Positions 1 through 64,000 of a stretch of 64,000 bases of DNA are shown one piece after another (the first letter of the stretch is position 1; the number at the start of each line of letters is the position of its first letter). The position numbers and the translations under genes were made by a program. Under the pieces are notes generated by a model. The model was not told where the DNA came from and made no database searches. It saw only the letters and a program-made list of their open reading frames with translations. Source of the stretch: Psococerastis gibbosa (lineage: Eukaryota > Arthropoda > Insecta > Psocodea > Psocidae); contig OZ020486.1 in assembly GCA_963971405.1 (NCBI GenBank), positions 33,999,419-34,063,418 of the forward strand, given 5' to 3'.

Positions 1-778
1 AATTTCTTACAAAATTTAGAAAAATTAAGCGGAACTCTGGAAAAAAAATGAAAATATTTATAAATTATTAGAATTGCTTGAAATTACACATGGATTCAGA
101 TGTTCACATAATAAGCCACAAAACATCAATTTAGTACTTTAGGTTCCTCATAAAATGTCAAGTGGAAGGAGTTCCAAAATTATAGCCAATTAGTGTTCGT
201 GACGGCCTCTGCCTGTAAATCCTAATGCGGAGGAACATTTCTTCAAAAGGGTGTGACTTTTTTTTGTAGCTGTACGATACATGTTATTTCCTGTGAAACT
301 GGATTTAGTTTTTAAAAAACTGAGAGGGGGGGACCCGATTTTCTCTTAATTACTCTGCTGTACAAGTTTTAATCAATTTTAGTAGTATATAACCGTTGGA
401 TTCATTGATTATGTATTTCATGCGTCGTATCGTGAGGAATTTTTAATTGATGTTTATGTAACTTTCCCATGTATTTAAAAATACGATATATCTCACATTT
501 ACGGAAAATTCACTGCACATACCAAGAAATTCCTTTTAGAGTATGAATTATGGATTAGTCCTCCACAGATTTTATTTATTACAATTTTAAAAGATTGAGT
601 AGTGAATTGAAAATTGAAAGTGGAAAATTTAGGGATGATCCATGGGTGGCCAATGTTAATTTTTTTTTAGTAAAATAGTGTAGGCAATACAGAATTGCTT
701 CACCTCACAAAGCCAAACTGCGGGATTTGCTACTCGTGCAACAGAGCTACTGATTTTGGCCTAGAGGTTCACAAAGCT

Positions 779-1186
779 CTTAAGAAGATGTGGAGTGTAG
801 AACATTGGCACCCCAAAATCCAATACTATATTTTTGTAATTTAATTTACTAAGCGAGTGAAAAATGTGGTATGTTCAAGTTGTGGTTGACTATTTCATGC
901 ACCATATTATAGGATGTTTTAAATTGTTTGTGGTTAAGGTTTTCTATGGGGAAATTTTAGTCCCAGTTTTTATATTTTATTTTTATTTTTTTTTCATCAA
1001 AAAAAAATTGTCAGCATATGTGCCGGAAATTAAAAATACCTGAGAATATGATGCACGAAAAATAGACTTCTACAACTTGAATAGACTAAATCTCTAATGA
1101 CTTGCTTAGGGAATTTTATAAATCATGAAAATTCAATCAAACATCAGTTTGGTGTGCCAATTTTGTACGTTCCACATCGTCTTAAT
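779..1186. repeat. Foldback (inverted-repeat) element, GCACCCC family
   Basis: The left end (CTTAAGAAGATGTGG, GGCACCCC) is matched by the reverse complement of the right end (GGTGTGCC, CCACATCGTCTTAA). The inner arms also pair around a motif like TTGTAGAAGACTATTTCATG. Related copies lie at about 2680-2830, 7370-7700 and 8520-8880. It looks like a non-autonomous DNA element; no coding capacity. Confidence 0.65.
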
Positions 1187-2679
1187 GGAACACTGATAGT
1201 ATAGTGGCAACTTAAAATAATTGGTTACAATCTCTTTTAACAAATTTAACATTACTAATAATTGGCCGTAATTTATGTCTTACTTTTCAGTACGGTGTCA
1301 TATTAGAAAACATTTTAATTTTATTTTTTACGTGGAGTGTTTGTTTTATATTCTCAGCTTAGATGTTGATTGAAATTATATTATGAGCCATTTACTGTAC
1401 ATGCTCAAATTAGGATCCCCAAATTTTCAAGGTCATGTGTATGCAGGATGATTGGTTCTATTAGTATATTGTAGCTGTGATTCTATTCTTACTATTGTAA
1501 TTATAGGCCCTATATTTATATGCCTTTTTATTGAAAAAGGTATGCCTTAGTGAAGATTTTAAGTAATATTGAATTGTAATAAGGTCTATTTTACGGACAA
1601 ACTGTACTCCACGAGTGTATTAAAAATTGAAATAATATGTCTACAAAATTAACCACGGTAATGTCCGTAGATGACCTTAACTCTACTCTGAATACGATAC
1701 ACTACACATATTGTAAATTGTATATACAATACCTACTATTGTTCTTCAATGCTAAGCACCATTTCCTATTTTAATGTATTGTACGTCTGGGTACATAAGC
1801 ATTTTAGTTTGAAACCTGTATACCGGCTCTTTGCGACTTAATCTTTGCTGAAAAATTGTGCCACAATCTATTATTGTAATGTCATTCTCGTACAATAATA
1901 TGTAAAATAACACAGCACAATCACATGGATATTGCAAACTTCAGAAAATGTACCTAAAGTATCTATTATATAAATAATCAATCATATAATATGGTTTGCT
2001 ACACTCGAAAAATATGCAATAAAGTCTACTAGATAAGTTGCTTGGGGTCGACAGAACTTCAAATGGGTTAAGGTGAGTTAGTTTTGCAGCTAGTTGGTAG
2101 AGTTCTTGGCTGTGGATGTTACCGCCATTTTAAAACTGCTAGCCAGCCTTGAGGACAGGTTATTGGACTTTTTTGGTAATCGGTCTCCGTCTTATTTACG
2201 TGTAGTAGGTCCCTGGCGAAAAATGCATGGAGTAATTAATACAAAGAATGTGGCTGGGGGAGGTGAAGTGCCAGGATTAGGATTAATACGTGGCTGGCCA
2301 GTCTGTTGCGAACAGCTGCAACCAACGATTAGACGAGCTTAAGGAGTTTAATAAAAGACCTATTTATTTGATTTAATGTTCCGAATTCAGCTCAGTACTG
2401 ACACATTTGAAAGAAGACAATTTTAATTAGTAGGCCAGGCCGTTGGCTGACTTCGCAGCAATTCACACCACAAACATCTGGATGTCATAGGAATCTTCTA
2501 ACCGTTTGTCCTTATCAGTCGCCATAACATGATGCAATCATTTTGGATAACAAGATGTCCAAAGAGATTAAAAGACCTTAGCGGGTTACATCTCACTTAC
2601 ATCCATCCCATTTCCCATGTTGAAAAGAGGCAATAGCCCAGCTTGTTAATAGCTTGTGTTAAGTTTTTCCATAAACATT

Positions 2680-2830
2680 ACTGGGGGAATTTTTAGTCCC
2701 CAGTTACTTCTACGCAAGAACTGCTGTGCTTGAAATTAAAAATACTTTAAAATGTGACGTACGAAATAGTCTTCTACAACTTAAATTTTCTAAATCCTCT
2801 TACGATATTCATAGTACTTTTTAAATTTTA
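2680..2830. repeat. Partial copy of the GCACCCC foldback family
   Basis: Shares the segment with GGGGAATTTTTAGTCCCCAG, the AAATTAAAAATAC stretch and AGTCTTCTACAACTT seen in the copies at 779-1186 and 7370-7700. Only about one arm is present. Confidence 0.5.
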
Positions 2831-3145
2831 GCGCCAATAGCCATTTTGAGTCGTTTAAAGTTGCGGCATTTGGTCAAAATCGGAGTTTGTATGTCATCTA
2901 GCGGAAACATTCAGAAACTAAAAATTAAATAAGCAAAACTTGTTAGATGGCGCAATCTTCCCAATTTTACATTTTTTGATTTTTGTCCGCTTTTGTCACT
3001 CTCCGTGGAAATATCTATTATATTAATTCTTTGAAAACATTTAGTATGTGATTACATATTGTAAATTTAGCGGTATTTTGACTTATTTTTAGCTGTGTGT
3101 CCATTATTTTGGTCTTGGATAGTCGTTGGTTTTCGTTTGTTTGGA

Positions 3146-3163
3146 AATGGAAGTTGCGTGTTG
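3146..3163 (+). promoter_or_regulatory. Short upstream ORF before the AGFG start
   Basis: ATGGAAGTTGCGTGTTGA is a five-codon upstream frame ending 7 bases before the main start codon. If it lies in the 5' UTR it could lower initiation at the main ATG. Two in-frame AUGs follow (3165 and 3171). Confidence 0.35.
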
Positions 3164-3170
3164 AATGAAA

Positions 3171-6100
3171 ATGGCTTCCAGCAGGAAGAAACAAGACGAT
3201 AAAATTTTAAAAATTCTAAGGGAACTAGTTTCTCTACCTGGAAACAAAGACTGTTTTGATTGCAAGCAACGGGGGCCGACTTATATTAATACCACAATTG
3301 GCTCATTTGTATGCACAAGATGCTCTGGACTTCTGTAAGTGTTTTCATACTTCCGTTATTTTGCCAATCCCAGCATGACTGCAAATGTCAAACAGAGGTC
3401 TTACATACTTAGCGTATGTGTCAGATCCCCTCTATTTTTATCATTATGTCGCAAAATTGGGTTTCTAAGGTTCCTTTGTTTAGAAGCATATAAGTATAAG
3501 ACCCATAAGAGGGAGGTAGCCTAAGGAAGACGTTGAGTTTTGAGTAGGTTTCTTGATGTTTTGGACAGTTTTAGACGCAAATAAGTGAACAAAAGGTAAT
3601 TTTAACTTTTAGGCGAGGATTAACTCCCCCTCATCGAGTCAAGTCAATCTCAATGGCGACATTTTCTCAAGACGAAATTGATTCTCTAAAAAACAGGGGA
3701 AACGAGGTAAGATTATCATTACACATCCTCAATTACAACAATACAACTAGGCTATTATGGTTACGGCGCTTGGCCCTATACTAGTTGACGCGTAAAGTAT
3801 AACTGTATGCTAGGCATTACATGCTAACTCTTTGAACTAAAAAATTGTTACTATGCTTTTGCTGTGGGTCATAGTTGAGAGATTAACTATTTACTATAGA
3901 GATGGTTGCACGGCGGCTGATTTACATAACTCCGGATGGTAGGTCTATACTATATTGTCTCGGTTTTGCAATGCTTTATATGCCATTTCACATTAATTTC
4001 ATAGCCAGTTTAATTCGCAAGTGTGGAGCCCACTTTTTTTTAAATATATTTTTTGCCGCTTACAAACTTTATAGGCTATCTGCGCAAGTTAATTGTAATA
4101 GTTGCCCATTAACCTACTGCCTAAATGGGCTCATTGTATTATCCCTATCAGCCCTCTTATATTACCCATTGTTGACCTTTTTTTAAAGCCTCCAAACCTA
4201 AGCCTAAGCGACTTCGGTGGCCAGGTGGTAGCATGCGTGTACTTGTGCGAGTCTCTACACACCTTGCGATGGGAGACGTGTGGTAACTCAACACAAGTAC
4301 CTATAAGGTTACTTAGTACGGTGATTGAAGAGGATAATCGGATACATTCATTAAATTGTTTGCACGCAATTAACCTTTTTTTTTTTTTAAATAAAAAAAA
4401 TAAAACCTACAACTGCTTTTGGCCGGTTTATACTGGCTTTTATAAAAATATGATGTTTGTAGATAATATGCCTACTAGGAGTATAATAGATAGTCTTGCC
4501 AAGCGTTCGGCTTCGGCAGCTAATTTTGTTATACCTTGGTACCGTTTAGACAAGACAAGATCGGTTGTACAACCATCTTTGGAGCAATTAATAAGTATCC
4601 CTTATTTGGTCTTAAAACCTTTATAAATGGTATGTTAAGGGCAGGCTGACAGAAACGCAGCTGTATAGTTTGGCTGCGTTTGAACCCAGGCATGGGGCGG
4701 TCTAGCAATAGCAGACGTCTTGAGTGTGTATGGACATGATGTTTAACTCTGGAGTAACAAGACTTCGGTGGCAAGGTGGTAGCGCGCTTGTACGTGTGCG
4801 AGTATCTACACACGTTGCTGTCGGAGACGTGTCGTAACTCGGACCGAAACCACTTTCTATCCATGAGTTATTGTGCCTAATTAATTACCCTTTGTGTACC
4901 AAAGATATATGGTACAATATTATAAAATGTGTGAGAATGTGTATCCAATACTTAAAACTGACTGCAGTATAATGTACATACTGTGGAGGGAGAGTCTTAT
5001 ATAAAAGAATAAAAACTGAAGTAGGCCCTATGGGCAGAATGTGTTCTAAACTAGACAAAATTTAATGACATGGAAATTTGCCCTACATGACCTCCTGAAC
5101 ATACCCAGAAAGATCACTAAAAATCCCCTTCTGAGAACATGCCTAAACGTCCGCCATTTTGGATTTTTCGACAAAATCCCACTAACTCGTAAACGAGACA
5201 TTCTTCTTCTTTTAATGCCTCTTCTATTGAAGATTGGCGATCATCAAGGCAGTTTGGACCTTGGAGACTGCTGCTCTGAAAAGGGAGTCCTGCTCTTGCC
5301 GAACCACTGCCCCAGGTATTTCAACCTGGATGTTCTTCTGCCGGGAGCCCTCTGTCGCGACGCGATAAATTATAAAAACTTGCGGTTTTCCCCAGAATAT
5401 TATGTTTCAATCTGCGGGTGATTTTCCAATAAAACAGACCAAGCTGAACCATCCTAAACAGGGCTGACGTCTTGGATATTTTGAGAGAAAAAAGTAGCAA
5501 TATCTCCTGAACAAGTTTGATATTTTTAACTTGGTATTTTTCCATAGGTAGTGTAGGTCGAAGAAACTACACATACTAATTTAGTTAACCGTGAATCAAC
5601 TTCGAAGAAAATGACAGCTGTCAGCTGCTATTGAAAATTAACTAATATTACTTTAAGGAGATGTTTAATCGAATTGATCCGAAAAAGATGGGCTGGGGTT
5701 CCCTACTCATGTTTAGTCTTAGATTCTACAATGGAAATCATTTAAAAATATGACAGACAACTTTTAAGTTTTAAAATAAATGTAACAAAAGATTTGATTG
5801 CTGGAATTTCGTGAGTTCAGGGCCAATATTAGTCACCTAAGTTCTCCCCCTCGGGGGCCTTGAGCTATTATGGTGGGGGGTGAAATTTTACACCAAAATG
5901 GGGTATTTTTGCACAGTGTCGCTTATATATATACTTATATATACTATATACATCGAAAAAGTAGCCGTATAAACTATAAAACTCACTAAATTCTGCGTCG
6001 AATGACTTAAAAGCGTGAATTTAAGACAACTCGCTCCAATTTGGCAGGAGATCCTGAAGGGATCAAATTTTCACTTTTATTTTCTAATTATCAATTTCGC

Positions 6101-9100
6101 ACCAGTTTTGCAGTATTATTATAAAAACTGATGTATTTATCGAAAAAATAGTCGGAATAAATGTTTTAGATGATTGTTTTCTGTTTACAATGAGACTAAA
6201 AGTTAATTCTTAGGACCAATCGTATGTAACCTGTATAGCAAGACCTTAAGGGGGATGATACACCATAAACCTGTGTAAATTACATAGAGACCACTGGTAA
6301 TAGTGGCAAAAGATCGGGTATTTTCGAATTTTTAGTGTATCATACGTATCTATTATACCGTATATGACTAGTAAAACGCCAAAATTTTGAAAGTCTACAA
6401 CTTATGCTAACTCAGCAGTGGACGAAAATGTTTTTTTTTGTATTGTATTATTATTATTATTTTATGTTTTAAATTTATTTTTATAAAGATTTCTTTGGAT
6501 TTTTAAAGATTATGGCTACTATAGCAATTTCGTGTTTGCCTATTTAAAGTACCGTAAGTTACTTTTTTTTTTACTGACACTGAAGCGATTTTAATGTATA
6601 CGTCATATGCTAACTCAACTATGATTTGGTCATTCTTTAGAAAAAGCGACTATTTTAGGTATTAATCATGTTCATAGTCGAATTCTGAAGATATGAGGGC
6701 CTATGACATGGAATTGATAAGCAATTAATTCGTTGTAAGTACCGAAATCAACAGTTTTAAACCTACACGGGTGACTGTAGCTTTTTAAGCCCAGCCCCTG
6801 CGCTTAAGATAGAACAGCTGCACTCCATATGAATCAGAATAGTGAACAAGTGGTAAATCCCTCTTAAAAGGAAGTTGTATCGCTTAAATTGTGATAATTT
6901 TTCTATGAAACCCAGCAGATAGTTCATTTATAGAACGCGCTTATGTGTCTAATTTTTATTCGACTGTTATCTAATTTATAAATTTACGTTTTTTCTTCAG
7001 CACCGCACGGAATAAATTAAACTTTTTATCTCTCCCTTGCTTACAGTTTTGATTACATGCGTGGCATGACAAATAAATGTGCCGTAAGAAGAACATGTTC
7101 ATTATCTGACAAGCCTAAAATAGTGCAATAATCCCAATTTATGATCCAACAATGCATCAGAAAATGGCTTTCACGCCTAGCTCATTCTATGCTCTTAACA
7201 TATTATTTTCATATAATATGTCATTTGGTAGTTTCTGGGTAGTGGTGTTTATAAATGTTAGAAATGTGTTATAAATTATAAGTTAATAATTAATTAATAT
7301 GTGTTTCTGTTAAAATTATACAAACAACAAGTAATCAACATGGAAGTAAAATCGTCAAATTTTAACTTACTACTACAGTACTTAGAAAATTAGCACCCCA
7401 AAATTTGTTGTTATTATTGACTTCATTTTTTAATTAATTAACAAAGCAAGTTATTAAAGATTTGGCTCATGGAAGTTGTAGAAGACTACTTCATGCATCA
7501 TATAATAAGAAATATTAAATGTTTGGTACGGTACCTTAGTTCTTTCATAAAAACCAGTGGGGACTAAAATTTCGTGTAATCTGGGATTTTTGAAAAAAAA
7601 AACTACAAAACCGCAAAGTAAAAATAGGGTAGCCTATTATATGATGCACGAAGTAGTCTTCTACAACGTAAATGAGCCAAATTTTTAATAACTTTGTCAG
7701 GACATGTAGATTAGTGGTAAGGACTCTGACTTTCACCCGAAAGGTCGTTGGTTCGAGTACCACACATGCTACATTTTCTGGTCATGCTTCGGAGGGCATG
7801 TAAAGCAGGCGGTCCCGGGCCTTCCTAGTTGAGTGTAAGAAAGGGCTTTATAGCCCTACCTCCGCTAGGTTGGCTTAGTAATAAAACAAAAAGTTATTAT
7901 TTATTTATTTAACTTTGCTGAGGTTATGAAATAAAAAATGTAGTAGTTTCTAACGCCTGCTTTCAGCATTTATGCTTTAAGCAACCCTATCAGCCTGGCG
8001 GGGCGGGGCGGGGCGGATTTTCTTATAAGCCACTCTCCATCTTCGCATAATGGTCCATAGATCCTCCTTGTTATTTTTCTATCCAATACTCTCAGTTTGC
8101 TGTTTGTTTGCGTAATTGACAGTTAGATTCCAGGCTTCCGAGCCGTATGTTGCAATATGTGTTATAAGGGTTTTATGTATCCTTAAAATTTAGTGTCTCT
8201 GGATATAAGTCTTGACTTGAGTAATTTCATATTTTCCATGCCGCTTATAATAGTTGTTGAAGCATGTTTGCTGACCTTCTACTGAGCCAGTGACGTCAGT
8301 AGGAGTCATGGTGCACCATCTCTGGTCCACACGTAGCGTTCATCTCGTTCCTCGCTTATGTTCCATGGGCGGAATATATTATATTGGATATTACTAGCTC
8401 ATCATGAACGTATTGTGTTGTTCAAATGGCCTTGAGGAATGAGCTTTTTCTGTCAGTTTGTACTTTCTGTGCCTCGAATTGAATAAATAATTTCTCATTA
8501 GTAGTTACTGTTAAGAGGACATGCTACGTGGAAAATTAGCACCCCATATTTGTTGTTTTTATTGACTATTTATTTATATTTATTTAACACTGCAAGTTAC
8601 TAAAGATTTGGCTCATGTAAGTTGTAGAAGGTATCCAGGTGCTTTTCATAATGTTTTAACTTCATGCATCTAAGTAAGTAACTAATAAAGATGTGGTATA
8701 TCAAAGTTATAGGATGTAGAGGACTACTTCGTACACAATATAATTTTTAAGTTTTGGAGTTTTAACTATTTCGCATGGAAATTACGGCGAATTTCACGCA
8801 TTGTAAAATTCATGGATAAATCATCCAAATTAAAAATACCCTAAAAAACCTTAATAAGGACTCCACGTATAAAAATATTGCAATTTCCTTTTGGTAAAAC
8901 CACTAAAACCAAGCACAAAAGTAATAGTTTAAGCAGATGCCCTGAAGTTGTGCCCAGCTGGTTCGTGTTTATGTCCGAAAAACACGTTAATTTGGCTTAT
9001 CCTGTGCAACGCAATGCCCACGGGCAAGCTCAGCGTGTGAGCGTGAGTTATAAAAGCAATTATTCATTTGTTGGTCTCTGTGGCGTCAAGCCATCATATT

Positions 9101-12100
9101 TCATGTTTTTCTTACTGACGTACCTGCTGGTTGATTGATTACTGGAAATCCCCGTATGAACATGGATAGGCTACATGTATTTTGTGTCTAGCTTCATGGT
9201 TGGTATAGGCGCGGTTTCCACCGACCTCTAAGTGCAAAATACACATACGGTGAGGTGGTAGCAGATATCATAAATAAAGGCGGGTTTCTACTGACCTCTC
9301 ATTGCAGAATGCAAATGACATTGACGGAAATTTTTGTTTTACTCTATGCCATAGTTAAAATTGACCAATGATCATAGTGTAAAATCACAAACAAACAAAC
9401 TAAATTTAAAAAATGGCGTCATGGGATATGTTAAGTACAACATTTTAATAGATTTCTATGAAAAGAAAACTTCAAATTTCCGTCAATGTCATTTGCATTC
9501 TGCAATGAGAGGTCGGTGGAAACCCCGCCTAAGTCTTGAATGTCTGCTACTACGTCACCGTATGTGTATTTTGCACTTAGAGGTCGGTGAAAACCGCGCC
9601 TTACTATTATGACTGATGAGTACTGATCAACGTGCAATACTGGGTGTTTTAATAAGAAAGTACAGCTATTGGCATGCAAATAATGTAACGATTGAAATTT
9701 CCTTAGAGTACAATATACAACTCAATTTAATGTTAATATAGTTCGTCATCAATAGTCCAATAGAGTATAGGCTAAAAGCGGAAGATCGAGGCTCGGTACA
9801 TGATATTAAAAAAAAAAATCCATCCAGCCCTAATGGGTACCTTACCCTCGCTGGAGTGGAAAACCGATGCTGTCGGCCATGTTGCTGACCTCAGCGTCCC
9901 AAATACAGCAGTCAAGAGAGAGGTTAAGTATTCAGCCCTAGACCATTATTTAGTTGCATTTTTTTACTCACGTAATTATGGCGAACATATAGTGAACTCA
10001 GCAATTTGTATATACTTCTTTGCAATTTGAATAAAGTGGAAAATGTTTACTGTTATAATTTAAATAATATACGGTACTGTATTATCCACAACCGGTTTCG
10101 GAGCACAGTATCATCAAGAAATTGAAAAAATTGCACTAACAATAAGTTTATGGGTGCGTGTTTTAGAGTGTGATATGAAACTATGCCGAAACATGTGTCT
10201 GTGATATATATATTATGTAAATGTAGTATTAAGTAATAATTATGAAATACTATCAAGCACCAAGTCACGATGGAAACTATCAATATTTAATATACAGTAT
10301 GTCTTTGAGTATATAACTTCGGACTTGACATAGTTTCCCTACTTACTCTTTTTTGTTTGGTTAAAGTACTGCAGACGGTTGTGGCTGGCTCACTACGACG
10401 GCAATCAAGTATTGGACACCAAAGATGAACAGAATGTCCGTGACTTTATGGTCGCCAAGTACGAGAAGAAGCGCTACTACCAAGATAGTATGAGAAATGG
10501 AATGACGCCGTCCCCGCAGCCGCCAGCATTACAGCAAAGCAAGCCGCCTCCTCAGACAATGGTTGTGAAGCCTCCACCGCCGCAGGTCAGCCATATTGCT
10601 CAAACAGTACAATAGTAATTTTTTGTAATTTTTGAACAACTTTTTATGTCTGAATGGTGCTTTCGCCTGTTACTTTGCGTCAATGGTGAGCTTGTCTCAG
10701 CTTGTCCATTATCGCTGTAGCCCGTGTAGGATGACATCGAGGACGTATACCAGTTTGGCAATGGCCAAAAATTCATTCGGAAACAAAATAGAATGCGTAA
10801 AGTCCGAAATCCACGGGGTCGTTGACATTGGACAAGGGACCATTGGGCATAAGTGGGCCTAGTTGCTTAAAAAGCACTTCAGGACATTATTATTTATATA
10901 TAGCTGGTGTTTGAAAACTATAGTCGGGGAAAAACTTGCTCTGCATTGTTTTTTTTTCATTAGGCGCGTTTTCCACCGACCTGCAAGTGCAAAATACACA
11001 TACGGTGACGTGGTAGCAGATATCATTAATAAAGGCGGGGTTTCCGCCGACCTCTCATTGCAGAATGCAAATGACGTTGACGGAATTTTTTTTTACTCTA
11101 TGCCATAGTTAAAATTGATCAATGATCATAGAGTAATATCACAAACAAACTAAAATTAAAAAATGGCGTCATGGGATATGTTAATTACAAACATTTTAAT
11201 AGATTTCTATAAAAAGTAAAATTCAAATTTCCGTCAATGTCATTTGCATACTGCAATGTGAGGTCGTCGGAAACCCCACCTAAATCTTGAATGTCTGCTA
11301 CCATGTTACCGTATGTGTATTTTGCACTTGCAGGTCGGTGGAAACCGCGCCTAAAACAATATTACATTATAGGATGTCGTCATAAAAATAAACCCGCATA
11401 GAGTACATACACATACATGCACACATACTATTGCCTAGGAATACGAAGAGTGCTCCATAAATTCCTGTACTGAATAAAATGCACTGTCCATCAAATATAT
11501 TTTTATTGCTTTCTTAAATTGGCTGACACATTGATTTCCACCAAACGTTAACAGCATGGACCATGGACCGTAGGAAACCTGACACTTTATAATTCTTTAT
11601 TAATTTACCAAGCAAGTACAGAATCAAAAAAGTAATAAGTAATGCAACTGTTCAATGAATGCATTGCTTCTAGGCTTTCCAAAATTTGGAGTACTGGTAT
11701 AGATGGTTTTGACCCCTATTTTAAAATCATTGAAGTGCTCTAAATACCAGACGTACGATAACATTCATTGTTTAAAGCTGTAATCCACACAATAGGTATT
11801 AAGACCAGAAGTAGCCTGGATATAATAAACCTGGTTTTGCTTTAAAAGGTCATGTCCATAAATCTGCATTTTATTGCTAAAAATAGACGACATAGTGAGG
11901 ATCGGGAACTTGGCTTGTAAAGTTGTTAATTACTGGGCTAGCCCTCTTCCGCCTATTCCCTAATCCGGTACCAGTGTACCAGTAGTGGTTGGGCCATACG
12001 CCTATCATAGACAGTGCGCTGTGCGTGCTATCACTTTCACTGAGTTTGCATGTCAAATGTGGTCCATTGGTCGCGTTGAGGAGCAGTTGTTGCCAGGCAG

Positions 12101-15100
12101 TGGTCCGGTTAAGTCGAGGCGTTGACACGTTTTCACACTGTACTGCACTGGCACACTTGTAACGACTTGTTTTACACCTTCCGTGTTTTTATTCTAGGCA
12201 AAGACTGCTTTCCCTTATGTGAGTATTATTTATTTTCTGCTTTCGTTGCGTTTAATTTGCTTTTGATTAATTTTAATGATATGATAAATTATAGAAAATG
12301 TCGAGATGACTTCTCATGAGATCTTATTGAAATTAAAGGTTTGAGTCGAAATCTGTAGTGAGGAGAACCTGATTGATATTCTACTTGCTCTTTCCGTTTA
12401 TAAAAACCTTTTATAGGATTTATGTATTATTGTACTGTATTAAATGCATCATTTTAGAAATTTTGCGCCAAATAGGAAATTTTAATATAGCCTATTAGCC
12501 CTACTGGATGAAACGCGCAAAATAAAACATTTTCTCTCCGCCATCTTGTCCTATGCAAGAAAAGATAAAATTGTTCGTAGATCTGAACCCGGACAGATAA
12601 AAAAATCTACATAAATACATTTGTTTCGTTCGGCTTAAGAAACTCTTGAAGGAAATGAAAATTTCGAAAATAAGCTTAGTTTTTGTCTCAGTATCTGTTG
12701 AAAGCGAATTTGAACTTGATGTTGAATGTAATTAATTAGTATAGGTTTTCACACGATCTTGCAGTGGACGCGAGCATTCATTCGGAAGTGTCTCATAATA
12801 ATAATAAAATATGAGACCTCAAATTTTCTATATATGAACGCTGGCCTTTTCTCATGACCTTTACGGGTACGAGATTCTGAAATGGTAAGCTAGTAACCCT
12901 TCCCGTTTACGGGCACGTCGTGCTGATTGTGTCATCACAGCAAAATTTTATATAGGTGTTTTCCCCGAGAACCTCTTTACACGACTTTTATCGATGGCTA
13001 AATCTCTTGCTCGTAAACGCCGTGCTAAGAGTTCCTTATAAATTTAAGGGGGGATTTCAAAATATTATCGCAACAAAGAATAGACCAGTCAATTTGCCGA
13101 AATTAATTCATTTTTCCTTCCGCAGCTATATAAAACTATTTTATGGGTAGCCTGCCTAACATAATTGGAAAAATAGAAAAGCTTTAAAAAAACGAAAAAT
13201 AGCCTAATAAATAAGATGTCAGTACACGTAATCCGAAATCTCTATGACCGTACTATTGGAGTTCGATAATAGGCTGTACTTGGTTAATAACAAGATATTA
13301 CCATAACAATGGCAGTTATTTACAATATCTGTGAAACATTGCATGAGTAAATGTCAATGCAACAAGGGAACAAACATCTTTGTTGCGTTCATTGTTAGTT
13401 ATGCAATAACAATAACAAGGGTGATTTGAAAATAAAATGCTTTTTCAATGTGCTCGCCAAGTTGTTCGAGTTTTGAAGGCTATGACCCTGACGTATTAAT
13501 AAAACACGTTGATTAAACATACCGTAGTTGATTCTAACTGAATCCAAGCCCGATATAAATAGAAATTTATTAAGGGTAGCTGGCCGTTGACAATGGCCAC
13601 CCCTGGACCACCCCAAAATAGTTGGCTTATGTATTATTTCATATTAAATTTGATACTGAAGTTAAAACGATTTGGTCTCATAAAAAATTTTTCATTTTTG
13701 TTAGAATTTTTCCATGAACTTGCTAATTCGGTCAATTGCTGTGTCATGAAAAACCAGTATAGGATCCGGGCTGATGGGCCGTGGTAAGCGTACTTCCAAA
13801 CTTTTCGTCAACATCTGCGATCGACATCTTCAGTGGAACTGCGTAGACTTCTAAGATTGTATCTCGGAGGTTCAGCAGCGACCGTGTCGCAGCAGTCGCT
13901 GCTGAGCCTCCGAGATACAATCTTAGAAGTCTTCGAGTCATTCGACTCCGGCCGTGAAAGCCTTTGCTGTTACAAAATTGCTGTGTCCTATCAGTTCCAC
14001 GGAAACACCAAAACTCAAACATTCCTTGTAGTACTACGTATGAACATATCACAGCTGAACTCGTATCTGTACTTGGTTCGCCTGTTTCAATGGCAAGTTT
14101 GTCTCAGCTTCTCCATTATCTCTTGTAGCCGGTGTAGGTTGACATCGAGGACGTATACCAGTTTGCCAATGGCCAAAAATTCCTACGGAAACACTATGTT
14201 AATAATGTCCGAAATCCATGGGGTCGTTGGCATTGGACAAGGGATCACTAAAAGTAGGTCTAGGTCCATAAAAAAGTCCTTTAGAACTATGTATGAAAAA
14301 GTCGACTTCCATGGCCAGGTGGTAACGTGCTTGCACTTGTGCGAGTCTTTATACGCCATGCGATAGGAGACGTGTCGTCACTAAACACGGGTACTTACCT
14401 ACAGGGGCGACTGAAGAGGTCAATCGGATACATTCATTAAATTGTTTGTATGCGATTAATCTTTTTTTTCTTATAAAAAAACAACTCTGCCTACTGACTA
14501 GACCAAACCTTTAAATAGCTAGGTATTAAATTAAATAAAAAATATAAACCAACCTATTTTGTGGTGATTCAGGGGTGAACAGTCAGCTTCCTTTTGAACT
14601 ATAAGTTGAAATAAGAAAATAAAGAAAATATTTTTTTTTTTTACATACAGTATATAATTTTACCGATCTTCCCTTTCGATTTCGTTTGGCCGTTTGGGTC
14701 AACCAACTCGTCCAGCCATGCATTAACGGTGGAAATGTATTTTTAATTAACTCAATGGGAACGATAATCTAATTAAAGGGAAAGCTAAAGGCGAGTTACA
14801 TACCTGCAACAGATGCACTCCTATAGTACATACGGCGTATGAAACTAAATTATTTATAATGTGTCAATAATTGAGCCGATATATTTAATTCAATAATGAC
14901 TTTTTAATGCTATCTGTTCAACAATTCAGTTTAAATTTCACGCCACTTAAGTTCATCTCTTATATGAAACTGATTTCAAAATATTTTGTAAACAAGAAAT
15001 GGTCGTGTATTTTTGATGAAACTACTTAATTTCTTTCGCAGCCTCAAAGATATGAAAATGGTCAGATGAAGAAAATCATAAGAAATAAAAACTTTCGCAG

Positions 15101-17095
15101 TAAATTTAAATTTTTTACCTGAAATATTATTCAGGAAATCCCAATGAAGTAAACTGATTTTATCATAGAATAATATTTACTATAGAATGCTAGTCGGTAT
15201 AGGACCGTCTGTGATTCCAACTAGGGAAATCACATGAGCCAAGTCACAAAATATTTGCGTCCCAGTTTTAACCAATCAAATTAATTTATTAAGAAACAAT
15301 TGTGAGTGTATTCGAACGTTCTATAAAACTTGGCCTACTATTGGCTGCCTGTTTTGAAGTCAACATTCATATTCAAAACAAAAACAACGCAGCAGTAATG
15401 AGTGGGTTTTTGATAAACAAAAATGATAAAAATTATTTATTGTTTCTATCTCTACAGCAATACCTACTTTACTAATAAAATAAGGTCAGATGTTGAATTG
15501 AAAACTTCACACTATACTACATTATGTAAAGTACAGTAGGCCTACAATAATACTTCTAAAAGGTAAGTGAGTAATTTATATTAAACCCACAATAGCTTTA
15601 ATTATTCTTAAAATGTTGTGTGTGTTGCATTGTTGCCGTCTTGTAGCCAAATTAAGTCACATAACACACACCCCAAACACACCTGAGTGCAACAAGTTAC
15701 TGTACAGCCTACGAGAAACATTTTTAAGCCTTTGCATGCATGGGGCTTGCGAAGTAATAATTTGTGACAATGACTTCCCTCTATGGGCCCACTACATTAA
15801 CTAAAACAAAATAGGTTGTCTCATTTTAATTGGTATGTATCGGTAGACTAATATTATTGACATTTTTAGGGCAACAGATTTCGAGGAACAGGAGCAGAGG
15901 AGGCGTCTCGTCCCGCCAGAGAAAATGTTGAAGCAAGGAAATTCGAGTGGAAACTTTAAGTCAATGCAAGACAATTCCTACCAGAAGGAAAAAGTCAAAA
16001 CTATTAATTGTGTTCCATCCTCTTCACTGCAAATTACTGTATATTTGTTATTACATTAATGTTATTGCATTATGCTGTATTTTAAAAGCCTTTTTCATGG
16101 AACTCACCTTGAATTTTCACTTGTCACCCATGGCTTACAGAGTCAAAAGGAAGGGAACATGGAGGGTGTCACCGTATCGCGTTAGTGACGAACTACCTGC
16201 CTGAATAAATAGGGGTTGTGAAAATGTCCAAATACATGATCTACTGTGACAGGATGCTTAATGAGCACGACGCAAAGAGGTTTTTTTGCCACTTTCCTCA
16301 TGCAGGGTTTTGGTTTAAAATGTTAAACCCCCAGTGACCTGTACGAAAAGGCCCTAATGAATGCTTGCCGTAACGTATAGTACAGTACTCTTTCTAAAGT
16401 CATGTTGGAACATAATTTGAAGTATTGTATGTGACACTTCCATACATTAATACATACTGCGTAGGATACCACGAGCATTTTTTTTTTTTAAATATTCATT
16501 GACCATTGTGCTGTAGATAGGCCTAGGTGTGCGAATGATGCAAAAAACTAGTTTGTTTCATTAAATTTGGGTCATTATGGATTTATTAATATGAAACAAC
16601 ACATTAAATTTTTATTGACTACTACATTTCAATTTTTAAATTTGTGCGGGAAACACCCAAGCGCTACCAAGTGGCCAAAATCCGAAAGTGGGACGCAAAT
16701 ATTTTGTAACTTCGATCCTGTGATTTCATGAAAAAAATCACAAAGCCCTGAAATACTGCATCCTATGTATAAGCATAGGGATGCCAGTCTGCTTATTTCG
16801 ATTGGCAGGCTATGGATTTTATAGAATAGTATTCAATCAGCAGCCTGATTGAGGCGATTATAATACCGGTATTTATTTAATCCCCTGGTAATAAAAATGT
16901 AAACAAGATAATTTTATAATGGAAAGTGCTATTCAAAATTTGTTTGTTTACAGTTATAATCCTAGGGTATTTATTTAACCCCGGTATTATAAACGCCTCA
17001 ATCAGACTGCTGCAGGCTGCTGGTGGGGAAATAGACACTTTTTAGGTTTTAGAAAGCTTGTATTTTTACGAAATTTTAATCTGACCACTTTCATA

Positions 17096-17132
<37 letters not shown>

Positions 17133-20100
17133 GATTGTAGAACAAGACATTTAATAAATTTCGTCAAAAATACACAATCACTCCCCGTTTACAAAATTTT
17201 TTTAAATCTGTCCCTTAATTATAACATTGTATTAATATACTGTAATTGGGAAAACCTTGGCTGCAGGAAATAATTTATTTTAGTCATAAATAATTGTTTT
17301 ATTTGTGTTTGAATAAGTATACAATCGGATGGTCGTATTTACTCACTAAATGATTCATTTAGGCAACATTAAGGAACATTAGCTCTCTACTAAGATTGGA
17401 TATAATCCATTTGTTTGAATCTCTCTTTTCACCGATTGGTCTCTGAACTGAGTGGTGGGCTCAGTTCTTATTATTTCTATTTGATTCAAGTTTGATGAAA
17501 CCTCAATATAACTGTTGTTTTATTTGTTGCGCAGCAATCACCCAACATGAACGCGGTCCGCAACGTGATGCTTACTCCTCCCACGTCCAACGCATTCGCA
17601 TTTCCGTCTGCTTCCACGTTTCCGTCTGCTTCCACGTTTCCATCTGCTTCCCCAGCAGATCCATTCGGCTCGACTACTCATGTTCCTGCTCAGCCTTCCT
17701 TCGCTAATTTTGACAATAATCCAGCCTTCAATGCCCGTAAGTTACTACAATATTATTGATACATGTCTAGTGCAAATTTTGTGAGGCGGGGTTTCCACAT
17801 ACGTCAATGGTCAATGGTAAATATGGTTTTGACGTGGTAGCAGACATTTTTAGTATGTCTTAAATGCCTGCTAAAACGTCAATACCACATTTACCATTTA
17901 CCATTGACGTATGTGGAAACCCCGCCTTATTAGTTATTACCATTGAATATAGTGTTCTATATTCAATGGTTATTACAAACTACAGTTTAAACCTGATAAA
18001 TCTAAGCACCCAAATATCTGAATATTTGGGATGGGGGGGGGGGGGGGGATTTTTCGAAGCTTCGTGGTAAAGAACTAGACTATGAAACGGAAAGACGAGG
18101 TTCGAGACTCAACATAAAAAGAAAACTGGGTCCATCCAGCAGTGGTCACTGGTACCTCCTCTGCCGGTTCTCAGGCCTACAGGCTAGATCCTCATGGGGG
18201 TATGCCACGGCAATATTTTAGTGCGATTTGCCACCTTACCTATCAGATCAATTTGACGTTAAAATGACTAATTGTGAATCCTGCGATATATTATGAGCAA
18301 ATCGAACTATTGGAATTTCTAACAATTTAATAAAAATCCAATTTAACAATAAAGATAGATTGTAGTTATAAAAAATATTATAGGAATACCAACGGCCATA
18401 CTCAGTTGAATCCACCAAAACAGACCTTTTTCAAAACTACATCAAAATTGGTAGTGTGCTCAGCGTTGGCAGAAGAACATAACGGGACATAATAACGCGC
18501 TGAGACTACTGAGTCACCGCCGAATTTATCGTGTGACTTTACTATGTTCCCCAAGTGATTCAGAATCCACTATAAACAAGAGGTTCACCCTGTCAGTCAA
18601 CTCCCCTTCTCCGAGAGGTGAAGGAGTCTGCCCTTAGAGTACCTCGGGTTACGAAACAGACTCACTCCCCCGCTATGCTGACAAAGTTGTTTAAAGCCGA
18701 AATGCTGAAAGCAGGCGTTGGAAAACAAGCAAACCGTTATAAAAAATGTCATACCCCTTCCAATAAATACCTACTCTTGTGCATTTTGACGTATGATATG
18801 TCCCCGTCACTGGCACTCCGGACACACTCTTTATCCGTTATTTGCTACAAATCAAGTTCCATAGTTGCGGCCAATCAGTACATGAAGTACATGATAATGG
18901 TGGGCCGCGGTGGGTGAACGGAACAGCCATTACTGCATGGGAACATGACCATGCCCCAAGCCCTCAACCCTCCATGGGTTATCGAGGTACGGCGTATGCG
19001 TAAGTAAGTACTTAGTACTCATACTCATATGTTGAAGAGCATTTCTTCTGAGGGTTTTAATATTTTTTATAGCTCTACGATTGACTTTGTACACCTGTAA
19101 AGACTTTCCCCTTCGGTCGACTCTTAATAAGCTATCATTCGGAAGTGCAAAACCTTCAAACATACTTACTCCTTGGCCTTGGCATGGTGTCACCGACTGG
19201 TACTCAAGTACTGCTCTACGGCGATACACCAGGCGGGACAAATTAGTCTTTGGCTTAATAAAACCCAGGATTAACGTTTCAAACAAGGATAATGACATTT
19301 ATAATATTGTACTTTCCAGCGTTGACCAAGGATTACCTTATTATAGAAACAGCCTTTGCATAATTATAGCAAGCAGTCAAAGTTATAAACAACTGTAAAT
19401 TATTAATTTTCGCTCAAGAATTACATAATAATAGTGGGCATTTCCACTTGTGGTAGACTGAATGCCGAGCTTTGTTGTTGATTTGCCGGCTATGTCCTTA
19501 GAGGGTTAGGGATTAGGAAGCCGATTGAGGGGCGAGGGTTGTCCTTGACCACAAAACCCAGATGATGTAGACTGTAATGGTTAAGACACATTACCATGTA
19601 CGATGTACCATGTAAGTTGCCTACCAGTCATCAAGCCATCCGCACTCGAGCCACGAGTGGCTTTTTACTCTTTAGTCCAAAAACATCTCATAAAGCCATT
19701 TTAGTTTCAAAGCTTAGGAATAGGTGATAAACCGTAGTCGCAGAATCGGTGTTGGCCATTAAATGCGGGCCTAGACTCGTACCCGAACTGCGTTGAAAGT
19801 AAACTTTTCACAATCTGTCAATTATCGTTTTGTAGCCGGTGTAGCTTGGCATCGGAGACGTGCTCCAATGGCCAATGGCCAAAAATGTCCGATTATCAAT
19901 GGGGTCGTTGGCAATGTACAGAGTTCAATAAGTCCATAAATTGCCATTCGTATAATAATAATACTCTTCATAAAAGTGCAACGCATAAGATAGCTGAGAC
20001 ACGTCGTAAGAATGTCAGGCAACCGCATGCAGAAAAAGATGTACAAAGCAAGCAGGGCAGGAAGACGACTGGCCGGACGTCCTTGAAAACGCTGGAAGGA

Positions 20101-21722
20101 TGAGTTGGAAACTGACCTTCGGGAGTTGGGCGTCCGTAGATGATGGAGCGTTGTAGAAAACCGAGATGACCAGGCCAAAGCTCATCAAGGGCTGTAGAGC
20201 CAGAAAAATAATAATAATAATAATAATGATGCGGGCCTAACGGGGCCGTTATTACTGGATGTACTTTCAGTTTCTCATTGCATCTCCTACCTTAATTTTA
20301 CCGCAGGCTTAAGCCCGGCCAAAGCTTTTTTTAAATAACAATAATAAAGATATAAAGTATTTTCTCGGTGTCTAGCTGTGTCATGTCACGTTCAAACTGA
20401 ATCTAAGGCTGTGGCCATTTTTGCAGCCATCTTCGTGGGCTTCCGCTGCGGTACAGTGTCATCAGACGGAGTTATCTCTGACATTGGATTTCCAGACGAT
20501 TGGCTTCTTGTGACCTCAACACGCTCTGCTCTATCGCGTTGCTTCTCCGTCCTGCTACTTTGGTTCAAATAACTCTCTTGTAATAACAATGTCCGGTTCA
20601 AGGCCGATGTCTCAGTTCTCTGCATGGATTGCGGTTTTCGCAGAACGGCTTACGATGCCTGAGTTAGCCAATTTGAAACAAGCAGTTTTCATTTTATCGT
20701 TTTAATGTACCATATTAAACGTACGGCACTCTAATTGGCATGGCCAGTGTGTTTAGAGGCTAATTTCCACATTGGCCAAGTAATATCTGCACTGGCGGCG
20801 AAATGGGGGCCTCCACCCCCCCCCCCCCCTCCCCGAAAGAGTTACCGCGTCCTAATGGCAAGGTTAGGGATGGAATTCGTCAATTTTTCAATTTTTAGAT
20901 TCATTGCGAGTATTGCAACCGTGTAGCCGTATTGTAGAGGCCTGGATGATAGAACCGGAACGTCTGGGTTCGTGACCTGACATAATACAATAGAAACAAT
21001 CGCGAATTCTGACACTTAACCGTAAAGGTCCTATTCTCAACTGATTTGTTCCAACGAGGAAATCCAAATTGTAATGGGGAATGTGAAATGCTTGTCAGAG
21101 ACGGAAAATAATGAATCGCTGCAATGCATTTTCCTAGACTCATTTTTTTTACTGTATACATATAATAACCTATAATAAAATATACAATTATCCCAGACTA
21201 AAAACAACACATTAACTATCTAAAAAATAAAAAGTCTAGATATTCGCTCTCTAGATAGAGTAGGTCAGTTCGTATGGCAGAAGGTGACACCTCCTGTCAC
21301 AACATCCCAACTGCGTAACATGATGTTTAGCCTGCCCGAGATAGTGCTCTGCGATGTCGCACCCTTGGCCCTGTTATCTTATCTCCTATGTTGTTTCCGC
21401 GTCTTCCTTCCGCCCATTTCGCCCTTGGGTTAAATGACTGCGTTGCTCAGATTGAATGGCCTTTGACAAGTTTTGAATCTTCATCTATATCCCAAAAGAC
21501 CTAACAGACTAACGAACAAAATTTGTTAAGACTCGGAAACCATGTTGAACATTATATTTTACTTAATTAATTGCAGCTTTATTTATGTACACGAAACTAT
21601 TGGAATTAGTAACTGTTAGTTAGGAACTAGTAAACTGAGTTTGGAGTCCGTTGATCCAAAAAACGAGTAACGTTGGTATCCAGCGGCAGGGGGGGGGGGG
21701 TCCGATTGGGGCTTACGACCTA

Positions 21723-21763
<41 letters not shown>

Positions 21764-24700
21764 GGTGCCTCCTTAAGGTAAGGTTCGTTGCGTCGACCTT
21801 TGAGATCTATTGCAGCCGCTTTGTCATGGAGATTCATGTCTGGAATATACCCACTTTCTTGATGAAAGAGCGGGTTTTTCCTACTGGATCTTCACGAATC
21901 GTCTTCGTTTCTGACCCTGGTATTCCCAGTATCCTGAAACGGTTTTTAGCCAGAGCTTCACATTCTAAGAGAACGTGCTCTGCTGTTTCATCCTCCATTT
22001 CACACCATCTACATTCTCTACTGCCCGTGTGGACTTTGAGTTTATACAGATGATGCCTTAGGTGGCAGTGCCCTGTGAGCAAACCAACAATATTCCTTAT
22101 TTCTAATCTGCCAAGTAATAGCAAATTTTTGGTAAGTTTTTTTGATGGTTTTATTCCAAGTCTTTTTAGACTTCGTTTTTCTGTCATATTGTGCCAGGAT
22201 TCAATTTTCTTGGTCTGGATCCATCTGTCAACTATAGTGCGTACACTTCCATAGGATATACCACAGGTTGGCTCTGGTCCAACAAATATTGAGTCCGAAC
22301 CTATATTTGCTAATGCATCGGCTCGTTCATTTCCCTCTACTCCAGAGTGTCCCGGCACCCACTCCAACTTAAGTTTATTATTTTTACTTACTCTGAGTAG
22401 GAGCTGTTTACAATCCCGTACTAACTTTGATTTAGTACAGTAAGAATCCAGAGCTTTAATAGCTGCCTGGCTATCAGAAAAAATGTGAATGGTCTTATTC
22501 TCATATTCCATTCTCAGAATTTCCCTTAAGCACTCAGCAATGGCACAGACCTCAGCCTGAAAAACCGTGCAAAATTTTCCCAGGCTTATGCTGATGGACT
22601 TAACTGGGTTCACCCCGTTAATTCCCGCACCCGTACCATTTGCTGTCTTAGAGCCATCAGTAAACCATACCAGTGTGCCAGCCTCCTGGCTCAGCGTACC
22701 CTCCGTCCAGCTTTCTCGAGTTAAGATTCTGGATTCGAAGGGCCTCCTAAAGTCATATTCAGGCAACATCTGATCAGATGGCATACTAATGCCTTCCTCA
22801 GTAATTGAGTTTTTTATAGCACAGTGTCCTCTGAGGGAATTTTCCCAGAGTCCTCCTTGCTCCAATCTGTACGCACTCATTCTGGCCTGCCCCATAATAA
22901 ATAAATTTAATGATGGGAGATCCAGAAGGGTATCTAGGGCGTCAGTGGGAGTGGTAGACATTGCACCTGTTATTCCTATGCAAGCCAACCTCTGCACACT
23001 ATTTAGTGTTAATTTCGCTGTGGTTTGATTTGCCTTCTGCCACCAAACTACAGCAGCATATGAGATTATAGGCCTTATGACAGCCGTATATAGCCAGTAA
23101 GTCATTCTAGGCCTTATCCCCCAAGTTTTCCCAATCGCTCTCCTGCATGCAAACATGCAGTTTTTCGCTTGGATTACTCTAGACTTTAGATGGGCATTCC
23201 AAGTAAGAGTCCGGTCTAAAGTGACCCCCAAATACTTGACTTCCTTCGCCCATTTGAGTTGTTCTCCAAATAGTATTGGAGGTTCCCTATCACTCACCCT
23301 TTGTTGGCGAGTGAATGGGATAATGTGAGTTTTGGCAGGATTAACTCTAAGGGATTCTTCCAGACACCAATTCTCTACTATTTTAATAGCTCTTTGCATT
23401 AGTTCCATCACAGTAGCGATGAATTTACCCACCACCACTATGACAAAGTCATCCGCAAAGGCTTGTGTGTACAGTCCCTCCCCATTCAGAGTTACCAAAA
23501 GTCTATCGGCCACCAGATTCCACAGTAGAGGTGAGAGAACACCCCCCTGAGCGCATCCTTTGGTCGCCAACACTACCTTCTCGGTATCAAACAACGAGGC
23601 CTGTAGTTCTCTACGATAGAGCATATTTTTTATCCATCGACAAGTTGTACCTTTAACTCCAGCTTCCCTAACTGCTCTTATCATTGAGCTATAGGTAGTG
23701 TTGTTGAAGGCACCCTCTATGTCCATGAATGTTGCAAGAGCAATTTCTTTACATTCCAAGGATTCCGCAGAACGGCTTACGATGCCTGAGTTAGCCAATT
23801 TGAAACAAGCAGTTTTCATTTTATCGTTTTAATGTACCATATTAAACGTACGGCACTCTAATTGGCATGGCCAGTGTGTTTAGAGGCTAATTTCCACATT
23901 GGCCAAGTAATATCTGCACTGGCGGCGAAATGGGGGCCTCCACCCCCCCCCCCTCCCCGAAAGAGTTACCGCGTCCTAATGGCAAGTTAGGGATGGAATT
24001 CGTCAATTTTTCAATTTTTAGATTCATTGCGAGTATTGCAACCGTGTAGCCGTATTGTAGAGGCCTGGATGATAGAACCGGAACGTCTGGGTTCGTGACC
24101 TGACATAATACAATAGAAACAATCGCGAATTCTGACACTTAACCGTAAAGGTCCTATTCTCAACTGATTTGTTCCAACGAGGAAATCCAAATTGTAATGG
24201 GGAATGTGAAATGCTTGTCAGAGACGGAAAATAATGAATCGCTGCAATGCATTTTCCTAGACTCATTTTTTTTACTGTATACATATAATAACCTATAATA
24301 AAATATACAATTATCCCAGACTAAAAACAACACATTAACTATCTAAAAAATAAAAAGTCTAGATATTCGCTCTCTAGATAGAGTAGGTCAGTTCGTATGG
24401 CAGAAGGTGACACCTCCTGTCACAACATCCCAACTGCGTAACATGATGTTTAGCCTGCCCGAGATAGTGCTCTGCGATGTCGCACCCTTGGCCCTGTTAT
24501 CTTATCTCCTATGTTGTTTCCGCGTCTTCCTTCCGCCCATTTCGCCCTTGGGTTAAATGACTGCGTTGCTCAGATTGAATGGCCTTTGACAAGTTTTGAA
24601 TCTTCATCTATATCCCAAAAGACCTAACAGACTAACGAACAAAATTTGTTAAGACTCGGAAACCATGTTGAACATTATATTTTACTTAATTAATTGCAGC

Positions 24701-27700
24701 TTTATTTATGTACACGAAACTATTGGAATTAGTAACTGTTAGTTAGGAACTAGTAAACTGAGTTTGGAGTCCGTTGATCCAAAAAACGAGTAACGTTGGT
24801 ATCCAGCGGCAGGGGGGGGGGGGGTCCGATTGGGGCTTACGACCTACCTTACACAAACACATTTACAAGTTTCTAGGCAGACAGTGACGCTGATAAAATG
24901 ATGTTTTTTGATTTTGAAGTGAATGGTTTTTCATCCCTGTAATTCGGACCATTCATTATTTTCTAGAAATAATTTTGATAATAATGCCGGATTATCCAAT
25001 TTTTGCTAAGGTACTCGGGTACTTCCTATATGAATAAAAAAAACAACTTAATGCTTGCCACTACTTCAGCTTACTGTGCTGGGCAACGTCTATATCGAAC
25101 AAACGCAAAATACCCATTTTTGGGCGTATTGAATTAGCCCAAAATATATTTAATTAAATAGTATGATTTATATGCTTTACATATATTGTAATTTTAGAAT
25201 CTTATATGCCGAATTACATCAAAACTCATTGATTAGTTTTAGATTAGCAATCGCTGCACCCTGACGAAGGTAGTATTTGCAAAACCCTATATATATAAAT
25301 ATATATAGATATATTTTGGTGGCACACAGCATGTCTCAAAACTTTGTTTGTTTTCAGCTCCTATCCCAGCTCTACCGAGTTCTGCTTCCTACCCGATGGG
25401 GCTCAAGTCTGCTGGGCGGCAGCCGTCGGAAGATAAGTACGCAGCTCTCAAGGACCTCGACAGTCAGATGAAGCAGCAGCAGGAACAACCCACCAACCAT
25501 AATACTTCATGTGAGTTACCATGTTCAGTCCGAAAATAGAATCAAGAACACTGGACTAGAACCCACAGTCTATACCCGGTAAGGCACTGACAGTGGGTTC
25601 GAGTCTTGATTCTCTATTTTCGGATGTAATTTCCCAAACCGGTTGATTCTTCAACCTGAAGTTAGCCTTATCTGGATTTACCGTTAGAAAATTGTTATTC
25701 GAAGAAGGATGGCATATTTTGGTTTGATTCTTTTCCTCTAAATATTCATTTTATTTGTCAAAAAGAACGTTGGCTTAAAATTAATCAGTAGTTCCAAGTG
25801 GAGTTTGGAGGAAATTAATAAAAATGACTATCCTGTATTCTGACTAAGAGGGTGGTAATGGTAATTATTTATTTTCTCCTGTCACGATGTAGACTACTCT
25901 TTCCCTAGGCATTGTCACAGAATTTTTGATGGATAGTCATTGTCTCTAATAGAGATTCTCACGCGACACAATTTTTCTAATATCATTCTAAATTGCCGCT
26001 CCTTTTTCAGTTGCTGGAGGCATCAGCGATTGGGCGAACATTGAGCAGACGCCTGCGCCTTCAGCGAATCCGTTCGCCCCGTCGTTTGTTCAACCTGCAT
26101 TCTCACAAGCTCAGAATGGTTTCACTCCTAGCCCTTCTAACCCCTTTGCGAACGGGTTCGACACTGGAAATTCAGGATCAACCTGGCCTCCTATGCCTAC
26201 AAGCCATTCTATGCCTTTCCCTGTCAGCTGGGGACCTCCAAATAATTTAACTGTAAGTACCTTTTCCGTAATTAATGGATGTCTGTCCTCCATAAAGAGT
26301 CCATGGCTGTAAACCGGCAATCCTGTCGTAAACATCTTGCCTTTTGAGTCCGCGGCATATCGTGTGCCTTCAAGTGGCGAGTTGCAGTTGAAGACACACG
26401 GACGACTGCCTTGTTCATATAAACTGCAGCCTTGCTCGCTTCACTTCTCTACTTCAGTTAGGGGTACCAAAAAGCGACAAAGTATATATCTAAAATAACA
26501 TTATGCACCTCTGTAATATGATAATTTCCCGAAATATTTACAATAACTGGCCTACTATGCCGTTTAGTATTAACCTATTCCTGGGGTTAAATGTAATCAA
26601 AAAAATTTTGAATAGCACTTTAAACCATATAATACTCTAGACACGCCATGTTCTAGAATTTCCGAGGGACCAACATACTGTAAAATGACGCCACACACTA
26701 GCAAAAGCAGCTGCTTTTAGTGGCGCGAACCTATAATTTTCAAGTTTTGTTTGTTTGGTTAGTTAATTGGAGTGAGAGAATATTTTTTAACTTTGGTAAA
26801 ACTTATTTAAGGCTGAGTGTTCAAAATGTTTTGTAAACAAGAAATTATCGTACTTTTTGGACGAAATTAATTAATTGCTCGTTCCACAGCCACAAAGATA
26901 TAAAAGGGAGCAGATGAAAAAATCTTAAAAAATACGAGCTTTCTGTGAAAGCTGTCTATTTCCCTTACAGATTTATAACTGTGCCACAAAATGGGTTTAA
27001 GGCTCTTTATCCAATTTTTTTAAAGTAATAATATTTCAGTTCAGAAAATATATACTTCCTGCGATAACTTGGATTTTTTATGAGTTTTTTATCTGTTCAC
27101 TTTGTTATCTTTGTATCTGTGGAATGAGCAATAAATTATTTTCTTCAAAAAATCAGTAAAATTTCTTGTTTACAAAACATTTTGAACACTCAGCCTTAAT
27201 ATTCAATTAGAAACTTATAACGATCAGTCCGTTATTTTTTTAACAACAAAAAAACTAGTTACCTAGCAACAAAGTCTCTGTTGCTGTTGCTAGGTAATCT
27301 GGGCTGTGACGTCACCCTCTGGCAAAAGCCTCAACTTTCTCATGCAGTGCATCCAGAATGCCGTGTCTTATATGGTCGAGTACTATATGGTATAAGAATA
27401 GCACTTTTCATTGTAAAATTATCTTGTTTACTTTTTTAATTCCAGGTTAAGATTAAAAATAATTACCGTACCATAGTATAAATCTTTCTTTGTTCATATT
27501 GCGGCTACTCCAAATACGCATTTGCTCTCATGTGGTACTACTGCAATGTTATCTCTTTAATTATATTTCGCTTCAGCCGAACCTAACGGAACAGGCAGGT
27601 GATGTGAGGTAGAGGGGATTTTCTGATGCTACTACTATTTTCAGTTCCAGAAATTCATTTTCTTTTATCTAGTTTCAGTAGGCCTTTTAAACATGAACAT

Positions 27701-27821
27701 TCTTATGAAAAATCCATATTTTTTAATTTTTATTATTATACTTGCATATAATTAATAAATAATAATGTTTTTCCATATTTTTCAGGTTGGTCCCAGCAAT
27801 CCTAGGAACCCTTTCCTTTAG
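3171..27821 (+). CDS. AGFG1: AGFG/Drongo-type ArfGAP with FG-like repeats (multi-exon)
   Basis: Arf-GAP domain and FG-repeat protein, a family linked to Arf GTPases, EH-domain partners and vesicle or nuclear-export traffic. CDS exons: 3171-3334, 3613-3706, 10367-10585, (15892-16038 uncertain), 17535-17736, 25358-25510, 26011-26252, 27786-27821. All firm junctions are GT-AG and phase-consistent. Exons 1-2 hold the zinc finger CFDC-x16-CTRC followed by LRGLTPPHRVKSISM, the family signature. Exon 3 completes the domain (YCRRLWLAHYDG ... KYEKKRYY) and ends in a Pro/Gln run. Later exons carry Asn-Phe motifs (FANFDNN, NPFAPSF, NPFANGF), the DKYAALKDLDS motif and the C-terminus SNPRNPFL, matching vertebrate AGFG ends. 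About 418 aa with the uncertain exon, 369 without, shorter than vertebrate AGFG1. An in-frame ATG at 3165 would add two residues. Introns are 0.3-7.8 kb and full of repeats. Confidence 0.9.
4210..4400 (+). repeat. tRNA-like SINE, family A
   Basis: Starts ACTTCGGTGGCCAGGTGGTA (A-box-like) followed by TGTGCGAGTCTCTACAC and ends in an AATTGTTTGCACGCAATTAA tail and a T run. Other copies: 4761-4860, 14304-14480 and, inverted, 42728-42912. Lies in AGFG intron 2. A perfect B box is not visible, so the tRNA origin is tentative. Confidence 0.65.
4761..4860 (+). repeat. tRNA-like SINE, family A (head only)
   Basis: Begins GACTTCGGTGGCAAGGTGGT and shares the GTGTGCGAGTATCTACACAC and GGAGACGTGTCGTAACTC blocks with the copy 550 bp upstream; the 3' half is missing. 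Confidence 0.6.
4861..7369. other. AGFG intron 2, no recognised feature
   Basis: About 2.5 kb of AT-rich intron. An open frame of 118 codons (5065-5421, +) shows no domain and may be antisense to an old retroelement (TTC-rich block, CTGCTGCTCTG). It is not called as a gene. T runs at about 6430 and 6563 are simple sequence. Confidence 0.4.
7370..7700. repeat. Foldback element, GCACCCC family
   Basis: Arms pair around GTTGTAGAAGACTACTTCATG (left) and its complement in ATGCACGAAGTAGTCTTCTACAAC (right). The left part has TTAGCACCCCAAAATTTG. The right end abuts the tRNA-like SINE at 7701, which seems to have inserted at or near its margin. Confidence 0.65.
7701..7905 (+). repeat. tRNA-derived SINE, family B
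   Basis: A tRNA-like head: ATTAGTGGTAAGGACTCTGAC (A-box region), then the B box GGTTCGAGTACC about 45 bases on. The body contains CATTTTCTGG, TTCGGAGGGCATGTAAA and CCTTCCTAGTTG, then an A-rich tail. A second copy is at 48191-48360. It is too degenerate and too long to be a functional tRNA gene. Confidence 0.75.
7994..8017 (+). repeat. GGGGC tandem repeat
   Basis: Three GGGGC units in a GGCGGGG... run, a short G-rich microsatellite able in principle to form a G-quadruplex. It marks the edge of the LINE fragment that follows. Confidence 0.7.
8012..8260 (-). pseudogene. LINE reverse transcriptase C-terminal fragment
   Basis: The minus strand reads THIATYGSEAWNLT, then after a frameshift RKITRRIYGPLCEDGEW, the pattern found after the RT domain of many arthropod non-LTR elements (x-TYGSETW-x and RKILRxIYGP). 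Stops and frameshifts make it dead. It sits in AGFG intron 2. Confidence 0.65.
8520..8880. repeat. Diverged foldback element, GCACCCC family
   Basis: Contains TTAGCACCCCATATTTGTTG, GATTTGGCTCATGTAAGTTG and, further on, GGACTACTTCGTACACAATA, in the same order as the copy at 7370-7700. The right arm is poorly preserved. Confidence 0.5.
9208..9600. repeat. Composite foldback MITE A (TTA-type family)
   Basis: Outer termini GGCGCGGTTTCCACCGACCT and the inverted copy at the right end (AGGTCGGTGAAAACCGCGCC) are flanked by ATA and TTA. Inside, at 9279-9529, a second inverted pair (GGCGGGTTTC ... CCGCC) forms another element of the same family. The core holds ATGGCGTCATGGGATATG, shared with 10963-11351 and 44534-44968. 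TTA-type flanks and GG-C ends suggest PIF/Harbinger-like MITEs. Confidence 0.75.
9765..9930 (+). repeat. SINE-like repeat, family C
   Basis: Shares a head (GCGGAAGATCGAGGCTCGGT), an A run, and ATCCATCCAGC...GGTACC with 18061-18240, where the B-box-like GAGGTTCGAGACTC is clearer. Probably tRNA-derived. Confidence 0.45.
10676..10860 (+). repeat. Dispersed repeat, GGCCAAAAATT family
   Basis: Matches 14084-14262 and more weakly 19800-19930 over CAATGG, TTGTCTCAGCTT, GACATCGAGGACGTATACCA, CAATGGCCAAAAATTC and GGGGTCGTTG. It lies just downstream of AGFG exon 3. Class unknown. Confidence 0.65.
10963..11351. repeat. Composite foldback MITE B (TTA-type family)
   Basis: Same nested structure as 9208-9600. 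Outer ends are GGCGCG...CGCGCC with TTA on the left and TAA on the right. The inner element at 11034-11280 begins GGCGGGGTTTCC. The interior keeps ATGGCGTCATGGGATATG and the TTTACTCTATG/CATAGAGTAA pair. Confidence 0.75.
11352..13748. other. AGFG intron 3, no recognised feature
   Basis: About 2.4 kb of AT-rich sequence. Several open frames under 90 codons were read on both strands; none shows a domain, splice-consistent extension or compositional bias that supports coding. Confidence 0.4.
13755..13950. repeat. Hairpin MITE, AAACGTTTGG family
   Basis: Contains a near-perfect hairpin at 13849-13932: GACTTCTAAGATTGTATCTC and about 17 further bases are repeated in inverse order around a 12-base loop. 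The left part has GGCTGATGGGCCGTGGT and TACTTCCAAACTTTTCGTCA. Relatives at 39950-40150 and 52745-52935 keep both outer arms. Confidence 0.75.
14084..14262 (+). repeat. Dispersed repeat, GGCCAAAAATT family
   Basis: Second copy of the repeat at 10676-10860, sharing GACATCGAGGACGTATACCA, CCAATGGCCAAAAATTC and GGGGTCGTTGGCATTGGACA. It is followed within about 40 bases by a family A SINE, so the two may travel together. Confidence 0.65.
14304..14480 (+). repeat. tRNA-like SINE, family A
   Basis: CTTCCATGGCCAGGTGGTAA head, CACTTGTGCGAGTC, GGAGACGTGTCGTCACTAA, GGATACATTCATTAAATTG and a terminal T run, in the same order as the copy at 4210-4400. Confidence 0.65.
14985..15310 (+). repeat. Left arm of a large inverted repeat in AGFG intron 3
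   Basis: ATTTTGTAAAC, TCGTGTATTTTTGATGAAA, GATATGAAAATGGTCAGAT and ACAAAATATTTGCGTCCCA recur inverted at 16655-17205. The sequence is also related to the compact foldback element at 26813-27196. The arms enclose about 1.35 kb that includes the uncertain exon at 15892. Confidence 0.6.
15892..16038 (+). CDS. Possible internal AGFG exon (uncertain)
   Basis: Reads EQRRRLVPPEKMLKQGN ... NCVPSSSLQIT with no stop and fits phase 0 on both sides (previous exon ends 10585, next begins 17535). The donor would be ACT/GTATAT. The most canonical acceptor, at 15869 (TTTTTAG), is out of phase with exon 3; read in phase 0 from there the frame stops at a TAA within about 80 bases, giving a possible short-isoform end instead. 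RRLVPPEK faintly resembles the KKRWYVPPEQ segment of vertebrate AGFG1. It lies between arms of a large inverted repeat, so it may not be an exon at all. Confidence 0.35.
16655..17205 (-). repeat. Right arm of a large inverted repeat, interrupted
   Basis: Reverse complement of the arm at 14985-15310 (GGGACGCAAATATTTTGTAA, ATCTGACCACTTTCATATC, TTTCGTCAAAAATACACAAT). It is interrupted by the MITE at 16840-17016 and by a run of about 34 T at 17097-17130. Confidence 0.6.
16840..17016. repeat. MITE, GCAGCCTGATYGAGGCG family
   Basis: Inverted termini GCAGCCTGATTGAGGCGATT and AAACGCCTCAATCAGACTGC, with CCGGTATTTATTTAATCCCC inside. The same element in opposite orientation is at 31520-31681. Fragments with TTTTGAATAGCACTTT occur near 26600 and 27400. 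Confidence 0.75.
17601..17654 (+). repeat. 18-bp tandem repeat inside an AGFG exon
   Basis: Three units of TTTCCGTCTGCTTCCACG (the third with two changes) encode Phe-Pro-Ser-Ala-Ser-Thr repeats. They stay in frame and resemble the low-complexity FG-type region of the family. Confidence 0.8.
17785..17926. repeat. Foldback MITE D (TTA-type family)
   Basis: A 142-bp near-complete hairpin. Ends are GGCGGGGTTTCCACATACGT and its inverse ATGTGGAAACCCCGCC followed by TTA. The centre carries GACGTGGTAGCAGACATTTT, the family's conserved core motif. It starts 48 bp past the AGFG exon ending at 17736. Confidence 0.75.
18061..18240 (+). repeat. tRNA-like SINE, family C
   Basis: TCGTGGTAAAGAACTAGACT resembles an A-box region and GAGGTTCGAGACTC a B box at tRNA-like spacing. 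ATCCATCCAGCAGTGGTCAC and GGTACCTCCTCTGCCGG match 9765-9930. Confidence 0.5.
18388..18730 (+). repeat. SINE with 5S-rRNA-like head (copy 1)
   Basis: Starts CCAACGGCCATACTCAGTTG, close to the 5' end of insect 5S rRNA, and the head closes with CAGCGTTGGC, as in 5S helix I. The body has AATAACGCGCTGAGACTAC, CCTGTCAGTCAACTCCCCTT and GCAGGCGTTGGAAAA. Other copies: 37837-38190, 55278-55630 and, inverted, 32630-32834. Confidence 0.65.
18731..19799. other. AGFG intron, no recognised feature
   Basis: Overlapping opposite-strand open frames near 18930-19398 show no domain. The segment is less AT-rich than its surroundings and may be an old repeat, but I could not match it to anything in the window. Confidence 0.35.
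19800..19930 (+). repeat. Diverged GGCCAAAAATT-family repeat
   Basis: TTGTAGCCGGTGTAG, GGAGACGTG, CCAATGGCCAAAAATGTC and GGGGTCGTTGGCA follow the order of the copies at 10676 and 14084. Confidence 0.5.
19940..20235 (+). pseudogene. 3' end of a LINE with an AAT-repeat tail
   Basis: The + strand, with frameshifts, reads TGRPS, KRWKDELETD, ENRDDQAKAHQGL: the RPGRPRKRW...DRDxWR tail typical of arthropod non-LTR ORF2. It is followed by an (AAT)n microsatellite at about 20208-20230 that probably represents the element's 3' tail. Confidence 0.65.
20639..21726. repeat. 1.09-kb direct repeat, left copy, flanking a LINE
   Basis: Begins CGCAGAACGGCTTACGATGC and ends CGATTGGGGCTTACGACCTA plus CCTT. It is repeated in the same orientation at 23766-24850. 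Along about 1.085 kb I find differences only in homopolymers: the C run near 20816, one G in AAGGTTAGGG and the G run near 21688. Between the copies lies only a minus-strand LINE, so the pair has the arrangement of a target-site duplication. Inside is a tRNA-like segment (GTAGCCGTATTGTAGAGG ... GGGTTCGTGACC) at about 20921-20985. Confidence 0.85.
21727..23765 (-). mobile_element. 5'-truncated non-LTR retrotransposon (RT plus RNase H)
   Basis: On the minus strand the element runs from 23765 to a poly(A) tail seen as about 38 T at 21725-21762. It lacks an endonuclease and the N-terminal RT motifs, because the 5' end falls in RT motif A (FMDIEGAFNNTTY). The remaining frame is open: AFADDFVIVVV (catalytic ADD), a thumb region, then an RNase H domain with WFTDGSKTANG, QAEVCAIAE, FSDSQAAIKAL and PGHSGVEGNERADALA, and a Cys/His tail CRWCEMEDETAEHVLLEC. 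An RNase H after RT fits the I/LOA/R1-like arthropod groups. Only about 70 bp of 3' UTR precedes the tail. No stop or frameshift in about 640 codons implies a recent insertion. Confidence 0.9.
21834..23819 (-). CDS. LINE ORF2 remnant fused to host flank
   Basis: The longest frame in the window, 661 codons. Its first 18 or so residues (MKTACFKLANSGIVSRSA) are encoded by the flanking 1.09-kb repeat, and the LINE frame begins at ESLECKEIALATF. The N-terminus is therefore accidental. RT, RNase H and the C-terminal CCHC-like motif are intact, but endonuclease and early RT motifs are missing, so autonomous retrotransposition is not expected. Confidence 0.85.
   Translation of the reverse strand: MKTACFKLANSGIVSRSAESLECKEIALATFMDIEGAFNNTTYSSMIRAVREAGVKGTTCRWIKNMLYRRELQASLFDTEKVVLATKGCAQGGVLSPLLWNLVADRLLVTLNGEGLYTQAFADDFVIVVVGKFIATVMELMQRAIKIVENWCLEESLRVNPAKTHIIPFTRQQRVSDREPPILFGEQLKWAKEVKYLGVTLDRTLTWNAHLKSRVIQAKNCMFACRRAIGKTWGIRPRMTYWLYTAVIRPIISYAAVVWWQKANQTTAKLTLNSVQRLACIGITGAMSTTPTDALDTLLDLPSLNLFIMGQARMSAYRLEQGGLWENSLRGHCAIKNSITEEGISMPSDQMLPEYDFRRPFESRILTRESWTEGTLSQEAGTLVWFTDGSKTANGTGAGINGVNPVKSISISLGKFCTVFQAEVCAIAECLREILRMEYENKTIHIFSDSQAAIKALDSYCTKSKLVRDCKQLLLRVSKNNKLKLEWVPGHSGVEGNERADALANIGSDSIFVGPEPTCGISYGSVRTIVDRWIQTKKIESWHNMTEKRSLKRLGIKPSKKLTKNLLLLGRLEIRNIVGLLTGHCHLRHHLYKLKVHTGSRECRWCEMEDETAEHVLLECEALAKNRFRILGIPGSETKTIREDPVGKTRSFIKKVGIFQT
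23766..24850. repeat. 1.09-kb direct repeat, right copy, flanking a LINE
   Basis: Same sequence and orientation as 20639-21726. The left boundary with the LINE is ATTC/CGCAGAACGG; the right boundary is CTACCTT/ACACAAACAC. The left copy is bounded by GGTTTT/CGCAGAACGG on its outer side. The copy carries no gene I recognise. Confidence 0.85.
24851..25357. other. AGFG intron, no recognised feature
   Basis: AT-rich unique-looking sequence leading to the pyrimidine tract and acceptor (TTTGTTTTCAG) of the AGFG exon at 25358. A short TATA-type microsatellite lies at about 25290-25315. Confidence 0.4.
25530..25623. repeat. 94-bp hairpin carrying a tRNA T-arm-like motif
   Basis: Left arm CCGAAAATAGAATCAAGA ... 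AGAACCCACAGTC pairs with right arm GACAGTGGGTTCGAGTCTTG then ATTCTCTATTTTCGG around a loop of about 20 bases. GTGGGTTCGAGTC resembles a tRNA B box. It begins 20 bp after the AGFG splice donor at 25510. Confidence 0.7.
26813..27196. repeat. Compact foldback element, TTTTGTAAACAAGAAAT family
   Basis: Ends AAGGCTGAGTGTTCAAAATG and its perfect inverse, continuing into TTTTGTAAACAAGAAAT. Arms continue with differences for about 150 bp (CACAAAGATATAAAAG; TCTTTGTATCTGTGGAA). Related to the separated arms at 14985-15310 and 16655-17205. Another short hairpin, TTACCTAGCAACA/TGTTGCTAGGTAA, follows at 27259-27297. Confidence 0.75.
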
Positions 27822-29174
27822 AAGTGATGTGGAATAAACTATGTGCCTTTTGGTTGAAAATCATGCTTAGAAAATTCATTGTTATTGGTAGGCCTCATCT
27901 CAAGAAAACTCATTTTTGATAATATCAATGAAATCGAAGTGCCTGACATAGGATAGCAGTCACAAATATTAAATAAATATATATAAAATGTTTAATTGTT
28001 CCTCTATGTCGTAAATTGTGAATTTCATACACAATATTTTAACTTTTTGTAAATTGCGTCGTGCATATTAAGATAACTTGATAATAAAAACCGTAATTGG
28101 CAATGAATGCTCCTTACTGGCCCAACATGAATGTATACTTCCAAATGCAGCGTGTATTAAAATTTAAGAGGGAAACGTCTTGTCACAATAGCGGTAGTTA
28201 ACATAATTAACTTAATGTAAATGAGATTTTGGACATTTACTACTTTCAATTACTTGATCGTTCTGGCATTTGGATTGAATTAAAAAGTAAAAATTCGTTG
28301 TTTGATAAGTCATGGATTTGAGGGAATGGGTTGTTAATTCCAATGAAATTTTTGTTGAGCGCGGATGGTCTGAGCTTCATTTCCATTATGATATAAATTT
28401 TCTCATCCATAATAAACACCCGATAGTGGGAACCCGAATGTTGTGCATAAGCGGGTAGTTACATAGATAAGGGAAATATGGGCTAAAATGAACCCTCAGA
28501 CTACGAAGCACTCGAAAGCAAAAAGTCTTGTTCTTTTTGGACTTTGTAGCAGGAATATCATTTCTGGTCTTACTTTAATAATCGTAATTGAAATGAAATG
28601 TCCTATTTTGATCTGTGACAAAGTAAACTAATATAAATGTCTGTTAGTAAAGCGTCACTAATGTTTGTGATTCTAAGGTTTTATTCGTGTATAATAATAG
28701 TGTAATCTGACTTAGGGTAGAAACGACCAATCGTCTGAGAAATGAGCAATTGTATTAGACAATTGGTCTTCGCTATCATTATTTGTAAGAAGTTTGTAAT
28801 GATTGTTACTTCATTTTTCATTATAACTTGACTGATCTTTTGTATGCTTTGAAGTTTGTGCTAAATCCTATCTAGTTGAATTTGATTCCAAGAAACAACA
28901 ATTTTCAATTGCCAAAAGCCCTCTCATCGTACTACAATATATTCACATGAGTACTCGCATCGCTACTGATAAAAACATAATATATATATATATATAGGAT
29001 AGCTAAATTAAAAGTGGATTATCAAAACAGCCGTAATAGTCCTATATTGCAATAAAACAATTTTATATTAGTCACAAATTGTTTGGATAGCATTGTGAAA
29101 ATTACTTTGCATTCTAGAAAATTTTCCACATTTCGGCTGAAATTTCCTCCAAATTTTGAGTATTTTTGTCAATT
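27822..29174. other. Intergenic: AGFG 3' region to Cys/Pro-rich cluster
   Basis: Holds the presumed AGFG 3' UTR and the promoter of the first Cys/Pro-rich gene. AT-rich, with a TA microsatellite at about 28978-28996. No open frame or repeat was recognised. Confidence 0.4.
27833..27977 (+). promoter_or_regulatory. Candidate AGFG polyadenylation signals
   Basis: AATAAA occurs at 27833-27838, 12 bp after the stop, and again at 27972-27977. The second is at a more usual distance for a 3' UTR. No cleavage site can be placed from sequence alone. Confidence 0.4.
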
Positions 29175-30807
29175 ATGCTAAGTGTGGCGTGGACCATAAG
29201 AGCTACGGCATTGCACCGTCAACTAAAAACAGCTAAGACGTTCAGTGAATTACAAACCTATCGTAAGTTATCACAATAAATAAATAAATAGAATACTGTA
29301 TTAGTTATACAGTACGTAGGTACTGAAGCAAAGTAAACATGATACATTATATTGTATTAACTACAGTATGCACTGCAGCAAACTATTTAGACTGAATTTC
29401 AAGACTTACGAGGGTATGCCACGATCGCTTGAAAAGTCTCGGTAAAAAATACTGGACGGCACCGCCATAAAATGGATCATACTGGTGCCGTCCAATATTC
29501 CTTACCGAGACTTTTCAAGCGATCATCGGAGCTACCCTTAGTGTTTTTAATATTGCATTTGTAGACGCAACAGGTTTCAATAAAAAAAAAATTCTTTGCA
29601 ACTTTTAAATTAGCTCTTGCGCATTTTGAAGGTAGTAAAGATAAGATTTTTTAGACAAAGAAACATTGATTTTACTGCATACAAGGGCCTCGGGGGTCTC
29701 TATTTTGAAAATATATGTAGTTGTTTCTTTGTATATTTTCTACAATTCCGTATAGTTACGATTTCACAGACGAACAGTAATTGATATTATTGCAAAAAGA
29801 GGGAAAGGGGTCCTTTTTTTTCAAAATGTAGGGAGAAAATATCAAACAATGGGATGTTACGAATCGAAAATCGATTATTGTATCGATTGATTAGATTCCA
29901 GCGATTGCAAAGTTATAGGTGCCGGCGGTAAAAATGAGATAATTTTGTGATCAGGTATTATGTCCAAATCTGCCGCCTATTTCGCCTCATGGGCCCACTC
30001 TTCATCAACCCAAAATAATTTTTAACTAAATTTTTATATTTTCAATTAAGATCGTACCAACCTATGACCTATGTAATATGTGAAACTAGGCCTAGTCCTA
30101 GAGATCGTCCATTCAATTAAATTCATCAATTAGTACAAATTTCGACGCTTAGCGTGTTGATAATTATTTAAAACTGGTGATTAAACAGGGAACTCTGAAA
30201 TCACTCAGGCATAGGAAAAAGACATACCATCCGCTCATTCTCAATAAATCATACTGACATAGGCCTACCTCTCTCAGTAGCCTGGTTGAGTTCCACTCCA
30301 GGAATTGGTCTGTAGAAGTGTACCTTCCTCACTTTTTTCTATGATACTTGTAACGCGGTTGATCCGACTCTGGCTAGCCAAGGACCTTAATGTTTGTATC
30401 AATATAAGCTTGTGTTTCAGTTAATTTGACAATAAGACGTATATTTCGCCATGCATATAAGAAATAAATCTGCTTCCATTTAGCGAGCGCAAAAGAAAAA
30501 GCCACTACTTCTCGTTTTCTTTGCCATAGAGGCCGCTGTTGCTGGAAGGCTGATATCTGATCAAAATACTCAAGATGATCCGCGTAAACCGAAACCACCA
30601 ACCCGTCCTAAATGTCCCCCTCCAGATCCTTTGCCATGTCCACCGTTTTGTCCTCCATTAACTTTCCCAAACTGCGGGCTGCCTGAACCCCCTGACTGCC
30701 CTGAGGAGAAAAAACCCTGTGGCTACAGGCCACCATTTCCACCAATCTGCCCGCCACCATCTGGGGAATTTCCTCCCTGCCCTTCGAAAAAGCCTTCATG
30801 CGATTAA
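29175..30807 (+). CDS. Small Cys/Pro-rich protein 1, basic leader exon
   Basis: Two-exon model: 29175-29262 and 30530-30807, GT-AG, phase 1, about 121 aa. Exon 1 encodes MLSVAWTIRATALHRQLKTA, positively charged with Arg/Lys and hydroxyl residues and no acid until residue 25, like a mitochondrial presequence (inference). Exon 2 follows a strong pyrimidine tract (CTTCTCGTTTTCTTTGCCATAG) and encodes a body of CPP, PPC and CPxxK units with nine Cys, ending PCPSKKPSCD. I cannot assign a family. Short Cys/Pro-rich proteins with such leaders occur among insect testis-specific genes, but that is analogy only. A second body exon (31060-31373) and a third complete gene (33810-34719) lie downstream on the same strand. 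Confidence 0.65.
29423..29524. repeat. Long near-perfect hairpin in an intron
   Basis: GATCGCTTGAAAAGTCTCGG ... ACTGGACGGCACC pairs with GGTGCCGTCCAATATTCC ... GAGACTTTTCAAGCGATC. Arms of about 40 bp around a 20-base loop. Possibly a small MITE; no second copy was seen in the window. Confidence 0.7.
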
Positions 30808-31059
30808 GTGAACATGCCACCGCCACCACACCTTAGGGAACATTATTCGAAGATTCGAGAATTTGCTTGCCAGTGTGTTCGGAATTTAAATATCCAATCA
30901 ATTCAGGGATTCTAAGTCTGTAAGTAACTAAGAGACTACTGGCGGGTACCTATATTTTTATTTCCAGACGTTACCATACTTGCCCATATATAGGCCTAAT
31001 TAATAACTTTCTAAACAAGTAGCCTAGGTTTTTATACATCCTTTGGCCTTTTTTTGCAG

Positions 31060-31373
31060 AAGTTGTATCCAAAAAATTCAAATCAAAGCAGAAGACCGAC
31101 TATAGTTGGGTAGAAGTTAGTGCAAGCCGAATAACTACCCCTTGCAAACGCCGCTGTATTCCACCCAGCCTAGCTAAATGTCCTCCGCCAATAGGATGTC
31201 CCCCCGCTTGTCCACCCCCCGACCCTCCCTGCCCTCCGTCCCCTCCGAAAGCACCCTTTGTAAGCACCCTCCGTGACCAGACGGCCATACCTAAGAAGAA
31301 AGTGATGTGTCCGCGAAAGCCATACTGCCATGTGCCTCCACCTTCACCCCGTCCCTGCGGTTCATCACCTTAA
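31060..31373 (+). CDS. Cys/Pro-rich body exon 2 (no own leader exon found)
   Basis: Preceded by CTTTTTTTGCAG and open in phase 1 to a TAA at 31371. It encodes about 103 residues: a basic start (VVSKKFKSKQK), then CKRRC, KCPPPIGCPPACPPPDPPC and a KKKVMCPRKPYCHVPPP tail, with nine Cys. I found no leader exon with ATG and phase-1 donor between 30808 and 31059. The leader at 29175-29262 has the right phase and would give Gln at the join, exactly as it does with the exon at 30530. It may therefore be an alternative last exon of gene 1, or a gene copy that lost its first exon. Confidence 0.55.
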
Positions 31374-31519
31374 TAGTAAGATATTTTACTCTTTCATAAC
31401 ACAAATGCTTGCTTTCCTATTTATACGTTAGTATTATAAGGAAAACTTTATGAAAATTTCGATTTTAGTGGGTTTACCCGTCATGAGGTCCCAGTAGCGA
31501 GGAGCCAAAAGACTATTGC

Positions 31520-31681
31520 TGCAGCCTGATCGAGGCGATAATAATACCGGGGTTAAATAAATACCCTAGGATTATAACTGTAAACAAACAAATTTTGAAT
31601 ATCACTTTCCATTATAAAATTATCTTGTTTACCAGGGGATTAAATAAATACCAGTATTGTAATCGCCTCGATCAGGCTGCA
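31520..31681. repeat. MITE, GCAGCCTGATYGAGGCG family
   Basis: Termini GCAGCCTGATCGAGGCGATA and ATCGCCTCGATCAGGCTGC are inverted repeats, with CCGGGGTTAAATAAATACCC and GATTAAATAAATACCAG forming further arm sequence. Same family as 16840-17016, opposite orientation. Confidence 0.8.
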
Positions 31682-32104
31682 GGTATGTTCTGCTGCAGCT
31701 GTAGCACTAGGTAGGTAGGTACCAATTTAACTTAGCCAATAAAATTTATAAAATAGCACTTTGCATTCTGAAAATCTTTTGGTATCACTTTTAACCCCGG
31801 TACCCAGTTAAATCGGGACCTGATGCTACCTTTGCTGGTTCTTTAATTGGATGAGATGCATCTAACCAATTTTGATCGACTACATAAGAACAAGTGAAGA
31901 ATTCATTAATTTCAATGCATGTATGTCAACACGCTGTCGTAGAAATTAAATTCCCTTCACGGCAGCACCCTCTAGGCCAGTGTACTGTGTAGGGAAAAGC
32001 ATATTGGGATAGTCAATCCGGTCCGCGACATGGTTTTGAAAAACTCATAAAATAAATTACACATGGTGCAAAATATATTTTTTGTTTAACTAGAACAGAG
32101 TAGG

Positions 32105-32394
32105 CAGTGGCGTAGCATAGTGGGGTCAGCGGGGTCCCTCCCCTCCCCCCCCCCATTTTTTAAAAATCAAAACAGAATTTTTTTAGATTTATTCAAAAAA
32201 AATCCCCGGGGAGACCCCGGGCCCCCTGTTTTCAGTTTTGTTAATAATGTTATCATCAGCAAAATCAAAAATTTTTGCCGACTACGAAACACCACTCCAT
32301 TCGAAAACCTTTCGTAAACGGGCAGACTTTATGCATTGATGTTGCAAGAAAATTGGACCCCCCCCCCCAAAAAAAAAATCTGGCTACCTTACTG
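32105..32394. mobile_element. Non-autonomous hAT-type element with perfect 8-bp TSD
   Basis: Flanked by AGAGTAGG on both sides (32097-32104 and 32395-32402). Ends CAGTGGCGTAGC and, inverted, GGCTACCTTACTG are imperfect TIRs, each next to a run of C or G. No coding capacity. Eight-bp duplications and CAGNG ends are hAT hallmarks. Confidence 0.8.
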
Positions 32395-32629
32395 AGAGTA
32401 GGCTAACAGTTTCCTTCTTTTGTAACATACCTACTGTAGGTATACCAATACCAGTGGGTTTCTTAGACAAAGTTAATTTTTTAACGATTGTTAGGGTTTT
32501 ACTAATTCTAGTTATAGTAGTTATAGCATGTTTTGCTAAAACACGAAGTTTTTGTTTTCGTTGGTTTTTAAGTATTCCTATAAGTTGTACAGTAGTAGTA
32601 GTAGTATGGTTGGACACAGTCCCAGGCCA

Positions 32630-32834
32630 CGGTGTGGGCCCATGGGACAGGGGACCTCCTGATTATAGTGGATTCCGAACCACTTGGGAAACACACTGAA
32701 GTCACACGATTAGTTCGGAGGTGACCAGGACAAGTCCTACCATGTTTCCCTACCGGCACTGTGCACACTACCAAGTTCTCTGCATCTTTGAACCTGCTCT
32801 GGTCCGCTGGATTCAACTTGGTAAGGCGGACGGC
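32630..32834 (-). repeat. SINE with 5S-rRNA-like head (copy 4, diverged)
   Basis: On the minus strand: GCCGTCCGCCTTACCAAGTT, AACTTGGTAGTGTGCACAG, CCTGGTCACCTCCGAACTAA and GGTTCGGAATCCACTATAAT, in the same order as the other three copies. The 3' half is absent or replaced. Confidence 0.6.
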
Positions 32835-33809
32835 TAAGTTGTACAGTAAGTGATGTCAAAATCAAAAGGCCTAGATAGGCTACTTCGTTATTTCATCTGG
32901 CCCTTTCCCCTAAAGTTTGTTGCTCATACCTGCACTAGGCCAACCTATTCAAACTAAAAGAAATCCCTTTCGGCTCTGGCCGATCAGGAGTAGGGAGATT
33001 CCGCAGACCCTGCTTTTCCTCTACGCTACCTACGCTATGTACATATGTAATAACAAATAAAAAATACTTTATTATTTTCCCGACCACAATGTCAACACGC
33101 AAAACACTCTTGTGTTCCAAATTTCGAACCACAATGCCTACTATGAACTTTTATTTATCAAATTATTTTCACTTTGACTGAATGCCATCTTAAAATCGTT
33201 GATTTGTCGTAAAAAGTTGGGAATACCATTATCGTAGATATTAATACGGACTTTCAGTCAGATTTTAATTCATTCCTCTGCGATCAATATTAACTGAGAT
33301 ATGAATTATACAAGATTTCAATCGGCCGCCATCTTGTAACTAAATGGTGGATCTAGCTGGTTAACTCGATCAAGACATTTGTATGATCAATTTTCGTGCC
33401 AAGTTTCATCAAAATTGGATAATATTTACGGAAGTTAGAGTGTTTCCTAAAATCGATATACATATATAGGCCTATATATATATATATATATGCATACCAC
33501 ACATATACTATATATAACATTTTGAACGGAGGGTGGTTTTAGGCTCAGGGGGTCATGAAATGAAAAGTTGTGAAGAAATTTTCCGAAAGTCGAACATTGG
33601 CCGCCATCTCAATAGGTAGATGAATCTCCCTAAAAAAGAAGCGTGAACTGTCTGCAATACATAATAGCCTAACTACAACACTTTGTTTCCGGAACGTAGA
33701 ATTTGACACATAAATAAACAAGTGATTTCATTGTTGCAAACTGTTATTTTCGGCAAGATCTTTCAAAATTACTGATTTGACTTATTCTTTCCAATCAAAA
33801 TAGATAAAA

Positions 33810-34719
33810 ATGATTATAAGTGCTGTGAGAAACTTAATTAAAACTCAAGAGAGTGGGTTAACAGCCAGCTATTGTAAGTACACTGGCTACTTAATAATAA
33901 TACAATAATACTTAGCTAGCCACCCCACCGAACATACAATAGGTACCAATGTACTGTAAAACTACAATGCGTCCAAAAAAGTATTCTATACACTTCACCA
34001 TATGTTACATATTTGATAATAATGTTCACTAGGCCTATAATCCGAGCTAGAAACCGAATCAACTCCCCTATAACACTTGAAAAAATTTAAAAAATATGGT
34101 ATGAAACCCATTCAATATCTTCAAAATTAAAAAAAGAAAAAGAAGCATGCCACAAATTTCGTTTTTTTTTTTAATGCGCTCACCATAAAACACGGATTGA
34201 CCTCGATATAAGTTGTAGGGCACGCTGGGAGTTTATAGGGTAAGACTAAGTTGTCGGACATTGGTATAATGTAAATGGAGAATATCAGCGATAACGAACA
34301 ATAACGTTATAGCCTATAGGGAGAAAATCAGAATCTGTCTTTAGGCTAATCTGCAGCAGAGTTATTATACGCGTATCTGAAAGAGTTTTAAAGCAATTCG
34401 CCTTTAATTATTAATTATCATTTATTATTGATAGGAACAATTTGTTGCATCATACCCATGTATCAATATTTTTCTGTGTATTTCAGGTCTATACCTGCGG
34501 AATTTTTCTAATAAAAGTCCTTGTGAAGCGGGCAAGAAGCCCAAAACAAACCGATGCCCTTCTAAAGCCCCATGCGCAACCTCTCCACCAAAACCTCCAT
34601 GTGGCCAAGATGCACCCTGCGCTTCAAAACCAAAGTGTCCTCCTGAGGGCAGGTGTGACAACCCCAAGTGTGAGAAACCTATTAAAGATGTTCCTTGCAG
34701 CCCCAAACGCAAACAATAG
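33810..34719 (+). CDS. Small Cys/Pro-rich protein 3, basic leader exon
   Basis: Two exons, 33810-33873 and 34487-34719, joined in phase 1 by GTAAGT and TTTCAG; 98 aa. The leader MIISAVRNLIKTQESGLTAS plus LYLRNFSNK looks like a mitochondrial presequence (inference). The body is a chain of CxxKxPC, PPKPPCG and KCPPEGRC units with ten Cys in all, ending PCSPKRKQ. Architecture, intron phase and composition match gene 1, so they are tandem paralogues, though the bodies share little positional identity. The longest open frame over exon 2 is in another frame and was set aside. Function unknown. Confidence 0.65.
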
Positions 34720-35788
34720 AACATTCTCGTGCATTATATTCGGATATTAACTACGCATTAGAGCAATTCAATGTATTGGTGTTAAAATCGGCCTCAAACC
34801 TACGTAACCAAACATAGGAAAACTTGGATAGGCCTAATACATATTTGAGGTGATGAGAATCTAACTCGAGAAATATCGTTTTTCAGGAGAGCGTTATATC
34901 ACTTATATCACCACTAATGGATCATCTGCTCCCGAGCGGACTTACAACTACAAATATAATTCTTTATTTTAGAAAAGGTATGATTATTGTTGTCTAAAAT
35001 AGTACAAGTAGGTTAACTCAGTTTTCGACCTTTTAGACAAACAACAGTTTTCTTTAAAGGCGACGGTTTATAAACTGGCAGAAGTCGGCATAACTTAAGG
35101 CAACGTAACATCCTAGTTTATTCATTTAATTAACATATCTGTTAAAATCTGTTGCGGCAATCAGGCGGTAAGGTGCGCATGCAATGAAGCGGCAAAAAGT
35201 TGTGACTGAAATTATGCTTGGAGGTTCTTGTTATAAGCTAATCGCAGTAACGTAGTACGCCGGATTCTGTTCTGTCTGTTGAATTGTTAATTTATTTAAT
35301 TTGCCGCAATTTGCCCTTTGACCTGTGCCATTTCCCCGCATTTCGCTTTACGTTTTACCGCTATCGGCCTTAGGCAGCAATGCCACAGACCTCGTTTTGC
35401 ACCGTGAGCGTGACATTGACGTGGTAGCAGACATTTTTAGACAGTCTTTAGTGTCTGCTACCACATCAATGTCACGCTCACGGTGCAAAAAGAGGTCGGT
35501 GGAATTGCCGCCTTATGGTTAGGTTAGGTCTATTTTATAGCTTTCTGTGCCATTCGTTAAATTTATTTACAATTTTATACAAATATTCTGGGCGGCATTT
35601 CACAGTAGGATAAGGCTTTTAATTTACAGATCAACTGGATTTTCCCACTTTCCAATAAGATAGTATCCCTATATGTTAACTTTTGCCTTATTTTACGCCT
35701 CACCGGCACTATAAAATTAGTAACCTATATATTATAAAATACATTCTTTCTGACCTTACAAAATTATAATGATCAATTTTTCATTCGA
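34720..35788. other. Convergent intergenic region
   Basis: Between the end of Cys/Pro-rich gene 3 (+) and the end of AAMP (-). Contains the foldback MITE at 35373-35512. TTTATT at 35562-35567 is AATAAA on the minus strand, about 220 bp past the AAMP stop, and is a candidate AAMP polyadenylation signal. Confidence 0.45.
35373..35512. repeat. Foldback MITE E (TTA-type family)
   Basis: Perfect TTA on both sides. Ends GGCAGCAATGCCACAGACCT and AGGTCGGTGGAATTGCCGCC. Nearly the whole 140 bp folds into one stem (TTTTGCACCGTGAGCGTGAC and its inverse) with GACGTGGTAGCAGACATTTT at the tip. Confidence 0.8.
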
Positions 35789-38700
35789 TTAGGTGGACGA
35801 AGTTGAAGGCTCCCCCTCGCCTTCAACTAAATACACCCTGGCTGTTTGATCGTCGGAAGTTGTCATTAGGACTGCCCCTCTACAGCTGTTCCTAAAGCAA
35901 AAATCAGTAAATTAATATAAGAATTTACGTAGAAACTTCATTTAACTATTATTAGGCTTCACTCGAAGAAACCAATAAACCGGCCACTAGCCAATACTGT
36001 TAATGTTAAATTATGTACCTAACTACCCCATTAACCATTTAAAGGCAGAGCAAAGCCATGCCTTTCTTTATCCAATAACTTTGTACTTTACATAATGTCG
36101 TCCATGACCTACCTACTGGAAAACTGGCCTATTAAAAATTTAACGCAATTCTCTTCTTGCACACTAATATGATCAACATGTTGTTGTTATGAAGGTAATA
36201 ACTTACATGTTAAAATCCAGACTAAGACACTGGCGTGTGTGCCCCATAAATTCCCTTAAAACCGACCCGCTACGGGCATCAAACATAGCTGCGACGCCAT
36301 TGGTGTGGCATGTAAAGACTATAAGTTTAGTAGGGTGCCAAAGTAAGCCCGTGATACCTCCTTCAAATTTCTTCTGGTGACGAAGGCTTTGGCGGGTTGT
36401 ATCCCAAATGCGGAGAGCCCCACGCCCGTGCCCTGTTGCCGCAAGGATCTGCGGCCCACCGATTTTGGAGTAAGCAACAGCTTCCACACACTCTGAATCC
36501 CCTGCCGTATCGGGCATTGCCACACACTGAAACATGGCAACAAGATAGAAAAAACAAGAGGTATAAGGATGCTCGGTACAAAAATAGATATGATCAGGTA
36601 TGCACACGACATTGCTATGTTGGCAGAGAACGAAGCAGAAGCTCTAAATGCCATGGAAAATGTACATCAACCATACAACATGAAGATTAACAAGTCAAAA
36701 CCCAAAGTCATGGTAGTAAGTACTAATGCGAACGAGAGCACAAATATACATCTAACTGGGACTCCCATTAGCAACATCAGATCTTTCACATACCTAGGAA
36801 GTAAAATTATCTCCGATGGCAGGTTGAACTAAGAGATAGAGTATAGAGTGCACCAAGCAAAAGTGACTTTCAACAAAAAATCTAAATTTTATGAGTCGAA
36901 CAATATAAGTTGGACTAAGGAAACAAATGATAAGTCCCCGATTTGGAGCATTGAACTGTACGGATGTGAAATATGGTGTATAAGTGAGAAAGAACTTAAA
37001 TAACGCGAAGCATTTGAGATGTGGGGCTATCGTCGCATGCTACGAATGCCTTGGCAAACCCAGGTTACAAATGAGGAGGTTCTAACTAGAGTAATCGAAA
37101 GAAAAACTCTGGTTGCATCGATAAGCAAGCGAAAAGCTCACTGGGTTGAACATTTGCTTTGAAACGAGAACTTCGTAAGCTGCATCATAGAGGGAACAAT
37201 TGAAGGCGTCAACCGACCTGGGCGCCCGAGAAAAGAGTATCTGCTACAAGTAATGGTGGATGAAGGGGCCAATACATACGTGGAACCGAAGAGGGCATGC
37301 CAGGATCGAGGGGAGTGGAGGCACCGATGCCACATGTTGCTGCCAACCAGCCAGCCGGCTGTAACTTGAAGAGAGAGAGAGAAAGAACGCATTTCACACA
37401 AGCGCAGGTGCAGCTGCTTCGGCCAGTGTGCGACGTCATTTTATGTTGGTCCCTCGGAAATTTCAACATGGCGTGTCTAGATTATTATATGGTCTAAGTT
37501 GTGGACAGGTGAAGCTAAACACGCTTCCCAGTCCTATAAGTGGAGTGTTTATGGAATGAGAGGTGTTATCAGCTCACCTTGCCAGTGTCCGGATTTGCGA
37601 TAAAAACAAGCCCGTTAATACATCCGCATAAAATAGCATTAACATCCTTGTGTGTATCCAACTTAGTGACCTCCTCAAGCTCATGGAAAGGTTTAACAGT
37701 TTTGATGACGGTGCATGTTTTCAAATCGAATACCTGCATTGTCAAACATGCTGAAAACACGACGAATCTCTTCCCTGAAACAATTGTCCAATAATTAGTG
37801 AATACAAAGTTCGTTTAATGTATAGTATGACAGTATGCCAACGGCCTTACCAAGTTGAATCCACGAGAGCAGAGCGGGTTTCCAACTGCGGCAAACTTGG
37901 TAGTGTGCACAGCGTTGGTAATGATAACGCGCTGAGACTATACCAGTCAGTCTACGTGTGTGGCGAGTCTTGGTCACCTCCGAATTAATCGTGTGACTTT
38001 ACTCTGTTCCCCACATGGTTCGGAATCCACTGTAATTGGGAGGGCCACCCTGTCAGTCAACTCCCCTTCTCCCCGAGGTGCAGGAGTCTACCCTTAGGAT
38101 GCCTCAAGTTAATAAACAGACTCACTCCTCCAGCCAGGCTGACAGGGTTGCTTAAAGCAGAATTGCTGAAAGCGGGCGTTAAAAAAAAATGACAGTCCCC
38201 TGTACTTGCCAAGAGCTCGGTACCTTGACAATGCAAAGGCAGTGGTGAAGTATTAAAGCATAGGGATGTTATTTTACCTTCAACTTACCTATTTAACAAA
38301 GGGTTAGCTGCCTGTTGCCTCAGTCATCGAGAAAAAAGGGGCGACATTTCGGGAGTGGGTGCTACTGATATCATCAGGCTTAGTTCCGAGGACTGATCGT
38401 TTCTAGACGATTGATACATTGCTCTTGTATTCTTCTCTGAGTAATTCCGATCCCCTTGAGGATTCAAACTACCGTTCTCCCGATAGAAAAGTAAGCTTTC
38501 TAACGAAACATTAACCTGCCATTAACCTTAACCATTATAAAACTCACCGTCAGGTAGAAAACATCCACTCCAATGTCTATTGGTATTAGACATGCTAATG
38601 TACTTTTCTTCGAATTTTGGCACAGAGTACATCACAACATTTTGCCACGTGCCAATGACGAAGATATTGGCAACGGGATGCCACTCCAACCACTGAAACA

Positions 38701-41700
38701 TTCAATCTCTGTGCATAAGGGGTATTAAAAGTTCTATTCTACACTTTTCCTGGCCACGTGACAATAACGTAGAGCTCAAATTTTATTGCCTAGGTTTAGT
38801 AACATGCAGTGCCGGATTAACCATGAGGCCCAGGCCTCAGAGCCCCCCACAAAAACCGTAAAAAAGTACCCCACAATAGGCGCAACCAAAAAAGATAATT
38901 TCATCGAAAATTTCTATTAAAAAAAAATTAAAACTAGAATCCTTCGAAATAGGCGGGGAAAAGTGGCAGTAATTTTATGTTAAATTGCAGTTCTGTTGGC
39001 AAAAAAACCTTCAAGGGAAAGCTGGACGGCAGGCAACTACGTTTTTTTTTTGTTTTTTTGTTGAAACGCTTTTTTCTTAAAAAATTGTAGGTAGGGGGGC
39101 CACCACAAGGGTTAATCCGGCACTGGTAATATGTAAATAGGCTGTATGGTTTTCCTTGAAATGGCTGAGCAACAAAACAGTTAGTAATTGAAAGATATCT
39201 GGCTGCTAATGGTAGTGGTAGACATAGAAACAAGCCTTACCTGAAAATCGTCATTAATCTCAATGGAACGGATATGTTCAAATGTATCCCCACTAAATAC
39301 ATTTATATTGGAATCCAAATCAACAGTAACGAGATATTTTCCGTCCTTGCTAAATTTAACGCAATCTACTGACTCCTAAAAATAATACAAAACGCCATCA
39401 GTGCCAATCAAACTTGCTGATTATAGTGAATAAAATAAAATAACTGTGTCACAATATATTTAGTAATACTTTTTATTAATGTTTTACAAAGTTATTTTAT
39501 TTTATTTACTAAGTATTACAAGGTGAATGTGGAAAATATTACTGAAATATTGCAGATTGTATTACTAATTAATATTTCCAGGTTGAGAGCACAACCATAG
39601 CTCTGAATGGTTGATGTTGAAATAGGCCTATAGAGGCTATATAGGCCTACTTTTTTTCCTTGAAGACAATCTGAGACTACTGAGTAAGATACGCTTATTT
39701 TAGGTTTTTTATTCATTTAGTTTTCTAGATATTCGATGTTATTTTATTACATTACTTCAGTACTATACTATTGTTTCAATGCTGATGTACCGCGGCCTGC
39801 TATAAGTACAACAGGGGAGCATAGAGGTAGGTACCACTGTAATAAACCTGCAGCTAAGCTGCATATTGGAGCATACTGCGAGTCATGGTACAGGAAGCCT
39901 TTGAATATCGAACAGAAGGTTGGAAGCCTTTGAATATCGTGCTCTTGAAGAATGAAGCAGTAGAATTCAGGCTGATAGGCCGTAAGAGTACTTCCAAACG
40001 TTTCGTCATCATCTGCGGCCGACATCTTCAGTAGCACTGCCTAGACTTCTAAGTTCCGCAGCAGTTGCTGTTGACAAAACGTTTGGAAGTACGCTTTCAG
40101 ATCAACCACGGCCTATCAGCCCGGATTCCACTGCTTCATCCTGTAACTCCGGCAATGAAAGTTTTTGTAATAATACTATAGATTAATGCTAAAAATATCA
40201 TGGAGATACCACATAGCAAACGAAGAGATGCTCTAAAGGAATAACGAAGGAAGGACTCTAATTGCCTTCATATCCGTGAGAAGAGCCATGCGGGGGACAT
40301 GAGGGGCTCCTTAATACCACGAGGGCACAAATGCCAGGGGCCGTTAGGGAAGGCGTAAGCGGAAGACCCCAAGTAAGATATAAGATGCGGAACCTAGTTT
40401 GAACTCAAGAGATCGATCCAGGACGTAGAAGAATAGAAAAGAAGATTGAATATTTTGCAGCAAACCAATCGGCATTTTGCGACTAGAGAAGAAGACTGTA
40501 TATTTATTCAATCCCATTTCCAACGATATATTTGGGTTGTCCGCGTGTGAATGTCATTCGGACATTTAGATATTTTCAAAGCAACAATAGACGATTGCCC
40601 TTAATCTTAAAACTGGGCAATAATAGAAAATAAGTGACTAAATGCTCCTTTCCTAGCACAATGGCTTTGTCTCCAAGATTGGTTAACCCTATTTTTTTCG
40701 CTAACGTAAATTACTTTTCATTGATATCACCTTACTTTAGCATGTTTGGACTCAGACAACACACTGGCTTCAGAAGAAAATTCCCATACGAACACTGAGT
40801 TATCCATGCTCCCGGTCACAGCTATGTTTCCTTTGGTAGGGTGAAAAACTGAAGCTAGTACGGGCTCTGTAAATAACATTCGTTCGTATTATCTATTTCA
40901 ATAAGACAAGTCATACAGGAATTTATGTACTTTATGTCTGTAATATGGATCCTGTATGTATGATTCAATTTCGACCAACCCCAACTTGATTAGGTAAACT
41001 GTTAAGGTTGGGTATTTGTGATTATATGTAGTTTTTTTATTTATGTATATATTTATTTGTAGTTTTGACGATGGCGAGCACATACTGTATCTTTACTGTA
41101 ACACAATATTGCACTGTATGTGGTTATAATGGCCTAATATATCATTTCTATTCATTTAATTTCAATAGATGTAATCATTAATCAAGCCAGGGTTTTGTTG
41201 CATTAATGTACACATTTCTTGGTTTATCAAACTTGTGGCTCCTTTCCAGGAGAGAGTTTCTCCAGTGATTTCGTGGATGCGATACATGAATAATAGGAAT
41301 AAAATTATCAAGATGGTGTCCACCAGCGAAGTAGCTGTCATAATTTTAAAAAAATATTTTGGGGACTGAAGAGCTAAGTTATTTATAATTGTATTCGTAT
41401 TTGTCTTCTGGCTCCTAATTCTCAGTATACAGCATCGGAGCAAGCCATTATTATACATAATAAGCAAAAATTAAAAACGGTACTACAAAATGATAACATA
41501 AAAAATTATCATTTAACGCTTGCTACAGATAATTAGTGCTTCTCTGAAAATATAATACTGTTTAACCAGCAATTAAAAGCTACGAATCCCTGTGGTGCAT
41601 TGATTTCAGTAATGTATGTGCATGTTTGAGAAATAACCATACAGCACATAAGACATCAACTAATATGAGTAATAGAATAGAATATTTCGGTATTGAGTCA

Positions 41701-42723
41701 TTAACATGAAACAATAGGCATTCTAAAACCTACACAATAACAATAAATAAATGAAACACTAAAAAATGGCCTAAAGCAACCAGTTGTTTGGAGTGGTTCT
41801 GCACTGAGAATCATGAGAAGAACACCGGCTGTATAGTTCCACATCATGTCGTCCACATACAAGCATTGGTCTATGAGATGCCTCTTTAGTAGGGTGGCGA
41901 GATTTTCAAAACAAAAAAATAGTATAGCGATCGTTGACGGAAATCCTTGGGGGCGTGGCCGTGGCCAATTTTATTATGCTCCCTCTGATGATGCAGGCTT
42001 CAAGTGTACATAAGTACGTTTCAAATTAAATAAAACTGAGTAAAAATAAAATAAGTGAATCAGCTAAATTTTTAAGAAGGATTTTTATTTTTTGAGTGGA
42101 CTTTCTTTCTTGGTGGCGTCCCCAAACTCATCGCAGCATAGCCCGATGTTTGTTTTAATTTCTTTTTTAATTTAATATCATTTTATTTTTAATTAGCTTC
42201 TTGGCGCGAAACTTTCACATTTTCAAAATAGCATGTTTTTATTTTAAACTTTTTTAATTATTAATATGTTTAACATAAAAAAAGAGTATATTGGCTAAAA
42301 AATATAAAAAAAAGAGTATAGAGTATTTGAAGGTTTTTAAGAGTATAGTAGTGTGTGTCCTATGGGCCCTCACCGTGGCCTGGGACTCTGCCAAAAATCT
42401 ACTACTAAGAGTATAGTACACTAAATTAGAGTATGTCTGGCCACCCTATCTTTAGTTTAATTCTAAAAGCTGTCATTTCTTCCACCTTTCTAATGATCTT
42501 AGCCAGCCCTTGTAAGTATCCAGCACCTGCATAGGCTGGTTTACCCTCATACCAACTGGCTCTATGCATAGGGATCACGAGGTCATCCCTGCCCCTAGTA
42601 CCATAGGCATGAGTGTCACCCAGTCTAGACAATACATACACCTTCTTTACGTTCTCTAGCGCTAATGAATGTAACTATTATACGATATGATCAGATTGAA
42701 ATAATCTTTACCATCTCATGAAG

Positions 42724-42754
<31 letters not shown>

Positions 42755-43342
42755 TAAATCGCATACAAACAATTTAATGAATGTATCCGATTGACCATTT
42801 CAGTCGCCTCTGTAGGTTATTACCCGTGATGAGTACGACACGTCTCCGATTGCATGACGTGTAAAGACTCGCACAAGTGCAAGCACGTTACCACCTGGCC
42901 ATCGAAGTAACTTTATGTATTATCGAGAAAGGGTTTCTAATCATTGACCTGCCCAAACCACATTGCGATGGGTACAAACAATAGACTCAAACGTTTCACG
43001 AAGCGAATAATTTACGATACTGCCACGAGAAATTTAAGTACGCCAATGAAGTGCTTAACTATTTTCTAGGCAGACAGCTACAACAGGCATAGGTCTTGGC
43101 TTACCTCCATGCTTATCAAAACGTACAACTGCATCGTCGCGGTCAGGAGTAAATGGTCCATCTTCGAGATCAGTATCGCCTTCCTCATTTTCATCTTCTA
43201 CAACACTTTCGGCGTCCATTGCCCACTCTGCACCCTCCTCTAAGTAGATAACCTCTGCCATTTCATCTTCATTCAAAGATGCCAAATCGTCACCTGCATC
43301 GGGTGATCTAGGGGGTGTATTGTCTGACTTATCAAATGGCAT
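35789..43342 (-). CDS. AAMP: AAMP/Sqt1-type WD40 protein (7 exons)
   Basis: Orthologue of angio-associated migratory cell protein, the metazoan relative of yeast Sqt1, a chaperone for ribosomal protein uL16. Minus-strand exons in order: 43105-43342, 40736-40866, 39241-39375, 38548-38692, 37578-37774, 36207-36526, 35789-35891. All junctions are GT-AG and phases close exactly; 422 aa against about 434 in human. Residues 1-75 are acidic (EDENEEGDTDLEDG). WD40 blades follow: HPTKGNIAVTGSMDNSVFVW, VKFSKDGKYLVTVDLDS, WLEWHPVANIFVIGTW, FLPDGKRFVVFSACLTMQVFD, ATGHGRGALRIWDTTRQSL, FDARSGSVLREFMGHT and the end AVLMTTSDDQTARVYLVEG. WLEWHP, LPDGKR and TLRHQ-like matches identify AAMP. Introns hold LINE, SINE, hAT and MITE copies. 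Start chosen at the only ATG of the exon-1 frame before the acidic region. Confidence 0.92.
36548..37373 (+). pseudogene. LINE ORF2 C-terminal fragment, antisense in an AAMP intron
   Basis: The + strand reads TKIDMIRYAHDIAMLAENE: the RT motif with YAHD in place of YADD. Then come FTYLGSKIISDG, AKVTFNKKSKFY, ELYGCEIWCISEKE, REAFEMWGYRRMLRMPW, NEEVLTRV, GVNRPGRPRKEYLLQVM and WRHRCHMLLPTSQPA, the order of an arthropod non-LTR C-terminus. Several stops interrupt it. The insertion starts about 20 bp from the AAMP acceptor at 36527, so it forms most of that intron's 3' context. Confidence 0.8.
37837..38190 (+). repeat. SINE with 5S-rRNA-like head (copy 2)
   Basis: GCCAACGGCCTTACCAAGTT start, GGCAAACTTGGTAGTGTGCA and CAGCGTTGG end of head, then GATAACGCGCTGAGACTA, CTGGTTCGG-type B-box-like segment, CCTGTCAGTCAACTCCCCTT and an A-run tail. 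Inserted in an AAMP intron in antisense orientation. Confidence 0.7.
38807..39125. mobile_element. Non-autonomous hAT-type MITE
   Basis: A 16-bp perfect TIR, CAGTGCCGGATTAACC and its inverse GGTTAATCCGGCACTG, with 8-bp flanks GTAACATG and GTAATATG (one mismatch). 319 bp, no coding frame. In an AAMP intron. Confidence 0.85.
39450..39550 (+). repeat. Dispersed repeat shared with a LAMP-gene intron
   Basis: TTTAGTAATACTT, ACAAAGTTATTTTATTT, AAGTATTACAA and GTGGAAAAT...ACTGAAATA recur at about 62025-62110. Contains an internal AAGTATTAC/GTAATACTT inverted pair. Class unknown. Confidence 0.5.
39950..40150. repeat. Palindromic MITE, AAACGTTTGG family
   Basis: Outer arms GAAGCAGTAGAATTCAGGCT and GATAGGCCGT pair with ACGGCCTATCAGCCCGGATT and CCACTGCTTC. 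Inside are CTTCCAAACGTTTCGTCATC and ATCTGCGGCCGACATCTTCA. Same family as 13755 and 52745. Confidence 0.75.
40160..40510 (+). pseudogene. Decayed LINE 3' fragment
   Basis: The + strand shows, across frames, ANEEML, EGRTLIAFIRERRAMRG and GRRKRKTPSK, resembling the TNEEVLxRV, LxxTIRxRR and GRPRxRY run near the C-terminus of non-LTR ORF2. Heavily interrupted. In an AAMP intron. Confidence 0.45.
41760..42641 (-). pseudogene. LINE ORF C-terminal fragment split by a hAT-type element
   Basis: Minus strand: VLSRLGDTHAYGTRGRDDL, VIPMHRASWYEGKPAYAG, AKIIRKVEEMTAFRIKLK. The frame resumes on the other side of the element at 41891-42448 with KRHLIDQCLYVDDMMWNY. Tract order (TRGRDDL..., P.AG..., LP..IR, FK.KLK..L) is that of the C-terminus of CR1/Jockey-like LINEs. 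A related domain is at 45045-45310. Confidence 0.65.
41891..42448. mobile_element. Non-autonomous hAT-type element inside a LINE fragment
   Basis: Ends AGGGTGGCGAGATTTTC and GTCTGGCCACCCTA are inverted repeats. The flanks TCTTTAGT (41883-41890 and 42449-42456) are an exact 8-bp duplication. About 558 bp; AT-rich with GAGTATA repeats and no coding frame. Confidence 0.75.
42728..42912 (-). repeat. tRNA-like SINE, family A (inverted)
   Basis: On the minus strand: ACTTCGATGGCCAGGTGGTA, CACTTGTGCGAGTC, GGAGACGTGTCGTACTC, GGATACATTCATTAAATTG, then an A run (about 28 T on the + strand). Confidence 0.7.
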
Positions 43343-44009
43343 TTTACAACAGTTAATTAATTCAACAGTATAAGCTAAAATTTATTTTATTCTGGTGTAA
43401 ATTAAAATTGTAATAATTCAGACAAGCGCATGTAAAGTTACAATTTAGTGAATTTTATTTTATTTTGTAATCAATCAACAGCAGAAGATAAGCGTGGCAC
43501 TAGACTAGAGTCGTGTATAGATTATAGAAGAGATGGGATATTGTTGTTGTTGTTTAATCCGTCGATCACAGTAAAGTTGATTTAGTGGTACCACAAAAAC
43601 AATGCAATCAACTATTCCGCATAATTTTAATCAATATTCGCTTCCATTCCAAATTCGCCTCGACTCATATGAGTCTATATATATATAACATAGCCATTGA
43701 AAAATATGGGATTTAAAAAAAAAAATTGGCCCGCTAGAATATCTCTGCAGTGTCATAAGATTTTGACAGTAAAGCGTAGCAAATAGTAATAAAATTTGTG
43801 ATAGCAAAAGCAAATTGTTTACGGTTGGCAGTGGGCATTTCCATTTGGCATGGCGGCATGCCTCGGCTCATGGTATTATAGTATTTTGACTCTATTTTAA
43901 TTTTTAATTTGGCACGAAATTATTTAATCTGTTAATTAATAATTCGGGATACATCATTTCGTTAAGAAGTTTGTGGTTACATTAAAAGTTTAAATTGTTG
44001 TATGAAATA
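43343..44009. promoter_or_regulatory. Head-to-head promoter region of AAMP and RRP1
   Basis: 667 bp separate the two start codons, transcribed outward. No repeat and no coding frame was recognised except a short low-complexity run. No TATA box at a convincing distance. Both neighbours are housekeeping ribosome-biogenesis families, so a shared bidirectional promoter is likely. RRP1 has a two-codon upstream ORF (ATGAAATAATGG, 44002) whose stop overlaps the main start. Confidence 0.6.
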
Positions 44010-47000
44010 ATGGTTGTTCAATATAACGAAAAAAAGGATCATGTCGATAACGCACTACTCTCTGCTCAAGAGATCTCTTTTGCCAAAGTTTTGGCTGGAA
44101 ATGAAAAGAAAAAACGCGATCAAGGTTTGAAGAAACTTGTCAAATGGCTTAAGTACCGCAGTGATGGAAATTTAGGTAAGAATCGAATACTATTATAGCT
44201 ATTTGTTTAAACATTACTATATTAAGTTATTAAATCTTTATTTTATGAGGGAGATTGGCCAGACTTGTCCTATTTAAAGATATACATAAGTAGGAGCCAA
44301 ACAATATAATACTTTAAACTGAAGTTGTCCGAGTAGTAGTAGTAGTAGTTGTGATTTGAAGTAGTGCATCGCACTAATGTTTAATCGCGACACTACTGCT
44401 CTACGTCCTCACCTTTTTTACATCCTAGACTAGACTTTCTGAAGGAAGAGAAGAACTAAATGTTCTTTTAAAGCAATTAAGTGCTACAAGTTATCAGTAT
44501 CAGTTATATTCATGCCATTTTCAAGCTTGCTAGGGCGGGTATTCCACACACGTACATCGTCAATGAAAATTATGAAATTGAAGGATATTTCAATTTTACT
44601 CTATGCCATTGTTAAAATTGATCAATGATCAATTGATGATAGAGTAAAATCACAAACAAATAAATAAAAAATTGAAAGATGGCGTCATGGGATATGACAA
44701 GTAGAACTATTTTAATTGATTTCTTTAAAAAGAACGCATTTCTGTATAAAAATTATAATAAGGTTTAAATAATAAGGCGACGAAGAAGACAAATACAATT
44801 TCAAGAAACAAATGCAAACAAATTTCAAAAATTTGGCGCATACGTTTCAATAGAAAATTGTCTATTTTTGAAAAAAAAACATGTGGAATGGCCGCCATCA
44901 ATGAAAAATTGAAATGTCCTTCAATTTCATAATTTTCATTGACGATGTACGTATGTGGAATACCCGCCTTTGGCTAGCTTCTGGGCGTCGTCATCAATTT
45001 CTGTCGTCTAAAACAAAATAATAGTAAATAAATAAAGAACACAATTACCGTATTATCGGGTTCGTCAAAAATTCCCTAACCGAGTAGGGAACTTGTTCCA
45101 ACGGTAGCCGACGGACGGCCCCTGAAAAAACCTTTACCTCATCCAGTGTCCTAATCTCCCGGGGTAGTTTGTCAAACAACCGGGATCCCCAGCTCCCTAG
45201 GAGACCTAAGGCTAGCCGTAAGACGACTGCTCTCCCGGAGGAAGCAGTCCCTATTTCTGGTCCCATAGGTATGGGTATCACCTGATCTGGGGGGCGGGTT
45301 TTTCCGCAAATGCACTGATGTCTCCACGATACGAGGATGGTCCCAAAATTAGCCGACCTAACTATGAAAAACAAAAAATTGGGGGGAAATTTGGCTTTAT
45401 TTCTCTACATAATCTCCTTTCAGGTTCACACACTTCTCCCATCGATGTTCAATAGCTTCGATGCCCTGTTTATAGTGAGATCCGTCAAGTTCCTCAAAAT
45501 AGCCACTAACCGCACACTCAACCTCGTCATTGCTGACAAATTTTTTACCACCCAGCCATTTCTTCAAGTTTGGAAATAAAAAATAGTCCGAAGGGGCTAA
45601 ATCTGGCGAATAGGGTGCGTGGGAAAGCAATTCAAACTTTAGTTCATGAATTTTGGCCATCGCGATTGCGGATGTGTGAACTGGTGCATTGTCTTGGTCA
45701 TACAACACTTTCTTTTTCGCCAAGTGCGGCCGTTTGCTCTTTATTTCGTTCGCCAACCGCTGCAACAAGTTCGCGTAATATTCCCCATTGATTGTTCTAC
45801 CCTTCTGAAGATAATCAATGAAAATTATTCCACGTGCATCCCAAAATACGGATGCCATAACCTTGCCTGCCGAAGGAACAATCTTAGCCTTCTTTGGCGC
45901 CGATTCACCCCGTTCAGTCCATTGCTTAGACTGCTCCTTTGTCTCCGGTGTAAAATGATGGACCCACGTCTCATCCATCGTTATGAATCGACGCAAAAAC
46001 TCGGCTTTATTGTGCCGATACTTCACCAAACAGTCGCTTGAAACATCCTGTCGGCGCTGTTTTTGCTCCATTGTGAGTAATCGCGGCACCTATCTGGCGC
46101 ATAACTTCCTCATGTCCAAATTTTCCATCAATATGCGATGCACTGCACTTTTTGAAATGTTTACTATGTCTGCTATCTCGCGCACTTTTAATCGCCTGTC
46201 ATCAAGTACTATTTTGTGGATTTTCGCCACCATTTCTGGCGTGGTGACCTCATTTGGTCGACCACTGCGATGTTCGTCTTGGCAGCTCTTGCGACCCCGC
46301 TTAAACTCAGCCACCCAGTATTTTACTGTTGTTAATGAAGGAGCAGACTCCCCCAGAGTAGAATCTAGCTCCGCTTTGATTTTCGTTGGACCAATTCCTT
46401 TCAAATGAAAATATTGTATCACATAAGGATGACCGATTTCGTCCATGTTGTCAAATTCTCTAACAGAGTTCACTTCCAACGGCTGCCACGAAAGTAATAA
46501 ACAAGATGGCGTCACCAAACTGCGCAATTAAACTTAGTAAGGTTGGCACTTCCTGCAACAGTCACTAATTTCTAGCAGCAACTGCCATCTATGAGTCAGG
46601 CCGGGTACTACTGGGACCACACCACCCTCGTATATAGAGCTGGTAGAGTTAGTATACCAAATTCTCACCTGATCACCTGATCTGGGGGGCGGGTTTTTCC
46701 GCAAATGCACTAATGTCTCCAAGATATGTAGAGCTGGTAGAGTTAGTATACCAAATTCTCTAAATAAGGGCCGGCAAGATACTCTTTGATACCCGCAATG
46801 GTTCTAATAGCCCTCTTTTGCAAGCGAAAAACCCGGAGGGAGTCAGTAGAGTTACCCCAACAGATAATACCATATCGGATGTGACTTTCAAAAAGACCAA
46901 AGTACACAAGCCTTAGCGATCGATTATCCATAAAAAATGAAATATTTCTAAGTAGGAAGTTTGTGGATCCAAGCTTATGGCATAATGTGTTAATTTGGTT

Positions 47001-48976
47001 TTTCCAATTAAGGTCCTTGTCCAGCTCGACCCCTAAAAATCCAACCGAATCGCTCTCAGTAAGGGGAACATCATCCACCCTTAATAATGGGCTCCTTTCA
47101 ACAGGCTTTCTACCAGCAAACAATGTAAAGGAGGTCTTTCCTAGGTTGAGAACAAGTTTGTTAGAAAAAAGCCAGTTCCTTGCGACAAGGAGTACTTCCT
47201 TCCCAAGGTCCTCAGCTCCAAAAACATCAAGCACTTTCAGAAGTATGTAGTTGTCATCAGCGAAGAGACCAACAATGGGTTTACCTCTAGACAATTCCAA
47301 ATTTCTCGGGTAGTCTGAGGAATGCTCGTATTTATGTTCCTCCAGTTAGACCGAACACCAATATCTACAGCTTGCTTCCGATCCACGAGGTATGATCTGA
47401 CCCAGTCTAAAGGCAATCCAAAGTATTTCAGGGCTCATTACAGAATCAGAAACATAAGTTTTTGACAACATTCTTAACAAGAATGAAATGTAACTGTGGG
47501 GATACTTTTGAACGTGCTATAAAAATTGAACTTATTACTACTGAATGTTAAAACTAAATAACACGTCAGTGAGAAAGACTGGAGGAGAATTTGGCGTCAA
47601 GATACGAGTGACTGAATAGCGGGGTCATAGAATAAACATTTATATTTAGCGGGGTTGCAGCGGAAAAGTAAGCTACTAAATACTATAGTACAATATAGTA
47701 CAACCCTTGGCTACTCAATACAGAGAACGGCTGTTTTTAAGCCTCCCAAATGGGTCTGGAGGGCGGTAGGGCTCTATTCATGATGGAAAACCTCAGAGCA
47801 ATGTTAGAAGCAAGTTAACTTCGGCGCATATTCCACCGACCGGCTAGGGCTAAATACAAATACGGTGACGTGGTAACAGACATTCAAGACTTAGGCGGGG
47901 TTTCCATCGACCTCGCATTGCAGAATGCAAATGTCATTGACAGAAATGTTTTAATTTAACGCTTTAATTTTTGCCGCTTTCTCTTTTAGAGTTTACAGAA
48001 GATGATTTTAAGACTATATGGACGGGTCTTTATTATTCAATGTGGATGTCGGACAAACCTCTTGTTCAGGTAGGGCAAAAAATGTTTTCCTCATTTTGAT
48101 TGAATGGCTTCCTTAAGGTCGCCAATGCATCACTACTGCGTGGAGCCAGACTATTTTAAAAGACTGTAAACTTAGACTTAAGAATTACAAGTCTCAATGA
48201 GTAGTGGTACGGACTTCGACTTTCACCCGTTTGTTGGTTCGAATCCCTGCACTTGCTACATTTTCTGGCCATACTTCGGAGGGAATGTAAAACCTGGACC
48301 TTCCTAGTTGCGTGTAAGAGGGGGCTCCCCTAGGTTGACTAATAAAACTAGAAATCATTATCCATTTATTCACGTTTAAGATGAACTAAATTAAACATTC
48401 TATTATTTTGATCAGGAGTTCCCAAACCTTTTGATCGGTGGACCACTAGATTATTTTATGATTTTCCGTGGACCCCCATGGCTGTTATAGGAAAATCGTT
48501 AACTTTAAATTACGTGCTAATATTTCATTAAATGTGTAGAACTGGTATCGGGTGGATTTTGTAGTTCAAAGCCAAGACTTACTGTAGTTTATTTCAAACT
48601 TCCAATACCTGTTTCATTTTTTTATTTCTTACTGTGGCCCGTGGACTACAGGTTGGGAATCCCTGATTTTTATTATTCAGGTTGAAAGTTTAGAATTAAC
48701 TTTCTTTGTCATATTTTTGTTTCAGGAAGAGTTAGCAGAAAATTTGAGCCATCTGATACATTGTTTTGTTAGCAATGAAAAGGCTGCTTTACTCTTCATT
48801 AAATGTTTCTATTTGACAATGGCGCAATCTTGGGCCGGCCTTGATCAGTTCAGAATGGACAAATTTTGTATGGTTTGTATCATATCATAACTAATTAGCT
48901 TTTTGGATTATTTTTCTCTCAGCCCGTATGATGGGAACGCCGTAAAAACTGTTAACTGTAGATCTAAGGTAAAATG

Positions 48977-49007
<31 letters not shown>

Positions 49008-52000
49008 TGAGTTAACAATAAACAAAATAAATCAGTATCTCTATCCACAGTCATAAGCATATTCATATTGTATACTTCTTAAGAAAGGCACACTTTCACG
49101 GCTGTAGATCGAGATATCAATTAAGATTGTCAAAATAACTCTGATCAGATAATAAACAAAATTGGAAAGTTATCCCTTAACTCGGCTAACTGTACGCCGC
49201 CGTCGATCCTTCATCATTAGAGAGCCCATACCATATTCCATCCAATTAAATATATTTTAAGGTTCATCTCTGTGGTGGTTCCTTACCCCAACATTACCCG
49301 TGCTTTATCTCTATGCTTAGCATAACCAGGGGCGGGCACAAGGGGGGGGGGGGGTCATAGGGGTCAAACCCCCCCCAAAAAAAAACAAATAATTGGAAAT
49401 TGAAAAAAATACACATTACATCTTAGTAAGGCCACCTATATTAGCAACAGAACACGGAACGAACTGTTGGGCGCTTGTGAGTAAGAAATTCAAGGAATAC
49501 TTCTCCATAGAGTGAGAGAGGCTGGGTTGTTTTCTTTACGTTTTCATGAAACTACTGACAGTTCGCATACTCCTCAACTGAGTTTGTCTTTCCGCTATCT
49601 CTACCAAGGTATCATCAGGGAGGATTTCATTACATTTTGTGATGAATATAGTTCGATTCAAGAAGAAGATTCAAATTAGTATATATTGAAGATCTTGTTC
49701 GAAAATATAATATTGACCTAAAGAACTGTGTTGGCATAGGAACTGATAGCTGCTCAACCACGGCATCAGAGGTGAAAGGATCAGTTACAGAAGTAATGAA
49801 GAAAGCTGTAAATGCAAATAGATGCCCATGTAACAACCATGTACTTAATCATTCTCTTACGAGATCTTCAAATGTTGTCTCCTGCAGGGATGCTACCGCC
49901 ACCATGAAGAAGGCTATCGCAATTACAAACTCTTCAGCAAAACGACATGCTGTCGGAGGTGAATGCTTCACTTTTAAGTTTAAGTGAAACTCGTTGGGTA
50001 GAACGTCATGATGGTCATCTCCAGTTTTTAGGGGACAATCTTATCAAAATCGGTAATGCTTTGCAAATCATACCTGCATGGAGTGACACCAAGACAGCGT
50101 CAGAAGCGAATTCCCTCTGCCATACCTTGCGCAGTACAGATTTTCTAGCGGCTACTGTCTGCCTCTGCGATGTTCTTGGTTGCACTGTTTCATTGCACAA
50201 GTATTTGCAGAGTGAGAAAATTGATGTACAGAATTCTGTAGGGTATATCAAAAACACACTTTGCGTCATAGAGGATAAGAGGAAAAATGCTGAGACTGTC
50301 TTTGGGCAGCTGTTTTCAGAAATAAGTGAATTGGCTTCAGATCTGGACAGATCTATAGAATCAATATAAGCTCCGATACATCGGAAGATTACTTTCTCAA
50401 TGCGGTATATATTCCTATGTTAGATAACATAACATCGGATTTGAGGGATCGTCTTTCCGACGATGTTATGAAATTATTTAATTTAAAAGTATTCCTCCCA
50501 CATAATAGTTACGATGACGAAGAACTAAAGCTCGTTCGCGAAGCAGCGACGAAACATGCAAGCTTATTAGGAGAAGGGCTGCCGCCATCAAAACTTGTCG
50601 CCGAGTGCCAATTGTGGGCTACAAAGTGGAAGAGGGAAAGTGCAGCGGGAAACTCACCGCCTTCGTGCTTGGTGGATATAATTAAGCGTTGTGATAAGGA
50701 TATGTATTCCTCTATTAACGTCTTGCTGCAAATACTTGTCACTCTCCCAGTAAGTGTTGCAAATAGTGAGCGCAGTTTTCCCAACACTGAGACGACTAAA
50801 GTCTTGGTTGCGAACAGCAATGGGTGAGGACCGTCTGGTCGCTCTTGCGCTACTTGCAATCCACCAAGATATCCAGCTGAATGTAGATTCAATTATTACT
50901 AGACTTGCCAAACAACGCGAGCGGAAATTGGACTTTGTACTTACTTACTTTACTTTTTCGTGTCCGGGGTAGAGACTCCTTGTTTCTGGTCTCAGCCAAA
51001 CCGACGCCGTCGTCGGTGCATTCACAAAAGAAGAGGAAGGTCTCGTCTCGGTGGTGAAAGGATTAGCCGCTAGATGTTACCACTTAACGTTGCCCGGGGT
51101 AATACGAGTAGCTATACAATCGTTATTATAAGAATTTGTTGGAATTCTTATTTGAAATATTTATGTCATTTAATGCTCAGCAACCATTTTTCCCTTCAAG
51201 ACAGATGCATGGTTTGATGAATTCATTTTTCTATTTTTAAAAAAAATTAAGTAAAACACTAGCTTTGTATTGTTTGGGAGAAAATTGAAATTACGGTACA
51301 CTAGATTAAATTGGGTTTTCAGGAAGAAAAAAAATACACTAGTGGATAAAATTGGAATTTACGAAAAAAATAATTGTGACTAGATAAAACGCCCTTGTCC
51401 GGCTTTGAAAAAAAAAGTTGGTTCTGGCAGCCCTGGTGGTGACCCCCCCTAAAAAATATCGCTGTGCCCGCCCCTGAGCGTAACCACATAACCGTTAAAA
51501 AGGCCATCTATCCCACCTTGGTGGGTCATGGGCAATGGTTGAATGAGTGATTGATTGAAACCTTTTCAAGGGGGCGTTTCTCTTGTTATTATTCGTCATC
51601 TTCAGTTCTATATTTGTGGTCCACTAATATGTAACAAGCAGTATAATAATATTACACTATACTGTACGTAAACTGTTCACCAGTGTTACAATTTGCGAAT
51701 TTATATATATATATATTTTTTTTTTCAAATTCATTAATTGAATGCTTAGGGAAACACGCTTGCCATTATAAGATAGTTGATCGCGACGTGTGTAGTGATG
51801 CACAAATAATTATTAATTATTCGAATTGACAGAGATAGAAACTGAAATGCATCGTGAATAAGGGTGGTCCAACCTTTTTGAATCTGGGTTGTATATTTAT
51901 TTGAGTGATTTTATGGTATTATTTATAGCTTGCTCGTCGATTTTTGCGCCAGAGTTTGGAATATTGCGCAGCAAAGAACTGGCAATCGCGCCTGGTGAAG

Positions 52001-53353
52001 CAGTTGATGCGATTATTTTCTAAGACCGTCCTTGACGAAGACTCTGCCCTTGGACTCAAACTGCACTTCATAGAAGTAATTCTGGAGGAACTGGCTAAGG
52101 TATGTAGCCTTCATTGGAATTTTATTATCCAGCTACCTGTTAATTGACTGAATATTAAAAATTGAAAGGTTAGGGGGAGTAAAAAGTTAGTTGGTGCTTT
52201 TATCCTCATCGTTAGGCGGCTATTCCACCGGCCTATTTGTTCACTTGTGATACTGTCATTGACGTTTGTTTTGTTTTAAGGAGGCTATTATGTAGATACT
52301 TAACTTATCTATTATACAGTTAGTTATAATATGGTAGAGACTTATTAATGTTGTCTGCTACCATATTATAACTTAATTTGTAATAGATAAGTTAAGTATC
52401 TACATAATAGTCTCCTTAAAACAAAACAAATGTCAATGACAGTATCACTAGTGAAGCAAATTGGCCGGTGGAATAGCCGCCTTATGTCCAGAAAAGAAAA
52501 AAATCAGTTGGAATATCGTCACCGGCTGCCAAATGTGTTCGTAATGGTAACTCGCAATCCTCCCACACCTACACATTTACGCATACCGCTGGCCAGTACC
52601 TTTCAACACCTCAATGCCCTGCATGGAATCACACAAACTTGGTGGACCCTAAAAATGCACAAACAGACAATGAGTTAAACAGAAAAATGTAATGAAAATA
52701 GAATGTAGTTCGAAAAGATAACGCAAAATATTCGAATCCTAGCTTTACGAAGCCGTAGAATCCTGGATGATAAACCGTGGTTGTTCTGAAAGCGTACCTC
52801 CAAACGTTTCGGCAACATCTGCGGTCGGCATCTTCAGTGGAACTGTGTAGACTTCTAAGCTTGTATCTCGGTGGCTCAGCAGCAACTGAATGACCACGGT
52901 CTATCATTCCGGATTCTACTGCTTCATCACGTAACTTTGCCTTTTTAATTACATCGAATCCTAGCTATTATCTTGAATAATAAATTATCAATCAATTTGT
53001 AGGTTGGGCGAGAAGATCTTAAACCCTCAGTACTCTCAAAAATTTTAGCGCCATTTGTAAAATTGATCGCTACTACGAATGATACTCGTGTTCGTATACA
53101 TCTGGACAATTTCTTCCATCATCTCATTCGTCAAACTGACGTTGCGATTGAGTATGAAGAAAAGTTCCAAGCTTGGAGGAGTGTAAGTATTATATAAAAG
53201 TAGTATTAAAGTAAACAGGTACCATTTCAGCCAGCGATCGTCTTAGACATTTAATCCTAATTCCGGACATAATATGCATCTGTAATTAAACAAATAGTAT
53301 TGTTTAAGAATTCCCACTTGTACTATATGTACGAGAGTTGTCCGTAAAATAGT

Positions 53354-53393
<40 letters not shown>

Positions 53394-56300
53394 ATTACAT
53401 ATGTTTACAAAACAAGTTACACACTCTTAAAGCTTAATCCTTTCTTTATTTTTCGACATAGTCACTGTTTTGTTCCAAGCACTTTTGAAGTCGCCCTAAG
53501 ACCTTCATTATCCCTTTGTCGTACCGTTCTCCGCCTCACGGAGAAATTTGTTCACTGCTACCGTGACTTCCTAGTCGCTTGGATGCCGCCACTGTTTGGA
53601 CTGTTATTTTGTCTCGGGGGTGAAATAGTGGATCCATGTCTCGTCTCCAGTCACAACAGAGTCAATAAATTCTTCCCCCTTCTCTTCGTATTGGCGCAGA
53701 AATTCAAGAGACGAATCAACACGTTTTCGTTTGTGCATCCGAGCACAGACCTTACGGCATCCCAAAATTCCTGTTAAAAACTTATCAACAGTAGTTTTTG
53801 AAACATCTGGAACCAATTCACAAAGTTCCCTAACCGTCAAACGCCGATCTGCGCGCAAATGAGCTTCCACGCGTGCAACGGTTTCGTCAGAAATGGATGG
53901 GCATCCCCTACCTGGCTCGTCGTGGACGTTTGCTCGGGCCGCTGTAAATTCCCTACCCAACTTCCTGACGTTTTTGACGTTCTTAACATTTGGGTCATAT
54001 GCCAAGTTATGTTGCCGATGAATTTCAATGGGTGAAGTTCCTATGAAGTGCAAAAAACGAATAACTGATCGAACTTCGCACCTGGCGGGAGAGGAGATCG
54101 TCAGATCCATCGCGGATGGCTGCTGAGCCCAGACCGAGCATCGTAGCGAGGTCGAGTGAGTGGGGATCAAAGAGGAGGAAACAACAGTGTTGTAGAATTT
54201 TACCTAGTGCTGCGCGTTCGAAAACGGCAACGTTGGAGACCTTATTTTACGGACACCCTTCGTATATAGGGTGATTCACACCACCCTATGTTTCGGTTAC
54301 AATGACGAATTTTGAGATGGGGGAAATTTTCGTAAACCTGACATGCCAGGAATTATCGGATTTTAAAACTTCGTAAAAATATGGCATGTTGCACTCAAAT
54401 GAATGAATGTAATTCAAGCGTTTTCATTATTATATTTTAACAAAGTTGAAAAATCCGATGAAACACGTGTACCTTAAATGTCTGGGTTACGAAAATTGTT
54501 TAATAGGTCCAGCACAATTCATAATTTCATTAAAATACATCCAAAAACAAGGAACAGCTTTAATTAAGGCATTTGTGCTGATTTTACCTGTGCCTTATGG
54601 TTTAGGTTCTGAAAAGGCATACCAAATGAATGGTGTCAGAGCTTCCATTTGATGAGTAACTTGAAATAAGTTTGCATTTGAAAATTTGAAGATACCATAT
54701 ATCACCCCCCCCCCCCCAAAAAAAACCAATTCCGATTCAAATTAATACGACCAAATGATTCGTTCGACTCCAACTTCATCACATTTTTCACCTCTCCTAA
54801 ACATTTCTCATTGTAACCAAAATATAGGGAATGGAGGGGTGGTGTGAATTAACCTGTGCATATTTTTCTACATTTTACTCAAAAACATCTTTATCAATTC
54901 ACGTGGTTGCTTGACGTTGGCTATATTCGTAATCCTACTTTCAGGCCGGCTTTCCTGGTGGTAACATAAATGTAGTCGTTCGTGACGATTCAGATAGTGA
55001 AGATGACGAAGCTAATCATACGAATCAAAGCGCGGAAGCGTTAAAGGAGAAAGTAAATAATGAGGACGCGTTAGATGAGGACGAAAAAGAAGAGGAAGAG
55101 ATGAGAAACAGTGAGATGAAGCCGCTGGACCCTCGAGCTGGTAGTGTCCACGTGGAATTGCCTCAGATACCGGTGGCCCCAGCCAGTATTATCAAGGTGC
55201 TTCAGCGCTATGAGGGAATTCCGGAATCTACCTTGAAGGGAAGACGCACTATAAAGGTTCTCATTAGGAGGTAAGTTGCCAACGGTCATACCATGTTGAA
55301 TCAACCAGAACAGAGCCTGTTCCAAGCTACGGCAAACTTGGTTGTGTGCACAGCGTTGGCTGGAGATCATGGTGAGACATGATAACGCGCTGAGACTACC
55401 AGTCAGTCTACGTGTGTGGCGAGTCCTGGTCACCTCCGAATTAATCGTGTGACTACTATGTTCCCCACATGGTTCGGAATCCACTGAAATTAGGAGGTTC
55501 AGCCTGTCAGTCAACTCCCCTTCTCCCCGAGGTGAAGGAGTCTGCCCTTAGGGTACCTCTAGTTAAACAGACTCACTCCCCCTGCCAGGCTGACAGGGGT
55601 GCTGAAAGCAGGCGTTGGAAAACAAATCACACAGGAGGTAAGTTTGTATCCTAATTAGACACTATCATAAACCAAATAAAACTGTACGTTTCTTGTGTAT
55701 CTTTAAACAAAACAAAAAAATGTAAGTGCTTAGTTCCAGGTCATGGAGCATGAGTACGAGTCTCTATTAACCTAGTAGCTAACCGGGGAATAAGAGAAAT
55801 GAATACATTTTATAGGCAAACCAGGCCCATAATCGAATCCCGCTCCATTAAAGTTATCTTACCTTTCTCAAATCTCTGTAACTTCTATGCTGTTATAAAA
55901 TTGTTAAATAATATTGAATTGTTCGATGTCCGATGATAATATTTTTCAGAATCCAGTTACATTTTAATATTCAAAGCATTTATTGGATATTTAACCAGAT
56001 TTTCAAGTTTCACAAAGTGACTTTCCTTACCTATTATGACTAATATTAGGACTTGTGGAAATACATGAGTGACAGTGCAATCGATAAAATGTATATTTTT
56101 AAATCTTACCACTTTTAATATTCTTCTTTCAGGTTTAGAACTTTGAGAAGGGGAAAGTGTCCCTTGGGCATAAAGACAGTTCCAAAAGCTGAAAAGTTTG
56201 GGTCCAAGAGGTATATCAATAAATGCGCTATGAAGCTGATAAAAGAATCCCTTGTAACCAAACAAGTAAAGCGGAGGAATCGAGATAAAATTAAACGTAC

Positions 56301-59300
56301 CGCATTAAATGTTTCTGATGATACTCTTTCTGAAGGTGATACTACGGAAAAGAAACCCAAGTCTAAAGGATTAAAGAGGAAAAAGCAACATCAGCTTGCG
56401 CCTGAAGGTACTGTTTCATCTGATTGTGATAAAATTAATGCTGATGCAGTTAGTACATTGTTACTTAAACCAGTTTCTTTCGGTAAGTTCTTCACAGCTG
56501 ACACTGGAGATGATTCCATAATGTCATGACAGTGTCCAGACATTGACATCCAGTCTTTCGTCATTAAAAATTTTTTTAGCGTATTTACCATATGGGTGTC
56601 ATTCCAAATCAAAAAAAGCTGCTTGATGGTGTAATTTGCAATTTAGCTGTAAATTCGCCTAAAAAGCCAACTCGATTACGGCAGTGAACGAAACTGGCCA
56701 AATTAACTATGTTTAATCTGACTGTGTTAAATTATTGCCGATGAAGGTACAAAATGAACATTGTTACTTTTACCAGTTTCGTTCGCCGCCTTAGGTGAGT
56801 TCCTCCGTCATGGCTTCTTCAAAATTTCGTTGATTCAATGAAATTCTGAAGAAGCCATAGAAAAAGTGCTATCGCCTGTAAGGACTCATCGAAGGTGGCT
56901 AACGGGACTGGTAAAAGTAATGATGTATTGTAATTTTTGTATTTAGATCAATCGAGAAAAAGAAAAATCCGTGAAGACGTGGAAGACTTGGGCGAAGCCG
57001 AGGGTGCAAAAAAAAAACACAGCCCAAATCGGAACAAGTTGCATGATAGTGAAAATGTATCAGCTGTAAATTCGCCGGAAAAACAATCTGAAACATCGCC
57101 GAACAACAGCGCACAAATTAACGGAAAAGAAAATTGTAGTCCGGTATCTCCGAAGAAGAGGAAAGTTGGAAGCCAAGACGGAAATGTTAGCAATGCAGCA
57201 AAGAAAAAGAAACCATCTGGTAACTGGTTTGTCGATGAAACCGAGGTCAATCAGCCAGCTGCACCAGCAAACATAATCACTCTGGAAAAGAAAAACCCAT
57301 CGGCCGAACTTTTGCAAGAGGGAGAAACTGAAATTTTTATTCCAAGCAAAAGAGCATCGCGTACACCAGTTTTCTGGCAGAAGGCGGTTGCAAAAGCTAA
57401 CGTTACGCCCGTTCAAGCGACACAGTCCAGCAGTGTAAGTTTTTATTTTTTTTTAATTTTGTATTACTTATACAGTCCTTTAGGGTCTATCACTACAGTA
57501 TCAGTATAGTATTCACTGCTGTAATACCTGGTTGAGACTATAATCCATGAGGCTGTCGCTAGACAAGGTGAAAAAAAAATGTCCTTAAAGTCCAGTGATC
57601 TCTGAAATTAGGGGATATGGAAAAACGGGTCTTGCCGGAGCTTGTGGTCCAGCGGTTAAGACAACGGTTAGGCGTGGGTTCAAATCCCGCCAAGCCCAGT
57701 TTATTTCCATATCCTCTAATTTCGGTTATAACGATCAACCAAAGTTAATTTAATGTCAGTGTTATATATACCATATGTAGTAATACTGCAACCCAAAGGC
57801 AGAATAGTTCGTACACCTCAAAAATTTATAACTCCTGTTTTTTAACAAATTAATAATCAATTTAATAGATAATATTATAAAGAATACTTGCTGTCAATCG
57901 ATAGAGGACATGATAAAGTACATCTAGCAACAGAAACTTCAAACATAACACACATGAACAATTCAGGATTAATATTTGTTACAACAACTTGGGAGGCGTA
58001 ATAGTTCGCACAGTCAAAATGAATTGTCTATCTGTACTGCGATACCCCTCCTTTGTTTTTTGTAACAGCGGCAATTCTTTTGGGCACTGAAGGAACAATA
58101 TTACTGCACATCGCTGGTGTAATACACCACTCCACACATCTTGGAGGGCCTTCTTCAGTTCTTCCTTTGTCTTCCGTCTCTTTTTGGCTACTACCTCCTT
58201 CATAATGAGCCAAAGGTTTTCAATTGTGACAAATCTGGGCTATTAGCTGCCCGTGTCAAAAACGAATCTTTTTTTTCCCCAAACTACTGTTTAGCAGAAT
58301 TTGTAGTGTGACAAGTGGCCCCGTCTTGCTGAAATACAAAATAGCCATCGGAATTTAGGGCACTTATCGACGGTAAAAGATGGCTGTTTAGAATTTCTAA
58401 ATACATGGGGTCATTGACAGTGCCTTCTGCGAAGTAAAGGTGACCAATTCCTTTCGAACTCAAGCATCCCCATATCATTACGCTGGTCGGGAACTTGACC
58501 GTCTGTTTTATGCATTGTGGCTGATAAGCTTCAGGCTTCATCCAGATGACTTTGGGTCCTTGATTGCCCATATGTAGAACAAACCGTGACTCATCGGACA
58601 AAATAAAAAAAATTTCCAGCGGTCTTTGTGCCATTTTGAAAAGTTTCTAGCCCATTGTAACCTTCTTCGTGCTTGACGCCTTGAAAGCGCGGTCATTTTC
58701 TTCGCTGAAAACAATTTGAAACCTATTTCTTTCATGACCCTTCGGCAAGTTCTTATAGAGAAAGCTTCACTAATAGTCTCCCTCCAATTTTAAGTGATTT
58801 CCTTCAACGTTCCGCGCCTATTTAGAAGAATTAACGTCTTCAGGTGCCTGCGTTCTCTCAGAGAAATAATAGTTTTTCGGCTTGTTTGTCGTTTAGGATG
58901 GCTACTGCTTTTTTCACGGAACAGGCTGATAATTGACTGCACTGTTGAAGGCGGTAGAAGCAGCTGCTGAACAATGATCCTCGCAGATACACCGGTTTGG
59001 TGAAGATATATGATCTTCTTCCTTGTCTCTTCAGAAATTGGTTTTTCACTGGGCATTTTTGTAGATGTTATTTTTAAAATATTTTCCAACACTTTTCAGG
59101 TATTAGACATAAAAACAGAGGTGTAAATTTTCCAATCTGCAGTAAAATTTGGCCTTTATTTAGCCCAAAGGGGTTCAGTGAAAGTGTGCGAACTAATATG
59201 CCCCACGAACGGATAAATTTTTTTTTTCTGAACTGACCATACTTCTTACATTCGAAGTAATTGTAGCTAGATATACTTTATCATGTCCTCTATCGATCGA

Positions 59301-59715
59301 TATATCTGATAGCAAGTACTCTTTATAATATCATATAAAAAGATTATTATTATTATTTTTAAAAACAGGAGTAAATTTTTCAGGTGTGCGAACTATTCTG
59401 CCTTTGGGTTGTACAATGTATCTAGTGATCTTGGCTTTAGTTTCATCATTTCTAGTGTACTTATAGCATCTAATGATCTCATTGCAGACACCGGCAGCCA
59501 CAAAGGTTCTGAATGAATCTGTGAGTGGACGGCGGATATCTTTTAACTTGGCAATGAACCGAGCGCAAGAAAAACAGGAATATCTGGATGAAGTGAGAAA
59601 ATCCCCTCAAATTCCATTTGACAGCACTAAAAGACCTAAGCACAGTGCCCTCAAGCCAGGCCTTAGTCCGACCCCTATTAACCCTTTCTATAGAAGCAAG
59701 AAGCTTTTATTTTGA
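44010..59715 (+). CDS. RRP1: RRP1/Nop52 rRNA-processing protein (9 exons)
   Basis: Nucleolar Nop52 family, needed for processing the 27S/32S pre-rRNA toward 28S in 60S assembly. Exons: 44010-44175, 47990-48069, 48726-48872, 51929-52099, 53003-53182, 54945-55270, 56133-56482, 56947-57434, 59488-59715. Every junction is GT-AG and phases close; 711 aa. The Nop52 domain fills residues 1-245: EISFAKVLAGNEKKKRDQGL, FTEDDFKTIWTGLYYSMWMS, DKPLVQEELAENLSHLIHCF, GLDQFRMDKFCM, LKLHFIEVILEELAK. An acidic linker follows (DDSDSEDDEA; DEDEKEEEE), then Lys/Arg-rich nuclear-localisation-like stretches (KGLKRKKQ, KKKHSPNRNK, KKKKPSGNWF) and a conserved C-terminal block (RRISFNLAMNRAQEKQEYL ... KRPKHSALKPG). 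Vertebrate RRP1B has a comparable tail. Introns contain mariner, Tc1, hAT, LINE, SINE and MITE copies, none in exons. Confidence 0.93.
44336..44352 (+). repeat. AGT microsatellite
   Basis: Five to six AGT units in RRP1 intron 1. Confidence 0.8.
44534..44968. repeat. Foldback MITE F (TTA-type family)
   Basis: Ends GGCGGGTATTCCACACACGT and ACGTATGTGGAATACCCGCC. Arms CATCGTCAATGAAAATTATG pair with their inverse. The interior (TTTACTCTATGCCATTGTTA ... ATGGCGTCATGGGATATG) matches the core of MITEs A and B. Confidence 0.75.
45332..46630 (-). mobile_element. Near-complete mariner element
   Basis: 1299 bp between TA dinucleotides (45330-45331 and 46631-46632). Imperfect TIRs: CGAGGATGGTCCCAAAATTA on the left and, reading inward from the right, CGAGGGTGGTGTGGTCCCAG. 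One transposase on the minus strand. Length and DD34D spacing are those of classic mariner. Confidence 0.9.
45397..46446 (-). pseudogene. Mariner transposase with one in-frame stop
   Basis: Starts MDEIGHPYVIQYFHLKGIGP (HTH), continues through the paired-like region RRLKVREIADIVNISKSAVH, and is interrupted by TAG at 46090-46092 directly after RKLCAR. The same frame goes on with VPRLLTMEQKQRRQDV to the natural end GDYVEK. Catalytic Asp residues are in TMDETWVHHF, YDQDNAPVHTS and SPDLAPSDYFLFPNLKK (DD34D). About 349 codons, the usual mariner length. Trp is common after CAR in this family, so a TGG-to-TAG change is the likely lesion. No other break was seen. Confidence 0.9.
47823..47950. repeat. 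Left half of a composite MITE (C, TTA-type family)
   Basis: GGCGCATATTCCACCGACC, GACGTGGTAACAGACATTCA and AGACTTA, then GGCGGGGTTTCCATCGACCT, the same nested order as 9208-9600, but the right half is missing. It keeps the ancestral junction ACTTA/GGCGGGG of the inner insertion. It ends about 40 bp before RRP1 exon 2. Confidence 0.7.
48191..48360 (+). repeat. tRNA-derived SINE, family B
   Basis: GTAGTGGTACGGACTTCGAC head, B box GGTTCGAATCC, CATTTTCTGGCCATACTTCG, CCTTCCTAGTTGCGTGTAAG and a short A-rich tail. Related to 7701-7905. In RRP1 intron 2. Confidence 0.75.
48413..48665. mobile_element. Non-autonomous hAT-type MITE
   Basis: Ends CAGGAGTTCCCAAACCTTTT and, inverted, CTACAGGTTGGGAATCCCTG, with GGTGGACCAC and GTGGCCCGTGGAC internal. 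Flanks ATTTTGAT and ATTTTTAT agree at 6 of 8 positions. 253 bp in RRP1 intron 2. Confidence 0.75.
49327..51476 (+). mobile_element. hAT transposon relic with decayed transposase
   Basis: TIRs CAGGGGCGGGCACA and TGTGCCCGCCCCTG are perfect 14-bp inverses. Flanks AGCATAAC and AGCGTAAC differ by one base. The + strand carries a broken transposase: GIGTDSCSTTASEVKG (catalytic Asp context), NHVLNHSL, LSETRWVERHDGHLQFL, a long helical part (LRSTDFLAATVCLCDVLGCT), DKDMYSSINVLLQILVTLPV, SVANSERSFPN and, in another frame, TLRRLKSWLRTAMGEDRLV, the hAT dimerisation domain. At least three frame breaks; the N-terminal zinc finger is missing. Similar to the ZMYM/TTF-type group. In RRP1 intron 3. Confidence 0.85.
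51477..51928. other. RRP1 intron 3, distal part
   Basis: AT-rich sequence with a TATA-type microsatellite and T run at about 51703-51726. No feature recognised before the acceptor at 51928. Confidence 0.4.
52215..52481. repeat. Foldback MITE G (TTA-type family)
   Basis: Exact TTA at both ends. Termini GGCGGCTATTCCACCGGCC and its inverse. The 267 bp form one long stem (TGTCATTGACRTTTGTTTTG; TAGATACTTAACTTATCTAT) with GTCTGCTACC near the tip. Confidence 0.85.
52745..52935. repeat. Palindromic MITE, AAACGTTTGG family
   Basis: TIRs GTAGAATCCTGGATGATAAA ... CCGTGGT and ACCACGGTCTATCATTCC ... GGATTCTAC. Inside are CTCCAAACGTTTCGGCAACA and GCATCTTCAGTGGAACTG. In RRP1 intron 4. Confidence 0.8.
53332..54262 (-). 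mobile_element. Internally deleted mariner-like element
   Basis: Bounded by TA. TIR reading inward: ACGAGAGTTGTCCGTAAAAT on the left and ACGAAGGGTGTCCGTAAAAT on the right. The minus strand encodes the N-terminal half of a transposase: VIRFLHFIGTSPIEIHRQHN, DEPGRGCPSISDETVARVEA, RRLTVRELCELVPDVSKTTV and GDETWIHYFTPETK (first catalytic Asp). Then the central catalytic region is missing, and only the end reappears (KCLEQNSDYVEK). 931 bp against about 1.3 kb for a full element. A T run of about 32 sits inside the left end. A different mariner lineage from 45332-46630. Confidence 0.85.
54269..54854. repeat. Long-spaced inverted repeat, possible MITE
   Basis: Left GGTGATTCACACCACCCTAT and GGTTACAATGA; right TCATTGTAACC and GGGGTGGTGTGAATTAACC. 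586 bp, directly next to the deleted mariner. The internal open frame of 68 codons shows no domain. Confidence 0.6.
55278..55630 (+). repeat. SINE with 5S-rRNA-like head (copy 3)
   Basis: GCCAACGGTCATACCATGTT start, CTTGGTTGTGTGCACAGCGT and TGGC closing the head, then GATAACGCGCTGAGACTACC, CTGGTCACCTCCGAATTAAT, GGTTCGGAATCCACTGAAAT and GAAAGCAGGCGTTGGAAAAC. It begins 7 bp after the RRP1 exon 6 donor (55270). Confidence 0.75.
56763..56925. repeat. Hairpin element in RRP1 intron 7
   Basis: TTACTTTTACCAGT pairs with ACTGGTAAAAGTAA at the ends, and ATGGCTTCTTCA with TGAAGAAGCCAT inside; TTTCGTTGATTCAATGAAAT forms the tip. It ends about 20 bp before the acceptor of exon 8, so the hairpin lies over the probable branch-point region. 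Confidence 0.65.
57604..57723 (+). repeat. tRNA-like sequence framed by 20-bp inverted repeats
   Basis: GAAATTAGGGGATATGGAAA and TTTCCATATCCTCTAATTTC flank 71 bp (57627-57697) that begins GGGTCTTG and ends CAAGCCC, contains an A-box-like TGGTCCAGCGGTTAAGAC and a clean B box GGGTTCAAATCCC. The acceptor stem would pair but for one bulged T. The D arm is too long, so a working tRNA is doubtful. Confidence 0.6.
57786..59411 (-). mobile_element. Tc1-like transposon relic with long two-site TIRs
   Basis: Ends CAACCCAAAGGCAGAATAGT and its inverse ATTCTGCCTTTGGGTTG extend, with gaps, for about 150-200 bp (CTTGCT...TCGATAGAGGACATGATAAA on both sides). Each arm has an outer ATAGTTCG and an inner TAGTTCGCACA site, an IR/DR layout. 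The minus strand holds a broken DD34E transposase: HTH (EETRKKIIYLHQTGVSARII; PSTVQSIISLF), LSDESRFVLHMGNQG, VMIWGCLSSKGIGHLYF, FQQDGATCHTTNSA, then SPDL, a frameshift, and IENLWLIMKEVV. At least three frame breaks. TA flanks the left end at 57784 and the right end at 59412. In RRP1 intron 8. Confidence 0.85.
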
Positions 59716-60721
59716 AATTACTGGAGACATTATAATGTATAACTTAAAAATAATTGTCTATTGTTTATGAAGTATCTACTTCACATTAGTTTCAAAATTA
59801 GGTAGGTCTACTAGGCATATGCATGAGGAGTCCAGTTACAAAACTAGCTAATATACAATAATTGGATTCTACGCGATTATCACGGTTTAATATTAAAAAG
59901 TCTGAAGTGTTCAAAATTTGCCCCGATCGGGACTATAACCTATGATGGGCGATCATTCTATCCGGCATGAGCGTGGTAGGCAGAGTTCGGGTTACCATCA
60001 CTGTGCCCTCGGCATATCAAGAAGCTTGATCGTAAGGGACAGACAGACTGAATAAACCATCTAAAAGGATAGCTAGAACTAGCCTATTTCGAAATAGTAG
60101 GTAACTTACTGTTGGCTCGGATCAAGTTCCTATGAATACCAATTCCATGCAAGCAAAATCGCCCAATCAGTCACATGCGGAGGGCATCAAGGAACTACAT
60201 TGCTGCGTTCCTTTTTTTTTAAGTTGTACGAAATAACTCATTTGGCAATTTTGTTTCCATTGAATATTCCTGGGTGCTTGACCTTGTTCCGAACCATCAC
60301 CACCTACATACTTTGAAAGGAAGCTCATGTTGCGTCTTGCATTTTCCAATTGAATGTTCTCTATTTTGAAAAGTTGTAAAGCGCGGGAAAATCATATGTA
60401 CAGTAAAGTCAAAGAAATTTATGTTTTAGCTACATTTAATTAGTATAAAGGGAACTTTATAAATATATTATAAAATTATTTTATTAAATGAATTATATCC
60501 CAACATAATATTATTTTGGGGAAAATTAATAATGATCCACAAAAAATACATGCGGCCAACAGTATAACGAAAAAATTTATCTCCACTCCAATCCAGTTCA
60601 AAGTTCAAATTGACTTTTGTATTCTGTCTGTGATTCAGTGAGTTGATCTGTCCGATTTGTCTTCTTCATAAACTGAGGAGAGGGCTTTTTTAAAGAATCG
60701 TATTGTAATAAATAAATTAAA
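59716..60721. other. Intergenic between RRP1 and the LAMP gene
   Basis: Presumed RRP1 3' UTR and LAMP promoter. AATAAA at 60051 is a possible poly(A) signal. A tRNA-like stretch near 59935-60015 lacks clean A and B boxes and is not called. A repeat-poor interval. Confidence 0.4.
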
Positions 60722-63700
60722 ATGGAAGGAAAGCGGCTAATTGTATTATTCTCTCTGTTTGCCTCTGCATTGTGTGGTAAGTTCTTCTCATCAGCATAAA
60801 GTTCTATTTTGTCAGTCCTTTGCTAATCATGACGTAACTCAATTTCAAAACCCTGCTTTAATGAATTATTTATCTTTGTAACTGTTCATGCCTTTAAATT
60901 TTTGCTTGGCTACTCAATTTCATGATTCCTCAACAGATTATTAAATTACGAGTCAATCCTGTTTAAAGTTGAGAGCAATATGACCTTGAGGAGATAATAG
61001 GCCTTTGTATTTGAAGTACGGTAGTTGAGGAGCTGGTTTTTGGTTTCTTTGTCTGGAAGTAAGTTGGAAAATATCCATTTTCACAATTGATGCTGAAACA
61101 AATTCTTTTCTCAGCCTTCGCTATTAACTTTTTTTATTTTGTTTATAATTTGGTAGCTAAGGTTTCAACTTGCTAAATAGGCCTAGAGTACTCTTCCTAC
61201 GTGATTGTGAATCATAAGTTCTCGCTGGCATTGCTGCTATATAACGTATAAGCCATAGCCTTACATGGCACTATCGATTTTTAGTGCAAGCAACATGTCA
61301 GAGATATGAAAATAAAGCAATCCATGGAAATTGTCCTGCAACGTTTTCCTTCCACTTCATATGCATTTTTATCCGACTTTGTGTACAGCGGGTAGTTAAA
61401 GCGAACCTTCACCGAGAAATGTTTTTAATTTCATTGATATTTTTATAATAAATTTTCAGCACGCCCTTCAATACAGCAGCCTAGGGTAAAGGTCTAGTTA
61501 AGCTACCCCGTGGTTCAACAAGTTGGATGAAAATGCATTTAAAGTAACTTCTTATTGACAAGATAATTTATATTTTAAGCAAGGATTGTTTTATCTGCAT
61601 GCCCCTGACAAATTTGTCATTTAAGTAATAAGTGCCTATACCTGCCAAAGGCACAAATTCTATATAAAATGGGCTTTAAGTAAATAACTATACTTCGCCG
61701 ACCTTTAATTCTTTCAGAAATGTGTTTCTCCCAAGCTAAATTAAAGAAACGTAACCACATTTTGTTATTCTATTAGGGGTAGCCTTTACCATAGTTCATC
61801 ATTGTTAACACAGTTTCAATATAAGCTATGGCAAAATGTTGTAGGTCGACCTCGGGTAACCTCGTTCTACTCCAGATAACCGCACATCAACTACCCATCA
61901 AATACCTATAATATAACACCTACACTACAGAAAGCGTAAATATCTAATGACCTAGTAAATAAATTACAATAACTTTGTCTAGTATTACTGACAATGGACA
62001 AGTGCTGAAACCTGTCGCTTCTAATATATTTTAGTAATACTTGACAAAGTTATTTTATTTACTATGACGAAGTATTACAAAGTGAACGTGGAAAATGTAA
62101 CTGAAATACCTTATGATGCAATAGAAAAGATCATTTTCATTGATTTCCTGTGTGTTTCTTCCTAAACCAAATAATGGCTTATGTCTTATATAATACAAGA
62201 GACAATGATTTTCGTTTGTTGCAGCCGTAGAAATTAACAATGTATTTGACACGCTACCATCGCCAAAACCCATTAAACCCGATGTGGAGTACTCAACAAA
62301 ACCAAATGATGTAACGACATCAAGCTCCACTGAACCACCTCAAACCACTGAAGCGCCCAAGACGACTGAACCGCCCAAGACGACTGAACCTCCCAATACT
62401 ACTGAACCTCCCAAAACCACTGAACCTCCCAAGACTACGGAACCTCCAAAGACTACGGAACCTCCCAAGACTACGGAACCTCCCAAGACTACTGAACCTC
62501 CCAAAACTACTGAACCTCCCAAAACTACTGAACCTCCCAAGACTACGGAACCTCCTAAGACAACTACCCCTGCTGTACCTACTACCACCGTGGCACCAAC
62601 TCCTGTCGGCGGTCCAGTAACAGTTAATGTCACTGATACTGCCAAGAATGTAACTTGTATTCTTGCCCAAATGTTAATTGGCTTAGATATTTATTATCCT
62701 ACTATTGACAACGTAAGTTTATATGTTATATTCTTTTTATTTTACGGTAGGGGTACTAGGCAGAAAGGGTTGTAATAATTTTATTCTATTGTAAGACCAC
62801 AATAAGCCATCGCCATAGCTTGTGGGAGCCCAATGCTTCTTATCGGTAATCTCAACTTGCAGTCCAACCAATCGAAACACTGTTCACCAAATATTTTCGA
62901 TTGTCTCAATGGCCGTGTACATGACAGACTAGCAAGGGTGCTGTAAGTAACCTGACAGGACTTAGCTCACATGCTAGTCAGACGGGATTTTTGTAATTGT
63001 GTGAGGCGGTTATTGCTCCACCATAGTAGGCATACTCGAACCATAGCGTTATGGCGAAACAAAAATAATGAAGTGGAGCATACCTGAACTAAGATCAGCG
63101 CAACCAAACAAAGAAAAAAGGGACGAATTCCCCTCAAGAGAATGCCTTCTGAGGAATAATAAGTGTAGTAGCAATACTCCGCAGGCCAATATGGCTTGCA
63201 AGTGCATAAAATACGCTACATGTGTACCCATTTTTTAATGTACAATAACAATAAGGCGACCTCATCTGATCTTATGAGCCAAAGACGGAAAGTCTTACAT
63301 TTCTTCATTGTAGCACTCTTACAGCAGTCGCAAGCCTACCTCGGTAAGGCCAATAAGGGAGTTAAGTTCTTAATATTTATTATTATCATTATTTTTAAAA
63401 TTTAAAGGACTATATAGAGCTGAAGAGTGTGAACGTTTCATTAAATAATTCTCATATATTACTAGCCTATAATTATTGCACTGTGTGACATTAAGTAGGA
63501 ATCAACTAGCGGGGTGTTAACTTAGTCTGTAGTTAACATATAAATATCTTTTAACTTTCTTTTTTACTTTCCCTTCTAGAAAACTGGAAAAATAAGTGTG
63601 GAAGTTAACAACAATACTGTTGGGCTGCGCACTGGAGGCAACTGCGGAAATGTTACGCAGTCGATGAAGATTGAATTTGGCGAGCACAATCTGAACTTTA

Positions 63701-63808
63701 CATTCCTGAAAAATGCCACCACCAATGATTATTACGTCAGCGCTGTCATTCTCAATGTCAATGCTACTAACTTCCCCAATGTCTCTGCATCTGCCATCAA
63801 TGCAACTG
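60722..63808 (+). CDS. LAMP-family lysosomal membrane glycoprotein (5' part)
   Basis: Lysosome-associated membrane protein: type I glycoprotein of the lysosomal membrane. Exons 60722-60776, 62225-62712 and 63580-63808, in phase, continuing beyond the window. Residues 1-18 (MEGKRLIVLFSLFASALC) are a signal peptide split by intron 1. A Thr/Pro array of 13 hexapeptides (EPPKTT) follows, comparable with the proline-rich O-glycosylated hinge of LAMPs. Then a luminal LAMP domain: VTCILAQMLIGLDIYY to GGNCGN, with Cys spaced 40 residues for the first disulfide, and LNFTFLKNATTNDYYVSAVI, typical of the family's beta-prism. Nine or so N-glycosylation sites (NVT, NNT, NFT, NAT, NVS). Transmembrane segment and tail, which would settle LAMP1/2 versus CD68-like, lie outside. 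Confidence 0.82.
62020..62110 (+). repeat. Dispersed repeat shared with an AAMP intron
   Basis: ATTTTAGTAATACTTGACAA, GTTATTTTATTTAC, AAGTATTACAAAGTGAACGT and GTGGAAAATGTAACTGAAAT follow the segment at 39450-39550. It lies in LAMP intron 1. Confidence 0.5.
62332..62565 (+). repeat. 18-bp coding tandem repeat, 13 units
   Basis: Thirteen in-frame units encode EPPKTT with three variants (EPPQTT, EAPKTT, EPPNTT) clustered at the 5' end; the last nine are uniform in protein but vary at third positions (AAG/AAA, ACT/ACG). This is the LAMP hinge. The antisense frames (VVLGGS-type repeats) are artefacts of the array. Confidence 0.9.
62713..63579. other. LAMP intron 2
   Basis: 867 bp; no repeat or gene recognised. 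An AT-rich ATTATTATCATT run lies near 63380-63395. Confidence 0.4.
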
Positions 63809-64000
63809 GTAAGTTCTAATTTTAGTATTTTCCTTATTACTCGGGTACTTATTTGTGTTTGTTTCCAGTGCAGAAGAACAGTGTATACATACCTTCAAAG
63901 AGTATATGCATTTGCGTGGCAGAAATAAAGCTTTGTTAATTTTCTTTTTTATTGTTAATCATTTTTATCTAATTATGTCTTAGTCATTGGGCAATGTACA

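What the first reader, a model, noticed from the sequence alone, without database searches (positions are those of the whole stretch)
20639..24850. LINE insertion flanked by 1.09-kb direct repeats: a giant target-site duplication?
Seen: the same approximately 1085-bp sequence occurs directly on both sides of a minus-strand, poly(A)-tailed, 5'-truncated LINE, and differs only in homopolymer lengths and one G. The LINE fills the gap exactly, with its 5' end at one junction and its A tail at the other. Known: target-primed reverse transcription normally gives duplications of roughly 5-20 bp, rarely a few hundred. Inference: either the two nicks were more than 1 kb apart, or a tandem duplication and insertion happened together, or the assembly merged two haplotypes. 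The open LINE frame and near identity imply a very recent event.
Basis: partly seen in the sequence, partly recalled or inferred. Interest (0 to 1): 0.82.

Follow-up and report, generated by a model that had tools for sequence, protein, structure and literature searches.

The report
LINE insertion with kilobase target-site duplication
A young, broken jumping gene sits between two nearly identical 1.09-kb copies of its landing site, most likely because its insertion copied an unusually long stretch of target DNA, a rare outcome already seen in cell-culture experiments.

Summary
Two copies of a 1.09-kb sequence (20639-21726, 23766-24850) flank, with no spare base, a minus-strand 5'-truncated LINE (21727-23765). 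They show 0 substitutions in 1,084 aligned bases and three length differences, all in homopolymers. The LINE has an open frame (partial RT, RNase H) and a 35-37-base A tail. The repeat has no third copy in the window. The LINE has no short duplication of its own at the inner junctions, which argues against insertion into an older tandem duplication. Best reading: target-primed reverse transcription with the second strand cut about 1.09 kb from the first nick. Such outcomes are in print: 1,228 bp in 1 of 25 wild-type DT40 insertions, and over 1 kb in NER-deficient human cells. An assembly artefact is not excluded: no genome or reads were held. One oddity: a 9-bp direct repeat lies 8 bp inside each end of the unit (P 0.0026, post hoc).

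The parts
20639..21726 (.). left copy of the 1.09-kb direct repeat (target-site duplication, 3' side of the LINE)
   Evidence: alignment; BLASTN
21725..21761 (-). T37 on the + strand = poly(A) tail of the minus-strand LINE; first two T shared with the repeat
21762..21833 (-). 3' untranslated region of the LINE (72 bp)
21834..23765 (-). 5'-truncated LINE ORF: partial reverse transcriptase, RNase H, weak zinc-binding match at the C-terminus; no internal stop
23766..24850 (.). right copy of the 1.09-kb direct repeat (5' side of the LINE)
24847..24854 (+). inferred first-strand nick CCTT/ACAC; the primer's T end can pair with the poly(A) tail
   Evidence: sequence; that a nick fell here is inference
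20647..20655 (+). GGCTTACGA, 8 bp inside the left end of the repeat (also 21710-21718, 23774-23782, 24834-24842)

Best explanation
A LINE RNA was inserted by target-primed reverse transcription with a very long target-site duplication. Inferred steps: (1) an endonuclease nicked the + strand at CCTACCTT/ACAC (24850/24851). (2) The T-ending primer annealed to the poly(A) tail and about 2 kb of cDNA was made, stopping inside the RT gene (5' truncation). (3) The other strand was cut, or already broken, about 1.09 kb away, at the position before 20639. (4) The cDNA end was joined there, and fill-in of the separated strands gave two copies of the 1.09-kb segment. Shown: the anatomy (exact fill, A tail, truncation, near-identical repeats, no second duplication). 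Inferred: the nick positions, the order of events and the host repair step.
For: The insert fills the gap exactly, with its tail at one edge and its truncated 5' end at the other. One event explains both copies and both junctions. The primer's T end fits the A tail. Open RT/RNase H frame. No third copy of the repeat in the window. Published insertions show the same result: a 1,228-bp duplication in 1 of 25 wild-type DT40 ZfL2-2 insertions; in human L1, 2 bp to 1.6 kb (median 14 bp) in NER-complemented cells and a median of 1,495 bp in NER-deficient cells, with cleavage sites such as TCTT/a. Kojima, citing the HeLa data of Gilbert et al., says that 5'-truncated L1 were the ones often coupled with extremely long duplications (passage); this copy is 5'-truncated.
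Against: No reads, empty allele or second individual could be examined. Long duplications are rare in normal cells: in HeLa those over 100 bp never exceeded 10% of events, typical sizes in DT40 were 15 bp for L1 and 5 bp for ZfL2-1, and Drosophila R1 insertions outside 28S had 2-14 bp. No second copy in the window and no relative elsewhere was found, so the element's exact 5' end and any microhomology there are unresolved. The 9-bp repeat 8 bp inside both ends is not predicted. The 18 other long T or A runs in the window gave no usable duplication to compare.
Confidence: 0.72

Rival explanations
1. Assembly artefact: two alleles (with and without the LINE), or two error-bearing versions of one sequence, were joined, so one of the inner junctions is false.
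For: All three differences between copies lie in homopolymers, a pattern typical of long-read error (recalled; for the differences). False heterotype and homotype duplications are documented (PMC9516828, passages). Contigs often end inside LINEs (recalled).
Against: No N in the window; the paper lists gaps between duplicated pairs as one mark of false duplications. Divergent haplotypes should carry substitutions, and there are 0 in 1,084 bp; this does not speak against a homotype error. A false join would have to fall at one end of the repeat with only a few shared bases, while the other junction is a normal A-tail junction. Coverage, the main test, could not be done.
Confidence: 0.16
2. Two-step origin: the 1.09-kb segment was first duplicated in tandem and the LINE later landed, or was used as a patch, at the duplication junction.
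For: In cancer a single L1 event lies at the junction of a 22.6-Mb tandem duplication (passage).
Against: An ordinary later insertion should carry its own short duplication; no 4-12 bp suffix of the left copy recurs in 23701-23800, and no 4-9 bp start of the right copy occurs in 21691-21740. It must also hit one position in about 1.09 kb. If break and capture were one event it is hardly separable from the favoured model.
Confidence: 0.08
3. R is itself mobile or an LTR-like terminal repeat, so R-LINE-R is one composite element.
For: 9-bp direct repeat near both ends of R and C/G-run inverted repeats inside it.
Against: R starts CGCAG and ends CCTT, not TG...CA (LTR rule recalled); no further copy in the window; the longest inverted match between the two 26-bp ends is 3 bp; the interior is a truncated LINE with a poly(A) tail. 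The rest of the genome could not be searched.
Confidence: 0.04

Closest known systems
ZfL2-2 insertion with a 1,228-bp long target-site duplication in wild-type DT40 cells (PMC2666801, passages seen)
   Same: a LINE flanked by a duplication above 1 kb in repair-proficient cells; 1 of 25 insertions
   Different: engineered zebrafish LINE in cultured chicken cells; here a genomic copy of another LINE, host unidentified
Human L1 insertions with kilobase duplications, mostly in NER-deficient cells (PMC5223499, passages seen)
   Same: same size class, mostly with poly(A) tails, cleavage sites of TCTT/a type
   Different: cultured human cells with NER defects; not all the long duplications in its tables are marked as verified; host repair status here is unknown
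L1-mediated tandem duplication in human cancer (PMC7058536, passages seen)
   Same: one L1 lies at the junction of a duplicated segment
   Different: 22.6 Mb, proposed to bridge sister chromatids; somatic
Drosophila R1/R2 insertions (PMC2718515, passages seen)
   Same: non-LTR elements with variable 5' junctions and microhomologies
   Different: duplications of 14 bp typical in 28S and 2-14 bp elsewhere

Membership tests
non-LTR retrotransposon (LINE) | reverse transcriptase of its own | tested here: met
   RVT_1 E 2.4e-23, profile positions 65-205 of 205
non-LTR retrotransposon (LINE) | poly(A) or simple-repeat 3' tail | tested here: met
   T37 at 21725-21761, at the 3' end of the minus-strand element
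non-LTR retrotransposon (LINE) | endonuclease and, in most clades, ORF1 in the full-length element | not testable with these tools
   this copy is 5'-truncated within the RT and no full-length relative was found
I / Jockey / R1-type LINE group | RNase H downstream of RT, and placement by a tree | tested here: inconclusive
   RNase_H E 1.5e-16 downstream of RT; no relatives found for a tree; the group name is recalled
LINE insertion with long target-site duplication | direct repeats immediately flanking the element; one copy in the empty allele | tested here: inconclusive
   direct repeats met; empty allele could not be examined
LTR retrotransposon | terminal repeats with TG...CA ends around an interior with integrase | tested here: not met
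   ends CGCAG...CCTT; no integrase family among the ORF's four Pfam matches at E 0.01; the rule is recalled
Penelope-like element | GIY-YIG endonuclease after the RT (recalled) | tested here: not met
   no such family among the ORF's four Pfam matches at E 0.01

The most novel reading that the evidence does not exclude
The insertion used an ordinary-size (25-bp) target whose two halves were held side by side although 1.06 kb of DNA lay between them. The 9-mer GGCTTACGA lies exactly 8 bp inside each end of R, so leaving out the 1,063-bp block gives CGCAGAACGGCTTACGACCTACCTT, a normal-length LINE target. If the block is a mobile unit with a 9-bp duplication whose ends were synapsed, or was looped out through its C14/G12 runs, the LINE machinery would have cut across the base of the loop and copied the loop into both flanks.
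Probability: 0.04. Interest if true: 0.7.

Novelty: new member of a known kind. Interest (0 to 1): 0.33.

Why it matters
If real, it is a natural genomic case of a LINE duplicating a kilobase of its target. It would show that the second-strand cut can lie far from the first outside cultured cells and tumours, and that LINEs can create small segmental duplications. Servant et al. suggest that such long duplications may recombine and eliminate the insertion, so such loci may be under-counted (inference).

Tried and rejected
Local controls: 18 other T or A runs of 10 or more bases, among them the long T-runs at 17098, 42724, 48977 and 53357, were tested for exact flanking repeats of 8-60 bp within 7 kb; none longer than 10 bp was found, so they give no size distribution. 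Relatives of the LINE protein: genome contigs gave 3 pattern matches, none confirmed; viral contigs none; these collections hold prokaryotes and viruses and the search reaches close relatives only, so this says little. Exact 24- and 22-base patterns from R: none in genome contigs and viral contigs respectively. PDB: 120 distinct sequences at E up to 0.01, of which 60 were shown; these are RNase H matches, HIV-type among those I could name, except 8c8j_A (RNA-directed DNA polymerase) over the RT part; not informative for the clade. R as LTR, Penelope or TIR element: see rivals and membership test. Rfam at gathering scores: one tRNA only. Paper searches with no useful listing: 0 papers; 3 papers, not opened.

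Full report
Observation. The window holds two direct copies of a 1.09-kb sequence, 20639-21726 and 23766-24850, which align over 1,084 bases with no substitution and three length differences, all in homopolymers: C14/C11, GG/G and G12/G13. Neither has a third copy in the 64 kb at E up to 1e-4. Between them lies 21727-23765, with no base left over. The organism was not identified; that it is a eukaryote is inferred from the LINE and other transposon remnants.

The insert. On the minus strand it reads as the 3' part of a non-LTR retrotransposon: 643 codons from the 5' junction to one terminal stop at 21834-21836, 72 bp of 3' UTR and an A tail of 35-37. Pfam finds RVT_1 from profile position 65 of 205 (so the RT is cut in its N-terminal part) and RNase_H; zf-RVT and RVT_3 stay below their cut-offs. 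The 5' part of a LINE is missing, so this copy should not be able to move on its own (inference). I would place it in the I/Jockey/R1 group from recall; no relative was found to test this, in collections of prokaryotes and viruses where none was to be expected.

Junctions. On the + strand the repeat ends CCTACCTT, followed by T-run and LINE in the left copy and by ACACAAAC in the right copy. This fits a nick CCTT/ACAC whose T-ending primer pairs with the A tail (inference). At the other side the left flank reads GGTTTT|CGCAGAACGG and the LINE reads GGATTC|CGCAGAACGG; a few bases of microhomology may be shared, but without a longer relative the true 5' end cannot be fixed.

One event or two? 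A LINE landing later at the joint of a tandem R-R would be expected to carry its own short duplication. No 4-12 bp suffix of the left copy recurs in the 100 bases around the LINE's 5' end, and no 4-9 bp start of the right copy occurs in the 50 bases around the start of the T-run. It would also have to hit the exact joint. A single insertion with a 1.09-kb duplication explains these features together.

Age. Zero substitutions in 1,084 bp gives a 95% upper bound near 0.28% divergence between copies. Together with the open frame this means young, but without a mutation rate not dated; gene conversion between copies would also keep them alike.

Precedent. In wild-type DT40 cells 24 of 25 ZfL2-2 insertions had target alterations of 20 bp or less and one had a 1,228-bp duplication (PMC2666801, passages). 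In human cells (PMC5223499, passages) 4 of 7 inserts in XPA-, 21 of 23 in XPC- and 22 of 28 in XPD-deficient cells had duplications over 100 bp, and 18 of these (38%) were over 1 kb; in the complemented line 3 of 9 were over 100 bp, and its table shows two of 1,520 and 1,612 bp. Not every long duplication in those tables is marked as verified by sequence or PCR. Kojima, citing Gilbert et al., says that extremely long duplications in HeLa cells went with 5'-truncated L1, that these had been considered a peculiarity of HeLa cells, and that his own genome study collected only 5-30 bp (PMC2912911, passages), a reason why natural cases may be missed. In cancer a single L1 marks a 22.6-Mb tandem duplication (PMC7058536, passages). 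On the other side: HeLa events over 100 bp never exceeded 10%; L1 gave 15-bp and ZfL2-1 5-bp duplications in DT40 (PMC4245944, passages); R1 insertions outside 28S in Drosophila had 2-14 bp (3-14 in the text, 2-14 in the legend; PMC2718515, passages). In the listings I saw no title on a kilobase duplication at a natural non-human LINE copy; most of the listed papers were not opened and the library is open-access only.

Artefact. No genome or reads were held. Differences confined to homopolymers resemble read error. False duplications are described as having half or very low coverage and gaps between pairs (PMC9516828, passages). There is no N here; coverage is untested.

An oddity. The 9-mer GGCTTACGA lies exactly 8 bp inside both ends of each copy of R and nowhere else in the window. 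Among 200,000 random 1,088-bp window segments, 0.26% share a 9-mer or longer between their 26-bp ends. The test was chosen after seeing the repeat, so it is only suggestive. Without the 1,063-bp block the duplication would be 25 bp, an ordinary size. R also carries C14 and G12 runs about 860 bp apart that are mutually complementary. I found no clear terminal inverted repeats (3-bp longest match in the 26-bp ends, 7 bp in the 60-bp inner ends).

Verdict. It is probably a natural instance of a known rare outcome and needs read-level confirmation.

Noticed in passing
window 20647-20655, 21710-21718, 23774-23782, 24834-24842: 9-bp direct repeat GGCTTACGA exactly 8 bp inside each end of the 1.09-kb unit; P 0.0026 in random segments, post hoc.
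   Followed up: partly
window 20816-20829 and 21689-21700: Long C and G runs inside the repeat form a complementary pair about 860 bp apart.
   Followed up: no
window 17098-17130, 42724-42749, 48977-49003, 53357-53389: Further T-runs of 26-33 bases that may be tails of minus-strand retroposons; no exact flanking duplication above 10 bp found.
   Followed up: partly
window 45397-46089 (-) and 53604-54203 (-): Transposase remnants: one with Transposase_1 and DDE_3 matches (mariner-like, recalled), one with an HTH_32 match below its cut-off.
   Followed up: no
window 46743-47345 (-): Open frame of 200 aa that looks like a piece of another reverse transcriptase by eye (recalled motif); no Pfam match at E 0.01.
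   Followed up: no
window 9206-9601 and 10961-11352; 37836-38160 and 55277-55611; 14305-14464 and 42750-42908 (inverted): Dispersed repeat families at 84-91% identity.
   Followed up: no
window 62209-62775: Threonine/proline-rich tandem repeat (TTEPPK) in an open frame, possibly a mucin- or LAMP-like exon (recalled; no Pfam match at E 0.01).
   Followed up: no
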